Source: Pseudomonadota bacterium | Lineage (GTDB): Bacteria > Chloroflexota > UBA6077 > JAJPHF01 | Direction: 5' to 3' | Length of the DNA: 42,181 bases | NCBI GenBank assembly: GCA_021325365.1 | Contig: JAJPHF010000084.1 | Coordinates: forward strand, 1-42,181 | In this document: piece after piece, positions 1-42,181 of the stretch | Layout of the letters: every line of letters starts with the position of its first letter | How positions within the stretch are numbered: position 1 is the stretch's first letter | Notes under the pieces: generated by a model | The model's database searches: none | Told to the model about the DNA's origin: nothing | What the model saw: only the letters and a program-made list of their open reading frames with translations | Translations under genes and position numbers: made by a program

Positions 1-467
1 CGGATGATCTTCTCGCTGCCCGGGCGGCTGATGATCTTGATCGCCTCGACCACCTGCGGGCTCTGCTGGTACTCGATGCCCGCGTACAGGTCTTCCTCGT
101 TCTCGCGCACGACCACCACGTCCATGCCGGGGTGCTTCGTCTCGACGAACGGCGCGTAGGCGACGCACGGGCGCACGTTCGCGTACAGGCCCAGCACCTT
201 GCGGGTGGTCACGTTCAGGCTCTTGAAGCCGCCGCCCTGAGGCGTGGTGATGGGCGCCTTCAGGAAGACGCGCGTGCGGCGGAGGGACTCCCAGGCGCGC
301 GGATCGATGCCGGTGCTCTCCCCCTTGAGGTACATCTTCTCGCCGATCTCGATGACCTCGATGTCGAGGCGGGCGCCGGCCGCCTGAATGATGTCGAGCG
401 TGGCGGTCATGATCTCGGGGCCGATGCCGTCACCGTAGGCCACCGTGATGGGAGTGTTCTGGCTCAC
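1..467 (-). CDS. icd: Isocitrate dehydrogenase, 5' part (C-terminus outside window)
   Basis: TCA-cycle enzyme that oxidatively decarboxylates isocitrate to 2-oxoglutarate in the cytoplasm. About 155 N-terminal residues are present. The N-terminal strand AYGDGIGPE and the substrate-binding pattern of the family are intact: S83, N85, R89 and R99 match the E. coli Ser113/Asn115/Arg119/Arg129 spacing, followed by the motif RENEEDLYAGIE that carries the next arginine. The short N-terminus resembles the Thermus/Rickettsia-type enzyme, whose usual length is near 480-500 residues; the cofactor loop that decides NAD versus NADP lies outside the window. The start is GTG at 467, chosen because AAGGAG lies 6 bases upstream and the protein begins just before the conserved strand. 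Isopropylmalate dehydrogenase is the main alternative but the S-x-N-x3-R motif favours icd. Confidence 0.92.
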   Translation of the reverse strand, partial: MSQNTPITVAYGDGIGPEIMTATLDIIQAAGARLDIEVIEIGEKMYLKGESTGIDPRAWESLRRTRVFLKAPITTPQGGGFKSLNVTTRKVLGLYANVRPCVAYAPFVETKHPGMDVVVVRENEEDLYAGIEYQQSPQVVEAIKIISRPGSEKII

Positions 468-522
468 CGCAGGCTCCTTCCGCGCACGCCGAAGCGGCGG
501 AACGTGTGGGAATCGTCCGGTG

Positions 523-528
523 GTTATA
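523..528 (-). promoter_or_regulatory. Candidate -10 box for icd
   Basis: On the minus strand the hexamer TATAAC (5 of 6 to the sigma-70 consensus) lies about 56 bases upstream of the icd GTG. No good -35 hexamer is seen 16-18 bases further up, so this is weak. Confidence 0.3.
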
Positions 529-594
529 CAGAATGTGCGGCGGGTGCGGCAGCCGCGGCGCGCGGCGCCCCGGCTGCCGGCGTGGCGGCGCGTG

Positions 595-822
595 CTAGCG
601 GTGCACGGGCCGCGCCCACGGCCCTCCCAGGCTGCCCACGCGGCGGGTGGGCAGGGCGATCCAGAGGAGGACGTACAGCAGCAGGCCGGGGACGCCGCCG
701 GGCAGCAACGTGAGCAGGAACAAGAAGCGGACGAGCCAGACGGGGAGGCCGAAGCTCTCGGCCAGCCCGCCGCACACGCCCGCGATGATTCGATGCCGCC
801 GCGACCGATGGAGTCCACTCAT
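595..822 (-). CDS. PspC domain-containing small membrane protein
   Basis: A 75-residue protein made of a single PspC domain: a basic N-terminus (HRSRRHR), the family core IIAGVCGGLAESFGL at about residues 12-26, then a hydrophobic membrane segment at about 30-54. PspC proteins belong to the phage-shock envelope-stress response; stand-alone copies are common and of unclear role. The ATG at 822 was chosen because GGGAGG lies about 8 bases upstream and the PspC signature begins a few residues later; an upstream in-frame ATG would add 57 low-complexity residues. It lies on the same strand as icd, with 127 bases between them, and diverges from the FAD/Fe-S oxidoreductase at 1129. Confidence 0.85.
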   Translation of the reverse strand: MSGLHRSRRHRIIAGVCGGLAESFGLPVWLVRFLFLLTLLPGGVPGLLLYVLLWIALPTRRVGSLGGPWARPVHR

Positions 823-1128
823 GGTAGCACCTCCCGTCGCACGGCTGCACGCCCCGTGCCAGAACGCCGGGCCTCCGTGGCACGCCTTCTGCGCCGCAGA
901 GCGGCGGGTGCCGCCCGGAACGGCGCGGCGACCGCGCTCTCGGCGCACGCGCCGGACGCACCGCACGCCCGTTGGTCCCGCCTCCTGGCTCATGCCCGCC
1001 GCGCCCCGAGCGCGCGGCCCGCGACGGCCCGGTCGCCCGATTAACGCGGTCCAGCGCCCGCGCCGCCGCCGTCGCTCAATGCGCCCCGTCGGCCGCCCGA
1101 GCTACCCGACTGTCAGGAGGCGCTTCCC
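823..1128. other. Divergent intergenic region without a gene
   Basis: 306 bases between the PspC gene and the oxidoreductase at 1129. Open frames here lack ribosome sites and family resemblance. It must hold promoters for both directions, but I see no convincing -35/-10 pair. Confidence 0.55.
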
Positions 1129-4100
1129 GTGAAGACGGTTTCCGCCCAGCCGTTGCCGCGTTCGTCTCAACCCGGCCCCTTGCCCGGCGCCGTCGACGCC
1201 GCGGGCCTGGCCGCTGCGCTGGCCCGCGAGGTGGGCGGCGAGGTGCGTTTCGACGCGGGCAGCCGTGCCCTCTACGCCGCCGACGCGTCGAACTACCGGC
1301 AGGTGCCGATCGGCGTCGTGGTCCCCCGCGACCTGGACGACGTCGTCGCCACCGTGGCCACCTGCCGCCGCTTCGGCGCGCCGCTGCTCTCGCGCGGCGG
1401 CGGCACCAGCCTCGCCGGCCAGTGCTGCAACGTCGCGGTCGTGCTCGACTACTCGAAGTACCTGCACCACGTCCTGGAGATCGACCCCGACCAGCGTCGC
1501 GCGCGGGTGCAGCCCGGCACAGTGCTGGACGTGCTGCGCGACGCGGCCGAGGCGCACCACCTGACCTATGGGCCAGACCCGGCCACCCACGACCGCTGTA
1601 CGCTGGGCGGCATGATCGGCAACAACTCCTGCGGCGTTCACTCGGTCATGGCGGGCATGACCTCCGACAACGTGGAGGAGCTGGAGGTCCTGACCTACGA
1701 CGGCCTGCGGCTGCGGGTGGGAGCCACGAGCGACGACGAGCTAGCGCGGATCGAGGCGGCCGGCGGGCGGCGCGCGGAGATCTACGGCCGGCTGCGCGCC
1801 CTGCGCGACCGCTACGCCGACGCCATCCGCCAGCGCTACCCCGACATCCCGCGCCGCGTGTCGGGCTACAACCTGCCCGCGCTCCTGCCCGAGCAGGGCT
1901 TCCAGGTGGCCCGCGCGCTGGTGGGCACGGAGGGCACCTGCGTCACCGTGCTCGAAGCGACCGTGCGCCTCGTCCACAGCCCGCCCGCGCGCGTGTTGGT
2001 CGTCCTCGGCTACGCGGACGTGTACGCCGCCTGCGACCACGTTCCCGCGATCCTAGAGCACCACCCGGTCGGGCTGGAGGGCTTCGACGACATCCTGGTC
2101 CACTACATGAAACGCAAGGGCCTGCACCCCGACGACCTGCCGCTCCTGCCCGCCGGCGGCGGCTGGCTGCTGGTGGAGTTCGGCGCCGAGACGCGCGACG
2201 AGGCGACGGCGCAGGCGGAGGGCCTGATCGACGCGCTGAAGGGCCAGGAGCACGCGCCGGACATGAAGCTCTACGCGGACCGGGAGCAGCAGGCGAAGCT
2301 CTGGGAGATCCGCGAGTCGGGGCTGGGCGCCACCGCCATCGTGCCCGGCGAGCCGCCGGCCTGGCCCGGCTGGGAGGACTCCGCCGTACCGCCCGCGCGG
2401 CTGGGCGACTACCTACGCGACCTGCGCCAGCTCATCGACCGCTTCGACTACACGGCGTCGTTCTACGGCCACTTCGGCCAGGGCTGCCTGCACACGCGGA
2501 TCACCTTCGACTTCACGACGGCAGCCGGCATCGCCCGCTATCGCGCCTTCATGGACCAGGCGGCCGACCTCGTGCTGCGCTACGGCGGCTCGCTGTCGGG
2601 CGAGCACGGCGACGGGCAAGCGCGCGCGGAGCTGTTGCCCAAGATGTTCGGCGACGAGCTGGTGGACGCCTTCCGCGAGTTCAAGGCGATCTGGGACCCC
2701 GACTGGAAGATGAACCCCGGCAAGGTCGTCACGCCCTACCGCATGGACCAGAACCTGCGCCTGGGCACCGACTACGCGCCCCCCGCGCCCGCCACGCACT
2801 TCGCCTTCCGGGACGACAACGGCAGCTTCGCCCACGCCGCGCTCCGCTGCGTGGGCGTGGGCAAGTGCCGCAAGACCGACGCGGGCATCATGTGCCCCAG
2901 CTACATGGTGACGCGCGAGGAGGAGCACTCGACGCGGGGCCGCGCGCACCTGCTGTTCGAGATGCTGCAAGGGGACCCGGTGCGGGGCGGCTGGCGCGAC
3001 CCGCACGTGAAGGACGCGCTCGACCTCTGCCTGGCCTGCAAGGGGTGCAAGGGCGAGTGCCCCGTCCACGTCGACATGGCGACGTACAAGGCGGAGTTCC
3101 TGTCGCACTACTACGCCGGCCGCCTGCGCCCGCGCCAGGCGTACGCCTTCGGGCTCATCATGTACTGGGCGCGGCTCGCGGCCCCGCTGGCAGGGCTGGT
3201 GAATCTCGTCACGCAGACGCCGCTCCTGCGCGACGCCGCGAAGGCCGCCGCGGGCATGGAGCCGGCGCGCCAGGTGCCGCGGTTCGCCCCGCAAACGTTC
3301 AAGCGCTGGGCGCGGCAGCGCGGCCCGCGCAACCAGGGCAAGCCGCCGGTCATCCTGTGGCCGGACACCTTCAACAACCACTTCCATCCGAGCACTGCCA
3401 TCGCCGCCGTCGAGGTGCTGGAGGCGGCCGGCTACCGCGTGGTCGTGCCCCAGCGCGCCCTGTGCTGTGGGCGGCCGCTCTACGACTACGGCATGCTGGA
3501 CCTCGCCAAGCGGTTCCTGCGCGACATCCTCGCCACGCTGCGCGAGCCGATTCGTGCCGGCGTGCCGGTCGTCGTGCTGGAGCCGAGCTGTCTGGCCGTG
3601 TTCCGCGATGAGCTGCGCAACCTGCTGCCACACGACGAGGACGCCCGGCGGCTGTGCGAGCAGTCGTTCCTGATCGACGAGTTCCTGGAGCGCCGGGCGG
3701 ACGGCTACACGCCGCCCAAACTCGGGGCCAAGGCGCTCGTCCACGGCCACTGCCACCACAAGGCGCTCATGCGCATGACCGACGAGGAAGCCCTGTTCCG
3801 CAAGATGGGGCTCGACTTCCAGGTGCTCGACTCGGGCTGCTGCGGCATGGCGGGAGCGTTCGGGTTCGAGCCGGGCGATCACTACCAGGTGTCGATGGCC
3901 GCGGGCGAGCGCGTGCTCCTGCCGGCCGTGCGCGCGGCGGCGAAGGACACGCTGATCGTGGCGGACGGCTTCAGCTGCCGCGAGCAGATCCGGCAGACGA
4001 CCGACCGCGCCGCCCTGCACCCGGCGCAGGTGCTACAGCTCGCCCTGCACGGCGAGGGCGACGCGGACCACCGCGCGTATCCCGAGGCGCGCTACGCCGA

Positions 4101-4212
4101 CCTGCGCGACCATGCCAACGGCAAGGGCACGCCGCGGGCGGCCGCGGTGGCGCTCGCGCTGCTCGGCGGCGCGCTCCTGTGGGCCGTCCAGCGGCGGGCG
4201 GCCACCCTGTAA
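1129..4212 (+). CDS. FAD-linked and 4Fe-4S fusion oxidoreductase (GlcD/GlcF, D-lactate dehydrogenase type)
   Basis: A 1027-residue fusion of a 2-hydroxyacid dehydrogenase flavoprotein with an iron-sulfur/CCG subunit. Residues about 50-190 form the FAD-binding (PCMH) domain, with the SRGGGTSLAGQ pyrophosphate loop and GGMIGNNSCG. Residues about 280-545 form the FAD-oxidase C-terminal domain, including HFGQGCLHTR and SGEHGDGQAR. Two 4Fe-4S binding groups follow: C574-x5-C-x8-CP and C634-x2-C637-x2-C640-x3-C644-P. Two CCG heterodisulfide-reductase-like domains follow, with C779-C780 and C904-C905 and the HGHCHHK motif between them. Family members oxidise D-lactate, glycolate or D-2-hydroxyglutarate and pass electrons to the quinone pool. 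The C-terminus ends in a hydrophobic stretch at about 1000-1020 followed by basic residues, which looks like a membrane tail anchor. GTG start at 1129 with AGGAGG 8 bases upstream. It is first of a three-gene plus-strand run. The substrate cannot be told from sequence. Confidence 0.9.
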   Translation: MKTVSAQPLPRSSQPGPLPGAVDAAGLAAALAREVGGEVRFDAGSRALYAADASNYRQVPIGVVVPRDLDDVVATVATCRRFGAPLLSRGGGTSLAGQCCNVAVVLDYSKYLHHVLEIDPDQRRARVQPGTVLDVLRDAAEAHHLTYGPDPATHDRCTLGGMIGNNSCGVHSVMAGMTSDNVEELEVLTYDGLRLRVGATSDDELARIEAAGGRRAEIYGRLRALRDRYADAIRQRYPDIPRRVSGYNLPALLPEQGFQVARALVGTEGTCVTVLEATVRLVHSPPARVLVVLGYADVYAACDHVPAILEHHPVGLEGFDDILVHYMKRKGLHPDDLPLLPAGGGWLLVEFGAETRDEATAQAEGLIDALKGQEHAPDMKLYADREQQAKLWEIRESGLGATAIVPGEPPAWPGWEDSAVPPARLGDYLRDLRQLIDRFDYTASFYGHFGQGCLHTRITFDFTTAAGIARYRAFMDQAADLVLRYGGSLSGEHGDGQARAELLPKMFGDELVDAFREFKAIWDPDWKMNPGKVVTPYRMDQNLRLGTDYAPPAPATHFAFRDDNGSFAHAALRCVGVGKCRKTDAGIMCPSYMVTREEEHSTRGRAHLLFEMLQGDPVRGGWRDPHVKDALDLCLACKGCKGECPVHVDMATYKAEFLSHYYAGRLRPRQAYAFGLIMYWARLAAPLAGLVNLVTQTPLLRDAAKAAAGMEPARQVPRFAPQTFKRWARQRGPRNQGKPPVILWPDTFNNHFHPSTAIAAVEVLEAAGYRVVVPQRALCCGRPLYDYGMLDLAKRFLRDILATLREPIRAGVPVVVLEPSCLAVFRDELRNLLPHDEDARRLCEQSFLIDEFLERRADGYTPPKLGAKALVHGHCHHKALMRMTDEEALFRKMGLDFQVLDSGCCGMAGAFGFEPGDHYQVSMAAGERVLLPAVRAAAKDTLIVADGFSCREQIRQTTDRAALHPAQVLQLALHGEGDADHRAYPEARYADLRDHANGKGTPRAAAVALALLGGALLWAVQRRAATL

Positions 4213-4229
4213 AGAGCACGGAGCAAGCG

Positions 4230-4703
4230 ATGCGCTTTCAACGCTTTGGCGACCGCTACATCCTGCGGCTGGAGACCGGCGAGCCGGTCGTCGAGACGCT
4301 GACCGCCTTCCTGCGCGACGAGGAGATCATGTTCGCGAACGTCAGCGCGGCCGGAGCGGTCCAGTGGGCCTGCCTGGGCTACTGGAACCCGACGACCGAG
4401 CAGTACGAGTATCGCGAGCTAGCGGAGCAGCTCGAGGTGGTGAGCTTCCAGGGGAATGCCTCGCTCAAAGACGGCGCCCCCTTCCTGCACATCCACGGCG
4501 TGTTCGGCCGGCACGACTTCTCGGTCTACGGCGGCCACGTCAAGGAGGCGCGCGTCCGCCCGACGCTGGAGGTGTGGCTGCGCACCGAGGACGTGCCCGT
4601 GCGCCGCACGCGCGACGCCGCCACCGGGCTGGACCTGCTGGACCTGCCCGAATGCCTACCAGACAGCAACGCCCCGAGCAGCCGGGCGGCCGGGGCGCGG
4701 TAG
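4230..4703 (+). CDS. PPC (DUF296) domain-containing protein
   Basis: A 157-residue protein. Residues about 1-120 form one PPC/DUF296 domain, known from plant AT-hook proteins and from free-standing bacterial and archaeal proteins that trimerise. The family signature is clear: FLHIHGVFG at about 86-93, then SVYGGHVKEARV at about 98-109, and an acidic C-terminal strand. H87, H89 and H103 sit where free-standing family members coordinate a metal. The role of the bacterial proteins is unknown; they are often annotated as DNA-binding by similarity only. The last 25 residues are a low-complexity tail. ATG at 4230 follows the upstream stop by 17 bases with a weak GGAG, so it is probably cotranscribed with the oxidoreductase and the VKOR gene 3 bases downstream. 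Confidence 0.82.
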   Translation: MRFQRFGDRYILRLETGEPVVETLTAFLRDEEIMFANVSAAGAVQWACLGYWNPTTEQYEYRELAEQLEVVSFQGNASLKDGAPFLHIHGVFGRHDFSVYGGHVKEARVRPTLEVWLRTEDVPVRRTRDAATGLDLLDLPECLPDSNAPSSRAAGAR

Positions 4704-4706
4704 ATC

Positions 4707-5729
4707 ATGGCGGCCGAGGTCCCGCCCGGCTGGCGCCACAATCCATCGGCCTGGCGCGACCGCCTGCCGCTCGTCGCGCTCGCGGTCGCCGGGATGGGCG
4801 TCGCGTCGTACTTGGCGGCGTATCAGCTCGGCATCCTCCCCGGCGTCTGGGACCCGTTCTTCGGCGCGGACAGCGTGCGAGTGCTGCACTCGGCGCTGGC
4901 GCGGTACCTGCCGATACCGGACGCGGCGCTGGGCGCGGGCGGCTACGCCACCGAGGCGCTGGTCGGGCTGCTGGGCGGCCGCGCGCGCTGGCGCACGCAG
5001 CCCTGGCTGGTGGTGCTGTACGGACTGATCGTCGTCGCGCTCGGCGCGACCAGCGTGGGCCTGGTCATCACGCAAGGCGTCGTCTTCCACGCCTGGTGTA
5101 CGCTGTGCCTGCTGTCGGCCACGATCTCCATCGTGATCCTGGGGCCGGCGCTGCGCGAGGTGCTGGCCGCGCTCCAGTATCTGAACCGCGTGGCCGTGGC
5201 GGGAGCGCCCGCGTGGTCCGCCTTCTGGGGCCGGCCGGCGGCGGGAACCGCCGCGCGGGTGGCGGGGCCGCGGGCGCCGCGGACAGCGCGCGGCGCCCGC
5301 GGCTGGCCCTCCCTGGTCGCCCTCGCCCTGGGCATCTGGCTGATGGCCGCGCCGGCGGTGCTGGGGTACGGCGGCGGGCTGGCCGCCGCCAACGACCGCG
5401 TGGTCGGCCCGCTCGTCGCCGCGTGCGGCTGGGTCTCGCTGTGGGGGGTAGGGCGGCCCCTGCGGTGGGCCTACGGGGCGCTCGGGATCTGGCTGCTCAT
5501 CGCGCCGTCGCTGCTTAGCTACGGTCCGGTCCCAACCGTCAACAGCATTGTCGTGGGCGTGCTGCTCGCGGTGCTGGCCTGGGGCGGCGCGCCCGCCCGC
5601 GACCGGCTCGGCGGCGGCTGGGGGGCGCTGCTCGACGACGGCCTCGGCGCCGGCGCGCCGGACGGGGCCACGCCCGACCCGCGGGCGGAGCGGGCGCCCG
5701 GCCGCCCGCAGGAGCGGCGCCCCAGCTAG
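4707..5729 (+). CDS. VKOR-family membrane protein fused to an SPW-repeat domain
   Basis: A 340-residue membrane protein. Residues about 8-165 match the bacterial vitamin K epoxide reductase family (PGWRHNPSAW start, IPDAALGAGGY motif, four hydrophobic segments), with the redox motif C131-T-L-C134 in the last helix. VKOR proteins reoxidise DsbA-like thiol oxidases with quinone. There is no cysteine before C131, so the usual loop cysteine pair that shuttles disulfides is missing. Residues about 205-300 hold two SPW-type repeats, each a pair of short helices with a GIWL(M/L)(A/I)AP core. ATG at 4707 lies 3 bases after the preceding stop. The tail is Gly/Pro/Arg-rich. The stop codon shares the tetramer CTAG with the stop of the convergent glycosyltransferase. 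Disulfide activity is doubtful without the loop cysteines. Confidence 0.82.
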   Translation: MAAEVPPGWRHNPSAWRDRLPLVALAVAGMGVASYLAAYQLGILPGVWDPFFGADSVRVLHSALARYLPIPDAALGAGGYATEALVGLLGGRARWRTQPWLVVLYGLIVVALGATSVGLVITQGVVFHAWCTLCLLSATISIVILGPALREVLAALQYLNRVAVAGAPAWSAFWGRPAAGTAARVAGPRAPRTARGARGWPSLVALALGIWLMAAPAVLGYGGGLAAANDRVVGPLVAACGWVSLWGVGRPLRWAYGALGIWLLIAPSLLSYGPVPTVNSIVVGVLLAVLAWGGAPARDRLGGGWGALLDDGLGAGAPDGATPDPRAERAPGRPQERRPS

Positions 5730-6991
5730 CCCAGGCCTTTGGCGACCCAGGCGGGCGCGGCGACGTGCTCGAACAGACGCAGGTAATCGGCCAGCAGGCC
5801 GGTGATCAGGTGGTCGCGGGCGATCTGGGCATGGCCGCGCCGGCCCATCGTCGCGGCGAGGCTTGGCGCGCGCAGCAGACGGACGAGCTGCTTGGCAGCG
5901 AACGGCGCCCCGTCCACGACGACCCCCGCGGCGCCACCGCCAACCTGCTCGGGCAGCAGGCCGTGGCGCCCCACGACGGCGGGCTTGCCCTTCCACTGGC
6001 ACTCGGCGACGCCCCAGCCAAAGCCGCGCGGCACCGCCAGCTGCACCGCCACGCTCACCGCGCGTTGCAGGGCGTTCAGCTCGGTGGGGCCGAGGTCGGC
6101 GTCCTGCGTCAGCACGTGAATGTCGGGATCGCCGCCGGCCGCGGCCACGACCTGCCCGAGGTCGCGCTGGGCGCGGGTCGTGGAGAGCAGCGACGAGTCG
6201 ACCAGCACGATCTGGAGGCCCGGCACCTGCGGGCGGGCGATCCAGTAAGCGCCGAGCGCGCCGATCGGCGCGTAGCGGTGGTCGATAGGGGCGAACTGGC
6301 CGATCAGCGGGCGGCGCGGATCGATCCCCAGGCGCTCGACGGCCGCGACGACCGCGTCGGGCGCGAGCGGCAGGTGCTTGGGCGAGCGCGGGTCGATCGC
6401 CGGGCGCGCGACCGCCTGATAGAGCGGCGGCATGGCCGGGGGCACCAGCCCCGGGGCCGGATAGAGCGCCGCGGCGTACCCCTGCAGCACGCGCTGCACG
6501 TCGGCCCAGACGTGTGGCAGCGCGGCCCGCGTATCCAGGTGGCAGTGCCACACCCAGCGGGGCCGGCCGCCGACCGCCGGCAGCACGTGGGCGAGCGCCA
6601 GCGCCTGGGGGTCGTGGGCCACGATCACGTCGTAGTCGTCCGTCAGGCCGGCGGCCCGGCGCTCGGCATAGCCGTACCAGGCCGTGCGCTCCTTCCGCGC
6701 CCAGCGCACCTCCGCGCCGTTGAGCCCGTCGTAGAGCGCCTGCCAGAACGGCGCGGTCGTCGGCGGCAGCAGGTGCCAGTCGGCCAGCAGCCCCAGATCG
6801 CGCTGGAGCGGGACGAGCGCCGCCAGCATCTCGGCGACGGCGCTGCCGAAGGGGCTCACGCTGAGATGGAGAACCCGTAGGCCCGTGAGGGGCGCGGCCT
6901 GCCGGCGGAGCGCGGCCACCTCCTCTGGGCCGATGAAAGGCAGGTAATCGTCGAGGCGGCGCTGCCCCAGGTGAATCGTCGCCGTGGTCAT
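5726..6991 (-). CDS. Trehalose synthase (TreT)-like GT4 glycosyltransferase
   Basis: A 421-residue GT-B glycosyltransferase resembling the TreT family, which makes trehalose from an NDP-glucose and glucose. Family landmarks appear in order: HDPQ at 126-129, WHCHLD at 148-153, AIDPRSPK at about 198-205, AGGDPDI at 285-291, ELNALQRA at 304-311, and the nucleotide-binding block GFGWGVAECQWKGKP at 323-337. In retaining GT4 enzymes this block starts with the first Glu of an E-x7-E motif; here that position is R322, while the second Glu, E330, is present. Activity may therefore be altered or lost. ATG at 6991 with ACGGAGG about 9 bases upstream. It converges on the VKOR gene, the two stop codons overlapping. 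A sugar role is likely; trehalose as product is uncertain. Confidence 0.83.
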   Translation of the reverse strand: MTTATIHLGQRRLDDYLPFIGPEEVAALRRQAAPLTGLRVLHLSVSPFGSAVAEMLAALVPLQRDLGLLADWHLLPPTTAPFWQALYDGLNGAEVRWARKERTAWYGYAERRAAGLTDDYDVIVAHDPQALALAHVLPAVGGRPRWVWHCHLDTRAALPHVWADVQRVLQGYAAALYPAPGLVPPAMPPLYQAVARPAIDPRSPKHLPLAPDAVVAAVERLGIDPRRPLIGQFAPIDHRYAPIGALGAYWIARPQVPGLQIVLVDSSLLSTTRAQRDLGQVVAAAGGDPDIHVLTQDADLGPTELNALQRAVSVAVQLAVPRGFGWGVAECQWKGKPAVVGRHGLLPEQVGGGAAGVVVDGAPFAAKQLVRLLRAPSLAATMGRRGHAQIARDHLITGLLADYLRLFEHVAAPAWVAKGLG

Positions 6992-7291
6992 GCCGTGGGC
7001 CTCCGTCGGCGCGCGGACCCAGCGACCTGGTGCCCCGCGCGCCCCCCGTTATCGTGCGGCCTGGAGCCCAAATTCGGCAAGAATAGCGGCGAATTCGCAG
7101 CAGCGTGTCGAGCGCCGGACGTGGGCGGCTAGGCCGCCCGCCTTGTGCAAGTATCGGGCCGGGCGGCCCGTAACGGCGCCATGCCCTGTTCCACCCGCCC
7201 GTCCACGGCCAGTAGCGGTCTGGACACTCGTGACCCGTACGCGATACGAACGCGCGTTCACACCGCGCGGCTGCGCACCGGTGACGAGATG
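6992..7291. other. Intergenic region without a gene
   Basis: 300 bases between the TreT-like gene start and the stop of the VOC gene, both minus strand. I see no convincing reading frame, RNA or strong terminator here. Confidence 0.5.
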
Positions 7292-7660
7292 CTAGAGCGG
7301 CCAGCCGTGCTGCGAGAGGTCGACGCCGTTGCCGTCGGGGTCGTGGACGCGCGATTCGGCCTCGCGGTTCGGCGGCCGCTTGGTGACCTGGCCGGCGGCG
7401 CCCAGCTCGTCACAGATCGGCCGCAGCGCCTCCACGTCGTCCACCTGGAAGCCGATGTGGTTGATGCCCGGCTGCAAGTGGGGCCCTTCGATCTCCCGCT
7501 CCGGCCCGATGGGAATGATGGCCAGGTTGACGTGCCCGTCCGACAGGTAGGTGGCCGTGCCCACTCCCTCGACGATCTTCAGCCCGAACGCCTGCGTGTA
7601 GAACCGGACCAGCCGGTCCACGTCTTCCGTGAGGATTGCCAGGTGGCGGATCCGTGCCAT
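7292..7660 (-). CDS. VOC family protein (glyoxalase/extradiol dioxygenase fold)
   Basis: A 122-residue single-module VOC protein. It starts with the typical strand ARIRHLAILTEDVDRLVRFY, has the FGLKIV turn at about 25-30 and INHIGFQVDD at about 66-75, and ends with the strand HDPDGNGVDL. Candidate metal ligands are H6 and H68 with an acidic residue in the last strand, where Asp stands in place of the usual Glu. VOC proteins of this size include lactoylglutathione lyases, epimerases and ring-cleavage enzymes; the substrate cannot be assigned. ATG at 7660 was chosen over upstream starts because it directly precedes the conserved strand and AAAGGGGG lies about 9 bases ahead. It resembles the VOC protein at 12131-12556. 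Confidence 0.85.
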   Translation of the reverse strand: MARIRHLAILTEDVDRLVRFYTQAFGLKIVEGVGTATYLSDGHVNLAIIPIGPEREIEGPHLQPGINHIGFQVDDVEALRPICDELGAAGQVTKRPPNREAESRVHDPDGNGVDLSQHGWPL

Positions 7661-7802
7661 CGCCGCGGCCCCCTTTCGGGTGTGATTACTCTCAGGCGAG
7701 CATAGCACGTCGGTCCGCAGGGGCACAGGGAGCGACGAGAGCAGGGAGCGCCGAGAACGGGGGGGGCGCCCCGCCTCGGCCGGCGGGTGGGGTGCGGTGC
7801 GG

Positions 7803-7955
7803 CTAGCGATCGCGGCAGCCCGCGCGGTAGCCCGCGGCGTAGGCGTCCTGCGTCTCCCAGGTGTACAGCTCACGGAGGGGCGCCTCGCCCCGGTAGCCGT
7901 CGGCGTACCCGAGCGCGTACGCCTCCGCCGCCGTCTGTGGCAACAGCAGGATCAT
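7803..7955 (-). CDS. Small hypothetical protein (50 aa) with Tyr/Gly-Ala motif repeat
   Basis: An unrecognised 50-residue reading frame. ATG at 7955 has TAAGGAA about 7 bases upstream, which supports translation. The sequence contains two similar short motifs, AYALGYADGYRG near residue 12 and AYAAGYRAGCRD at the C-terminus, separated by RELYTWETQD. This internal repeat and the good ribosome site argue for a real gene. No signal peptide or membrane segment is seen. It lies upstream of the VOC gene on the same strand, 142 bases away. Function unknown. Confidence 0.5.
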   Translation of the reverse strand: MILLLPQTAAEAYALGYADGYRGEAPLRELYTWETQDAYAAGYRAGCRDR

Positions 7956-8347
7956 GTCCGGTTCCTTATTGCCAGCCCCCGTCGGCTGCGCCCGGCAGCA
8001 GCCGACCGCGTTGCCGCACCGAGCGCCGGTGCGTGGCCTCCCCCGGCCGTCAATGCAAAGTGCGGGCCATCTCAGCGCGGCGGCGCTCCTGTTGCCGTCA
8101 GCATAGCGCACGAGGGTAACTCGGCGGGTAGCCACGAGTAAGCGCTCGGTTACGGAGCCGGGCCGGCCCAGCGCCAGTTCAAAGGCCGGGTGGGGCGAGC
8201 CCGAGACGGCGGAAGAGGGCCGCCGGATCAGCTGCGTAGTATTGGCGAGCGGCCGTGATCTAGCCTGCTCGTCCGTGGTGGAGCAGGGCGATAGCCAGGT
8301 TGCGGAAAGCCCCGACGGGAGGCGCGCGCGGCACGAAGGGCGCTGGC
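7956..8347. other. Intergenic region without a gene
   Basis: 392 bases between the 50-residue gene and the stop of the Pht5-like gene. Frames crossing it have no ribosome site or recognisable product. No repeat or clear promoter pair was seen. Confidence 0.5.
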
Positions 8348-9319
8348 TCAGTCCGCGGGAACGAGCGCGCGGCCGTCGAGCTGGAACAGCGTCTCCGGCG
8401 CCAGGCGCTCCGCGATCACGCCCTGTTCGTGGGCGTAGTCGAGCCAGGCGTCGAGCGTCGGGCGATTGGCGGCAAGCCCCGCCGGCCAGGGCTGCGGCCC
8501 CAAGACCGCCTCTTGCTCAGCCCAACTCAGGCCTGGCCAGACGACGCTAGGAGCCTGTACCGCGCGCTGCCGCGCCACGTAGACGTCGAGGGCGCGCCGC
8601 AGGCCGTCGTAGAGGCTCGCGGCCAGCCACGGGTGCGCGGCGAGCACGCTGTTCTTCACGACGACCGTGTGCATTGGCGGGAACAGGCCCGTGCGCCGAA
8701 AGTAGTCCTGCTCGACAGGCACGTAGTCGGGGATGAGGCGCCGCACGCGCGCCAGGTCACCGGGCGCCCAGGCCGGCTCGTGCGGGATCAGCATGGCGTC
8801 GATCTCGCCGGCGGCCAACAGGCCCTCGAGCGTCTGGCCCGGCGGGCAGGGCCGCAGGCGGACCCAGGCGGGCACCTCGTAGCGCGGGTCGTCCTGGCCG
8901 TTGCTCACCCACTCGACCGAGCGCAGGTCCAGCCCGTAGTCGTGCTGCAGCAGCGCGCGCTGCCAGACGAGCGCCGAGTTCGACCACATCTGAATGCCGA
9001 TGCGCTTGCCGTTGAGCTGCTCCGGCGCTGCCACACCCCCGGCGCGGGCTACCCAGATGTCGCGCTGGCGGAACGAGCGCAGCGGGAAGATGGGGAGCGC
9101 GGTGAACGGCAGCCCGAACGGAAACCCGTTCAGGTAGTTGCCGCTGGAGTACTCGCAGACGTCGAAAGCGAGGTCGTCGCGCATGCGGCGGTGCCGGTCG
9201 CCGGCGCGCGTCGGGTGCCGCACGAACGACAGCTCGACGTCGGCCACCTGCACCGTGCCGTCCCACAGCGGCTCGAACAGCGGCGTCTCGCACGCCATGA
9301 CCAGCGGCAGCCCTGCCAT
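8348..9319 (-). CDS. 4,5-dihydroxyphthalate decarboxylase (Pht5)-like protein
   Basis: A 323-residue protein with the periplasmic-binding-protein type II fold but no signal peptide or lipobox, so it is probably cytoplasmic. The pattern matches the Pht5 group: an early MACETPLFEPLWDG region, FDVCEYSSGNYL at about 53-64, GLPFTALPIFPLRSFR at about 69-84, LNGKRIGIQMW near 103-113, and YFRRTGLFPPMHTVVVKN in the second half. Pht5 decarboxylates 4,5-dihydroxyphthalate to protocatechuate in phthalate degradation. ATG at 9319 with GGGAGGG 4 bases upstream; the upstream in-frame ATG would add 41 basic low-complexity residues. The two Rieske/Pht4-like pairs and LigAB-like proteins elsewhere in the window fit such a step, but they are over 10 kb away. 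A true transport binding protein is the alternative, made unlikely by the missing export signal. Confidence 0.75.
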   Translation of the reverse strand: MAGLPLVMACETPLFEPLWDGTVQVADVELSFVRHPTRAGDRHRRMRDDLAFDVCEYSSGNYLNGFPFGLPFTALPIFPLRSFRQRDIWVARAGGVAAPEQLNGKRIGIQMWSNSALVWQRALLQHDYGLDLRSVEWVSNGQDDPRYEVPAWVRLRPCPPGQTLEGLLAAGEIDAMLIPHEPAWAPGDLARVRRLIPDYVPVEQDYFRRTGLFPPMHTVVVKNSVLAAHPWLAASLYDGLRRALDVYVARQRAVQAPSVVWPGLSWAEQEAVLGPQPWPAGLAANRPTLDAWLDYAHEQGVIAERLAPETLFQLDGRALVPAD

Positions 9320-9377
9320 CGTGCCCTCCCATCCGGTGTGCCCCGCGCCATCGGCGCAGTATAGCACCGGGCGGCGG

Positions 9378-11336
9378 TCAGGGCGTGCCCGAGCGCGAGC
9401 CGCGCGAGGCGCCGGCGAGCGCGTCGTCGTCCCCGGTCCCATCGGACCCGTCGACGCTGGCCGTAGCCGCGAGGCGCTCCGCGCGCCGCCAGCGCAGCGG
9501 CATGCGGACCGACATCCGCAGCACCCGCTCGCGGCGGCTCTCCTCCTCCAGGTGACGGACGCGGGCTTTGAGCAGATCGGTGAGCGCGATGAGGCCGATG
9601 AGCGTGTGCGGCGCCTGCCGCCGGACGACGGGCAGGCGGGTGAGGCCGCTCTCGGCCATGCGGTACACGACGACCCGCAGCGTCTCGTCGGGGTAGGCGA
9701 CGGCCGGCTCGTGGTTCGCCAGCTCGCCCAGCGTGAGCCCCAGGCCGAACGCCCCGGGGTCGGCCAGCGCCTGCCGCAGCTGCGTGCGCGTCACCACGCC
9801 GACGAGCGCCTGGTCGGGGCCAACCACGGGGTAGAGCCGCTGGCGCCGCCGCGGCGACTCGCTCGGCAGCAGGCGGCTCACCTCGTCGAGCGGGGTGGCG
9901 GCGGGCAGCGCCACGATGTCGGTGCGCATGGCGTCGCGCACGAACTCGATCTCCAGCGGGTCGATGGAGTAGTCGCGCGTCAGGTGGTGGCCGCGGCGGC
10001 TGATCTTCTCCGTCAGGATCGAGCGGCGCAGGACGAGCACCGTGAAGCCGTGCGCCACGACCGCGGCGACCAGCAGCGGCAGGAGGATGTTCGTATCGTG
10101 GGTCAGCTCCAGGCTGAACAGGATGCCGGTGAACGGCGAGCGCATCGTGCCGCCGAGGATCGCGCCCATGCTGACAAGCGGCCAAAACCCCGCGCCCTCG
10201 TTCGGCAGCACCATCGCCTCCAGGCCGCCGAGCGCGCCGCCCATCATGAGCAGCGGCGCCAGCACGCCGCCCGACGTGCCCGAGCCGAGCGAGACGGCCC
10301 AGATAACGGATTTCACGAGGAGGATGCCCAGGATCACCTGGCTGGCCACCGAGCCTTGCAGCAAGGCCTCGATCGTGTCGTAGCCGACGCCGAGCGCCTG
10401 CGGGAAGACCAGGCCGCCCAGGCCGATGACCACGCCGCCGATGGCCGGCCACCACATCCAATGGATCGGCAGCTTTTGGAAGGCGTCCTCGGAGCCGTAG
10501 ACGCCCATCGTGAGCAGCGTCGACAGGGCGCCCGCGAGCAGGCCGACCAGCACGCAGCCAAGGATGCCGTCGACGCCGACGAACGCCGCGTGCGGCGGCG
10601 TGGGAAAGAGCGGGGCCGGGCCGAGGATGTAGTGGCGCACGAGCGCGGCGGTCGCGCTCGCCAGCGCGACCGGGATGAGACTGCGGGGCTTCCACTCGAA
10701 GAGCAGCAGCTCGACGGCCAGCAGCACCGCCGCGACCGGGGTGGCGAACGTGGCCGACATGCCGCCGGCGGCGCCCGCCACCAGCAGCGTTTTGCGCTCG
10801 GCGCCGCTAAGGCGCAAGAACTGGGCGATCAGCGAGCCGAACGCGCCGCCGGTCATGATGATCGGCCCCTCGGCGCCGAAAGGCCCGCCCGAGCCGATCG
10901 AGATGGCCGACGAGAGCGGCTTGAGGATCGCCAGCTTGGGCTCGACGCGGCTGCCGCCCATGAGAATCGCTTCGATTGCCTCCGGAATGCCGTGGCCGCG
11001 AATACGCTCCGAGCCGTAGCGGGCCATGAGCCCGACGATGATGGCGCCGATGACCGGGACGAACACCTCGAACACGCCGAGATGATTGTTCGCCGGCGAG
11101 ACGAGCGCGAAGTCCCAGCGCTGATAGAAGAACAGGTTGGTGAACAGGCCGATCAGGCGGAGCAGCGCGAGCGCGACGAAGGCGCTGAGCACGCCGATGC
11201 CCACGGCGATTACGGCGAGGGGGATGACACGCGGGGTAGTGGTGAAGTCGCCGAGCCGCCCGGTTGCCTCGTCCTGGCCCAGGCGGCTCAAGGCGCCGAC
11301 GAGCCAGCGCCTCGCGCCCGGATAGGTTGCTTGCAC
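9378..11336 (-). CDS. ClC-family chloride channel/transporter with CBS domains
   Basis: A 652-residue protein. Residues about 35-475 form the ClC membrane core of many helices, with selectivity motifs GHGIPE at 114-119, GSGGPFGAEGP at 148-158 and GTSGGVLAP further on. The gating glutamate of GxEGP is present (E156). At the position where antiporters carry a second proton glutamate (the segment AVLLAVELLLFEW) the E seems to be followed by Leu rather than Glu, which hints at a channel rather than a proton antiporter; this needs an alignment. Two CBS domains follow at about 490-620, usually adenine-nucleotide sensors, then a charged tail. GTG at 11336 starts one base after the MarR stop, and its ribosome site GGAGGAGGG lies inside the end of the MarR gene, so translation is coupled. 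Confidence 0.9.
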   Translation of the reverse strand: MQATYPGARRWLVGALSRLGQDEATGRLGDFTTTPRVIPLAVIAVGIGVLSAFVALALLRLIGLFTNLFFYQRWDFALVSPANNHLGVFEVFVPVIGAIIVGLMARYGSERIRGHGIPEAIEAILMGGSRVEPKLAILKPLSSAISIGSGGPFGAEGPIIMTGGAFGSLIAQFLRLSGAERKTLLVAGAAGGMSATFATPVAAVLLAVELLLFEWKPRSLIPVALASATAALVRHYILGPAPLFPTPPHAAFVGVDGILGCVLVGLLAGALSTLLTMGVYGSEDAFQKLPIHWMWWPAIGGVVIGLGGLVFPQALGVGYDTIEALLQGSVASQVILGILLVKSVIWAVSLGSGTSGGVLAPLLMMGGALGGLEAMVLPNEGAGFWPLVSMGAILGGTMRSPFTGILFSLELTHDTNILLPLLVAAVVAHGFTVLVLRRSILTEKISRRGHHLTRDYSIDPLEIEFVRDAMRTDIVALPAATPLDEVSRLLPSESPRRRQRLYPVVGPDQALVGVVTRTQLRQALADPGAFGLGLTLGELANHEPAVAYPDETLRVVVYRMAESGLTRLPVVRRQAPHTLIGLIALTDLLKARVRHLEEESRRERVLRMSVRMPLRWRRAERLAATASVDGSDGTGDDDALAGASRGSRSGTP

Positions 11337-11337
11337 G

Positions 11338-11820
11338 TTACCCTCCTCCCAGCGGCGACGGCTCGCCGGCGTCGTCGCCCGGCGGGGGCTCGTCGCCCAC
11401 GTCCCCGGCGAGCAGCGCGTTGAGCGCACGCTGGAGCGCCGGCCCGGCCTGGCGCAGCTCGGCGCGGTGCTGGAGCGACAGCTCGCGCAGCACCGCGGTC
11501 CCCGCTGGCGTGAGCGCCAGCAGCACCTGGCGACGATCGGCGGCGCCGCGGGTGCGCTGCACGAGGCCGCGGTCCGCCAGGCGGTCGACCAGCTCCACCG
11601 CGCTGTGATGGGCGATCTGCAGGCGCTCGGCCAGCTCGCCAATGGTGGCGGCGCGGTCGGCGGGCAGGCCCTTCAGGGTCAAAAGCGCCTGGTGCTGCTG
11701 CGGCTCGAGCCCGGCGCGACGCGCCTCGCGCTCGCTAAAGTGGAGGAAACGGCGAATCTGATAGCGCAGCTCGGCCAGCGCGCGGTAGTCGGCCAGCGGC
11801 ATGCCGTCGTCTGACATCAT
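11338..11820 (-). CDS. MarR-family transcriptional regulator
   Basis: A 160-residue winged-helix protein. The helix-turn-helix lies at about 60-85 (IGELAERLQIAHHSAVELVD) and the wing at about 86-110 carries the classic DRGLVQRT...DRRQVLLALTPAG pattern. N-terminal and C-terminal helices would form the dimer interface. MarR proteins usually repress a neighbouring gene and are released by aromatic or phenolic ligands. It sits immediately upstream of the ClC gene in one operon (one base between stop and start), so it probably controls chloride transport or its own operon. The start at 11820 begins with two Met codons and lacks a Shine-Dalgarno sequence. Confidence 0.9.
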   Translation of the reverse strand: MMSDDGMPLADYRALAELRYQIRRFLHFSEREARRAGLEPQQHQALLTLKGLPADRAATIGELAERLQIAHHSAVELVDRLADRGLVQRTRGAADRRQVLLALTPAGTAVLRELSLQHRAELRQAGPALQRALNALLAGDVGDEPPPGDDAGEPSPLGGG

Positions 11821-11830
11821 TGTACCAGGA

Positions 11831-11836
11831 AATATA
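11831..11836 (-). promoter_or_regulatory. Candidate -10 box for marR-clc, suggesting a leaderless transcript
   Basis: On the minus strand TATATT lies 10 bases upstream of the MarR ATG. Transcription would begin within about 5 bases of the start codon, and no Shine-Dalgarno sequence is present, which fits a leaderless mRNA. The -35 region is poor. Confidence 0.35.
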
Positions 11837-12130
11837 TCGCCTCACGATGCGTGGCGCCAGGGGAGGCAACTGGTCGGCTGCGGCACCTCGGCCGGACGCG
11901 CCGCGGCGAGGCAGCCGGGTCGGCCCCGCGCGCACTACGGCAAAGCGCATGCCTGCCAGGCGGCGCACCTGCCGGCGGCGGCTCGCTTTGCCGGCGCGAT
12001 CGGCCGCCTTTGCGGCGCCGGGGCGTTACCAGCAGCACGGCGGGCGCGTTCATCGCGCCCGCCGTGCTGCCCATCTCTACTCCCCCCTTCCTTCGTAGGG
12101 AAGGGGGGCAGGGGGGGTTAGGTCACCGGC
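11837..12130. other. Intergenic region, no gene; holds one palindromic repeat
   Basis: Non-coding stretch between the MarR promoter and the stop of the second VOC gene. Its only clear structure is the C/G hairpin at 12082-12108. No supported reading frame. Confidence 0.5.
12082..12108. repeat. C/G-rich palindrome, dispersed-repeat or terminator-like
   Basis: A perfect 10-base stem, CCCCCCTTCC (12082-12091) with GGAAGGGGGG (12099-12108), around a 7-base loop TTCGTAG, followed by a G-rich run and GTTAGG. Sequences of this style recur between genes in many Chloroflexota genomes. It sits just past the 3' end of the VOC gene on the minus strand, so it could also stop transcription. A related but different palindrome lies at 37982-38002. 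Confidence 0.6.
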
Positions 12131-12556
12131 CTAGTGGCCGACGCGCGCCGCCACCTGCTCGGCCGTCTCGGGCTCGGTCGCCCAGCCGGCCGTCGCCAGG
12201 TCGATGCCGGTGCCGACGGGGTCGTGGATGCGGAACTCGGCGTAGCGACCATCGCGCGGCCGCGGCGCGATGCCCGTCTGGGCCCCCGCGTCCTTGCCCG
12301 CCCGCGCGACGGCCTCCGGGTCGTCCACCTGGAAGCCGAAGTGGTTGATGCCCTCCGGGTTGTCCCGCGCCGGGAGGATGGCCAGGTTGATGTAGCCGTC
12401 CGAGACGTAGATCGCGCGCTGGTCCGTCGGCCCGCGGTCGTCGTTGGGGGTCTGCTCCATCACCTGCGTCATGCCGAAGGTGTTGATGTAGAAGTCGGCC
12501 AGCTTGCGGGTGTCCTTGCTGCAGATCGCGATGTGCCGAATCTTCGCCTGGGCCAT
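12131..12556 (-). CDS. VOC family protein (second copy)
   Basis: A 141-residue VOC-fold protein. It opens with AKIRHIAICSKDTRKLADFY, continues with FGMTQV, YVSDGYINLAILPA and GINHFGFQVDDPEAV, and closes with FRIHDPVGTGIDL. Candidate metal ligands are the His in the first strand and the His in INHFGF. The same blocks occur in the VOC protein at 7292-7660, so the two are paralogues. ATG at 12556 was chosen because GGAGG lies 7 bases upstream; the longer frame adds nine residues that encode the ribosome site. Downstream of the lipoprotein gene at 12667 on the same strand with a 110-base gap. Substrate unknown. Confidence 0.86.
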   Translation of the reverse strand: MAQAKIRHIAICSKDTRKLADFYINTFGMTQVMEQTPNDDRGPTDQRAIYVSDGYINLAILPARDNPEGINHFGFQVDDPEAVARAGKDAGAQTGIAPRPRDGRYAEFRIHDPVGTGIDLATAGWATEPETAEQVAARVGH

Positions 12557-12631
12557 CTCGCCGCCTCCTTCTCGCCGCGCCATGCGCGGCCCCTCTCGCG
12601 CGCCCCGTGGCGCTCCGTCGCCGCTGCTGCT

Positions 12632-12637
12632 GTTATA
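12632..12637 (-). promoter_or_regulatory. Candidate -10 box for the second VOC gene
   Basis: TATAAC on the minus strand, about 75 bases upstream of the VOC start at 12556. No matching -35 hexamer at the usual distance, so weak; the gene may instead be read through from the lipoprotein gene. Confidence 0.25.
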
Positions 12638-12666
12638 CTGCGCGTCGCCTCTCCGGCGCCCGGCCG

Positions 12667-13728
12667 CTACTGGCCGTAGAGCTGCTTGATGAACCCGTCT
12701 TGCTCCATCTCCTGCAGGAAGCTCACGTCCACGAAGTCGGACGGCTTCATGTTCGTGACCGGCGGGTCCACGTCGCGCTCCATCTCCGTCTGGATAGCCT
12801 CGTCGCTCGGATAGGGCAGCGGCTCGTAGCCGTCCAGCCCCTCCTCGTAGAGATACGCGGTCTGGTCCCAGGGGAGGCCGTTCATGTACTGCTGCATGAT
12901 GGCGATGGTCTCGTCGCGCTGCGTCTTGTAGTAGTGGATGCCCTCGACGTAGGCGCGCATGAAGCGCCGCACCTCGTCGCGGTCGCGCTCGATGTGGCCG
13001 CGCGTGGCGGCGAGCGCGCCGTTCACCGAGGGGATCTTTAGCTGACGGCCGTCGGCCAGGGTGACCGCGCCCGCCTGCTCGGCGGTCGGGATCATGATGC
13101 CGCTGACCGCCGAGGCGTCGATGCCGCCGCTCACCATCGCGGCGGCGGCCTCGGGGTTGCCGCCGGTCTGGATCACGTTCACCTGGTCGAGCGGCACGCC
13201 GGCGCGGTCGAGCAGAATCTTCAGGAAGGTGTGCGAGGTGGAGCCGATCTGCGAGACGCCCACGCTATGGCCGCGTAGCTCGGCCAGCGAGTGGATGCCC
13301 GACTGCTGGTTCGCCATGATGCGGAAGGTGAAGTAGTTGCCCGCGCTGGCGAGGATCAGCGTGTCGCCGTTCAGCGCGCGGGCGCGGATCACCGCCGGGG
13401 CGCCGACGTTCGCGTAGTCGAAGTCGCCGGCGATGAGCGACTGCGTGAGCCGCGGCGTGCCGGGGACCAGGTGGAGGTCCACGTCCAGCCCGTACTTGTC
13501 GAACAGCCCCGCCTCCTTGGCGATCCACGGGATGGCGAACGTCTCGCTGGGCGCGACGTAGCCGAGGTCCACGTGCTTGCGCGGCGGAGGCGCCGGGGCG
13601 GCCGGTGCCGCGGGCGCCGCCGCATCGCCCGCCGCGGCGCTCGGCGCGGGGGCGGACTGGGCCGCCTGCTGACACGCCGCCAGCGCGAGACTCAGCACGA
13701 CCGCGGCGATGCTCAGCGCCCCACGCAT
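12667..13728 (-). CDS. ABC-type substrate-binding lipoprotein (NMT1/TauA/THI5-like), no. 1
   Basis: A 353-residue exported lipoprotein. The signal peptide ends in the lipobox L16-A-A-C19, followed by an Ala/Pro linker to about residue 50 and the NMT1-like binding domain. Family landmarks: IPWIAKEAGLFDKYGLDVDL at about 67-86, LRGHSVGVSQIGSTS near 150-164, FLKILLDRAGV, and a C-terminal helix region ending in the family-like FVDVSFLQEMEQDGF. Such proteins bind sulfonates, nitrate, pyrimidine precursors or aromatic acids for ABC importers. No permease or ATPase gene is nearby. ATG at 13728 directly precedes the signal peptide. It is transcribed away from a second lipoprotein gene at 13911, and the two share a 182-base regulatory region with well-formed promoter elements. 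Ligand unknown. Confidence 0.87.
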   Translation of the reverse strand: MRGALSIAAVVLSLALAACQQAAQSAPAPSAAAGDAAAPAAPAAPAPPPRKHVDLGYVAPSETFAIPWIAKEAGLFDKYGLDVDLHLVPGTPRLTQSLIAGDFDYANVGAPAVIRARALNGDTLILASAGNYFTFRIMANQQSGIHSLAELRGHSVGVSQIGSTSHTFLKILLDRAGVPLDQVNVIQTGGNPEAAAAMVSGGIDASAVSGIMIPTAEQAGAVTLADGRQLKIPSVNGALAATRGHIERDRDEVRRFMRAYVEGIHYYKTQRDETIAIMQQYMNGLPWDQTAYLYEEGLDGYEPLPYPSDEAIQTEMERDVDPPVTNMKPSDFVDVSFLQEMEQDGFIKQLYGQ

Positions 13729-13791
13729 GGCCTTACCCCCAGATCGCGTCCCGGGCAGCCGTCCGCCCGCAAATCGTCGCATGCTGTCCGC

Positions 13792-13820
13792 ATCCTACGT
13801 CTGCACCGCGCGGCTGTCAA
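13792..13820 (-). promoter_or_regulatory. Sigma-70-like promoter for lipoprotein gene no. 1
   Basis: On the minus strand a perfect -35 TTGACA (13820-13815), a 17-base spacer, then -10 TAGGAT (13797-13792). Transcription would start near 13785, giving a leader of about 57 bases. Confidence 0.62.
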
Positions 13821-13836
13821 GGAATGGCGCTTGACA
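13815..13836. promoter_or_regulatory. Inverted repeat joining two divergent -35 boxes (operator candidate)
   Basis: TGTCAAG (13815-13821) and CTTGACA (13830-13836) form a perfect 7-base dyad with an 8-base spacer. Each arm contains TTGACA, the -35 box for one of the two divergent lipoprotein genes. A dimeric regulator bound here would block or control both promoters at once. Confidence 0.55.
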
Positions 13837-13859
13837 ACGCGGCGCCCCGCTGCCATCGT
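13831..13859 (+). promoter_or_regulatory. Candidate promoter for lipoprotein gene no. 2
   Basis: Perfect -35 TTGACA (13831-13836), 17-base spacer, and a weak -10 CATCGT (13854-13859) that keeps only the second, third and last consensus bases. The leader would be about 45 bases. Confidence 0.4.
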
Positions 13860-13910
13860 AGGGACGCGGCGGGGCGCCGCGGCAGCGGCCACGACGCGAG
13901 GAGGAGCGCC

Positions 13911-14975
13911 ATGAAGCGCGCGTCGATCATCCCCCGGGCCGGCCTGCTGCTGGCGGCGCTGCTGGTCGCCGGCGCCTGCGGCTCGCCCGCGCCGCCCGCC
14001 GCCGCGCCCGCCCCGCCGGGCGGCCCCGCCGCCGCGTCGCCCGGCGTTAGCGCTCCCAGCGGGGCGAGCGCGGCCAACCCGGCGACGCGCCAGCACGTCC
14101 GCGTCTCCTACGGCGCCCCCGTGGGCTCGATGGCGCCCATCGTGGCCGCTAACAAGCTGGACGAGTGGGCGAGCGCGGGCCTCGACGTGGACGTGCAGCG
14201 GATTCCCTCCAACACCTCCGTCGCGGCGCTCGTCGCGGGCGAGCTGGACCTGGTGCAGGTCTCCGCGCCGGCGCTCATCTCCGCCGACGTCGGCGGCGGC
14301 GCGGACCTCGTGTTCATCGCCGGCGCGCTCGACCGCTTCATCCTGGGCGTCTGGGCCATGCCCGGCATCAACACCGCCGACGACCTGCGCGGCAAGACGA
14401 TCGGCTCCGACCGGCCGGGCACGCCGGTGGCCTACGCCACCGACGTGACGCTCGCGCGCCTGGGCCTGAGCCACAGCGACGTGCAGATCCTGCCGCTCGG
14501 CACGGACGGCATGATCCCTGGCCTGGAATCCGGGCAGCTGCAGGCCGCGTCGATGACCCTGCCGCAGATCATCCCGGCGCAGCGCATGGGCGCACACCTG
14601 ATGGTCAACCTGTACGATCTGACCTATCAGAACATCGGCCTGATCATGCGGCGCGGCGACATGGACCGGCTCGCGCCAGCCCTGCCCGGGCTGCTGCGCG
14701 TCTACCGTCAGGGCATCGAGCGCTTCCTCCAGGACGAGCGCTGGGGCAAGGAGGTCCTAACCGACTTGCTGGACACCACCGACGAGGACCAGATCGACCA
14801 GACCTACGACTTCTTCACCAAGACGGTCCCCTTCACGCCCAGCCTGCGCGTCTCGCGCGACGGGCTGCAAGCGGTGGTCGACTCGCTGAAGGACACCCTG
14901 CCCGGCGCCGCGACCGCGAACATCGACAGCTTCTACGACCACCGCTTCGTGGACCAGCTCGACGCCGCGCGCTAA
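13911..14975 (+). CDS. ABC-type substrate-binding lipoprotein (NMT1/TauA-like), no. 2
   Basis: A 354-residue exported lipoprotein. Signal peptide with lipobox V19-A-G-A-C23, an Ala/Pro/Ser linker to about residue 58, then the binding domain. Landmarks: SYGAPVGSMAPIVAANKLDEW near 66-86, LVAGELDLVQVSAPAL, TADDLRGKTIGSDRPGTPVAYATDV in the middle, and a helical C-terminus. It differs clearly from lipoprotein no. 1, so the divergent pair is not a recent duplication. ATG at 13911 with GAGGAGGAG about 5 bases upstream. No permease or ATPase gene follows; the next gene is convergent (mtnB), separated by a large palindrome. Ligand unknown; aromatic acids or sulfonates are guesses from context. Confidence 0.86.
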   Translation: MKRASIIPRAGLLLAALLVAGACGSPAPPAAAPAPPGGPAAASPGVSAPSGASAANPATRQHVRVSYGAPVGSMAPIVAANKLDEWASAGLDVDVQRIPSNTSVAALVAGELDLVQVSAPALISADVGGGADLVFIAGALDRFILGVWAMPGINTADDLRGKTIGSDRPGTPVAYATDVTLARLGLSHSDVQILPLGTDGMIPGLESGQLQAASMTLPQIIPAQRMGAHLMVNLYDLTYQNIGLIMRRGDMDRLAPALPGLLRVYRQGIERFLQDERWGKEVLTDLLDTTDEDQIDQTYDFFTKTVPFTPSLRVSRDGLQAVVDSLKDTLPGAATANIDSFYDHRFVDQLDAAR

Positions 14976-15094
14976 GCAGACGGCCATGATCGACCGGAAC
15001 ATCGCCGCCGTAAACGGCGGGCCCGAGTCTAGTCGCCTGGCCTGCCGTTTACGGCGGCGACCGGACACGCACTGGAACCGGTGCCATCTGCTTA
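14973..15094. repeat. Large nested inverted-repeat element between convergent genes
   Basis: Outer arms TAAGCAGACGGC (14973-14984, overlapping the lipoprotein stop codon) and GCCATCTGCTTA (15083-15094) are inverted copies with one mismatch. Inner arms of 17 bases, 15002-15018 and 15044-15060, are perfect inverted copies around a 25-base loop, and each arm itself holds the small palindrome GCCGTAAACGGC-like core. The element separates two converging genes. It could be a bidirectional terminator or a short MITE-like mobile element. Confidence 0.6.
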
Positions 15095-15111
15095 GGGGCC
15101 GGGCGACGCGA

Positions 15112-15726
15112 TCAGGCGGGCGGCGTCGGGGCGCCGCCGGCGTTCAGAAACTCCAGCAGCCAGACGACGGTCTCGGCGTGGTAGCGGGCCTGATCGAGGC
15201 TGGCGCCCCAGGTGTAGAGGCCGTGGCGCCGCACCAGCAGGGCCGGCACGCCAGGCTCCAGCGCAGCCGCCGCGCGGTCGCCCAGGACAGTCATATCCTG
15301 GCTGTTGGCGACCACAGGCACGCGCACGCGGTCGCCCTCCGCCGCGCGGCCGATGCCCTTCAGCATCTCCAGGCCCTCCAGCGCCACGCCGTTCGGGTAG
15401 GCGTCGGCGGCCAGCACGGCGGCGAGGGGATGGACGTGGACGACGGCGCCGGCGCCCGTCAGCGCGGCGAGGCGGGCGTGGAGGGCGGCCTCCGCCGAGG
15501 GCCGGCGGGGCGCGGCGGGATCGACCGCCGCGCCCCGCGCGTCGACCAGCACCACGTCGGCGGCGGTGAGCGCGCCCTTGTCGATCCCGGACGCGGTGAC
15601 GGCCAGCCGCAACGGGTCGCGCGCCAGCACGAGCGACAGGTTGCCGGCGGTGCCGCGCATCCAGCCGAGCGCCGCGAGGCGGGCGGCCTCGGCGGCGAGC
15701 GCCGCGCCCGCAGCCGCCAGGCTCAC
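15112..15726 (-). CDS. mtnB: Methylthioribulose-1-phosphate dehydratase
   Basis: A 204-residue class II aldolase-fold enzyme that dehydrates methylthioribulose 1-phosphate in the methionine salvage pathway. The family pattern is complete: GTAGNLS at 25-31 (phosphate binding), TASGIDKG at 44-51, the zinc histidines H97 and H99 in VVHVHP, and the third His H168 in LVRRHGLYTWG, a signature that separates MtnB from fuculose aldolases. GTG at 15726 overlaps the mtnC stop in the sequence GTGA, so the two are translationally coupled. Last gene of the mtnD-mtnC-mtnB operon. Length agrees with the family (about 200-220). Confidence 0.92.
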   Translation of the reverse strand: MSLAAAGAALAAEAARLAALGWMRGTAGNLSLVLARDPLRLAVTASGIDKGALTAADVVLVDARGAAVDPAAPRRPSAEAALHARLAALTGAGAVVHVHPLAAVLAADAYPNGVALEGLEMLKGIGRAAEGDRVRVPVVANSQDMTVLGDRAAAALEPGVPALLVRRHGLYTWGASLDQARYHAETVVWLLEFLNAGGAPTPPA

Positions 15727-16445
15727 GCGGGCGCTCGCACGCGGGGAACCGCGCCGGAGAGGTCCAGCGCGGCGAAGCTGGTCACGGCCAGGTGGTCGCC
15801 CACGCCGGCCGCGTAGCACGGCTCGCCGGGGCGGCGCACGCCGACGGTCTGCCAGCCGGCCGCGCGCGCCGCGTCGAGTTCGGCCGTCACGTCGGAGAGG
15901 AACACGATCCGCGCCGGCGGCTGCCCGATGGTCGCGGCGATGCGGGCGTAGGAGTCCCGCTCGCGCTTGGGCCCGGCATTCGCGGTGTCGAAGTAGCCGG
16001 CCAGCAGCGGCCGCAGGTCGCCGGCCGGGCTGTGCCCGAACCACGCCTGCTGCGCCGCGACCGAGCCCGACGAGAACACCCAGAGGGTATGCCCCGCCGC
16101 GGCCCACTGCCGCAGCGCGGGGGCCACGTCCGGGAACAGGTGCGAGGTCAGCGCGCCCGCGGCGAAGCCCTCGTCCCAGATCCACCCCTGGAGCGCCTTC
16201 AGCGGCGTGACCTTGGCGTCCTCGTCGCTCCAGCGGATCAGCTGCGCGACGACGGCCGCCTCGTCGGCCTCGGGCGCCCCGAGCGCGGCTCGCACGGCGT
16301 CGAGCTGGGCGGCGACGCGCGGCTCGGCGCGGTGGGCGGCCACCCACGCCGCCAGCCGCGCGCGGGCGTAGGGGAACAATGTCTCCTGCACGAAGGCGGT
16401 GGCCGAGGTCGTGCCCTCGATATCGAGGACGACGGCGCGAAGCAT
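15723..16445 (-). CDS. mtnC: Acireductone synthase (enolase-phosphatase)
   Basis: A 240-residue HAD-superfamily enzyme that enolises and dephosphorylates 2,3-diketo-5-methylthiopentyl 1-phosphate to acireductone. The first HAD motif is the MtnC-specific VVLDIEGTTS with nucleophile D8 and E10. It is followed by family blocks LKALQGWIWDEGF, LWVFSSGSVAAQQAWFGHS, YFDTANAGPKRERDSY (motif III Lys region) and FLSDVTAELDAARAAGW (motif IV Asp). The ATG at 16445 overlaps the mtnD stop by one base (TGATG), and its own stop overlaps the mtnB start, so all three genes are tightly coupled. Length is typical (about 225-245). Confidence 0.93.
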   Translation of the reverse strand: MLRAVVLDIEGTTSATAFVQETLFPYARARLAAWVAAHRAEPRVAAQLDAVRAALGAPEADEAAVVAQLIRWSDEDAKVTPLKALQGWIWDEGFAAGALTSHLFPDVAPALRQWAAAGHTLWVFSSGSVAAQQAWFGHSPAGDLRPLLAGYFDTANAGPKRERDSYARIAATIGQPPARIVFLSDVTAELDAARAAGWQTVGVRRPGEPCYAAGVGDHLAVTSFAALDLSGAVPRVRAPA

Positions 16446-17029
16446 CAGCCGGCAACGGGCGCGATCAGGTCGTCGAAAGCCGGGAAGCGAGTGGCGATGT
16501 CGTCGCCGGTAAAGCGGCCCACCCAGCCCTCCGGCTCGCGGAAGAACCGAATGGCGACGAACGCCGGGTTGGTGCCCATGTCGAACCAGTGGCGGGTGCC
16601 GGCGGGCACGCCGAGCAGGTCGCCCGCCTCGCAGCAGACGATGTGGACGCGGCCGGCCAGCCGCAGGTAGAAGGCGCCGCGGCCGTCCACGAAGAAGCGC
16701 ACCTCGTCGTCGGCGTGCGTGTGCTCGGCCAGGAACTTGCCGCGCGCCTCGGCGGCCTGCGCCGGCCAGGCCGGGTCGGCGGGGTCGCCGCGCAGGCCCA
16801 CCACGTCGACCGTCCCGTAGCCGCCCTCGGCCGCCAGGCGGTCCACGTCGGCGCGGTAGGCCGCCAGCATCGCGTCCTGGCTCGCGCCGGCGCCCAGCGG
16901 CGCGGCGGCCACCCATTGCTCGAAGCGCACGCCGACGCCGGCCAGCGCCCGTGCGATCTCCGCGGGGTCCGTCGTCGCTAGCAGCGTGGTCGCCGCGTCG
17001 TTCTCCGGCAGCACAATCAGCTTCGTCAT
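16445..17029 (-). CDS. mtnD: Acireductone dioxygenase
   Basis: A 194-residue cupin enzyme. With iron it converts acireductone to formate and 2-keto-4-methylthiobutyrate, the methionine precursor; with nickel it gives an off-pathway product. The four metal ligands are visible: H103 and H105 in AEHTHADDEV, E109, and H147 in GTRHWFDMG. ATG at 17029 has GGAGGT about 7 bases upstream; the longer frame adds a short basic extension without support. First gene of the operon, transcribed away from the class II aldolase gene at 17378. The earlier salvage enzymes (MtnA isomerase, MTA phosphorylase or MtnK) are not in this window. Confidence 0.93.
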   Translation of the reverse strand: MTKLIVLPENDAATTLLATTDPAEIARALAGVGVRFEQWVAAAPLGAGASQDAMLAAYRADVDRLAAEGGYGTVDVVGLRGDPADPAWPAQAAEARGKFLAEHTHADDEVRFFVDGRGAFYLRLAGRVHIVCCEAGDLLGVPAGTRHWFDMGTNPAFVAIRFFREPEGWVGRFTGDDIATRFPAFDDLIAPVAG

Positions 17030-17377
17030 CGGGCCACCTCCGTCGTCGTCTGCCCGTCGTCGGCGCAATACGGTCCGCCGCGCGTTGGCCGCGGCGCGAC
17101 CAGCCTCACGGGCGCGAACGCCGGGAGTCTAGGGCGCCGGCCAGCCCACCGGCAAGCGCGGCGGCAACGATCCCTCCCGGTCCCGGCTTGTCATGCGGCA
17201 GCCCGCGGTCCTGCGCCGGGCTCGGCGCTCGGCCTATAATTGGCGCCCGCGGTGGCGCAGCCGATGCGCGCCGCGGCGCCCTGCGGCGGCTCGCCGTCTG
17301 GCGCGGGCTGCGAACGTCCGGGCGCGAGCGCCCAACCGCGGTCCCGCTGCGCGATCATGAGAGTGAGGAAACGGCCG
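17030..17377. other. Divergent intergenic region with a TATAAT box
   Basis: 348 bases between mtnD and the class II aldolase gene, no supported gene. A perfect TATAAT lies at 17235-17240 on the plus strand, about 138 bases before the aldolase start, but the -35 position is poor. The long leader is GC-rich and could be structured. Confidence 0.45.
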
Positions 17378-18181
17378 ATGAGCACCGCGCTCGACGACGT
17401 GAAGTACCAGGTGGCGGTGGCGAATCGCATCCTGGCGGAGCTGGGCTTCGCCACCGGCGTGCTCGCCTCGCTCGGCCATGCCAGCATGCGGGTGCCGTCC
17501 GCGCCCGATACGTTCGTGGTGAAGGGCCGCGGCTACCAGATCGACGCGCTCGCCGCCATGCAGCCGGCGGACATGGTCATCTGCGACCTGGAGGGCAACA
17601 AGCTGGACGGCCCGCCCGGCTCGACGCAATGCTTCGAGGTCAAGATGCACTCCTGCATCTACAAGGCCCGGCCCGACGTGCAGTCGGTCGTCCACCTGCA
17701 CCCGCGCTTCGCCGTGCTGATGAGCATCCTCCACCCCCAGCTCGTACCGATGTGCCAGGAGGGCATCCAGCCCGGCCTCGGCCTGCACCGCTGGGCGCTG
17801 GGCGAGCAGTTGCCGCTGTACCCGCACGCGAAGACCATTCAGACTGACGAGGAAGGAATGGAGGTGGCGCGGGCGCTGGGCAGCCACCCGGCCATCCTGC
17901 TGCAGGGCCACGGCGCCACCACGGTCGGGCGCAACCTCGAGGAGGCTGTGATGAACATGGCCTTCCTCGAAGAGCAGGCGCGCATGAACTGGTACGCCTA
18001 CTGCGCCGCCGGCGCCCACCACCCGCACATCACCCGCGAGCAGGTCGAGGAGATGACCGGCCGCCCGCCCCTCGCCGCGCTGCCGCACTTCAAAGATGTG
18101 CTGGCCCAACGCGGCAACGAGCCGCGTGTCGGCGGCACGTGGCAGTTCTACGCCGACAAGGTCAGCCGCGACCTCAAGTAG
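17378..18181 (+). CDS. Class II aldolase/adducin family protein, probable aromatic or hydroxyacid decarboxylase/lyase
   Basis: A 267-residue protein of the class II aldolase fold. Landmarks: LGHASMRVP near 32-40 where sugar-phosphate aldolases have GNxSxR, FVVKGRGYQID near 46-56, the metal site VVHLHPRFAVL near 104-114, and LLQGHGATTVG near 174-184. The change of the phosphate-binding Asn to His is typical of family members acting on non-phosphorylated substrates, including 3,4-dihydroxyphthalate decarboxylase and related enzymes. That, and the aromatic genes in the window, make a decarboxylase plausible but unproved. ATG at 17378 with GTGAGGAA about 8 bases upstream was preferred over an ATG 21 bases earlier. 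Downstream lie two hairpins. It is not a close relative of mtnB despite the shared fold. Confidence 0.82.
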   Translation: MSTALDDVKYQVAVANRILAELGFATGVLASLGHASMRVPSAPDTFVVKGRGYQIDALAAMQPADMVICDLEGNKLDGPPGSTQCFEVKMHSCIYKARPDVQSVVHLHPRFAVLMSILHPQLVPMCQEGIQPGLGLHRWALGEQLPLYPHAKTIQTDEEGMEVARALGSHPAILLQGHGATTVGRNLEEAVMNMAFLEEQARMNWYAYCAAGAHHPHITREQVEEMTGRPPLAALPHFKDVLAQRGNEPRVGGTWQFYADKVSRDLK

Positions 18182-18208
18182 CGGCCGGCCTCCAATCCGT
18201 GGATTCCA

Positions 18209-18244
18209 GTTTGAACGATTCACCGCGGTGCGAATCGTTCAAAC
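18209..18244. terminator. 13-bp perfect hairpin after the class II aldolase gene
   Basis: GTTTGAACGATTC (18209-18221) and GAATCGTTCAAAC (18232-18244) form a perfect 13-base stem; the 10-base loop contains a further CCGCGG core. CCGTG/CACGG flanks could lengthen it. It starts 28 bases after the stop codon. There is no U-tract, so it may be a factor-dependent or stabilising 3' structure, or an operator. Confidence 0.5.
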
Positions 18245-18267
18245 CCAGGCTCACGGAAGAGGACGGC

Positions 18268-18305
18268 CAGCCAGTGTTGACTGGCTGCCAGGAAGGCGGT
18301 ACAAG
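18268..18305 (+). promoter_or_regulatory. Promoter with embedded inverted repeat, upstream of the 98-aa gene
   Basis: -35 TTGACT (18277-18282), a 17-base spacer and -10 TACAAG (18300-18305), giving a leader of about 124 bases. The -35 box lies inside a perfect inverted repeat CAGCCAGT (18268-18275)/ACTGGCTG (18280-18287), a natural operator position. Confidence 0.45.
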
Positions 18306-18435
18306 CCGCGGCGGGTGTCAAGGAGATGACAGACGGCCGGCCAGTGGCACGCTATGCTGGGGGCAGCTAGCAACACGGCCGGCCAGCCCCGCGGTGCGCG
18401 GTCGGCACCGCAAGGCGACAATGGAGAGGTGCGAC

Positions 18436-18732
18436 ATGGCGGAACACGTGCAGCTACCCAACGAGGCGGAGCGCAAGGCCTTCATCGAGAAGCTGGCCCA
18501 GTTCCGCAGTACGTTGACTCCCGACGAGCAGCGGACGCTCGACATCATGGCAATCACCACGTTCCGGCCGCATGAGGGCGACGTGCAGGGGTACACGAGC
18601 TACTGGCTCAACTATGGCCCTCTGGGGCCAGGGTGGTACCAGAACGGCTGGGCAATACCCTGGGCCAATACGCCCTACCAGGACACCGCTTACAACCTGA
18701 ACGCCGGGGCAGACGGACTCTATCTCCACTAG
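18436..18732 (+). CDS. Small protein (98 aa) with helical N-half and Tyr/Trp/Gly/Asn-rich C-half
   Basis: I do not recognise this gene. Residues 9-43 are charged and predicted helical, with the repeating leader-like pattern FIEKLAQFRSTLTPDEQRTL. Residues 52-98 change character sharply: within 47 residues there are seven Tyr, four Trp, seven Gly, five Asn and four Pro, and no Cys or Lys. A leader/core layout like this is seen in ribosomally made, modified peptides, but no maturase, protease or exporter is nearby, so that is only a hypothesis; a surface or adhesive peptide is another. ATG at 18436 has GGAGAGGT about 7 bases upstream; an ATG five codons earlier lies over this site. It has its own candidate promoter and ends 11 bases before the convergent adenosine deaminase gene. 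Confidence 0.65.
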   Translation: MAEHVQLPNEAERKAFIEKLAQFRSTLTPDEQRTLDIMAITTFRPHEGDVQGYTSYWLNYGPLGPGWYQNGWAIPWANTPYQDTAYNLNAGADGLYLH

Positions 18733-18743
18733 CTCAGCATCAA

Positions 18744-20366
18744 TTAATAGCGGCGCTCGAAGGCGGCGAACTCGCCCTCCAGGCGCCACTGCGCGCGGGC
18801 GCGCTCGCTGCCCTGCAGGAACGCGCCGCACGCCGCGCTCGGCGTCTCCCCGCCCAACTGGTCGCCCGCGCAGGCGTCGGCCGGCACCGCGGCCGCGAGC
18901 TGCTCCCACAGGCTGGCCCCCGGCAGGAAAGCGTACTCCAGGCTCTGGCGCGCGAGCTGCTTCAGCTCCGGATAGCCTAGGCCAAATAGCTCGACGGCCT
19001 GCTGGTACTGATCGGTCATCGTCGAGCGGGACACGCCCTCGTCGTCGGTGGCGAGCGCCAGCGGCACGCCGGCGGCCCAGTAGTAGGGGAAGGGATGCTC
19101 TGGGCCGGTGATCCCCAGAATCTGCGTGTTGCTCACCGGCAGGATCTCCACCAGCACGTTACGCTCGGCCAGCTCGGCTAGCAGGCCGAACGGGTCGTCC
19201 TCGTACATCACGTCGACGCCGTGGCCGATGCGGCGCGCGTGGCCCTGCTCGACCGCGGCGCGGATATGGAAGCGGAGGTCCGCGGGCGGGACCAGCCCAG
19301 GCGCCAGCTCGCCGGCGTGCAGCGCGATCGGCACGTCCGGCGCGATGCCGTGCAGGTAGTCGAGCATCGCCATGTGCAGCCGATAGTCGCGCCGCGCGAC
19401 ATAGGCGTCCTCGGGCGCCACCAGGTTGATGCCCACGACCCGTGGGTCGGTGTGGACGAGCTGGTAGCCGGCCACGAACTGCGCGAACACGCGCTCGGGC
19501 GGCAGCACGCGCGTGCCGGTCTGCAGGTAGCGCACCGTTACGGCACACCCGCGATCGGCGTCCGGCGTGCCGCAGCGCAGCCGCTCGCGCACGCGCGCCT
19601 CGGCGGCGTCGAGCCCGCGGCGGGCCGCGGCGACGACCTCGTCCATGCCCTCGGCCAGCAGCCGCTCGCGCAGTCGCCCCAGATCGTCGTCCCACCCCAC
19701 GCGCGCGCCAAGCTGGCTCGCCCCGCCGCCGTCGACGCCGAACATCAGCTCCAGGTAGCTCACGTTCTCCGCCCCCGCCTGGGCAATCACGTCGGCCAGC
19801 ACGTCGCCGGTGCGCAGGGCCCAGGCCTCCCCAAAGCGGTCGAAGGTGCCGAAGAACTGGTCGTGGCCGGAGATGCGCGCCGGGTTCCAGTTGCGCATCG
19901 ACCAGGCGTCGATCAGCGCGTTGTAGAGCTGCTGGTCGGCGAGGGCGCTAGCGGCCGGCGGTCGGCCGTCGGCGGCATCGCAGGGGGGCGTGGGCGCCAC
20001 CAGCGTCATCGTCGCGAGGACGACGCACAGCCCATCCTCGGCCGCATAGGCGATAAAGTGCTCGGCGTACTCGGCGCCGCTCGGATGGTTGTGCAGGTCG
20101 CCGCCCTTCGGCATGGCGCGCAGAAAGGCGGCGAGCGCCAGCGGCTCGGCGCGGATCGTGTCGAAGTAGGCGGTCGTGCGCTGCTCGGCGAGCGCCTGGT
20201 CCGGCACGGGCGGCGCCGCGACCCCTTGGGCCCAGCCGGCCGGCGCCGCGGCGGCCACAGCGACAAGGGCGACGAGCAGGAATGCTCGGAGCAGCGCCGT
20301 GGGCGCCGCCGGAGCGCCCGGCGGCTGGTGCCGGGTGCCCCTGTTGCGCTGGAGGTCAGCGCTCAC
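18744..20366 (-). CDS. Secreted adenosine deaminase-family protein
   Basis: A 540-residue amidohydrolase-fold protein resembling adenosine deaminase and the exported ADGF type, which hydrolyse adenosine to inosine. Metal and catalytic motifs are present: H92 and H94 in GGDLHNHPSG, H350 and E353 in LHAGE, H382 in RIGHGVD, and the aspartate pair D441-D442 in ATDDEGVS where the usual form is NTDDP. A hydrophobic signal segment at about 25-42 with a likely cut after GWAQ follows a rather long N-region, so the protein should be exported, fitting its Cys-containing inserts. GTG at 20366 with GAGGGGGA about 9 bases upstream. An upstream start would add 134 unlikely residues. It may scavenge extracellular nucleosides. 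Its 3' end converges on the 98-residue gene. Confidence 0.85.
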   Translation of the reverse strand: MSADLQRNRGTRHQPPGAPAAPTALLRAFLLVALVAVAAAAPAGWAQGVAAPPVPDQALAEQRTTAYFDTIRAEPLALAAFLRAMPKGGDLHNHPSGAEYAEHFIAYAAEDGLCVVLATMTLVAPTPPCDAADGRPPAASALADQQLYNALIDAWSMRNWNPARISGHDQFFGTFDRFGEAWALRTGDVLADVIAQAGAENVSYLELMFGVDGGGASQLGARVGWDDDLGRLRERLLAEGMDEVVAAARRGLDAAEARVRERLRCGTPDADRGCAVTVRYLQTGTRVLPPERVFAQFVAGYQLVHTDPRVVGINLVAPEDAYVARRDYRLHMAMLDYLHGIAPDVPIALHAGELAPGLVPPADLRFHIRAAVEQGHARRIGHGVDVMYEDDPFGLLAELAERNVLVEILPVSNTQILGITGPEHPFPYYWAAGVPLALATDDEGVSRSTMTDQYQQAVELFGLGYPELKQLARQSLEYAFLPGASLWEQLAAAVPADACAGDQLGGETPSAACGAFLQGSERARAQWRLEGEFAAFERRY

Positions 20367-20681
20367 GGGCAGAAGTCCCCCTCGACCGATAATTGGGCTG
20401 TGAAACGGCGCTGCTGGTGGGACGGCCTCTGCTACAATACCACGCGGTTCGGCTGTCCGGCGGGAGAGTGGGCCAGCTTTTCCATCGCGGCCATGCGCCA
20501 GAGCATCTCGCGCGAGGTGAGCGGCCAGCGTCCGGCAGGGGCGGCTCGCGTGGCCGCCCGCGGCCTGCAAGGCCGCCGCCCCGGCGTCGGCTGCCTGCTC
20601 AGCCGGGCTACAAGCCGCTGTAACCGCCGATGGCTCGGCCATCGGCGCGCGCCCCACTAGCCGAGAACAGGCGGCACGGCC
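20367..20681. other. Divergent intergenic region with a TACAAT box
   Basis: 315 bases between the deaminase and the glycosyltransferase, no supported gene. TACAAT (5 of 6 to consensus) lies at 20433-20438 on the plus strand, about 245 bases before the glycosyltransferase start; the -35 position is weak. Confidence 0.45.
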
Positions 20682-21899
20682 GTGCGAGTCCTCTTCAGCG
20701 CCATCCCGGAAGCGGGCCACCTGAACCCGCTGCTCCCCCTCGCGCACGCACTCGCCGAGCGCGGCCATGCGGTCGCGTTCGCCAGCGCCCCCGCCTTCGC
20801 GCGCCGTGCCCAGGACGCCGGGTTCGCCGCGTACCCCGTCGGCGATGGGCTTGACGCGTGGTTTGCCGAGCTGGCCCGGCGTGTGGGCGGCCCGCCGGGC
20901 GAAGGGCTAGCGCCGGAAGAGATCGAGAGCTGGTTCCTGCCCCGCCTGTTCGCCCAGGTGGGCGCCGAGCGCACCCTGGCGCCGCTGTTCGCCGTGGTAG
21001 CGGCCTGGCGCCCCGACCTCCTCGTACACGACCCCTGCCAGTTCGCGGCTCCGCTGGCCGCCACGCTCGCCGGCGTGCCGCACGTGACCCATGGCCTCGG
21101 TCCGCTGACCCCGGTGGACGTCTTCGAGCGGGCCGGCGAGGCGGCCGCGCCGCTCTGGCGCGCCCACCGCCTCCAGCCGCCGCCGTACGCGGGCATCTTC
21201 GTCCACGCCTATCTCGCGGTCAGTCCGCGGAGCCTGGAGGGCCCGCTGCCCGCGGCGCTTGCCGGGCGCGTTTGGCCGCTGCGGCCGGTCGGCTACGATG
21301 GCAGCGGCCCGAGGCCCGAAGCGCCCACCTGGCTCGACGCGCTCCCAGACCGTCCCACCGTCTACGCGACGCTCGGCACCTTCCTGAACACCGATCTGGC
21401 CGTGTTCCGGGCTATCCTCGACGGGCTGGGCGATCAGGACCTGAACCTGATCGTCACCGTCGGGGAGAACAACGATCCCGCCGACCTCGGCCCCGCGCCG
21501 CCGAACGCCCGCGTCGAGCGGTACATTCCCCAGTCGGTCCTGCTCGACCGCTGCGCGGCCGTGGTCTGTCACGGCGGGTCGGGCACGATCCTGCCGGCGC
21601 TCGCCCGCGGCATTCCCCTGCTGCTTCTTCCGCAAGGCGCCGACAACTTCACGAACGCCGCCCGCTGCGAGCAGGCCGGCGTCGGCCTCACCCTGCGCCC
21701 CGGCGGGGTGTCGGCGGACGCCATTCGCGCCGGCCTGCGCCGCCTCCTGGCCGACGCGTCCTATCGCGACCACGCCCGGCGCGTGGCCGACGAGATCGCC
21801 GCCATGCCCCTCCCCCGCCAGGTAGTCGATCGGCTCGAACAGCTAGCCCCGGGCGCTCCCTCATCCCCCATCCGTGACGTGCAAGCGAGGCGGAGGTAG
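20682..21899 (+). CDS. GT1-family glycosyltransferase (UGT/MGT-like)
   Basis: A 405-residue inverting GT-B enzyme of the macrolide/UDP-glucosyltransferase type, transferring sugar from an activated nucleotide to a small lipophilic acceptor. The N-terminal domain begins MRVLFSAIPEAGHLNPLLPL with the likely catalytic base H13. The C-terminal nucleotide-binding domain begins near 225 (TVYATLGTFLN), carries H297 in CHGGSGTILPALARGIPLLLLP and ends with PQGADNFTNA, the donor-binding motif. GTG at 20682, weak AGGCGG about 9 bases upstream; the start is fixed by the conserved first strand. It is followed by 135 bases before the hydroxylase gene, which has its own promoter, so it may be a separate unit. 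Acceptor unknown. Confidence 0.86.
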   Translation: MRVLFSAIPEAGHLNPLLPLAHALAERGHAVAFASAPAFARRAQDAGFAAYPVGDGLDAWFAELARRVGGPPGEGLAPEEIESWFLPRLFAQVGAERTLAPLFAVVAAWRPDLLVHDPCQFAAPLAATLAGVPHVTHGLGPLTPVDVFERAGEAAAPLWRAHRLQPPPYAGIFVHAYLAVSPRSLEGPLPAALAGRVWPLRPVGYDGSGPRPEAPTWLDALPDRPTVYATLGTFLNTDLAVFRAILDGLGDQDLNLIVTVGENNDPADLGPAPPNARVERYIPQSVLLDRCAAVVCHGGSGTILPALARGIPLLLLPQGADNFTNAARCEQAGVGLTLRPGGVSADAIRAGLRRLLADASYRDHARRVADEIAAMPLPRQVVDRLEQLAPGAPSSPIRDVQARRR

Positions 21900-21941
21900 G
21901 GGCGCTACTTGCTGCGCCGGACGCCCGCCCCTGGCCGTCGA

Positions 21942-21971
21942 TTGGTCCGCGGCGGGGTCTACTTCTATACT
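21942..21971 (+). promoter_or_regulatory. Promoter for the HpaB-LigA-LigB-like genes
   Basis: -35 TTGGTC (21942-21947), 18-base spacer, -10 TATACT (21966-21971, 5 of 6). The start would be near 21979, giving a leader of about 56 bases to the hydroxylase ATG. Confidence 0.45.
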
Positions 21972-22034
21972 GGGGAACACACGCGGCGCGGGGGCCGGCG
22001 AGCGGCCCAGGCGGCGGGGACAGGGGGCGACGGC

Positions 22035-23531
22035 ATGGGCGTGCGGACAGGCGCCGAGTTCCTGGCGGGGCTGCGCGACGAGCGCGAGGTGTGGCTGGAC
22101 GGCGAGCGCGTCGCCGACGTGACGGCGCACCCGCTGCTCGGCCGCTGCGCGCGCTCGGTGGCCGAGCTGTACGACCTCCAGCACGATCCCGTCATCGGCC
22201 CGCGCCTGACCTACCGCTCGCCCAGCACCGGCGATCCCGTGAGCCTCGCGTTCGTCGAGCCGCGGAGCGTGGACGACCTCGTGCGGCGGCGCGCGATGTT
22301 CAAGGCCTGGGCCGACCACTCGGGCGGCATGCTGGGCCGCAGCCCCGACTACATGAACACAATCCTGGCGGGCTGCGCGATGGCCGCCGACTACTTCCGC
22401 CGCGGCGGCGCCGAGTACGGCGAGCGCATCGTCGCCTACTACGAGTGGTTTCGCGAGCGCGACCTGTGCGCCACCCACACGTTCGGCACCTTCCGCGCGA
22501 ACCGCGTGCGCACCGAGGCGCAGCAGGACGACCCGACCGTGCCGCTCCACATCGTCGGCGAGAGCGCCGAGGGACTGGTCGTCAGCGGCGCCCGCAACAT
22601 GGCGACGCTCGGGCCGTTCGCCGACGAGATGCTGGTGTTCCCGGCGCCCATGCGGCAGCAGGGCGGCGACGCCGATCGCTACGCGCTGGCCTTCGCCGTG
22701 CCGATCGCCACGCCCGGCATGCGGCTGATGTGCCGCCAAAGCCTCGACATGGGGCGTCCCGTGGCCGAGCAGCCCCTGGCCGCCCGCTACGAAGAGATGG
22801 ACTGCGTGGTGATCTTCCACGAGGTCGTGGTGCCGTGGGAGCGCGTGTTCATCAAGGGCGACGTGGAGCTGTGCAACGGGCTGTTCAGCCAGACGCGTGC
22901 ATTCGACCACGGCATCCACCAGTTCCTGGTGAAGGACTGGGTGAAGGCCGAGTTCATCCTGGGCGTCGCGGCGCTGCTGGCCGAGGCCATCGGGCGCACG
23001 GAAGTGCCGACGTACCAGATGATGCTGGGCGAGATCGTGGATGCGGTGGAGACGCTGCGCGCCTACGTCTTGGCAGCCGAGGCCGACGCGGTCGCGGACG
23101 CGGCGGGCTACTACGTGCCGAACCCGTCCATCCTGACGACCGGCCGCAACTACCTGCGCCGCCTGTACCCGCGTCTGATCGAGATCCTGCAGCTTATCGG
23201 CTCCAGCGGGCTGATGGCGACGCCGACCGAGGCCGACCTGGCGGCGCCCGAGCTGGCCGCCGACATCGAGAAGTACTACCAGTCCACGAACCTGGGCGGG
23301 CACGACCGCGTGCGGCTGTTCCGACTGGCCTGGGACCTCGCGTGCAGCGGCTTCGCAGGGCGCCAAGTGCTGTACGAGCGCTTCTTCGCGGGCGACCCGG
23401 CGACCTTGCTGGCGCGGCGCTTCTTCACCTACGACCGCACTGCCGCCGTCGCCCGCGTACAGGCGCTCCTCGCCGCAACGGCGGCCGAGGCTGGGACGCC
23501 CGCGGGGGCTGGCGCGGCGAGCGACTCGTAG
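22035..23531 (+). CDS. 4-hydroxyphenylacetate 3-hydroxylase (HpaB) family oxygenase
   Basis: A 498-residue flavin-dependent monooxygenase of the HpaB family, which uses FADH2 and oxygen to hydroxylate phenols ortho to the OH group. Family blocks: RTGAEFLAGLRDEREVWLDG at the N-terminus, LTYRSPSTGDP, RNMATLGPFADEMLV, the region around EEMDCVVIFHEVVVPWERVF, ILQLIGSSGLMATPT and a C-terminal DRVRLFRLAWDLACSGFAGRQ. Length fits the family (about 480-520). ATG at 22035 has AGGGGGCGAC upstream and precedes the conserved N-terminus. The required flavin reductase (HpaC) is not in the window. Two ring-cleavage subunit genes follow on the same strand, so it probably makes the catechol they cleave. Other family members act on chlorophenols or 4-hydroxybutyryl-CoA; the lack of Fe-S cysteines excludes the latter. 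Confidence 0.88.
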   Translation: MGVRTGAEFLAGLRDEREVWLDGERVADVTAHPLLGRCARSVAELYDLQHDPVIGPRLTYRSPSTGDPVSLAFVEPRSVDDLVRRRAMFKAWADHSGGMLGRSPDYMNTILAGCAMAADYFRRGGAEYGERIVAYYEWFRERDLCATHTFGTFRANRVRTEAQQDDPTVPLHIVGESAEGLVVSGARNMATLGPFADEMLVFPAPMRQQGGDADRYALAFAVPIATPGMRLMCRQSLDMGRPVAEQPLAARYEEMDCVVIFHEVVVPWERVFIKGDVELCNGLFSQTRAFDHGIHQFLVKDWVKAEFILGVAALLAEAIGRTEVPTYQMMLGEIVDAVETLRAYVLAAEADAVADAAGYYVPNPSILTTGRNYLRRLYPRLIEILQLIGSSGLMATPTEADLAAPELAADIEKYYQSTNLGGHDRVRLFRLAWDLACSGFAGRQVLYERFFAGDPATLLARRFFTYDRTAAVARVQALLAATAAEAGTPAGAGAASDS

Positions 23532-23658
23532 GCGGCGGCCGCGAGCGCCGCGCCGCGTCACCGCCGCAGCCGGGACTCCCGCTCTGCTGATCGCGCGTAG
23601 GTGCCCGAGTCTCGGGGCGACCGTCCAGCGCAGTTTGTCGTCGTAAGGGAGCTGACCG

Positions 23659-23946
23659 ATGAGCCTGTACGAGATGCAGCGCCTGATCCACCGACTGAAC
23701 GTCGATCCCGCCGCGACGGAGCGCTTTCGGCAGGACGCGGCGGCGGTGATGGCGGAGTACGACCTGGACCCGGCCGAGCGCGCGGCCCTCGCCGATGGCG
23801 ATACCGCATCGCTGTGGCGGATGGGCGTCCATCCACTGCTGATGCTGCACTACTGCCGTGCGCGCCAGATCCCGCCGCCGGAGATGTACAAGCAGATCGG
23901 GCCGCTGGCCGGCCAGCGCCCGCTGGTGAGCGCTCGCAAGCGGTAG
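23659..23946 (+). CDS. LigA-like subunit of extradiol ring-cleavage dioxygenase
   Basis: A 95-residue helical protein matching the LigA small-subunit domain of protocatechuate 4,5-dioxygenase. Typical features are MSLYEMQRLIHRLN at the N-terminus, FRQDAAAVMAEYDLDPAERAALADGD in the middle, and LWRMGVHPLLMLHY near 52-65. LigA caps the active site of LigB and carries no metal. ATG at 23659 has AAGGGAG 7 bases upstream. It lies 127 bases after the hydroxylase and 118 bases before the LigB-like gene on the same strand. A stand-alone LigA-domain protein working elsewhere is possible, but the gene order argues for a LigAB complex. Confidence 0.84.
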   Translation: MSLYEMQRLIHRLNVDPAATERFRQDAAAVMAEYDLDPAERAALADGDTASLWRMGVHPLLMLHYCRARQIPPPEMYKQIGPLAGQRPLVSARKR

Positions 23947-24064
23947 GATGCCGATCGGCGTTGACGCGGCCTGCCGCCCATCCGCGGGAAGGGCTTGAAG
24001 CGCCCATCCGGGCCGTTGGACGCGGCGGCGCTAGATCGCAACCGAGCGACGATAGGAGCAGACG

Positions 24065-24871
24065 ATGGGTGAGGTGGTCGCCGCCATCCTGTGCAGCCAC
24101 GCGCCGGGCATCACCGCGTTTCCCGCGCCGGAGGAGCAGAAGGCCGCGGTCTGGGGCGGCTTCGCGCGGGCCCGCGAGGTGCTGGAGGCGGCGCGGCCCG
24201 ACGTGATCCTGGCCGCGAGCTGCGAGCACTTCGTGAACTTCTTTCTCGACAACTTCCCGGCCTTCTGCATCGGCACCGGCGCGAGCCACAAGGGGCCTGT
24301 CGAGCCAAACCTGAACATCCCGCAGGGCGAGGTGCCGGGGCACCCCGAGTTCGCGCGAGCGGTGCTGGAGACAGCCTTCGACGGCGGCGTGGAGCCAGCC
24401 TGGTCGGAACGCATGCTGCTCGACCACGCGACCTCACTGCCGCTCCACTTCCTCAACCCGGAGCGGAACATCCCCGTCGTGCCGCTGCTGCAGAACTGTC
24501 TGGTGCCGCCGCTGCCCGCGCTGCCGCGCTGCTACCGGCTGGGCCAGCTGATCCGCGAGGCCGTCGAGGCCTGGCCGGGACGGGTGGCGCTGCTCGGCAC
24601 CGGCGGGCTGTCGCACAGCCCGGGGGCGCCCGAGGCGGGCTACATCGACGAGGCGTTCGACCACGAGTTCCTGGCGCTGCTCGAGCAGGGCGACGGCGAG
24701 GCCATCGCGGCGATCCCCGACGAGCGCATCGACCGCGCGGGCTTCGGCACCTGGGAGATTCGCCAGTGGGTGACGGTGCTGGGCGCGGTGCCCGAGCGGA
24801 AGGGGCGGGTGCTCGTCTACGAGCCGGTGAAGCAGTGGTTTACCGGCTGCGCCGTGGCGGTGCTAGAGTAG
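24065..24871 (+). CDS. LigB-like catalytic subunit of extradiol ring-cleavage dioxygenase
   Basis: A 268-residue class III (LigB-type) extradiol dioxygenase, which opens catecholic rings using non-heme Fe(II) and oxygen. H12 (CSHAPG) and H55 (SCEHFVNFF) are the likely iron histidines, matching LigB H12 and H61; E231 in TWEIRQW is the likely third ligand. H184 in GTGGLSHSPG matches the acid-base histidine. ATG at 24065 with GATAGGAG about 6 bases upstream. It follows the LigA-like gene. Substrates of this family include protocatechuate, gallate, 3-O-methylgallate and 2,3-dihydroxyphenylpropionate, and the sequence alone does not choose. Converges on the histidine kinase gene. Confidence 0.88.
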   Translation: MGEVVAAILCSHAPGITAFPAPEEQKAAVWGGFARAREVLEAARPDVILAASCEHFVNFFLDNFPAFCIGTGASHKGPVEPNLNIPQGEVPGHPEFARAVLETAFDGGVEPAWSERMLLDHATSLPLHFLNPERNIPVVPLLQNCLVPPLPALPRCYRLGQLIREAVEAWPGRVALLGTGGLSHSPGAPEAGYIDEAFDHEFLALLEQGDGEAIAAIPDERIDRAGFGTWEIRQWVTVLGAVPERKGRVLVYEPVKQWFTGCAVAVLE

Positions 24872-24890
24872 CCGCGCTGCGGGCCCGCGA

Positions 24891-25988
24891 TTAGGCCACG
24901 ACCCCGGCCCGGAGCGGCAGGGTGAAGTGGAAGGTGCTGCCCTGGCCCGGCGCGCTCTCTACCCAGATGCGACCGCCGTGCGCCTCCACGATGCCCTTCG
25001 CGATCGTCAGGCCCAGGCCAAGCCCCTCGACGACCTCATCGGTGTGGAGGCGCTCGAACGGGCGAAAGATGTCGTCCATCTGATCGGGCGGGATCCCCAG
25101 CCCCTGGTCCGCCACGCTAACGTGGGCCTCCGCAGCCGTGGAGGTGATGGTGACCTGGACCGGCCCGCCGGCCGGGGAGTACTTGATCGCATTCGAGATC
25201 AGGTTCGCCAGTAGCTGGCTGATCCGCTCCTCGTCCCACACGCCCACGAGTCGCGTCGGCGCGTCGAGGCGTAGCTGGTGGTCGTCCGTGCTCGCCTGCC
25301 GGAGCGCCAGCACGTCGCGCGCGACCGCCACCAGGTCGGTCGGGGCGGGGTGTATCTGGAAGTAGTCCGTGCCCAGGTGGCCGGCATCTCGCAAGTCCCT
25401 GACCAGACACTTCAGGCGCTCGGCGGTGTGTTCGAGCGTGACGACGTACTGCTCCGCCTCGGGAGACAGGCCCTGCTGATGGTGGAGCCGCGACACGTAG
25501 CCGCCGAGCACGGTGAGCGGGTTTCCTAGCTCGTGGACCACGCAGCGCATGAAGAACTGGAGGCGCTCGTGGGCCGCTTCGGCCGCTTGCGCGTGCCGCG
25601 CCGCGCGCTGGCGCTCAGCCGCGAAGGCGACGGCCAGGTAGTCGGTGAGCACGAGCGCGACGCTGTAGATCGCGTGGATCAGCAGCGGCGTGCCCTGGAG
25701 GAGGCCGCTGAGGATGTTGATCAGGGTCGCCACGGCCGCGACCCCGGCGGTGGCGCGGGGCGAGAGGGCGTGCGCGGCGAGGAGGATCGGGATGACGTAG
25801 AGGGGCGTCATGACGTAGGGCCACGGCGCGAGGTAGTCGACGAGCATCGCGGCGAGGAGCGTAGCGGCGACGAGCGCGAGCGCGTCCCGGGGGCTGGCGG
25901 ATGGCTTCGGTCGTGAGCGCCACCAGGGCCGGCGACGCGGCGTAGGGCGGCTGCGCTGGTGATGCGCGGGCGCCAGCACGGCGTGCAT
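24891..25988 (-). CDS. Membrane-bound sensor histidine kinase
   Basis: A 365-residue sensor kinase. About four hydrophobic segments lie between residues 35 and 125 and no large extracellular sensor domain is present. A short coiled linker leads to the HisKA domain with phospho-acceptor H152 in VVHELGNPLTVL, then the HATPase domain: N266 in LLANLISNAIKYSP, the G1 box DQGLGIP at 294-300, FRPFERLHTD, and the G2 box GLGLGL at 322-327. ATG at 25988 has GGGGGTGA about 5 bases upstream. No response regulator gene is adjacent, so it is an orphan kinase. It converges on the LigB-like gene. A response to membrane state or a hydrophobic ligand is possible, given the integral membrane input domain. Confidence 0.9.
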   Translation of the reverse strand: MHAVLAPAHHQRSRPTPRRRPWWRSRPKPSASPRDALALVAATLLAAMLVDYLAPWPYVMTPLYVIPILLAAHALSPRATAGVAAVATLINILSGLLQGTPLLIHAIYSVALVLTDYLAVAFAAERQRAARHAQAAEAAHERLQFFMRCVVHELGNPLTVLGGYVSRLHHQQGLSPEAEQYVVTLEHTAERLKCLVRDLRDAGHLGTDYFQIHPAPTDLVAVARDVLALRQASTDDHQLRLDAPTRLVGVWDEERISQLLANLISNAIKYSPAGGPVQVTITSTAAEAHVSVADQGLGIPPDQMDDIFRPFERLHTDEVVEGLGLGLTIAKGIVEAHGGRIWVESAPGQGSTFHFTLPLRAGVVA

Positions 25989-26080
25989 GGATCACCCCCG
26001 GGGACCGCCTCATCGGCCGGCCGTCACTAGTGCGCCACCGCCCATGATGCGGGAAAGGGCCGGGTCTCGCAACCGAAGCA

Positions 26081-26111
26081 ATCCTAGAAGTGCCTTAGAG
26101 AGAAGATGCAA
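26081..26111 (-). promoter_or_regulatory. Candidate promoter for the histidine kinase gene
   Basis: Minus strand -35 TTGCAT (26111-26106), 19-base spacer, -10 TAGGAT (26086-26081). The spacer is long, so confidence is limited. The leader would be about 85 bases. Confidence 0.3.
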
Positions 26112-26225
26112 GATGGACGCCGTCAAGGCGGTCCATCCGTGGCCCGCGGTCGAAACGGGCCTCCGCCAGCCTAGAGGTAGGGCCGGCACGTGAAGACCCC
26201 ACCCCGCCTGGTCCCCATGCGGGCG

Positions 26226-26525
26226 CTAGGCCCGCACGGGAGTCAGGACTGCTTCCGGCGTCGCGACCGCGGCCGGGTGGCGGGCCGTCTGGATGATCCA
26301 GTCGATGACGACGCCGATCAGCGCGGCAACGAGCGCGGTGATCACGTGGATGCCCCCGAAGGTGGGGCCCCACGGCAGCAGCGCCTCGCCGAAGACCATC
26401 AGCGCGAAGGGGTAGGCGGCCGCCCGCCAGGTGCGGTCGGAGAGGCGACCGGGCAGCAGGTCGTACCAGAACACCCCGAGGCCGTAGGCGAAGGCGAGCA
26501 TGAGGAGGAAGGTACCGATATCCAT
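26226..26525 (-). CDS. Small integral membrane protein (99 aa), unknown
   Basis: A 99-residue protein with about three hydrophobic segments, at residues 5-22, 34-48 and 58-78, beginning MDIGTFLLMLAFAYGLGVFW. I do not recognise a family; the compact layout resembles small uncharacterised membrane proteins often found in Chloroflexota. ATG at 26525 has GGAGG about 7 bases upstream and directly precedes the first hydrophobic segment, whereas a longer frame adds 19 polar residues. It lies between the histidine kinase and the amidohydrolase on the same strand but with gaps of over 230 bases on each side, so it is probably its own unit. Confidence 0.72.
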   Translation of the reverse strand: MDIGTFLLMLAFAYGLGVFWYDLLPGRLSDRTWRAAAYPFALMVFGEALLPWGPTFGGIHVITALVAALIGVVIDWIIQTARHPAAVATPEAVLTPVRA

Positions 26526-26630
26526 TGCAGAGCCTCCTGCGGTAGCTGTCAGAGCAGGATGCTCGCCGTGTGGCGACGCCACGTGCCAGACGGGGCCAAC
26601 GCGGTGGGAGCGATCCCACTCCCTACTTAG

Positions 26631-26636
26631 ACTATA
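26631..26636 (-). promoter_or_regulatory. Candidate -10 box for the small membrane protein gene
   Basis: TATAGT on the minus strand, about 105 bases upstream of the ATG at 26525. The -35 position has no good match. Confidence 0.3.
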
Positions 26637-26783
26637 TGCCGCGGCCGCGTTAGAGGCTCGCTAGAACAAGGCTAAGATGCCGCTAGAGGCTGGGCGAGCC
26701 GATGCACCCGTCCGCAATTGCGAAGCGCGATCGCGCCGTGTTCGTGGCAACCGGTCCCGGCGAGGGCCGGCGTGCGCCGGACG

Positions 26784-27854
26784 CTATAAGCCGTAGAGGG
26801 CGCGGGCGTTGGCGTCGGTGATCTTGGCATAGGCGCGCTCGTCCAGGCCGCCGCTCTCACGCAGGTTGCGAAGGGCCTCGATCTCGGTCGACTGGTCCTG
26901 GTGGCCGTAATCGGTGCCGATCACCAGGTTGTCCTCACCGGCGTAGCCCAGCAAGTACGGCACGTCGTCGTCGGTCTGGCACGAGACGTACAGCCGGTAC
27001 TCCTTGAGCGGGTTGTCGGGCAGGGTGCGGCCCTGGGCGGGCAGGCGGCGCCTGAGATCCTTCAGCACGTAGGGCAGCCACTGAGAGGAGGCTTCGAGGA
27101 ATCCCATTCGGAGCTTGGGGAATCGCTCCATGAGCCCGTTCATGATGACGGAGTGGAAGGCGCCCACCGAGGCCAGGCGGAACTTCCAGAAAGTGCCGCC
27201 GCCGTTGCGCTGGGAGAGCAGGTCGATCAGCCAGGGGGTGCCGTTGGCGATGTGGACGCCAATCGCCATGTCGAGGGCCTGGGCGCGCTCGTAGATCGGA
27301 TCGAAGTGCGGGTCGTGGAGCAGGCGGCCGTTCTCGATGCTGCGCATGTACACCGCGCACGCGCCGTTGCGGCGGCCGAACTCGATCTGGGCGACCGCCT
27401 CCTCTGGCGCCTCCGTGGGCACGACGCACGCCCAGCGCAGGCGGTTGTGGCTCTGGCTCCAGATGTCGGCCAGCCAGCGGTTGTACGATTTACACAGCGC
27501 GATCTCCACCTCAGCCTTGTCGGCGACTTGCTCGATGAAGATCGTCGGGTAGAGCACCTGCACGTCGATGCCCAGCTCGTCCATGTGGTGCAGGCGCGCC
27601 GGCACGTTCTCGGCCTCGCGCGTCTCGGCGGGCGTCTCCATGCGGCGGCCGGCGCGGCCTTCCAGCTCGGCGAACTGTTGCGCCGTGATGACGGAGCGCA
27701 CGAAGCCGCGAATCTTGCCGTCGATCAACCAGTAGGCGACGCCGCTGCCCTCGGGATGGACGATCTGCGGCCGGTAGGCGCGGTCGGCCGGGTCCAGATA
27801 CTCCCAGGTGCGGTCCGACTCGACGACGTGCGCGTCGGCGTCGATGGTGGCCAT
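26784..27854 (-). CDS. Amidohydrolase family 2 (ACMSD-type) protein, probable decarboxylase or hydrolase
   Basis: A 356-residue TIM-barrel metal enzyme of the amidohydrolase-2 group. The N-terminal metal motif is D7-A-H9-V-V-E12. Further expected blocks are ARLHHMDELGIDVQVLYPT, VGVHIANG-like (MAIGVHIANGTP, metal His), FPKLRMGFLEASSQWLPYVL (conserved Glu/Trp region) and the terminal GTDYGHQD where the family has GSDxPH. Relatives include ACMS decarboxylase, gamma-resorcylate and 5-carboxyvanillate decarboxylases, and various lactonases. ATG at 27854 has GGGGGTAAA about 9 bases ahead; two upstream ATGs are less likely. It lies 153 bases behind the MetE-like pair on the same strand. With the Rieske and LigAB-like genes, decarboxylation of an aromatic carboxylate is a fair guess. 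Confidence 0.85.
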   Translation of the reverse strand: MATIDADAHVVESDRTWEYLDPADRAYRPQIVHPEGSGVAYWLIDGKIRGFVRSVITAQQFAELEGRAGRRMETPAETREAENVPARLHHMDELGIDVQVLYPTIFIEQVADKAEVEIALCKSYNRWLADIWSQSHNRLRWACVVPTEAPEEAVAQIEFGRRNGACAVYMRSIENGRLLHDPHFDPIYERAQALDMAIGVHIANGTPWLIDLLSQRNGGGTFWKFRLASVGAFHSVIMNGLMERFPKLRMGFLEASSQWLPYVLKDLRRRLPAQGRTLPDNPLKEYRLYVSCQTDDDVPYLLGYAGEDNLVIGTDYGHQDQSTEIEALRNLRESGGLDERAYAKITDANARALYGL

Positions 27855-28007
27855 CGCATTTACCCCCGGCACGGGTCTGAAGCGGTGTGAAACGGTAGCC
27901 TCTGCCATAGCATACCCAGTGTGGCGCACGGATGGCCACACCTGGCCCTCCGTCCTCGGTGCCCGGCGGCCCAGCCGGGGCGCACGCGCCAGGGCCGCAC
28001 GGCCAGG

Positions 28008-29033
28008 CTACACGCCTAGCTCCTGGCGCACCAGCTCGGCGCCGAGGACGAGCGCGCGCAGCTTGGCGTAGGCGACCGGACGGGGCAGGTGCCACATGCC
28101 GCAGTCGGGGGAGATGTGCAGGCGCGCGGGCGGCACGACGGCGAGGGCCGCGCGTGCCAATGCGGCGACGGCCGCCGGGCGCTCCGGCGCCGCGTTGGCC
28201 AGGTCGAGCACGCCCAGGATGACGCCTTTGTCGCCGCAGTGGTGCAGCAGGTCCGGGTGGTGGCCCGGCTGCGCGTACTCCAGCGAGATCCAGTCGACGC
28301 GCGGGTGGGCGGCGAGCGTCGCCAGCGCGGCGGCATAGGCGGGGTCGGCCTGCTTGCTCGGGTAGCGGTAAGCGTAGCCGTAGCAGACGTGAACGGCGAC
28401 GGGCGTGGTGAGCCCGTCCAGCGCCCAGGTCAGCGCCTGCTCGGCGTGGGCGCGCAGCGGCCCCGGGTTGATGTAGAGCACCGGCTCGTCGAGCTGCAGC
28501 AGGTCGCAGCCCTCGGCCTCCAGCGCCCGCAGCTCGGCGTTGATCACGGCGGCGCAGGCGTGGACCAGCGCCTCCTGGTCGCGGTAGTGCTCGTCCGCGA
28601 GGCGCGCGGCGGCCGTGAGCGGGCCGACCACGGTCATTTTCACGGGCCGGCCGGTCAAGCGCTTGAGGGCGCGGAGGTCGTCCAGCACGCGCGGGCCGGG
28701 CCAGGCGAGCGGGCCGACGACGCGCGGGTAGCGCGCGGTGCCGCCGCGCGGATTGGCGACCTCGACCAGGCGCTCCGCGTCCACGCCCTGCCAGGCGCTG
28801 GTAAAGTGGCGCGCGAAGTTCAGGCGCCGGCCCTCGCCGTCGGCCAGCAGGTCGAGGCCGGCGCGCTCCTGGTCGTAGACCGCGAGGCGCACCGTGTCGT
28901 CTTGCGCCTCGGCGAGCACTTCCGGCGGCGCGGCCCAGCGCTCGCCGCCGAGGGTGCCCTTGTCGAGCAGCCAGGCGGGCTTCGTGTAGCTGCCGACAAG
29001 CTGCGTCGCCAGCGGCCGCGGCCAGCGCGTCAT
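28008..29033 (-). CDS. Short MetE-like methyltransferase (methionine synthase II family), copy 1
   Basis: A 341-residue protein covering only the C-terminal catalytic barrel of cobalamin-independent methionine synthase; the full enzyme is about 750 residues. The zinc ligands that activate the thiol acceptor are all kept: H215 and C217 in VAVHVCYGY, E252 in WISLEYAQPG and C311 in ISPDCGMWHLP. Acceptor-side motifs include GSYTKPAWL at the N-terminus, LLADGEGRR near 62-70, and LLQLDEPVLY near 178-187. Full MetE moves a methyl group from methyltetrahydrofolate to homocysteine; short homologues use other donors or are unassigned. ATG at 29033 overlaps the stop of copy 2 (ATGA), so the pair is translationally coupled, probably forming a heteromer or acting in sequence. 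Confidence 0.85.
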   Translation of the reverse strand: MTRWPRPLATQLVGSYTKPAWLLDKGTLGGERWAAPPEVLAEAQDDTVRLAVYDQERAGLDLLADGEGRRLNFARHFTSAWQGVDAERLVEVANPRGGTARYPRVVGPLAWPGPRVLDDLRALKRLTGRPVKMTVVGPLTAAARLADEHYRDQEALVHACAAVINAELRALEAEGCDLLQLDEPVLYINPGPLRAHAEQALTWALDGLTTPVAVHVCYGYAYRYPSKQADPAYAAALATLAAHPRVDWISLEYAQPGHHPDLLHHCGDKGVILGVLDLANAAPERPAAVAALARAALAVVPPARLHISPDCGMWHLPRPVAYAKLRALVLGAELVRQELGV

Positions 29034-30136
29034 AGCGCGTCACCCCAGACCTGGCGCGCGGTCTGGGCGACCAGCTCCAGCTTGCGCCACTGCTCGTCGG
29101 GCGTCAGCAGGTTGCCGGCGGCGGTCGAGGCGAAGCCGCACTGGGGGCTGAGTGCCAGGTCGTCGAGCGGGACGTAACGCGCGGCCTGGTCGATGCGGCG
29201 GCGGAGCGCGTCGGGCGGCTCCAGCGCGGGGTCTTTCGTCGTCACGAGGCCGAGAACGACCGTCTTGCCGCGCGGCACGAAGCGGAGCGGGCCGAAGTCG
29301 CCGGCGCGCGGGCTGTCGTACTCCAGCAGGAAGGCGTCGACGGGCAGCATGCCAAACAGCTTCTCGGCGATCTGATCGTAGCCGCCCTCGGCGATCCAGC
29401 GGCTGCGCGAATTGCCACGGCAGAGGTGGACGGCCAAGACCATGCCGGGCCGCGCGAGGTCGGCCAGGCAGGCGGTGTCGGCGGCCAGGGCGTCGTCGAA
29501 CGCCTGGTCGGGATCGAGGCCGACCTGACGCAGACGGTCGCGCATGGCGGGGTCGGCGTAGTAGGTGTAGAACGGTGCGTCCAGCTGGACGTAGGGGACG
29601 CCCAGCTCGACCAGCCCCTGCACCTCGCGGCGGATGAGCGCGGTGAAGTCGGCGAGCAGCTCGGCGCGCGTGGGGTAGGCCCGGTCGGTCACGCCGGGCT
29701 TGTAGGCGACGGCGGCCAACTGGGATGGCATGGGCACCGCGACCTTGTACGGGCCGCCGGCGTGATCGCGCAGGAAGGTGGCCTCGTGCTGGACAAGCGG
29801 CCGGCGCGGGCGCAGCCGGCCGCCGACCACGGGTGCAACGCTGCCCTCGGCGCCGCCGCCTGGCCCGTGCCACTCCAGCACGACCCGCTCGGCGACGAAG
29901 CCCTCGACCGCGTCGTGGATGTCGGTCAGGAAGGCGCCGCGGCGGAACTCGCCGTCGGTCAGCACGTCGATGCCCGTCGCCCGCTGGCGCGCCAGCGCGT
30001 CCAGGATGAGGCGGTCCTCGACGGCGCGCAGCTCGTCGGCGGGCAGGCGGCCCTCCGCGGCAGCCGCGCGCGCCGCCAGCAGCTCCGGCGGGCGCAGCAG
30101 GCTGCCGATCTGGTCGGCGCGGTAGCGGGCGGGCAC
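29030..30136 (-). CDS. Short MetE-like methyltransferase (methionine synthase II family), copy 2
   Basis: A 368-residue catalytic-barrel-only MetE homologue. Zinc ligands are again complete: H237 and C239 in LAVHLCRGN, E272 in FLLEYDSP and C333 in LSPQCGFAS. Other family blocks are DQIGSLLRPPELL at the N-terminus, VLTDGEFRRGAF near 58-69 and YVQLDAPFYTYY near 182-193. It differs widely from copy 1, so this is an old pair rather than a recent duplication. GTG at 30136 has AAAGGAAA about 4 bases upstream and lies 8 bases after the Rieske stop, so it is cotranscribed with the oxygenase. Its stop overlaps the start of copy 1 by 4 bases. A methyl-transfer step linked to the Rieske reaction is an inference from this arrangement. 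Confidence 0.86.
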   Translation of the reverse strand: MPARYRADQIGSLLRPPELLAARAAAAEGRLPADELRAVEDRLILDALARQRATGIDVLTDGEFRRGAFLTDIHDAVEGFVAERVVLEWHGPGGGAEGSVAPVVGGRLRPRRPLVQHEATFLRDHAGGPYKVAVPMPSQLAAVAYKPGVTDRAYPTRAELLADFTALIRREVQGLVELGVPYVQLDAPFYTYYADPAMRDRLRQVGLDPDQAFDDALAADTACLADLARPGMVLAVHLCRGNSRSRWIAEGGYDQIAEKLFGMLPVDAFLLEYDSPRAGDFGPLRFVPRGKTVVLGLVTTKDPALEPPDALRRRIDQAARYVPLDDLALSPQCGFASTAAGNLLTPDEQWRKLELVAQTARQVWGDAL

Positions 30137-30144
30137 GTTTTCCT

Positions 30145-31350
30145 TTAGCCGCCGACGCCGGCCGGCTGGAGGGCGTTCTTGTACCACTCCTGGCCGATGT
30201 CGCGGCGACCGAAGGCGTCGTACTGGCTGCCGCGGGCGATCGTGATCATCGGCTCGTTGCGCGCCGGGTCGCGGATCACGCCCATCGGGTCCTCGCCCCG
30301 CTCGACCTTCTCCAGGTTCTCCAGCAGCAGCTTGCGATACAGCAGGATGCCCTTGTCGGAGGTGGCGAGATGCTCCGTGGTGCGGTCGGTGATGGCGCCC
30401 TGGCCGACCCAGGCCATCTCGTCCTGCCAGGGGATGTTGCTGCCCACGCCGTCGTGGTCCACGTAGGCCCGCCCGAACTGGTCGTAGGTCAGGGGCTCGT
30501 GGCGGAAGACGGTGCGGCTGGGCCGGTCCTCGCCGTGGCGCTTGCCGCTGATGACGATGTGCAGCGTGTGGGTGTCGTCGCGCGGGATGCGGAGCTGGCT
30601 GGAGGTCTGGTCCGCGCCGCCCTGGGCCAGGATGTTCGGGAACAGGATCGGGTGGCCGATGGTCCAGTCGGTGCAGTCCTCCGGCTCGCCCTCGACCAGG
30701 CGCCGCTTGTAGATGCCGTACTCGAACACGTCGAAGGCGATCTTCAGGTGGCGGGCCGGCTTGAGCGGCCACGGCTTGCCGCGGCGCTTCATGAAGTAGC
30801 CGCCGTACGCGCCGTGCAGGTGCTCGAAGTGGATCGGGTCGAGCGAGTTGTCCATGCACTGCAGCCAGTTGCAGGGCAGCTCGCTGACCATGATGTCGCG
30901 GTCCAGGTCGTCGCGCATGAGGAAGTCCCACTTGGGGAGGAGGGGCGCTGGCTGCGGGCCGAAGTAGGCGAACACCAGGCCGGCGAGCTCCTGCACAGGG
31001 TAGGCCGTAAGCTTGAGCTGCATGCAGGCCGGCTCGAAGGGCATCTCGACGACGCGGCCCTCGGCGTTGTACACCCAGCCGTGGTAGGCACAGCGCAGGC
31101 CGTTCTCCTGGGGGATGCCGTAGGCCATGGAGATGCCACGATGGGCGCAGCGCGAGCCGATGAGCCCGAACTGGCCGTTCTCCATGCGGAAGAGCGTCAG
31201 GTCCTCGCCCAGGATGCGCACCGGCTGGACCGGCTCGGCCTCGAGATCGGCGACGACGCCGACGGCGTGCCAGTAGCGCCGCAGCAGGTTGCCCATCGGC
31301 GTGCCGGGCCCCACCTGGGTGAGTCGCTCGTTCTGCTCCTTGGTGATCAT
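30145..31350 (-). CDS. Rieske non-heme iron oxygenase, phthalate 4,5-dioxygenase type (copy A)
   Basis: A 401-residue alpha subunit of a ring-hydroxylating or demethylating oxygenase. The Rieske cluster ligands are C68-x-H70 and C87-x2-H90. The mononuclear iron site is in NSLDPIHFEHLH, with D171, H174 and H179; the third iron ligand lies further on and was not fixed. Overall order and length match the phthalate 4,5-dioxygenase/vanillate demethylase class, which needs only an alpha subunit plus a reductase. No reductase gene is in the window. ATG at 31350 with GGAGGAG about 6 bases upstream. Behind it, 8 bases away, come the two MetE-like genes; 172 bases ahead lies a Pht4-like dehydrogenase. 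A paralogue is at 34536-35879. Substrate undetermined; carboxylated or methoxylated aromatics are likely. Confidence 0.9.
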   Translation of the reverse strand: MITKEQNERLTQVGPGTPMGNLLRRYWHAVGVVADLEAEPVQPVRILGEDLTLFRMENGQFGLIGSRCAHRGISMAYGIPQENGLRCAYHGWVYNAEGRVVEMPFEPACMQLKLTAYPVQELAGLVFAYFGPQPAPLLPKWDFLMRDDLDRDIMVSELPCNWLQCMDNSLDPIHFEHLHGAYGGYFMKRRGKPWPLKPARHLKIAFDVFEYGIYKRRLVEGEPEDCTDWTIGHPILFPNILAQGGADQTSSQLRIPRDDTHTLHIVISGKRHGEDRPSRTVFRHEPLTYDQFGRAYVDHDGVGSNIPWQDEMAWVGQGAITDRTTEHLATSDKGILLYRKLLLENLEKVERGEDPMGVIRDPARNEPMITIARGSQYDAFGRRDIGQEWYKNALQPAGVGG

Positions 31351-31377
31351 GGGCTCCTCCTTACTCGCGCCGTCGGG

Positions 31378-31466
31378 CTAACGCATTCCGCGTTAGGCCA
31401 CGGACCGGCAGCCTGCCCGCGCCAGCATTGCGGCCTATCGGCCGCGGGCGGGCACGAGACCCGCCC
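31378..31466. repeat. Two small palindromes between the Pht4-like gene and Rieske copy A
   Basis: CTAACGC (31378-31384)/GCGTTAG (31390-31396) with a 5-base loop, and GGGCGGG (31446-31452)/CCCGCCC (31460-31466) with a 7-base loop followed by CTACGG. The second has the form of a widespread intergenic GGGCGGG...CCCGCCCCTAC repeat. Either could end transcription from the gene upstream. Confidence 0.5.
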
Positions 31467-31522
31467 CTACGGAAGGGTCGGCACTGCTCGCGTGTTGGCG
31501 ATGCGCTCGCGGGCGTTCGCTG

Positions 31523-32809
31523 TCAGCGGTCCGTTGGCTCCTCGTGTACCACGGGCGTCGGGCACTGGTGCGTCAGCAGGATCTCGCGGCGCTCGCGAGC
31601 CGACTCCAGCATGGCCAGGCACACTTCGAGCGTCGCCAGGCCCCAGCGGCCGTCATGCGAGATCGGCACGCCCCGCGTTAGCGCCGCGTGCAGCTCCTGT
31701 AGCTCGATGATACCCGCCGCGCCGCTGCCCTGCACAGGCACCTCGTGGTGGCCGTCGTCGTCGTAGACGAGAATGCCCTGAGGCGATTGGCGCAGGGTGC
31801 CGCGCTCGCAGCTCGCGAGCAGGATGCCGAACCAGTTGCCCCCGCCCGCCACGTCGCGCCGACCCGCCGTGTAATCGCGGCCGCCGCGGGTTGTCTCGCG
31901 TAGCTGCTCCTTCGCCGCGGCGTCGTCGGCGCGGCCGGCGCGGAAGGCGCGGCGCGCCTGCACGGCCTGCTCCTCGGTGTACAGGCGGTCGCCAATGCCC
32001 CACACCAGGTCGGCGGTGTTGAAGTAGCCGTAGCCGCTGTAGGAGATCGTCGCCGGCGTGCCATCCGCGAACTCCAGGTAGGCCGAGACGTTGCCGGGCG
32101 CGGGGCGCTCGGGCATCCAGGCGCCGACCATCGCCCGCACGCTGCGGACCAGGCCGCCGCCGAGGGTGCGGATCGAGTCCACGATATGGGGCAGGTGGCG
32201 GTACACCACGCCGCCGCCAAGCGTGACGTCCAGCTCTTGCGGCAGGCGCGGCTTGAGCAGCCAGTCGGAGTACATCCAGTGGGCCACCTGGATCAGGCGG
32301 CCGAGCGACCCGCCCTGCACGAGGCGGTGCATCGCCTGGATGGAGGGGTTCAGGCTGTAGGTGTGGCCGCAGAGCAGGTAGACGCCGTGCTGCTCGGCGG
32401 CCTCCACCATCTGCTCGGCCTCGGCGACACTCAGGGCCATCGGCTTCTCGCAGACGACGTGCTTGCCGTGGCTGGCGGCCAGGACGACGTGCTCGCGGTG
32501 GAACTGGTTGGGCGTGGCGACCCAGACCACGTCCACCTCGGGGTCGGCGCAGAGCGCGGCCACGGAGTCGTAGACGCGGCCGCCGTGGCGCGCGGCGAAC
32601 TGGGCGCGTGCCTCGGGTCGCGTGTCGGCGGCAGCGACCAGCTCCGTGATCGGCATCCGCTCGATGGAGGGGATCACCATCGCGCTGCCGACGCCGAGGC
32701 CGGCGATGCCGACGCGCAGGGTGCGCTCGGCGCGGGCGGTCCCCTGGCTCTCGGGTGCGGCGCTGGTCACGGCAGCCTCCGTCGTCTGCGGCTTGCTGGC
32801 TGAGGTCAT
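31523..32809 (-). CDS. Gfo/Idh/MocA oxidoreductase, phthalate cis-dihydrodiol dehydrogenase (Pht4)-like (copy A)
   Basis: A 428-residue NAD(P)-dependent dehydrogenase. The Rossmann domain starts at about 31 (LRVGIAGLGVGSAMVIP) and includes VDVVWVATPNQFHREH and the catalytic EKP motif (HVVCEKPMAL). The C-terminal domain carries YSDWLLKPRLPQELD, GGGVVYRHLPHIVDS and ISYSGYGYFNTADL, all typical of the Pht4 group that oxidises phthalate cis-4,5-dihydrodiol. Compared with copy B (36199) it has a 30-residue N-terminal extension and a longer middle. ATG at 32809 lacks a clear ribosome site; a later start near the Rossmann strand is possible. It precedes Rieske copy A on the same strand, consistent with successive steps. 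The catalytic motif is EKP here and SKP in copy B. Confidence 0.85.
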   Translation of the reverse strand: MTSASKPQTTEAAVTSAAPESQGTARAERTLRVGIAGLGVGSAMVIPSIERMPITELVAAADTRPEARAQFAARHGGRVYDSVAALCADPEVDVVWVATPNQFHREHVVLAASHGKHVVCEKPMALSVAEAEQMVEAAEQHGVYLLCGHTYSLNPSIQAMHRLVQGGSLGRLIQVAHWMYSDWLLKPRLPQELDVTLGGGVVYRHLPHIVDSIRTLGGGLVRSVRAMVGAWMPERPAPGNVSAYLEFADGTPATISYSGYGYFNTADLVWGIGDRLYTEEQAVQARRAFRAGRADDAAAKEQLRETTRGGRDYTAGRRDVAGGGNWFGILLASCERGTLRQSPQGILVYDDDGHHEVPVQGSGAAGIIELQELHAALTRGVPISHDGRWGLATLEVCLAMLESARERREILLTHQCPTPVVHEEPTDR

Positions 32810-33035
32810 GGTACTGCATTGGGGGGCCAATGCCCCACTCGGCCGGCGAGCGCCAGCGCGCGGCAGCGGGCGGCCAGCAGCCAGCGGCAAGTGTTACCGA
32901 TATCATGCGCTATCTGTTACAACGGTCGCAGACCCGTTCGCCCCGCGCTCCTACCATCGATCTAGCAGGACGGCGGTGCTGGCACAGGGTCCGGGCGGCC
33001 GTCCAGGCAGCGATATCAGTGAAGAGGAGGTCGCC

Positions 33036-34430
33036 ATGACACCGAGCCGGCGCGCAGTCACCCTCGCATCCGCCCGACGCAGCCTTGCTGCCCTCGTCCT
33101 CGCGGGGCTGCTGTTGCCATGGGCAGCTGTCTCGACGCCCTCTGCGTGGGCGGACCACCACCGAGGCCACGAACCGGTCACGCGGCTGCAGGTCGTCGTC
33201 AACTACGTCCACATCGTCGACGACGGGGACTGGTGGGGCAAGGGCGAGTTCCGTCTGGGAGTTGCCTTGCACCGCTATCTGGGCTGCCAGGATGGGGGGG
33301 ATCCGCTCCGCGACAGCTGCGGCCTCCACCGCGGCGGCATTGGCGAGGAGTGGCGCTTTTCGGCCAGCTCCGGGACGTTCCAGCAGCTCGACCGGATCGT
33401 GCCCGGCGCGAGCAGCGACAACCGGGATCCGGCCGCCTCGGCCGAGGCCGGGATTGCCCTGCACTCCGGTGAGGTCCTGTCGCTGTCCTTCCGCGCTAGC
33501 GAAAGCGACCCCACTATCCCGTTCCTCCCCGTCGATTTTGAGCATGGCGTCTTGCCGCGGTCCGACCTGGTGCTCCGCGAGTCCGGCGGCTGGAGCGTGG
33601 GGCGCCACAGCAAGCGGATGCAAGATGGGGAGTTCGACATCACGGTCTACTACGAGGTGCGCCGCACCCCGCTGCCCGACCTGGTACCGCACAACCTGCG
33701 GCAGTTCAACTTGGACGACGGGCGGCCGGTGGTCTGCGCCTCTGCCCTCAATCAGGGCGAGCGCCCCTCGGGCCCGTTCCAGATGGCGCTCCATGTGGAT
33801 GGGGCCGTGCCCTCCTGGGGCACCTTCCAGGCGGCAGCCCTCGCCGTCAGCGAGGTGACCGACCACTGCTTCCTGGTCGATGCGCTCCCGCCGGGCCCAC
33901 ACCGGTTCGCGCTGAGCGTCGACGAGCCGCGCCAGGTGACGGAGATGAACGAGACCAACAACCGCTCTGCCGAGACCACGTACGCGCTCCGGACCGCCAA
34001 CGCCGGCCAGCCGGGCCCCGCGGTGGGCCCGGCCGTCGTCGCCCCGGAGCGCGCCCCCGCGTCGGCACCGCTCTCCGCCGCGCAGCCCGACCTGGCGGTG
34101 ACCGCGCTCCGGGTCCGGGGCGAGGCGCCAGGTGGGCAGAATGGCTGTGACCCTGGCCGGAACCAGGTCACCGTGGTGATCAAGAACCTGGGCACGGGAG
34201 CGGCGGCCAACTTCGCCGTGCGGCTGGTCGTGGATAACCGGGACAACGAGGCCCGCAACCAGGCCGTGACGGCGCTCGAGGCCGGCCAGGAGCTGGAAGT
34301 CCGCTTCGACGGCGTGGACCTGAACCGGGGCGAGCACCGACTCACCGCCACGGTGGACGCGCGACAGGCGCTCGCGGAGTTGAACGAGGCCAACAACGAG
34401 CGGACACTCACCGTGCGCTGCTCCAGATAG
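33036..34430 (+). CDS. Secreted protein with CARDB-like domains
   Basis: A 464-residue exported protein. The signal peptide spans about residues 1-39 (basic start, hydrophobic segment 18-34, likely cleavage after SAWA). The first 190 residues of the mature protein form an unrecognised beta-rich region with a few Cys. Two CARDB-like beta-sandwich domains follow, at about 213-325 (PDLVPHNLRQFN to EMNETNNRSAETTY) and 350-464 (QPDLAVTALRVRG to ELNEANNERTLTV); the closing E-x-N-E-x-NN motif in each is the family hallmark. CARDB domains act in cell-surface adhesion. ATG at 33036 with GAGGAGG about 6 bases upstream. It stands between the two Rieske/dehydrogenase modules, divergent from copy A. Role unknown. 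Confidence 0.82.
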   Translation: MTPSRRAVTLASARRSLAALVLAGLLLPWAAVSTPSAWADHHRGHEPVTRLQVVVNYVHIVDDGDWWGKGEFRLGVALHRYLGCQDGGDPLRDSCGLHRGGIGEEWRFSASSGTFQQLDRIVPGASSDNRDPAASAEAGIALHSGEVLSLSFRASESDPTIPFLPVDFEHGVLPRSDLVLRESGGWSVGRHSKRMQDGEFDITVYYEVRRTPLPDLVPHNLRQFNLDDGRPVVCASALNQGERPSGPFQMALHVDGAVPSWGTFQAAALAVSEVTDHCFLVDALPPGPHRFALSVDEPRQVTEMNETNNRSAETTYALRTANAGQPGPAVGPAVVAPERAPASAPLSAAQPDLAVTALRVRGEAPGGQNGCDPGRNQVTVVIKNLGTGAAANFAVRLVVDNRDNEARNQAVTALEAGQELEVRFDGVDLNRGEHRLTATVDARQALAELNEANNERTLTVRCSR

Positions 34431-34535
34431 CCAGCGTACCTAGCAGGTCCGGCCACGGCTTTCCCGTTGGCCGTTCGCCCAGACAGAATTGGGGCGCCGG
34501 GTGGCGACCGCGCGAACCTTAGCGATGCTTCACTT

Positions 34536-35879
34536 TCACCGCACGGCCGCGGCAGCCGCCGCGGCCGCCGCGTCGTCCGCAGCCTGCACGGCGGCGGCGT
34601 CCGACGGGCGGGCCACGCCGCGACTGGAGAGGATGGGGCTGTACTTGGTGGCGGCACCCTGGCGACTGCGGCTGCCGGCGAAGCGCTGGCCGCCGGCGCG
34701 CTCGGTGCGCATCGAGAGGTAGACGTTCGCGGCCGGGTCACGGAAGACGTTCAGCGGGTCCTCGCCCTGCTCGACGCGGCGGATGTTCTCCTCGAGCATC
34801 TGACGGAAAAGGATGATGCCCTTGTCCGAGCGGCCCAGGTGCTCGCCCGTGCGGTCGGCGACGGCGCCCTGCGTGATCCAGGCGGCCATGTCCTGCGCCG
34901 AGTTGCTGTCCAGCAACTCCCACTGGGGCTGCTCCTCGGCGTCCAGCGAGGGGACGGGCACCCGGTAGAAGGGGATGTCCTCGGGCTGCTGGTCGGGGTC
35001 GGCGGCTTGCTTCGGGTAGCAGGCCACCCACCAGTGGGCGGTGTGCGTGTCGTCGAGGGGCACACGGATCTGGAAGGCGGGGCCGAGGTTGCCGAACAGG
35101 CCGGGGGTGCCGTCGCCGCTACCGCCCTGGCGCAGCATGTTCGGGAAGACGATCGGGTGCCCATCCTTCCAGGGCGTGTCCTCCTCGGTGCCGCCCTCGA
35201 CCACGCGGCGCTTCACGATGCCGTACTCGAACACGTCGAAGCCGATCTTCTGGTGGCGCTTCGGCGGCACCCACAGCTCCGGCTTGCCGAGCATCGCCGC
35301 GACGTGGTTCCCCCAGAAGCTGTGCAGCCACTCGACGTGCACCGGGTCGAGCGAGTTCTCCTGGCACTGCAGCCAGTTACACGGCAGCACGCCGTAGCCG
35401 ATGTCGCGCACGTAGCCGTCGATACAGTACACGTCCCAGCGCGGCAGCAGCGGCGCGGGCGCGGGGCCGAGATAGGCAAACAGCAGGCCGGCTAGCTGCT
35501 GGACGGGATAGGCCTTGATGCAGATCTTGTCCTTGAAGCGGCTCTCGGGGTCCTCGGCCTCCTCGTAGGGCTGCTCCAGGCACTGCCCGGTCTCGGCGAA
35601 GAGCCAGCCGTGGTAGGCGCAGCGGAGGCCGCGCGCCTCGGGGATGCCGTAGATCAGGTTCATGCGGCGGTGGGGGCACAGCGGCTCGACGAGGCCGTAG
35701 GCGCCGCCTTTGTCCCGATAGAGGATGAGGTCTTCGCCGAGGAGCCGGACCTTGAGCGTGTACTTGTCCTGCATCTGGGAGACGGCGGCGACCGGGTGCC
35801 AGTAGCGGCGCATCAGCTCGCCGCACGGCGTGCCGGGTCCGACGCGCGTATACCGCTCGTTCTCCTCCTGGGTCAGCAT
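34536..35879 (-). CDS. Rieske non-heme iron oxygenase, phthalate 4,5-dioxygenase type (copy B)
   Basis: A 447-residue oxygenase alpha subunit, paralogous to copy A: both begin with a QEENER/KEQNER-type start and share GPGTP, RRYWH, the Rieske ligands C68-x-H70 and C87-x2-H90, and an iron motif, here NSLDPVHVEWLH with D178, H181 and H186. The C-terminus is extended by about 45 residues, ending in a run of Ala encoded by GCN repeats. ATG at 35879 has GGGAGG 6 bases upstream. A well-formed promoter lies 60-95 bases upstream. The gene diverges from the Pht4-like dehydrogenase at 36199. Reductase component absent. Expected substrate class as for copy A, with different specificity. Confidence 0.9.
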   Translation of the reverse strand: MLTQEENERYTRVGPGTPCGELMRRYWHPVAAVSQMQDKYTLKVRLLGEDLILYRDKGGAYGLVEPLCPHRRMNLIYGIPEARGLRCAYHGWLFAETGQCLEQPYEEAEDPESRFKDKICIKAYPVQQLAGLLFAYLGPAPAPLLPRWDVYCIDGYVRDIGYGVLPCNWLQCQENSLDPVHVEWLHSFWGNHVAAMLGKPELWVPPKRHQKIGFDVFEYGIVKRRVVEGGTEEDTPWKDGHPIVFPNMLRQGGSGDGTPGLFGNLGPAFQIRVPLDDTHTAHWWVACYPKQAADPDQQPEDIPFYRVPVPSLDAEEQPQWELLDSNSAQDMAAWITQGAVADRTGEHLGRSDKGIILFRQMLEENIRRVEQGEDPLNVFRDPAANVYLSMRTERAGGQRFAGSRSRQGAATKYSPILSSRGVARPSDAAAVQAADDAAAAAAAAAVR

Positions 35880-36198
35880 GCCGGCCTCCCTTCGCCGCCG
35901 CGCGGACGTGTCGCTGCTTGGCTGCCAGCGGTCTTCGCGGGCTGAGGATACCAGCGGCGGCACGCGCCGTCAAACGGGCCTCGCTGGTACGGGCGAGACG
36001 GCTGCCGCATAATGGCGGGCCGTGGGTGATGTAAACGGAGGGCGAACCAGTGAACGCGCAAGCCGCAGGTTTGGTAGGGCGCAGTCTTGTGCCCCGCCGC
36101 GCGGTGACGCCCACGCCAGCCGGACGGCAGGCGACAGGCCCGTGCTCTACGTCGCGCGGGCCGGATGTGGCGCCATCCGGCGAGATGGGGGCTCGGTC
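35880..36198. other. Divergent intergenic region between Rieske copy B and Pht4-like copy B
   Basis: 319 bases without a gene. It holds the minus-strand promoter listed separately and, on the plus strand, a CATAAT hexamer at 36008-36013 with a poor -35, a possible promoter for the dehydrogenase. Confidence 0.5.
35945..35973 (-). promoter_or_regulatory. Sigma-70-like promoter for Rieske copy B
   Basis: Minus strand -35 TTGACG (35973-35968, 5 of 6), 17-base spacer, -10 TATCCT (35950-35945, 4 of 6). Predicted start near 35938, giving a leader of about 59 bases. Confidence 0.55.
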
Positions 36199-37329
36199 AT
36201 GAGCGAGCCCAGGCCGCTGCGGCTGGGGCTGGCGGGGCTGGGGGTGGGCGCGAGCCAGCTGCTGCCGGCGATGACGACGGGGCCGCACGTGCGGCTGACG
36301 GCGGTGGGCGACGTGCGCCAGACGGCGCTCGACCAGGCGGCGGCCGAGTACGGCATCGCGACGCACCGCTCGATCGAGGAGCTGTGCCGCGATCCGAACG
36401 TCGATGTCGTCTGGGTCGCCACGCCGAGCCACCTGCACGCCGAGCACGCCATCCTGGCCGCCGAGGGCGGCAAGCACGTCATCGTCTCGAAGCCGCTGGC
36501 GATCACGCTGGACGAGGCCGAGGCGATGAACGCGGCGGCCGAGCGGAACGGCGTGCTGCTGCTCGCCGGCCACACGCAGAGCATGGCGCCGGCCGTCCGC
36601 AAGCTGGCCGACCTGGCGCGCGGCGGCGTGTTCGGGCGGCTGGGGATGATCCACACCTGGCACTACACCGACTGGATGTACCGCCCGCGGCTGCCGGAGG
36701 AGTTGGACTCGGCGCGGGGCGGCGGGCCGGTGTTCCGCCAGGCCTCGCACCAGGTCGATATCGTGCGGCTGATCGGCGGCGGGCTGGTGCGCAGCGTGCG
36801 CGCCATGACCGTGCAGCTCGACGCCGAGCGCGGGGCGCCCGGCAGCTACACCGTGTACCTGGAGTTCGCGGACGGCACACCCGCGACGATCGTGTACAGC
36901 GGCTACGGGCACTTCGAGACGGGCGAGCTGACGGGCAAGCGGTCGATGGCCGAGCGCGTCCCCGAGGCGATGGCGGGCGCGGACGAGCGGGCGCAGAAGG
37001 AGGCGCTACGGTCGGCGCGGCGCGGGCAGGAGCAGTCGCTAGGCCAGTTCGGCCTCACCATCGTGACCTGCGAGCGCGCCGACCTGCGCGAGTCGCCCGA
37101 CGGCCTGTGGGTGTACGAGCGCGGCGGGCGCCGAGAGATTCCCGTGCCGCGCGAGCTGCGGGGCGCGGCCGAGCTGGAGGAGATGTACCAGGCGGTCGTC
37201 CACGGCCGCCCGCTCTCGCACGACGGCCGCTGGGGCCTGGCCACGCTCGAAGTGTGCCTGGCCATCCACGAGTCGGCGCGCACGCGTCAAGAGGTCGTCC
37301 TCTCCCAGCAAACCGCCAGCCCGAACTGA
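36199..37329 (+). CDS. Gfo/Idh/MocA oxidoreductase, phthalate cis-dihydrodiol dehydrogenase (Pht4)-like (copy B)
   Basis: A 376-residue NAD(P)-dependent dehydrogenase. The Rossmann strand LRLGLAGLGVGASQLLPAM opens the protein; VDVVWVATPSHLHAEH and the catalytic segment HVIVSKPLAI follow, where SKP replaces the usual EKP. The C-terminal part has HYTDWMYRPRLPEELDSA, ASHQVDIVRLIGGGLVRSVR and IVYSGYGHFETGEL, a close match to the Pht4 group. The C-terminal segment SHDGRWGLATLEVCLA is shared with copy A. ATG at 36199; GGGGG lies about 8 bases upstream, and longer frames add an unlikely Arg-rich leader. It diverges from Rieske copy B. Likely step: oxidation of the cis-dihydrodiol made by that oxygenase. 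Confidence 0.86.
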   Translation: MSEPRPLRLGLAGLGVGASQLLPAMTTGPHVRLTAVGDVRQTALDQAAAEYGIATHRSIEELCRDPNVDVVWVATPSHLHAEHAILAAEGGKHVIVSKPLAITLDEAEAMNAAAERNGVLLLAGHTQSMAPAVRKLADLARGGVFGRLGMIHTWHYTDWMYRPRLPEELDSARGGGPVFRQASHQVDIVRLIGGGLVRSVRAMTVQLDAERGAPGSYTVYLEFADGTPATIVYSGYGHFETGELTGKRSMAERVPEAMAGADERAQKEALRSARRGQEQSLGQFGLTIVTCERADLRESPDGLWVYERGGRREIPVPRELRGAAELEEMYQAVVHGRPLSHDGRWGLATLEVCLAIHESARTRQEVVLSQQTASPN

Positions 37330-37507
37330 TTGGCGGGTGACCCCCTAACGCGACCCGGTAGGAATGATTTCGCGATCAACCGCCGGATGGCGCAAGCGCT
37401 CGGGCCCACGATCCCTCAGCACGTGCTCCTGCAGGCGATGGAAAGCATGGAAAGCATTCAGTAGAATCCTTTCCGCGCCCCTCTTGCGAGCCGGTGGGGA
37501 GGAGCCG

Positions 37508-37951
37508 ATGGCAGCGCGCGACACTCTGGCGGTCTTCGTCGAGGCGCTGGTCCCGACGGACGACACGCCGGGCGCGGCCGAGGCGAGGACGGCGGCGGCC
37601 GTGCGGGCGGCGCTGGCGGAGCGCCCGCCGCTCGCGGCGCTAGTCGAGCAGGGCCTGCGCGCGCTCGACCGCGCCGGCGAGCGGCTGGGCGGCCAGCCGT
37701 TCGCGGCGCTTGCGCCGACGCAGCGGCACGCGCTGATGACCTTGCTGGCGCGCGGCAGTCCACCCCCCGGCTGGACCGCCGCCGATCCGCCGCCGGAGGT
37801 GTTCTGGGCGACACTGCGGGGCCTCGCCGTGGGACTGTTCTACGGCAGCCCGCTCGGCCACCAGCTCTGTGGCTTCCCCGGCCCGTGCGTGGATAGCGGC
37901 GGCTACGCCCACACGATCGTCGAGCCGGACCCGCGGCGAGAGCCGGCATGA
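37508..37951 (+). CDS. Gluconate 2-dehydrogenase subunit 3 family protein
   Basis: A 147-residue protein of the small gamma-subunit family found with membrane GMC dehydrogenases. Typical features are FVEALVPTDDTPGAAEA at the N-terminus, LAPTQRHALMTLL in the middle, and VGLFYGSPLGHQLCGFPGPCVDSGGY near the end. No Tat or Sec signal is visible, unlike many relatives that are exported with the flavoprotein. ATG at 37508 with GGGGAGGAG 4-5 bases upstream. The GMC flavoprotein follows 100 bases later with a palindromic repeat between. It probably acts as folding or targeting partner of that flavoprotein. Confidence 0.83.
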   Translation: MAARDTLAVFVEALVPTDDTPGAAEARTAAAVRAALAERPPLAALVEQGLRALDRAGERLGGQPFAALAPTQRHALMTLLARGSPPPGWTAADPPPEVFWATLRGLAVGLFYGSPLGHQLCGFPGPCVDSGGYAHTIVEPDPRREPA

Positions 37952-37981
37952 CGCCAAATCGGGCAGCAGGGCTCCGTTTCT

Positions 37982-38002
37982 CCCTCTCCCCCTGGGAGAG
38001 GG
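37982..38002. repeat. Dispersed C/G-rich palindrome
   Basis: A perfect 9-base stem CCCTCTCCC (37982-37990)/GGGAGAGGG (37994-38002) with a CCT loop, followed by GCGGGGTGAGGGC. This layout is a very common intergenic repeat in Chloroflexota and other phyla. It sits inside the presumed subunit 3-GMC operon. Confidence 0.6.
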
Positions 38003-38051
38003 GCGGGGTGAGGGCCGGCCTCGGCGCGCTAGCCACGAGGCTGCTGCGGAT

Positions 38052-39662
38052 ATGATCGAGCACCCGCCAGTCGACGTCTGCATCGTCGGCGCCGGGGCGG
38101 CCGGGGGCCTGCTCTGCCGCCTGCTGGCCGAGGCGGGGCTGCGCGTGGTCCTGCTGGAAGCGGGGCCGTGGTACGGCGACGTGCGCGCCGCGTTCGTCGA
38201 GGACGAGCTGGCGATGCGCCGCATCTGGTGGCCCGAGCAGCAATACCGGCTTACCGGCAGCGCCCAGCGCGGGCGCGTGAACGGCGGGCTGGGCGTGGGC
38301 GGCGGCACGCTCGTCTGGACCGGCGCGGCGTTTCGCCTGTTCCCGGAGGACTTCCGCGTGCTCTCGCGCGACGGTCAGCTACCCGGCGCCAGCCTGGCCG
38401 ACTGGCCGCTCAGCTACGCCGACCTGGAGCCGTACTACGACGCCGTCGAGGCGCACGTCGGCGTGGCCGGGGCCGTCTCGCCCTGGGACCCGCCCGGCCG
38501 CCGGCCGCCGCCCCTGCCGCCGCACGGCTACCACCAGCACACCGTCGTACTGCGGCGCGGCTTCGAGCGGCTGGGCCTCCGGACGCACCCGGGGCCGATG
38601 GCCATCGCGTCGCGACCGCTGCCGGGGCGCGACGCCTGCTGCTACTGCGGCTTCTGCATCCAGGGCTGCCGCACCGGCGCCATGTACAGCAGCGCCACCG
38701 CCGAGCTGCCGGCCGCGCTCGCCACCGGGCGCGTGGACCTGCGCCCTGATTCGCCGGCCCTGCGCGTCCACACGTCGGCCGACGGCACGCGCGCCGCGGC
38801 TGTCGAGTACGCGCACCGCCCGGACGGTACGCGCCACCTGCAGCCCGCCACGGCCATCGTCGTCGCCGCGAACACGATCGAGGTGCCGCGCCTGCTGCTG
38901 AGCTCCGCGAGCCCGCGCCACCCGACCGGGCTGGCGAACAGCAGCGACCAGGTTGGCCGCAACTTCATGGCCCATCCCGGCGCGCAGTGCTGGGGCCTGT
39001 TCGACGAGCCGATGAACCCCTGGGAAGGCTTCGTGCTGAACCACCTGTGCTGCCTGGACTACGCCCAGACGCGGCCCGACGCGCCGCACATCCGCGGCTT
39101 CGCGATGGAGACGCTGACGGCGCTGCCGGTGGGCGTGGCGACGGGCGCGGCGGCGGGGCTGTGGGGGGCAGAGCTGAAGGCGCTGATGCGCCAGTACCGC
39201 CACCTGGCCGGGCTGTTCACGATCGGCGAGGGCGTGCCGACGCCGTTCAACCGCGTGACGGTCGAGCCCGAGCGGCCCGACGAGTGGGGCCTGCCGGGCG
39301 CGCACCTGCACTACGACTGGCACCCGAACGACGTGCGCCTGGTGGACGCGGCGGCGACCAAATCGCTGGCGGTGCTGCGCGCGGCCGGCGCGCGCGAGGC
39401 GTTCCGCCAGCCGCCGTCGCAGGTCCACATGATGGGCACCGCCCGCATGGGCGACGATCCGCGCGCGGCGGTGACGAACACCTGGGGGGAGACGCACGAC
39501 GTGGCGGGCCTCTACGTGGCGGGCGGCGCGCTGTTCCCGACCGGCTCCAGCGTGAACCCAACGCTGACCATACTCGCGCTGGCCTGCCGCACCGCCGAGG
39601 CCATCGCGCATCGCCAGGGCAAGACGCTCCGAGCCGCCGCGAACGCCTCGCCCGGCGCGTGA
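38052..39662 (+). CDS. GMC-family dehydrogenase (gluconate/fructose dehydrogenase flavoprotein type)
   Basis: A 536-residue FAD enzyme. The dinucleotide motif VGAGAAG is at 12-18. A cysteine cluster C196-C-Y-C199-G-F-C202-I-Q-G-C206 follows, like the one that holds a 3Fe-4S centre in fructose and gluconate dehydrogenase large subunits. The catalytic His/Asn pair is H459 (QVHMMGTARMG) and N502 (SSVNPTLTILAL). Relatives oxidise sugars, sugar acids or alcohols and pass electrons to a cytochrome c subunit, which is absent here. ATG at 38052 begins just before the FAD strand; the ribosome site is weak. No Tat signal, so a cytoplasmic or piggy-back exported enzyme. It follows the subunit 3 gene, with which it probably forms a complex. 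Substrate unknown. Confidence 0.87.
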   Translation: MIEHPPVDVCIVGAGAAGGLLCRLLAEAGLRVVLLEAGPWYGDVRAAFVEDELAMRRIWWPEQQYRLTGSAQRGRVNGGLGVGGGTLVWTGAAFRLFPEDFRVLSRDGQLPGASLADWPLSYADLEPYYDAVEAHVGVAGAVSPWDPPGRRPPPLPPHGYHQHTVVLRRGFERLGLRTHPGPMAIASRPLPGRDACCYCGFCIQGCRTGAMYSSATAELPAALATGRVDLRPDSPALRVHTSADGTRAAAVEYAHRPDGTRHLQPATAIVVAANTIEVPRLLLSSASPRHPTGLANSSDQVGRNFMAHPGAQCWGLFDEPMNPWEGFVLNHLCCLDYAQTRPDAPHIRGFAMETLTALPVGVATGAAAGLWGAELKALMRQYRHLAGLFTIGEGVPTPFNRVTVEPERPDEWGLPGAHLHYDWHPNDVRLVDAAATKSLAVLRAAGAREAFRQPPSQVHMMGTARMGDDPRAAVTNTWGETHDVAGLYVAGGALFPTGSSVNPTLTILALACRTAEAIAHRQGKTLRAAANASPGA

Positions 39663-39919
39663 GGCCGGCGCGCGGCGCGACGGGTGTGTCCGCGCCCGGC
39701 CGGCCCCCGCCGCGCCGGAGGGGCGGCCCGCCGCCCGCAAGCAACGAGCGGCGCGAGCGAGTAACATCAGGATATGGTGCGCGGCCAGGTGGACACGGGG
39801 GCGTCCCCAGCCGGCGCTCGCTCAGCGGGTACCTCGGGGCGAGTCTCCGCCGGCCGCCGGCCTGCCCTGGTTGAGGCGATGGGGCCGGCGGCCGGCGCCA
39901 AGCGGAAAGGAGCGGCACC

Positions 39920-41017
39920 ATGATCGCGCGGCTTCGGACGGCGCTGCCCCTGCTCGTCACCGGCCTGATGCTCGCCACGATCGCCTGCACACGGGGCGCC
40001 GCGCCGCCAGCCGGTACTGCGGGCCAGCCGGCCCCTCCCGGCGCGGCGCAGAGCGGCGGCGCCAGCGCGCCAGCGCCCGCGAGCGGCGCCGCCACCGCCG
40101 CGCCCATCCCCATCACGATCGCCTTCTCGCAGGTGGCGGCGGCCTTCGCCCCGGTCTGGATCGCGCAGGACCAAGGACTATTCCGCAAGTACGGGCTGGA
40201 CGCGGACGTGCGCCACCTGGCGAAGCCAGCCGACATCCAGTCGTTGGTCAGCGGCGACGTGCAGATCACCGTGGACGGCTCGGCGGCGATCGACGCCATC
40301 GCGAGCGGCGCGGACCTCACCTACATCGCGTCGCCCGTGCCGGTGTACACGCAAGGGGTCTTCGGCGACCCCTCGCTGCACACGCTGAGCGACCTCGTCG
40401 GCAAAACGGTGGGCGTCACCAGCCAGGGCGGGTCCAGCGACAACGCGCTCCGCACCCTGTTCATGAAGCAGGGCATCGACCCCTCTCAGGTCAACCTCAC
40501 CTACCTGCGCGAGGACGGCGCGATCCTGGCGGCGCTGCAGACCGGCCAGGTGCAGGCCGCCATTCTTACCTCGCCCAACACGCTGCGCGCCCGCCAGGCG
40601 GGATTCAACGAGATCGTGAACATGACGCCGCTCGACCTACAGACAATCAACAACGGCATCGTCGTGCGCCGCGACTGGGCACAAGCGCACGAGGACGAGG
40701 TGTCGCGGTTCCTGAAAGCCTACATCGAGGCGATCTACCAGGCGAGGACGAATCCCGACGCCACCAAGGCGATCATCAGCAAGTACACGCAGGTCACCGA
40801 CCCGGAGCTGCTGGAGGAGTCGTACCAGAACAGCCTGGCGAGCTGGGTCGTCTATCCGCTGATGCGCGACGAGAACGTGCAGAACGTGATCGATCTCTCG
40901 TCGTCGCCCGAGGTCAAGGCCCACAAGCCCTCCGACTACTACGACAACTCGTACCTGCGGAAGCTGCAGGCGTTCGCGCACGGCGTCGACCCGCAGGGCG
41001 TGCCCGCGGCCCCGTGA
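39920..41017 (+). CDS. ABC-type substrate-binding lipoprotein (NMT1/TauA-like), no. 3
   Basis: A 365-residue exported lipoprotein. Lipobox A19-T-I-A-C23, a Gly/Ala/Pro linker to about residue 62, then the binding domain: AFSQVAAAFAPVWIAQDQGL near 68-87, LVGKTVGVTSQGGSSDNALR near 162-181, and a helical C-terminus ending YDNSYLRKLQAF. ATG at 39920 with GGAAAGGAG about 9 bases upstream. It is followed, 48 bases later and on the same strand, by an LLM flavin monooxygenase, an arrangement seen in sulfonate, nitrilotriacetate or sulfone utilisation operons where uptake and oxygenation are paired. No permease or ATPase in the remaining sequence. Ligand unknown. Confidence 0.87.
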   Translation: MIARLRTALPLLVTGLMLATIACTRGAAPPAGTAGQPAPPGAAQSGGASAPAPASGAATAAPIPITIAFSQVAAAFAPVWIAQDQGLFRKYGLDADVRHLAKPADIQSLVSGDVQITVDGSAAIDAIASGADLTYIASPVPVYTQGVFGDPSLHTLSDLVGKTVGVTSQGGSSDNALRTLFMKQGIDPSQVNLTYLREDGAILAALQTGQVQAAILTSPNTLRARQAGFNEIVNMTPLDLQTINNGIVVRRDWAQAHEDEVSRFLKAYIEAIYQARTNPDATKAIISKYTQVTDPELLEESYQNSLASWVVYPLMRDENVQNVIDLSSSPEVKAHKPSDYYDNSYLRKLQAFAHGVDPQGVPAAP

Positions 41018-41065
41018 GGGGGCGCTCAATCGGTCTCTGAAGTCACCTGTGCAGGAGTGGTGACC

Positions 41066-42181
41066 GTGGCCAGGCAAGCCGACGTGCTCCGCGGCCCCTT
41101 CGATCCGGGCGGGCAGCCGGCGACGCGCAGCGGCAACGCGATGGAGCTGGGCTTTTTCGCCTGGAACCTCGCGTCGGGGATGAGCGCGTCGAAGGCCGTG
41201 CTGACCGATCCTGACCGGCTGCGGAATTTCTGGCACTGGGACACCGCGCTCCGCTTGAACCAGCTCGCCGAGCGCATCGGCTACGAGTACCAGGTGCCGT
41301 ACGGGCGCTGGCGGGGCTACGGCGGCCCCAGCGGCTACAACGACGACTCGCTGGACTTCCTCGCCGCCGCCGCCTGCCTGGCGCCCGTCACGTCGCGCTT
41401 GCAGCTTTTCTCCACGGCGCACATCACCTACAAGTTCCACCCGCTGCACGTCGCGAAGATGGGCGCCACCATCGACTTCGTGTCGAAGGGCCGCTGGGGG
41501 CTGAACGTGGTCACCGGGGCCGGCAACCGCTACGAGAACCGCATGTTCGGCCAGGAGCCGGTCGAGCACGACACGGCGTACGACATGGCCGACGAGTTCG
41601 TAACGCTGATGAAGTGGCTATGGGCCTCCGCCGAGCCGATCGACTTCGCGGGCGACTACTACCAGGCGTACGACGCGCTGCTGCGGCCGAAGCCGGTGCG
41701 CCAGCCGCGGCCGGTGCTGATGAACGCCGGCAACTCGGCCGTGGGGCTGGACTTCGCCGCCCGCCACTGCGACCTGGTGTTCATGACCGGCCGGACGATG
41801 GCCGAGTACCGCGACATGGTGCGCAACGTCCACGCGCTGGCGGCGAAGTACGGGCGCCAGGTGCGGCCGGCGACGATGGTGTACGTCATCATGGCAGAGA
41901 CGGACAGCCGGGCCCAGGAGACGGTGGCCTGGGTCGAGAGCGAGGTGGACCGCGAGGCGATCTGCAACTTCATGTGGAACATCGCCTCGGACCCGAACAC
42001 GTCGTTTGCCAAGCGGTACGGCGCGCAGCTCGACCGCGCGGACCCGTGGGGCGGCGTCGGGCGGGAGATGTTCTTGCGCTACGCGATGGGGCTGGGGGCG
42101 TGGCACCTGTACGGCAGCTACCAGACGGTCGCCGAGGAGATCCGGGCGCTGCACGACGCCGGCATCGAGAGCATCCTCACC
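41066..42181 (+). CDS. LLM-class flavin-dependent monooxygenase (DszA/NtaA/SnaA-type), 3' end outside window
   Basis: 372 codons are present without a stop, so the gene is cut by the window edge. It is an FMNH2-dependent TIM-barrel monooxygenase of the bacterial-luciferase superfamily. Typical family blocks: MELGFFAWNLASG near the N-terminus, LFSTAHITYKFHPLHVAKMGAT, GRWGLNVVTGAGNRYENRMFG, GDYYQAYDALLRPKPVRQPRPVLMNAGNSAVG and DFAARHCDLVFM. Relatives act on sulfones, nitrilotriacetate or pyrimidines. GTG at 41066 was chosen because AGGAG lies 8 bases upstream; a GTG two codons earlier is too close to the ribosome site. A flavin reductase partner is expected elsewhere. It is probably cotranscribed with lipoprotein no. 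3. Confidence 0.88.
   Translation, partial: MARQADVLRGPFDPGGQPATRSGNAMELGFFAWNLASGMSASKAVLTDPDRLRNFWHWDTALRLNQLAERIGYEYQVPYGRWRGYGGPSGYNDDSLDFLAAAACLAPVTSRLQLFSTAHITYKFHPLHVAKMGATIDFVSKGRWGLNVVTGAGNRYENRMFGQEPVEHDTAYDMADEFVTLMKWLWASAEPIDFAGDYYQAYDALLRPKPVRQPRPVLMNAGNSAVGLDFAARHCDLVFMTGRTMAEYRDMVRNVHALAAKYGRQVRPATMVYVIMAETDSRAQETVAWVESEVDREAICNFMWNIASDPNTSFAKRYGAQLDRADPWGGVGREMFLRYAMGLGAWHLYGSYQTVAEEIRALHDAGIESILT

What the first reader, a model, noticed from the sequence alone, without database searches (positions are those of the whole stretch)
28008..31350. Two short zinc-site-complete MetE homologues translated directly behind a Rieske oxygenase
A Rieske alpha subunit, then two different catalytic-barrel-only MetE-like proteins, lie in one transcript with 8-base and -4-base spacing. 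Both MetE-like proteins keep all four zinc ligands (H215/C217/E252/C311 and H237/C239/E272/C333) yet lack the N-terminal half of MetE. Tight coupling to an oxygenase suggests a methyl or one-carbon transfer step in aromatic breakdown (for instance O-demethylation with a thiol or folate acceptor) rather than methionine synthesis. I know of no described pathway with this arrangement.
Basis: partly seen in the sequence, partly recalled or inferred. Interest (0 to 1): 0.75.

Follow-up and report, generated by a model that had tools for sequence, protein, structure and literature searches.

The report
Paired MetE barrels in aromatic cluster
In a Chloroflexota genome, two single-barrel cousins of methionine synthase sit in one tightly packed operon behind a ring-attacking oxygenase, and some relatives elsewhere lie beside ring-opening enzymes, which hints that such proteins move methyl groups during breakdown of aromatics rather than simply making methionine.

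Summary
A LigX/phthalate-dioxygenase-type Rieske protein is followed by MetE-A (368 aa, 8-base gap) and MetE-B (341 aa, 4-base overlap). Both are single MetE barrels with all zinc ligands and the three homocysteine-binding residues; both lack MetE's N-terminal barrel and the folate residues checked. They belong to two distant branches: A PRK06520-like, B MesD-like without MesX.

The Rieske link is weak. None of 80 MetE-A loci has a same-strand Rieske within 3 kb (46 have 3 kb on both sides), 1 of 30 Rieske loci has a MetE, and the nearest genomes carry up to 125 Rieske matches.

Two things recur: tandem MetE genes (13 genomes plus the window) and ring-opening neighbours. LigB + citryl-CoA lyase + CoA-transferase lie beside MetE-B in five Chloroflexota and form an operon with it on an Aminobacter plasmid. 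The window itself carries LigB, HpaB and two phthalate-dihydrodiol-dehydrogenase-like proteins.

Best reading: folate-independent, homocysteine-using methyltransferases serving aromatic catabolism, methyl donor unknown. The aromatic setting is supported; a folate partner is not.

The parts
30145..31350 (-). Rieske oxygenase alpha subunit, LigX / phthalate 4,5-dioxygenase type (401 aa)
   Evidence: PF00355 58.8 bits, PF19301 LigXa_C 47.5 bits; best solved relative 7fhr 'Putative Phthalate 4,5-dioxygenase, subunit alpha' 171 bits; the sequence shows CAH-X16-CAYH and DPIHFEHLH
30137..30144 (-). 8-base gap between Rieske stop and MetE-A GTG, holding AGGA
   Evidence: read directly
29030..30136 (-). 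MetE-A: single zinc/homocysteine MetE barrel, PRK06520-like branch (368 aa)
   Evidence: PF01717; NF005085 281.5 bits, below its cut-off 313; PDB 1ypx 226 bits; S12/E63/D186 + H237/C239/E272/C333
29030..29033 (-). 4-base ATGA stop/start overlap coupling MetE-A to MetE-B
   Evidence: read directly
28008..29033 (-). MetE-B: single zinc/homocysteine MetE barrel, MesD-like branch without MesX (341 aa)
   Evidence: PF01717; NF006589 204 bits, below its cut-off 392; PDB 3rpd 164 bits; S15/E67/D182 + H215/C217/E252/C311
31523..32890 (-). Gfo/Idh/MocA dehydrogenase upstream of the Rieske gene, relative of 4,5-dihydroxyphthalate dehydrogenase
   Evidence: PF01408; 7wzd 267 bits over 4-389 of 392 residues
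26784..27941 (-). Amidohydro_2 protein downstream of MetE-B
   Evidence: PF04909 76.7 bits; weak PDB relatives include ACMSD 45 bits and 5-carboxyvanillate decarboxylase 37 bits
24065..24871 (+). LigB-type extradiol ring-opening dioxygenase, 3.1 kb from MetE-B on the other strand
   Evidence: PF02900 138.5 bits; NF009901 class III extradiol dioxygenase family 144 bits, below cut-off 290
21909..23531 (+). HpaB-type aromatic hydroxylase (4-hydroxyphenylacetate 3-monooxygenase)
   Evidence: TIGR02309 496 bits, above cut-off 480
34536..35963 (-). second LigX-type Rieske oxygenase
   Evidence: PF00355 63.8 and PF19301 55.3 bits
36022..37329 (+). second 4,5-dihydroxyphthalate-dehydrogenase-like Gfo/Idh, divergent from the second Rieske
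   Evidence: PF01408; 7wzd 240 bits

Best explanation
MetE-A and MetE-B are two folate-independent zinc/homocysteine barrels that act as a pair in an aromatic-catabolic operon. The Rieske dioxygenase and its Gfo/Idh partner oxidise and re-aromatise an aromatic (probably carboxylated) ring; ring opening (LigB type) and decarboxylation (Amidohydro_2) follow or run in parallel. The MetE pair strips a methyl group from a pathway intermediate and puts it on zinc-bound homocysteine, giving methionine instead of formaldehyde or methanol. Shown: zinc and homocysteine residues intact in both barrels, N-terminal barrel and folate residues absent, aromatic genes around, recurrent MetE-MetE pairing. Inferred: homocysteine is the thiol, the barrels work together, the donor is a pathway intermediate. 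A chemically attractive guess, from precedent and not from these data, is the methyl ester left after extradiol cleavage of a methoxy-catechol such as 3-O-methylgallate.
For: Seven catalytic columns S-E-D-H-C-E-C in 215 of 229 family members, both window proteins included. Folate residues DMV, Trp539, Glu583 (T. maritima numbering, passages of PMC539065) present in both full-length MetE references and in neither window protein. LigB is one of the two commonest Pfam families among same-strand neighbours of MetE-A relatives (5 of 116, level with nitroreductase), in genomes with 1, 2, 5, 9 and 13 LigB matches. LigB within 5 kb of MetE-B relatives in 5 of 20 regions, 0.19 expected, each time behind a CoA-transferase and citryl-CoA lyase; the same four genes form an operon on Aminobacter pUSP2. 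Three Pseudomonadota have profile matches to the two CoA enzymes, a VOC-superfamily protein and a tandem MetE pair in one region. The window carries LigB and HpaB. Tandem MetE genes in 13 genomes plus the window. In G087 the order A then B recurs, with an AMP-binding ligase overlapping the MetE-A start by ATGA. MetH domain in 8 of 12 relatives.
Against: No substrate, donor or product is shown. Most same-strand neighbours of MetE-A relatives are not aromatic enzymes: 141 families were matched among 116 proteins, none in more than 5. The five LigB/MetE-B Chloroflexota loci may be one inherited event, and in three of the five MetE-B is on the opposite strand. In the window LigB is on the other strand, 3.1 kb away, with a histidine kinase, a small ORF and the amidohydrolase between. 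The LigB excess around MetE in the window's own order is marginal (3 of 43, 0.83 expected, P 0.05). 49 of 131 A-branch proteins have Glu in the column of folate-binding Glu583, though the window's has Asp and the loop alignment is uncertain. The Rieske + Gfo/Idh pair points to dihydroxylation, which needs no methyl transfer. Aryl methyl ethers are poor donors to a zinc thiolate (general chemistry).
Confidence: 0.43

Rival explanations
1. Chance neighbours: the Rieske gene and the MetE pair came together in a genome saturated with Rieske genes, and the MetE pair has nothing to do with the Rieske step.
For: The two nearest genomes hold 125 Rieske matches in 4.4 Mb and 92 in 3.5 Mb. In 37 MetE-centred regions of that order, 2 have a same-strand Rieske within 1.5 kb, 0.78 expected, P 0.19. 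0 of 80 MetE-A loci have a same-strand Rieske within 3 kb; 1 of 30 Rieske-centred loci has a MetE. The 64% relative in G087 has an AMP-binding ligase where the window has the Rieske.
Against: 8-base gap and 4-base overlap; Rieske and MetE-A homologues on contigs of identical length in two further assemblies (52,664 and 45,552 bases); Gfo/Idh, Rieske, MetE in the same order and strand in G159, with a 600-base gap.
Confidence: 0.28
2. Accessory methionine synthases: like MesD they make methionine aerobically from an unidentified donor, with the oxygenase or another redox enzyme in the oxygen-dependent role of MesX. Their place in an aromatic operon is a regulatory convenience.
For: Hcy and zinc residues as in MetE/MesD; MetE-B groups with MesD in the tree (31-leaf clade, support 0.81) and hits 3rpd; MesD needs O2 and MesX but not methyl-folate or B12 (PMC7857596, results and discussion section read in full); 4 of 12 relatives show no MetH match.
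Against: No MesX profile match in the window or in 10 loci with close relatives of the Aminobacter MetE-B, against 17 of 20 loci with the weaker, MesD-like hits. Relatives carry up to 13 PF01717 matches. MetH domain in 8 of 12.
Confidence: 0.2
3. Thiol-conjugating enzymes: like epoxyalkane:coenzyme M transferase, a MetE-barrel enzyme of alkene-oxygenase operons (recalled), they add a thiol to an electrophile made by the Rieske or ring-opening enzyme, with no methyl transfer.
For: Alkene-oxidising operons with such a transferase are known (recalled; one paper seen as a search listing only, PMC11507031).
Against: [quoted passage not shown] No epoxyalkane transferase sequence was compared (one search found no record).
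Confidence: 0.09

Closest known systems
MesD/MesX (folate-independent methionine synthase; PMC7857596)
   Same: MetE-B: single barrel, same zinc and homocysteine residues, best PDB relative 3rpd, same tree clade
   Different: 36% identity to a Klebsiella MesD beside DUF1852, NF006589 score below cut-off, no MesX in the window, coupled to a second MetE barrel
Cobalamin-independent methionine synthase II family (PRK06520; PDB 1ypx; YxjG/YxjH is a recalled label)
   Same: MetE-A: full-length single barrel, same residues, 47.6% identity to the best match in the plasmid collection
   Different: NF005085 somewhat below cut-off (281.5 of 313); its nearest GTDB relatives are mostly Chloroflexota and Acidobacteria; I found no established function for the parent family (one search, listing only)
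Full-length MetE and split MetE
   Same: Two MetE barrels encoded next to each other, as in split MetE or the duplication proposed for MetE (PMC539065, passages)
   Different: Both window barrels keep zinc and homocysteine residues and lack the folate residues checked. A pair with one dead barrel (NLDYYDC + SEDHCEC) was seen in G005
Aromatic O-demethylation: VanAB and LigX (Rieske), LigM/DesA (tetrahydrofolate), DesC/DesD (methyl ester hydrolysis)
   Same: Setting: LigX-type Rieske, LigB and Amidohydro_2 proteins in the same window
   Different: As described in passages of PMC12314914 these use oxygenase, folate or esterase chemistry; that none uses a MetE barrel is my recall
Phthalate 4,5-dioxygenase and 4,5-dihydrodiol dehydrogenase
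   Same: Rieske (7fhr, 171 bits) and Gfo/Idh (7wzd, 267 bits) resemble this pair and are neighbours
   Different: MetE pair and amidohydrolase are extra; no reductase gene was noticed among the ORFs scanned; substrate unknown

Membership tests
Full-length MetE | N-terminal barrel fused to the catalytic barrel | tested here: not met
   341 and 368 aa, only PF01717 above cut-off
Full-length MetE | zinc ligands His-Cys-Glu-Cys and homocysteine residues Ser, Glu, Asp | tested here: met
Full-length MetE | folate residues DMV, Trp539, Glu583 in the C-terminal barrel | tested here: not met
   present in 2 of 2 MetE references; window A has A-F-L, V, D and window B has N-F-A, gap, gap in those columns
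MesD | single barrel with zinc/Hcy residues | tested here: met
   MetE-B
MesD | high identity to characterised MesD (about 55% or more in PMC7857596) | tested here: not met
   36% to a Klebsiella MesD next to DUF1852; NF006589 204 of 392 bits
MesD | MesX (DUF1852) neighbour | tested here: not met
   no match in the window to a one-sequence MesX profile
MesD | oxygen-dependent methionine synthesis | not testable with these tools
   needs complementation
PRK06520-type MetE II family | score above the NF005085 cut-off (313 bits) | tested here: inconclusive
   MetE-A 281.5 bits over 3-364 of 368
Split MetE | one catalytic barrel and a partner barrel without zinc site, folate residues kept | tested here: not met
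   both window barrels complete, folate residues absent
LigX / phthalate-dioxygenase-type Rieske oxygenase | Rieske domain plus LigXa-type C-terminal domain | tested here: met
   PF00355 58.8, PF19301 47.5 bits
LigX / phthalate-dioxygenase-type Rieske oxygenase | reaction: O-demethylation or cis-dihydroxylation | not testable with these tools
   neighbouring Gfo/Idh favours dihydroxylation, inference only
Epoxyalkane:coenzyme M transferase | sequence similarity and coenzyme M site | not tested
   no reference sequence obtained

The most novel reading that the evidence does not exclude
A further kind of aerobic aromatic demethylation: two coupled zinc/homocysteine MetE barrels take a methyl group from a methoxy-aromatic or its ring-opened methyl ester and bank it as methionine, without folate, cobalamin or formaldehyde. 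The many MetE paralogues of these lineages would then be a family of substrate-specific demethylases whose members are swapped behind different ring-attacking or ring-activating enzymes.
Probability: 0.2. Interest if true: 0.85.

Novelty: new variant of a known kind. Interest (0 to 1): 0.56.

Why it matters
Core MetE proteins are commonly annotated as methionine synthases. If lineages of them travel with ring-opening dioxygenases, citryl-CoA lyase and CoA-transferases, as in the Chloroflexota and Pseudomonadota cases seen here, many such labels may be wrong, and an unrecognised methyl-handling step may exist in aromatic breakdown. There is a ready test system: the Aminobacter sp. MSH1 pUSP2 operon, on an annotated plasmid of a named strain, whereas no genome is held here for the window's own organism. 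The tandem pairs with both barrels intact also resemble the state proposed to have preceded the fused double-barrel MetE.

Tried and rejected
1. Conservation of the Rieske-MetE-MetE order in GTDB genomes. Only 46 of the 80 have 3 kb on both sides and 60 have 3 kb upstream; same-strand Rieske matches lie further off in L016 (3.2 kb), L019 (3.5 kb) and L061 (4.5 kb). Of 30 Rieske-centred loci of 4.2 kb or less, from 10 genomes, 1 has a MetE. The profile was built from the window Rieske's homologues and can miss distant Rieske proteins.

2. A statistical case for Rieske-MetE neighbours in the window's order. A first count (3 seen, 0.82 expected) mixed MetE genes that were not in the denominator; recounted on the 37 fetched MetE-centred regions it is 2 against 0.78, P 0.19. 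I therefore raised the odds of the chance rival slightly.

3. Finding the window's own genome or close kin: none held; the nearest order of 16 held genomes has MetE-A only up to 64%.

4. Split MetE: rejected, both barrels keep zinc and Hcy residues.

5. MesD membership of MetE-B: rejected on identity and missing MesX.

6. Comparison with epoxyalkane:CoM transferase: no record found; left untested.

7. Literature: no paper in the searched open-licence library held 'MetE-like', 'Rieske' and 'cobalamin-independent methionine synthase' together, and none held three of 'citryl-CoA lyase', 'extradiol dioxygenase', 'gallate', 'methionine synthase'. Other searches. PMC12478193 was seen as abstract and outline only; PMC10418091 and PMC7005905 as passages. 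The Aminobacter genome paper (PMC8460812, passages) has no occurrence of extradiol, gallate or methionine synthase in its main text.

8. Structural comparison of the models: fold search not available.

Rows dropped: MetE hits of 850 bases or less, with internal X, or identical to another were left out, and the 240 P-proteins were subsampled. For one search, 116 of the 128 neighbours listed were given; for, 53 of 56.
Full report
WHAT IS THERE. On the minus strand: Gfo/Idh dehydrogenase 31523-32890; Rieske 30145-31350; MetE-A 29030-30136 (GTG, preceded by AGGA in the 8-base gap); MetE-B 28008-29033 (ATGA overlap); Amidohydro_2 26784-27941 (66 or more bases further on). Only Rieske, MetE-A and MetE-B are tightly coupled; the Gfo/Idh gene ends 172 bases before the Rieske start.

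THE TWO MetE PROTEINS. They belong to two distant branches. In a tree of 229 proteins A falls with a Klebsiella 'methionine synthase II family' protein (106-leaf clade, support 1.0) and B with a Klebsiella MesD (31-leaf clade, support 0.81), 4.4 substitutions per site from each other. By profile A is closest to PRK06520 (281.5 bits, cut-off 313) and PDB 1ypx, B to PRK09121 (204 bits, cut-off 392) and PDB 3rpd. PMC7857596 (results and discussion section read in full) gives the zinc ligands of MetE, its homocysteine-binding Ser433, Glu484, Asp599 and the matching residues of 3rpd. In one alignment the seven positions of A and B fall in the same columns, and 215 of 229 proteins read S-E-D-H-C-E-C. 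Homocysteine is therefore the most likely zinc-bound acceptor (inference). PMC539065 (passages) says that the main folate determinants of MetE lie in the catalytic barrel; three of those it names, DMV, Trp539 and Glu583, are present in both full-length MetE references and in neither window protein, and the N-terminal barrel is missing. One caution: 49 of 131 A-branch proteins align Glu with Glu583 (the window's has Asp), in a loop that aligns poorly. A folate partner is thus disfavoured, not excluded. AlphaFold models are confident, mean pLDDT 85.6 (A) and 89.0 (B), with alternating strands and helices and a long beta hairpin near residues 77-110.

IS THE RIESKE LINK REAL? For: the very tight spacing, and Rieske and MetE-A homologues whose longest contigs have identical lengths in two other cases, P0242 (96%) with P0006 (87%) at 52,664 bases and P0245 (81%) with P0011 (84%) at 45,552 bases. 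That indicates shared contigs, not adjacency. In the nearest held order, G159 has Gfo/Idh (in two frames), Rieske, a 600-base gap and a MetE of another subfamily on one strand (L281); G052 has a Rieske then MetE-B (L215); G159 also has MetE, MetE, an ORF and a Rieske (L207). Against: none of 80 MetE-A loci has a same-strand Rieske within 3 kb (46 have 3 kb on both sides), and 1 of 30 Rieske-centred loci has a MetE. Rieske matches number 125 in 4.4 Mb and 92 in 3.5 Mb in the two genomes with the closest Rieske relatives. In 37 MetE-centred regions of this order 2 have a same-strand Rieske within 1.5 kb, 0.78 expected, P 0.19, so there is no excess. SAR202 group VII is known for such expansions (PMC6946804, passages). 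The Rieske's best solved relative is annotated as phthalate 4,5-dioxygenase (7fhr) and it has a LigX-type C-terminal domain; its upstream Gfo/Idh neighbour resembles 4,5-dihydroxyphthalate dehydrogenase (7wzd, 267 bits). The window holds a second Rieske with a second such dehydrogenase (34536-37329), and 5 of 30 Rieske-centred loci also match this Gfo/Idh type. So the Rieske most likely dihydroxylates a ring with the dehydrogenase as partner (inference) and need not be a demethylase.

WHAT RECURS: MetE PAIRS. Same-strand MetE neighbours within 1.5 kb occur in 7 of 80 MetE-A loci and, over the loci fetched, pairs less than 400 bases apart in 13 genomes plus the window (these loci were fetched for their MetE genes, so 13 is not a frequency). 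In 11 of the 13 at least one pair has all four zinc ligands in both members; in L044 the second protein lacks the last one in the stretch aligned, and in G005 the first member has lost the site and looks like a split MetE. The closest held relative of MetE-A (64%, G087) has MetE-A then a MetE-B-like gene in the window's order, with an AMP-binding ligase in the Rieske's place that overlaps the MetE-A ATG by four bases (L185). Three Pseudomonadota have pairs spaced about -10 to +1 bases from the end of the first gene to the profile start of the second.

WHAT RECURS: RING OPENING. Of 116 same-strand neighbours of MetE-A relatives, LigB (PF02900) and nitroreductase are the commonest families, 5 each, among 141 families. 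The LigB cases are L006 (Chloroflexi, the only LigB match in its genome), L017 (Acidobacteria, 2), L078 (Alphaproteobacteria, 9), G008 (Chloroflexota, 13) and G159 (order of G052, 5). In six genomes of the window's order 3 of 43 PF01717 matches have LigB within 5 kb, 0.83 expected, P 0.05. For MetE-B relatives LigB lies within 5 kb in 5 of 20 regions, 0.19 expected, P about 2e-6; the five may share one ancestor, so this P overstates the case. In all five, LigB follows a CoA-transferase III and a citryl-CoA lyase on one strand (L232, L234, L235, L238, L245); MetE-B lies 0.4 to 3 kb further on, on the opposite strand in three of them. The same four genes form a one-strand operon on Aminobacter sp. 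MSH1 plasmid pUSP2, where the MetE-B gene is labelled 'uroporphyrinogen decarboxylase family'. In three more Pseudomonadota (L283-L285) profile matches to both CoA enzymes lie with a tandem MetE pair and a VOC-superfamily protein (within about 3 kb in two, about 7 kb in L285; Pfam confirmed the two CoA enzymes for L284 only). MesD-like genes look different: 17 of 20 such loci have MesX next door, against 0 of 10 loci with close relatives of the Aminobacter protein. In the window LigB (24065-24871) and HpaB (21909-23531) lie on the plus strand, 3.1 and 4.5 kb from MetE-B.

HOW IT MAY WORK. Shown: two barrels with intact zinc/Hcy residues, no recognisable folate site, aromatic neighbourhood. Inferred: the pair moves a methyl from a catabolic intermediate to homocysteine. 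Known aerobic routes named in passages of PMC12314914 are Rieske demethylation to formaldehyde, tetrahydrofolate-dependent LigM/DesA, and esterase cleavage of a ring-opened methyl ester. A methyl ester formed by ring opening is a better donor to a zinc thiolate than an aryl ether, which would explain the LigB association; this is a guess. Relatives often have MetH (8 of 12), so methionine synthesis alone does not require these genes there.

VERDICT. New variant of a known kind.

Noticed in passing
L002:429-7643 (Chloroflexi MAG B28T3L11): Array of MetE-like genes in a 7.6-kb contig: two on the minus strand, then on the plus strand a B type and A-type stretches (two whole, the last in two frames at the contig end); L079 (Rhizobiales) has four A-type genes in a row.
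   Followed up: partly
genomes G052 and G070 (Chloroflexota, order nearest to the window): 125 and 92 Rieske-domain matches in 4.4 and 3.5 Mb, the highest of the eight genomes searched.
   Followed up: partly
L228:6248-11891 (Aminobacter sp. MSH1 pUSP2): Operon of CocE hydrolase, MetE-B relative (labelled uroporphyrinogen decarboxylase family), citryl-CoA lyase, CoA-transferase and extradiol dioxygenase behind a TRAP transporter; the KU Leuven substrain lacks pUSP2.
   Followed up: yes
L089 (G005:C53): Tandem MetE barrels of which the first has lost the zinc and Hcy residues (NLDYYDC), like a split MetE in a Dehalococcoidia MAG.
   Followed up: no
window:34536-37329: Second LigX-type Rieske divergent from a second 4,5-dihydroxyphthalate-dehydrogenase-like Gfo/Idh.
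   Followed up: partly
window:37364-41017 and 12667-14975: Gluconate-2-dehydrogenase-subunit-3-like and GMC oxidoreductase pair, and three NMT1/THI5-like proteins.
   Followed up: no
window:41057-42181: Luciferase-like monooxygenase closest to SfnG (165 bits, cut-off 383), cut by the window end.
   Followed up: no
window:18744-20768: 674-aa ORF whose C-terminal part matches adenosine deaminase (97.6 bits, residues 382-617), with about 380 residues ahead of it without a Pfam match.
   Followed up: no
window:17240-18181: Class II aldolase-family protein whose best NCBIfam match is 3,4-dihydroxyphthalate decarboxylase PhtC (103.5 bits, below its cut-off 200).
   Followed up: no
MetE-A branch, residue K301 of the window protein: Lys in 129 of 131 A-branch proteins at the column of MetE's conserved His672, a suggested proton donor.
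   Followed up: no
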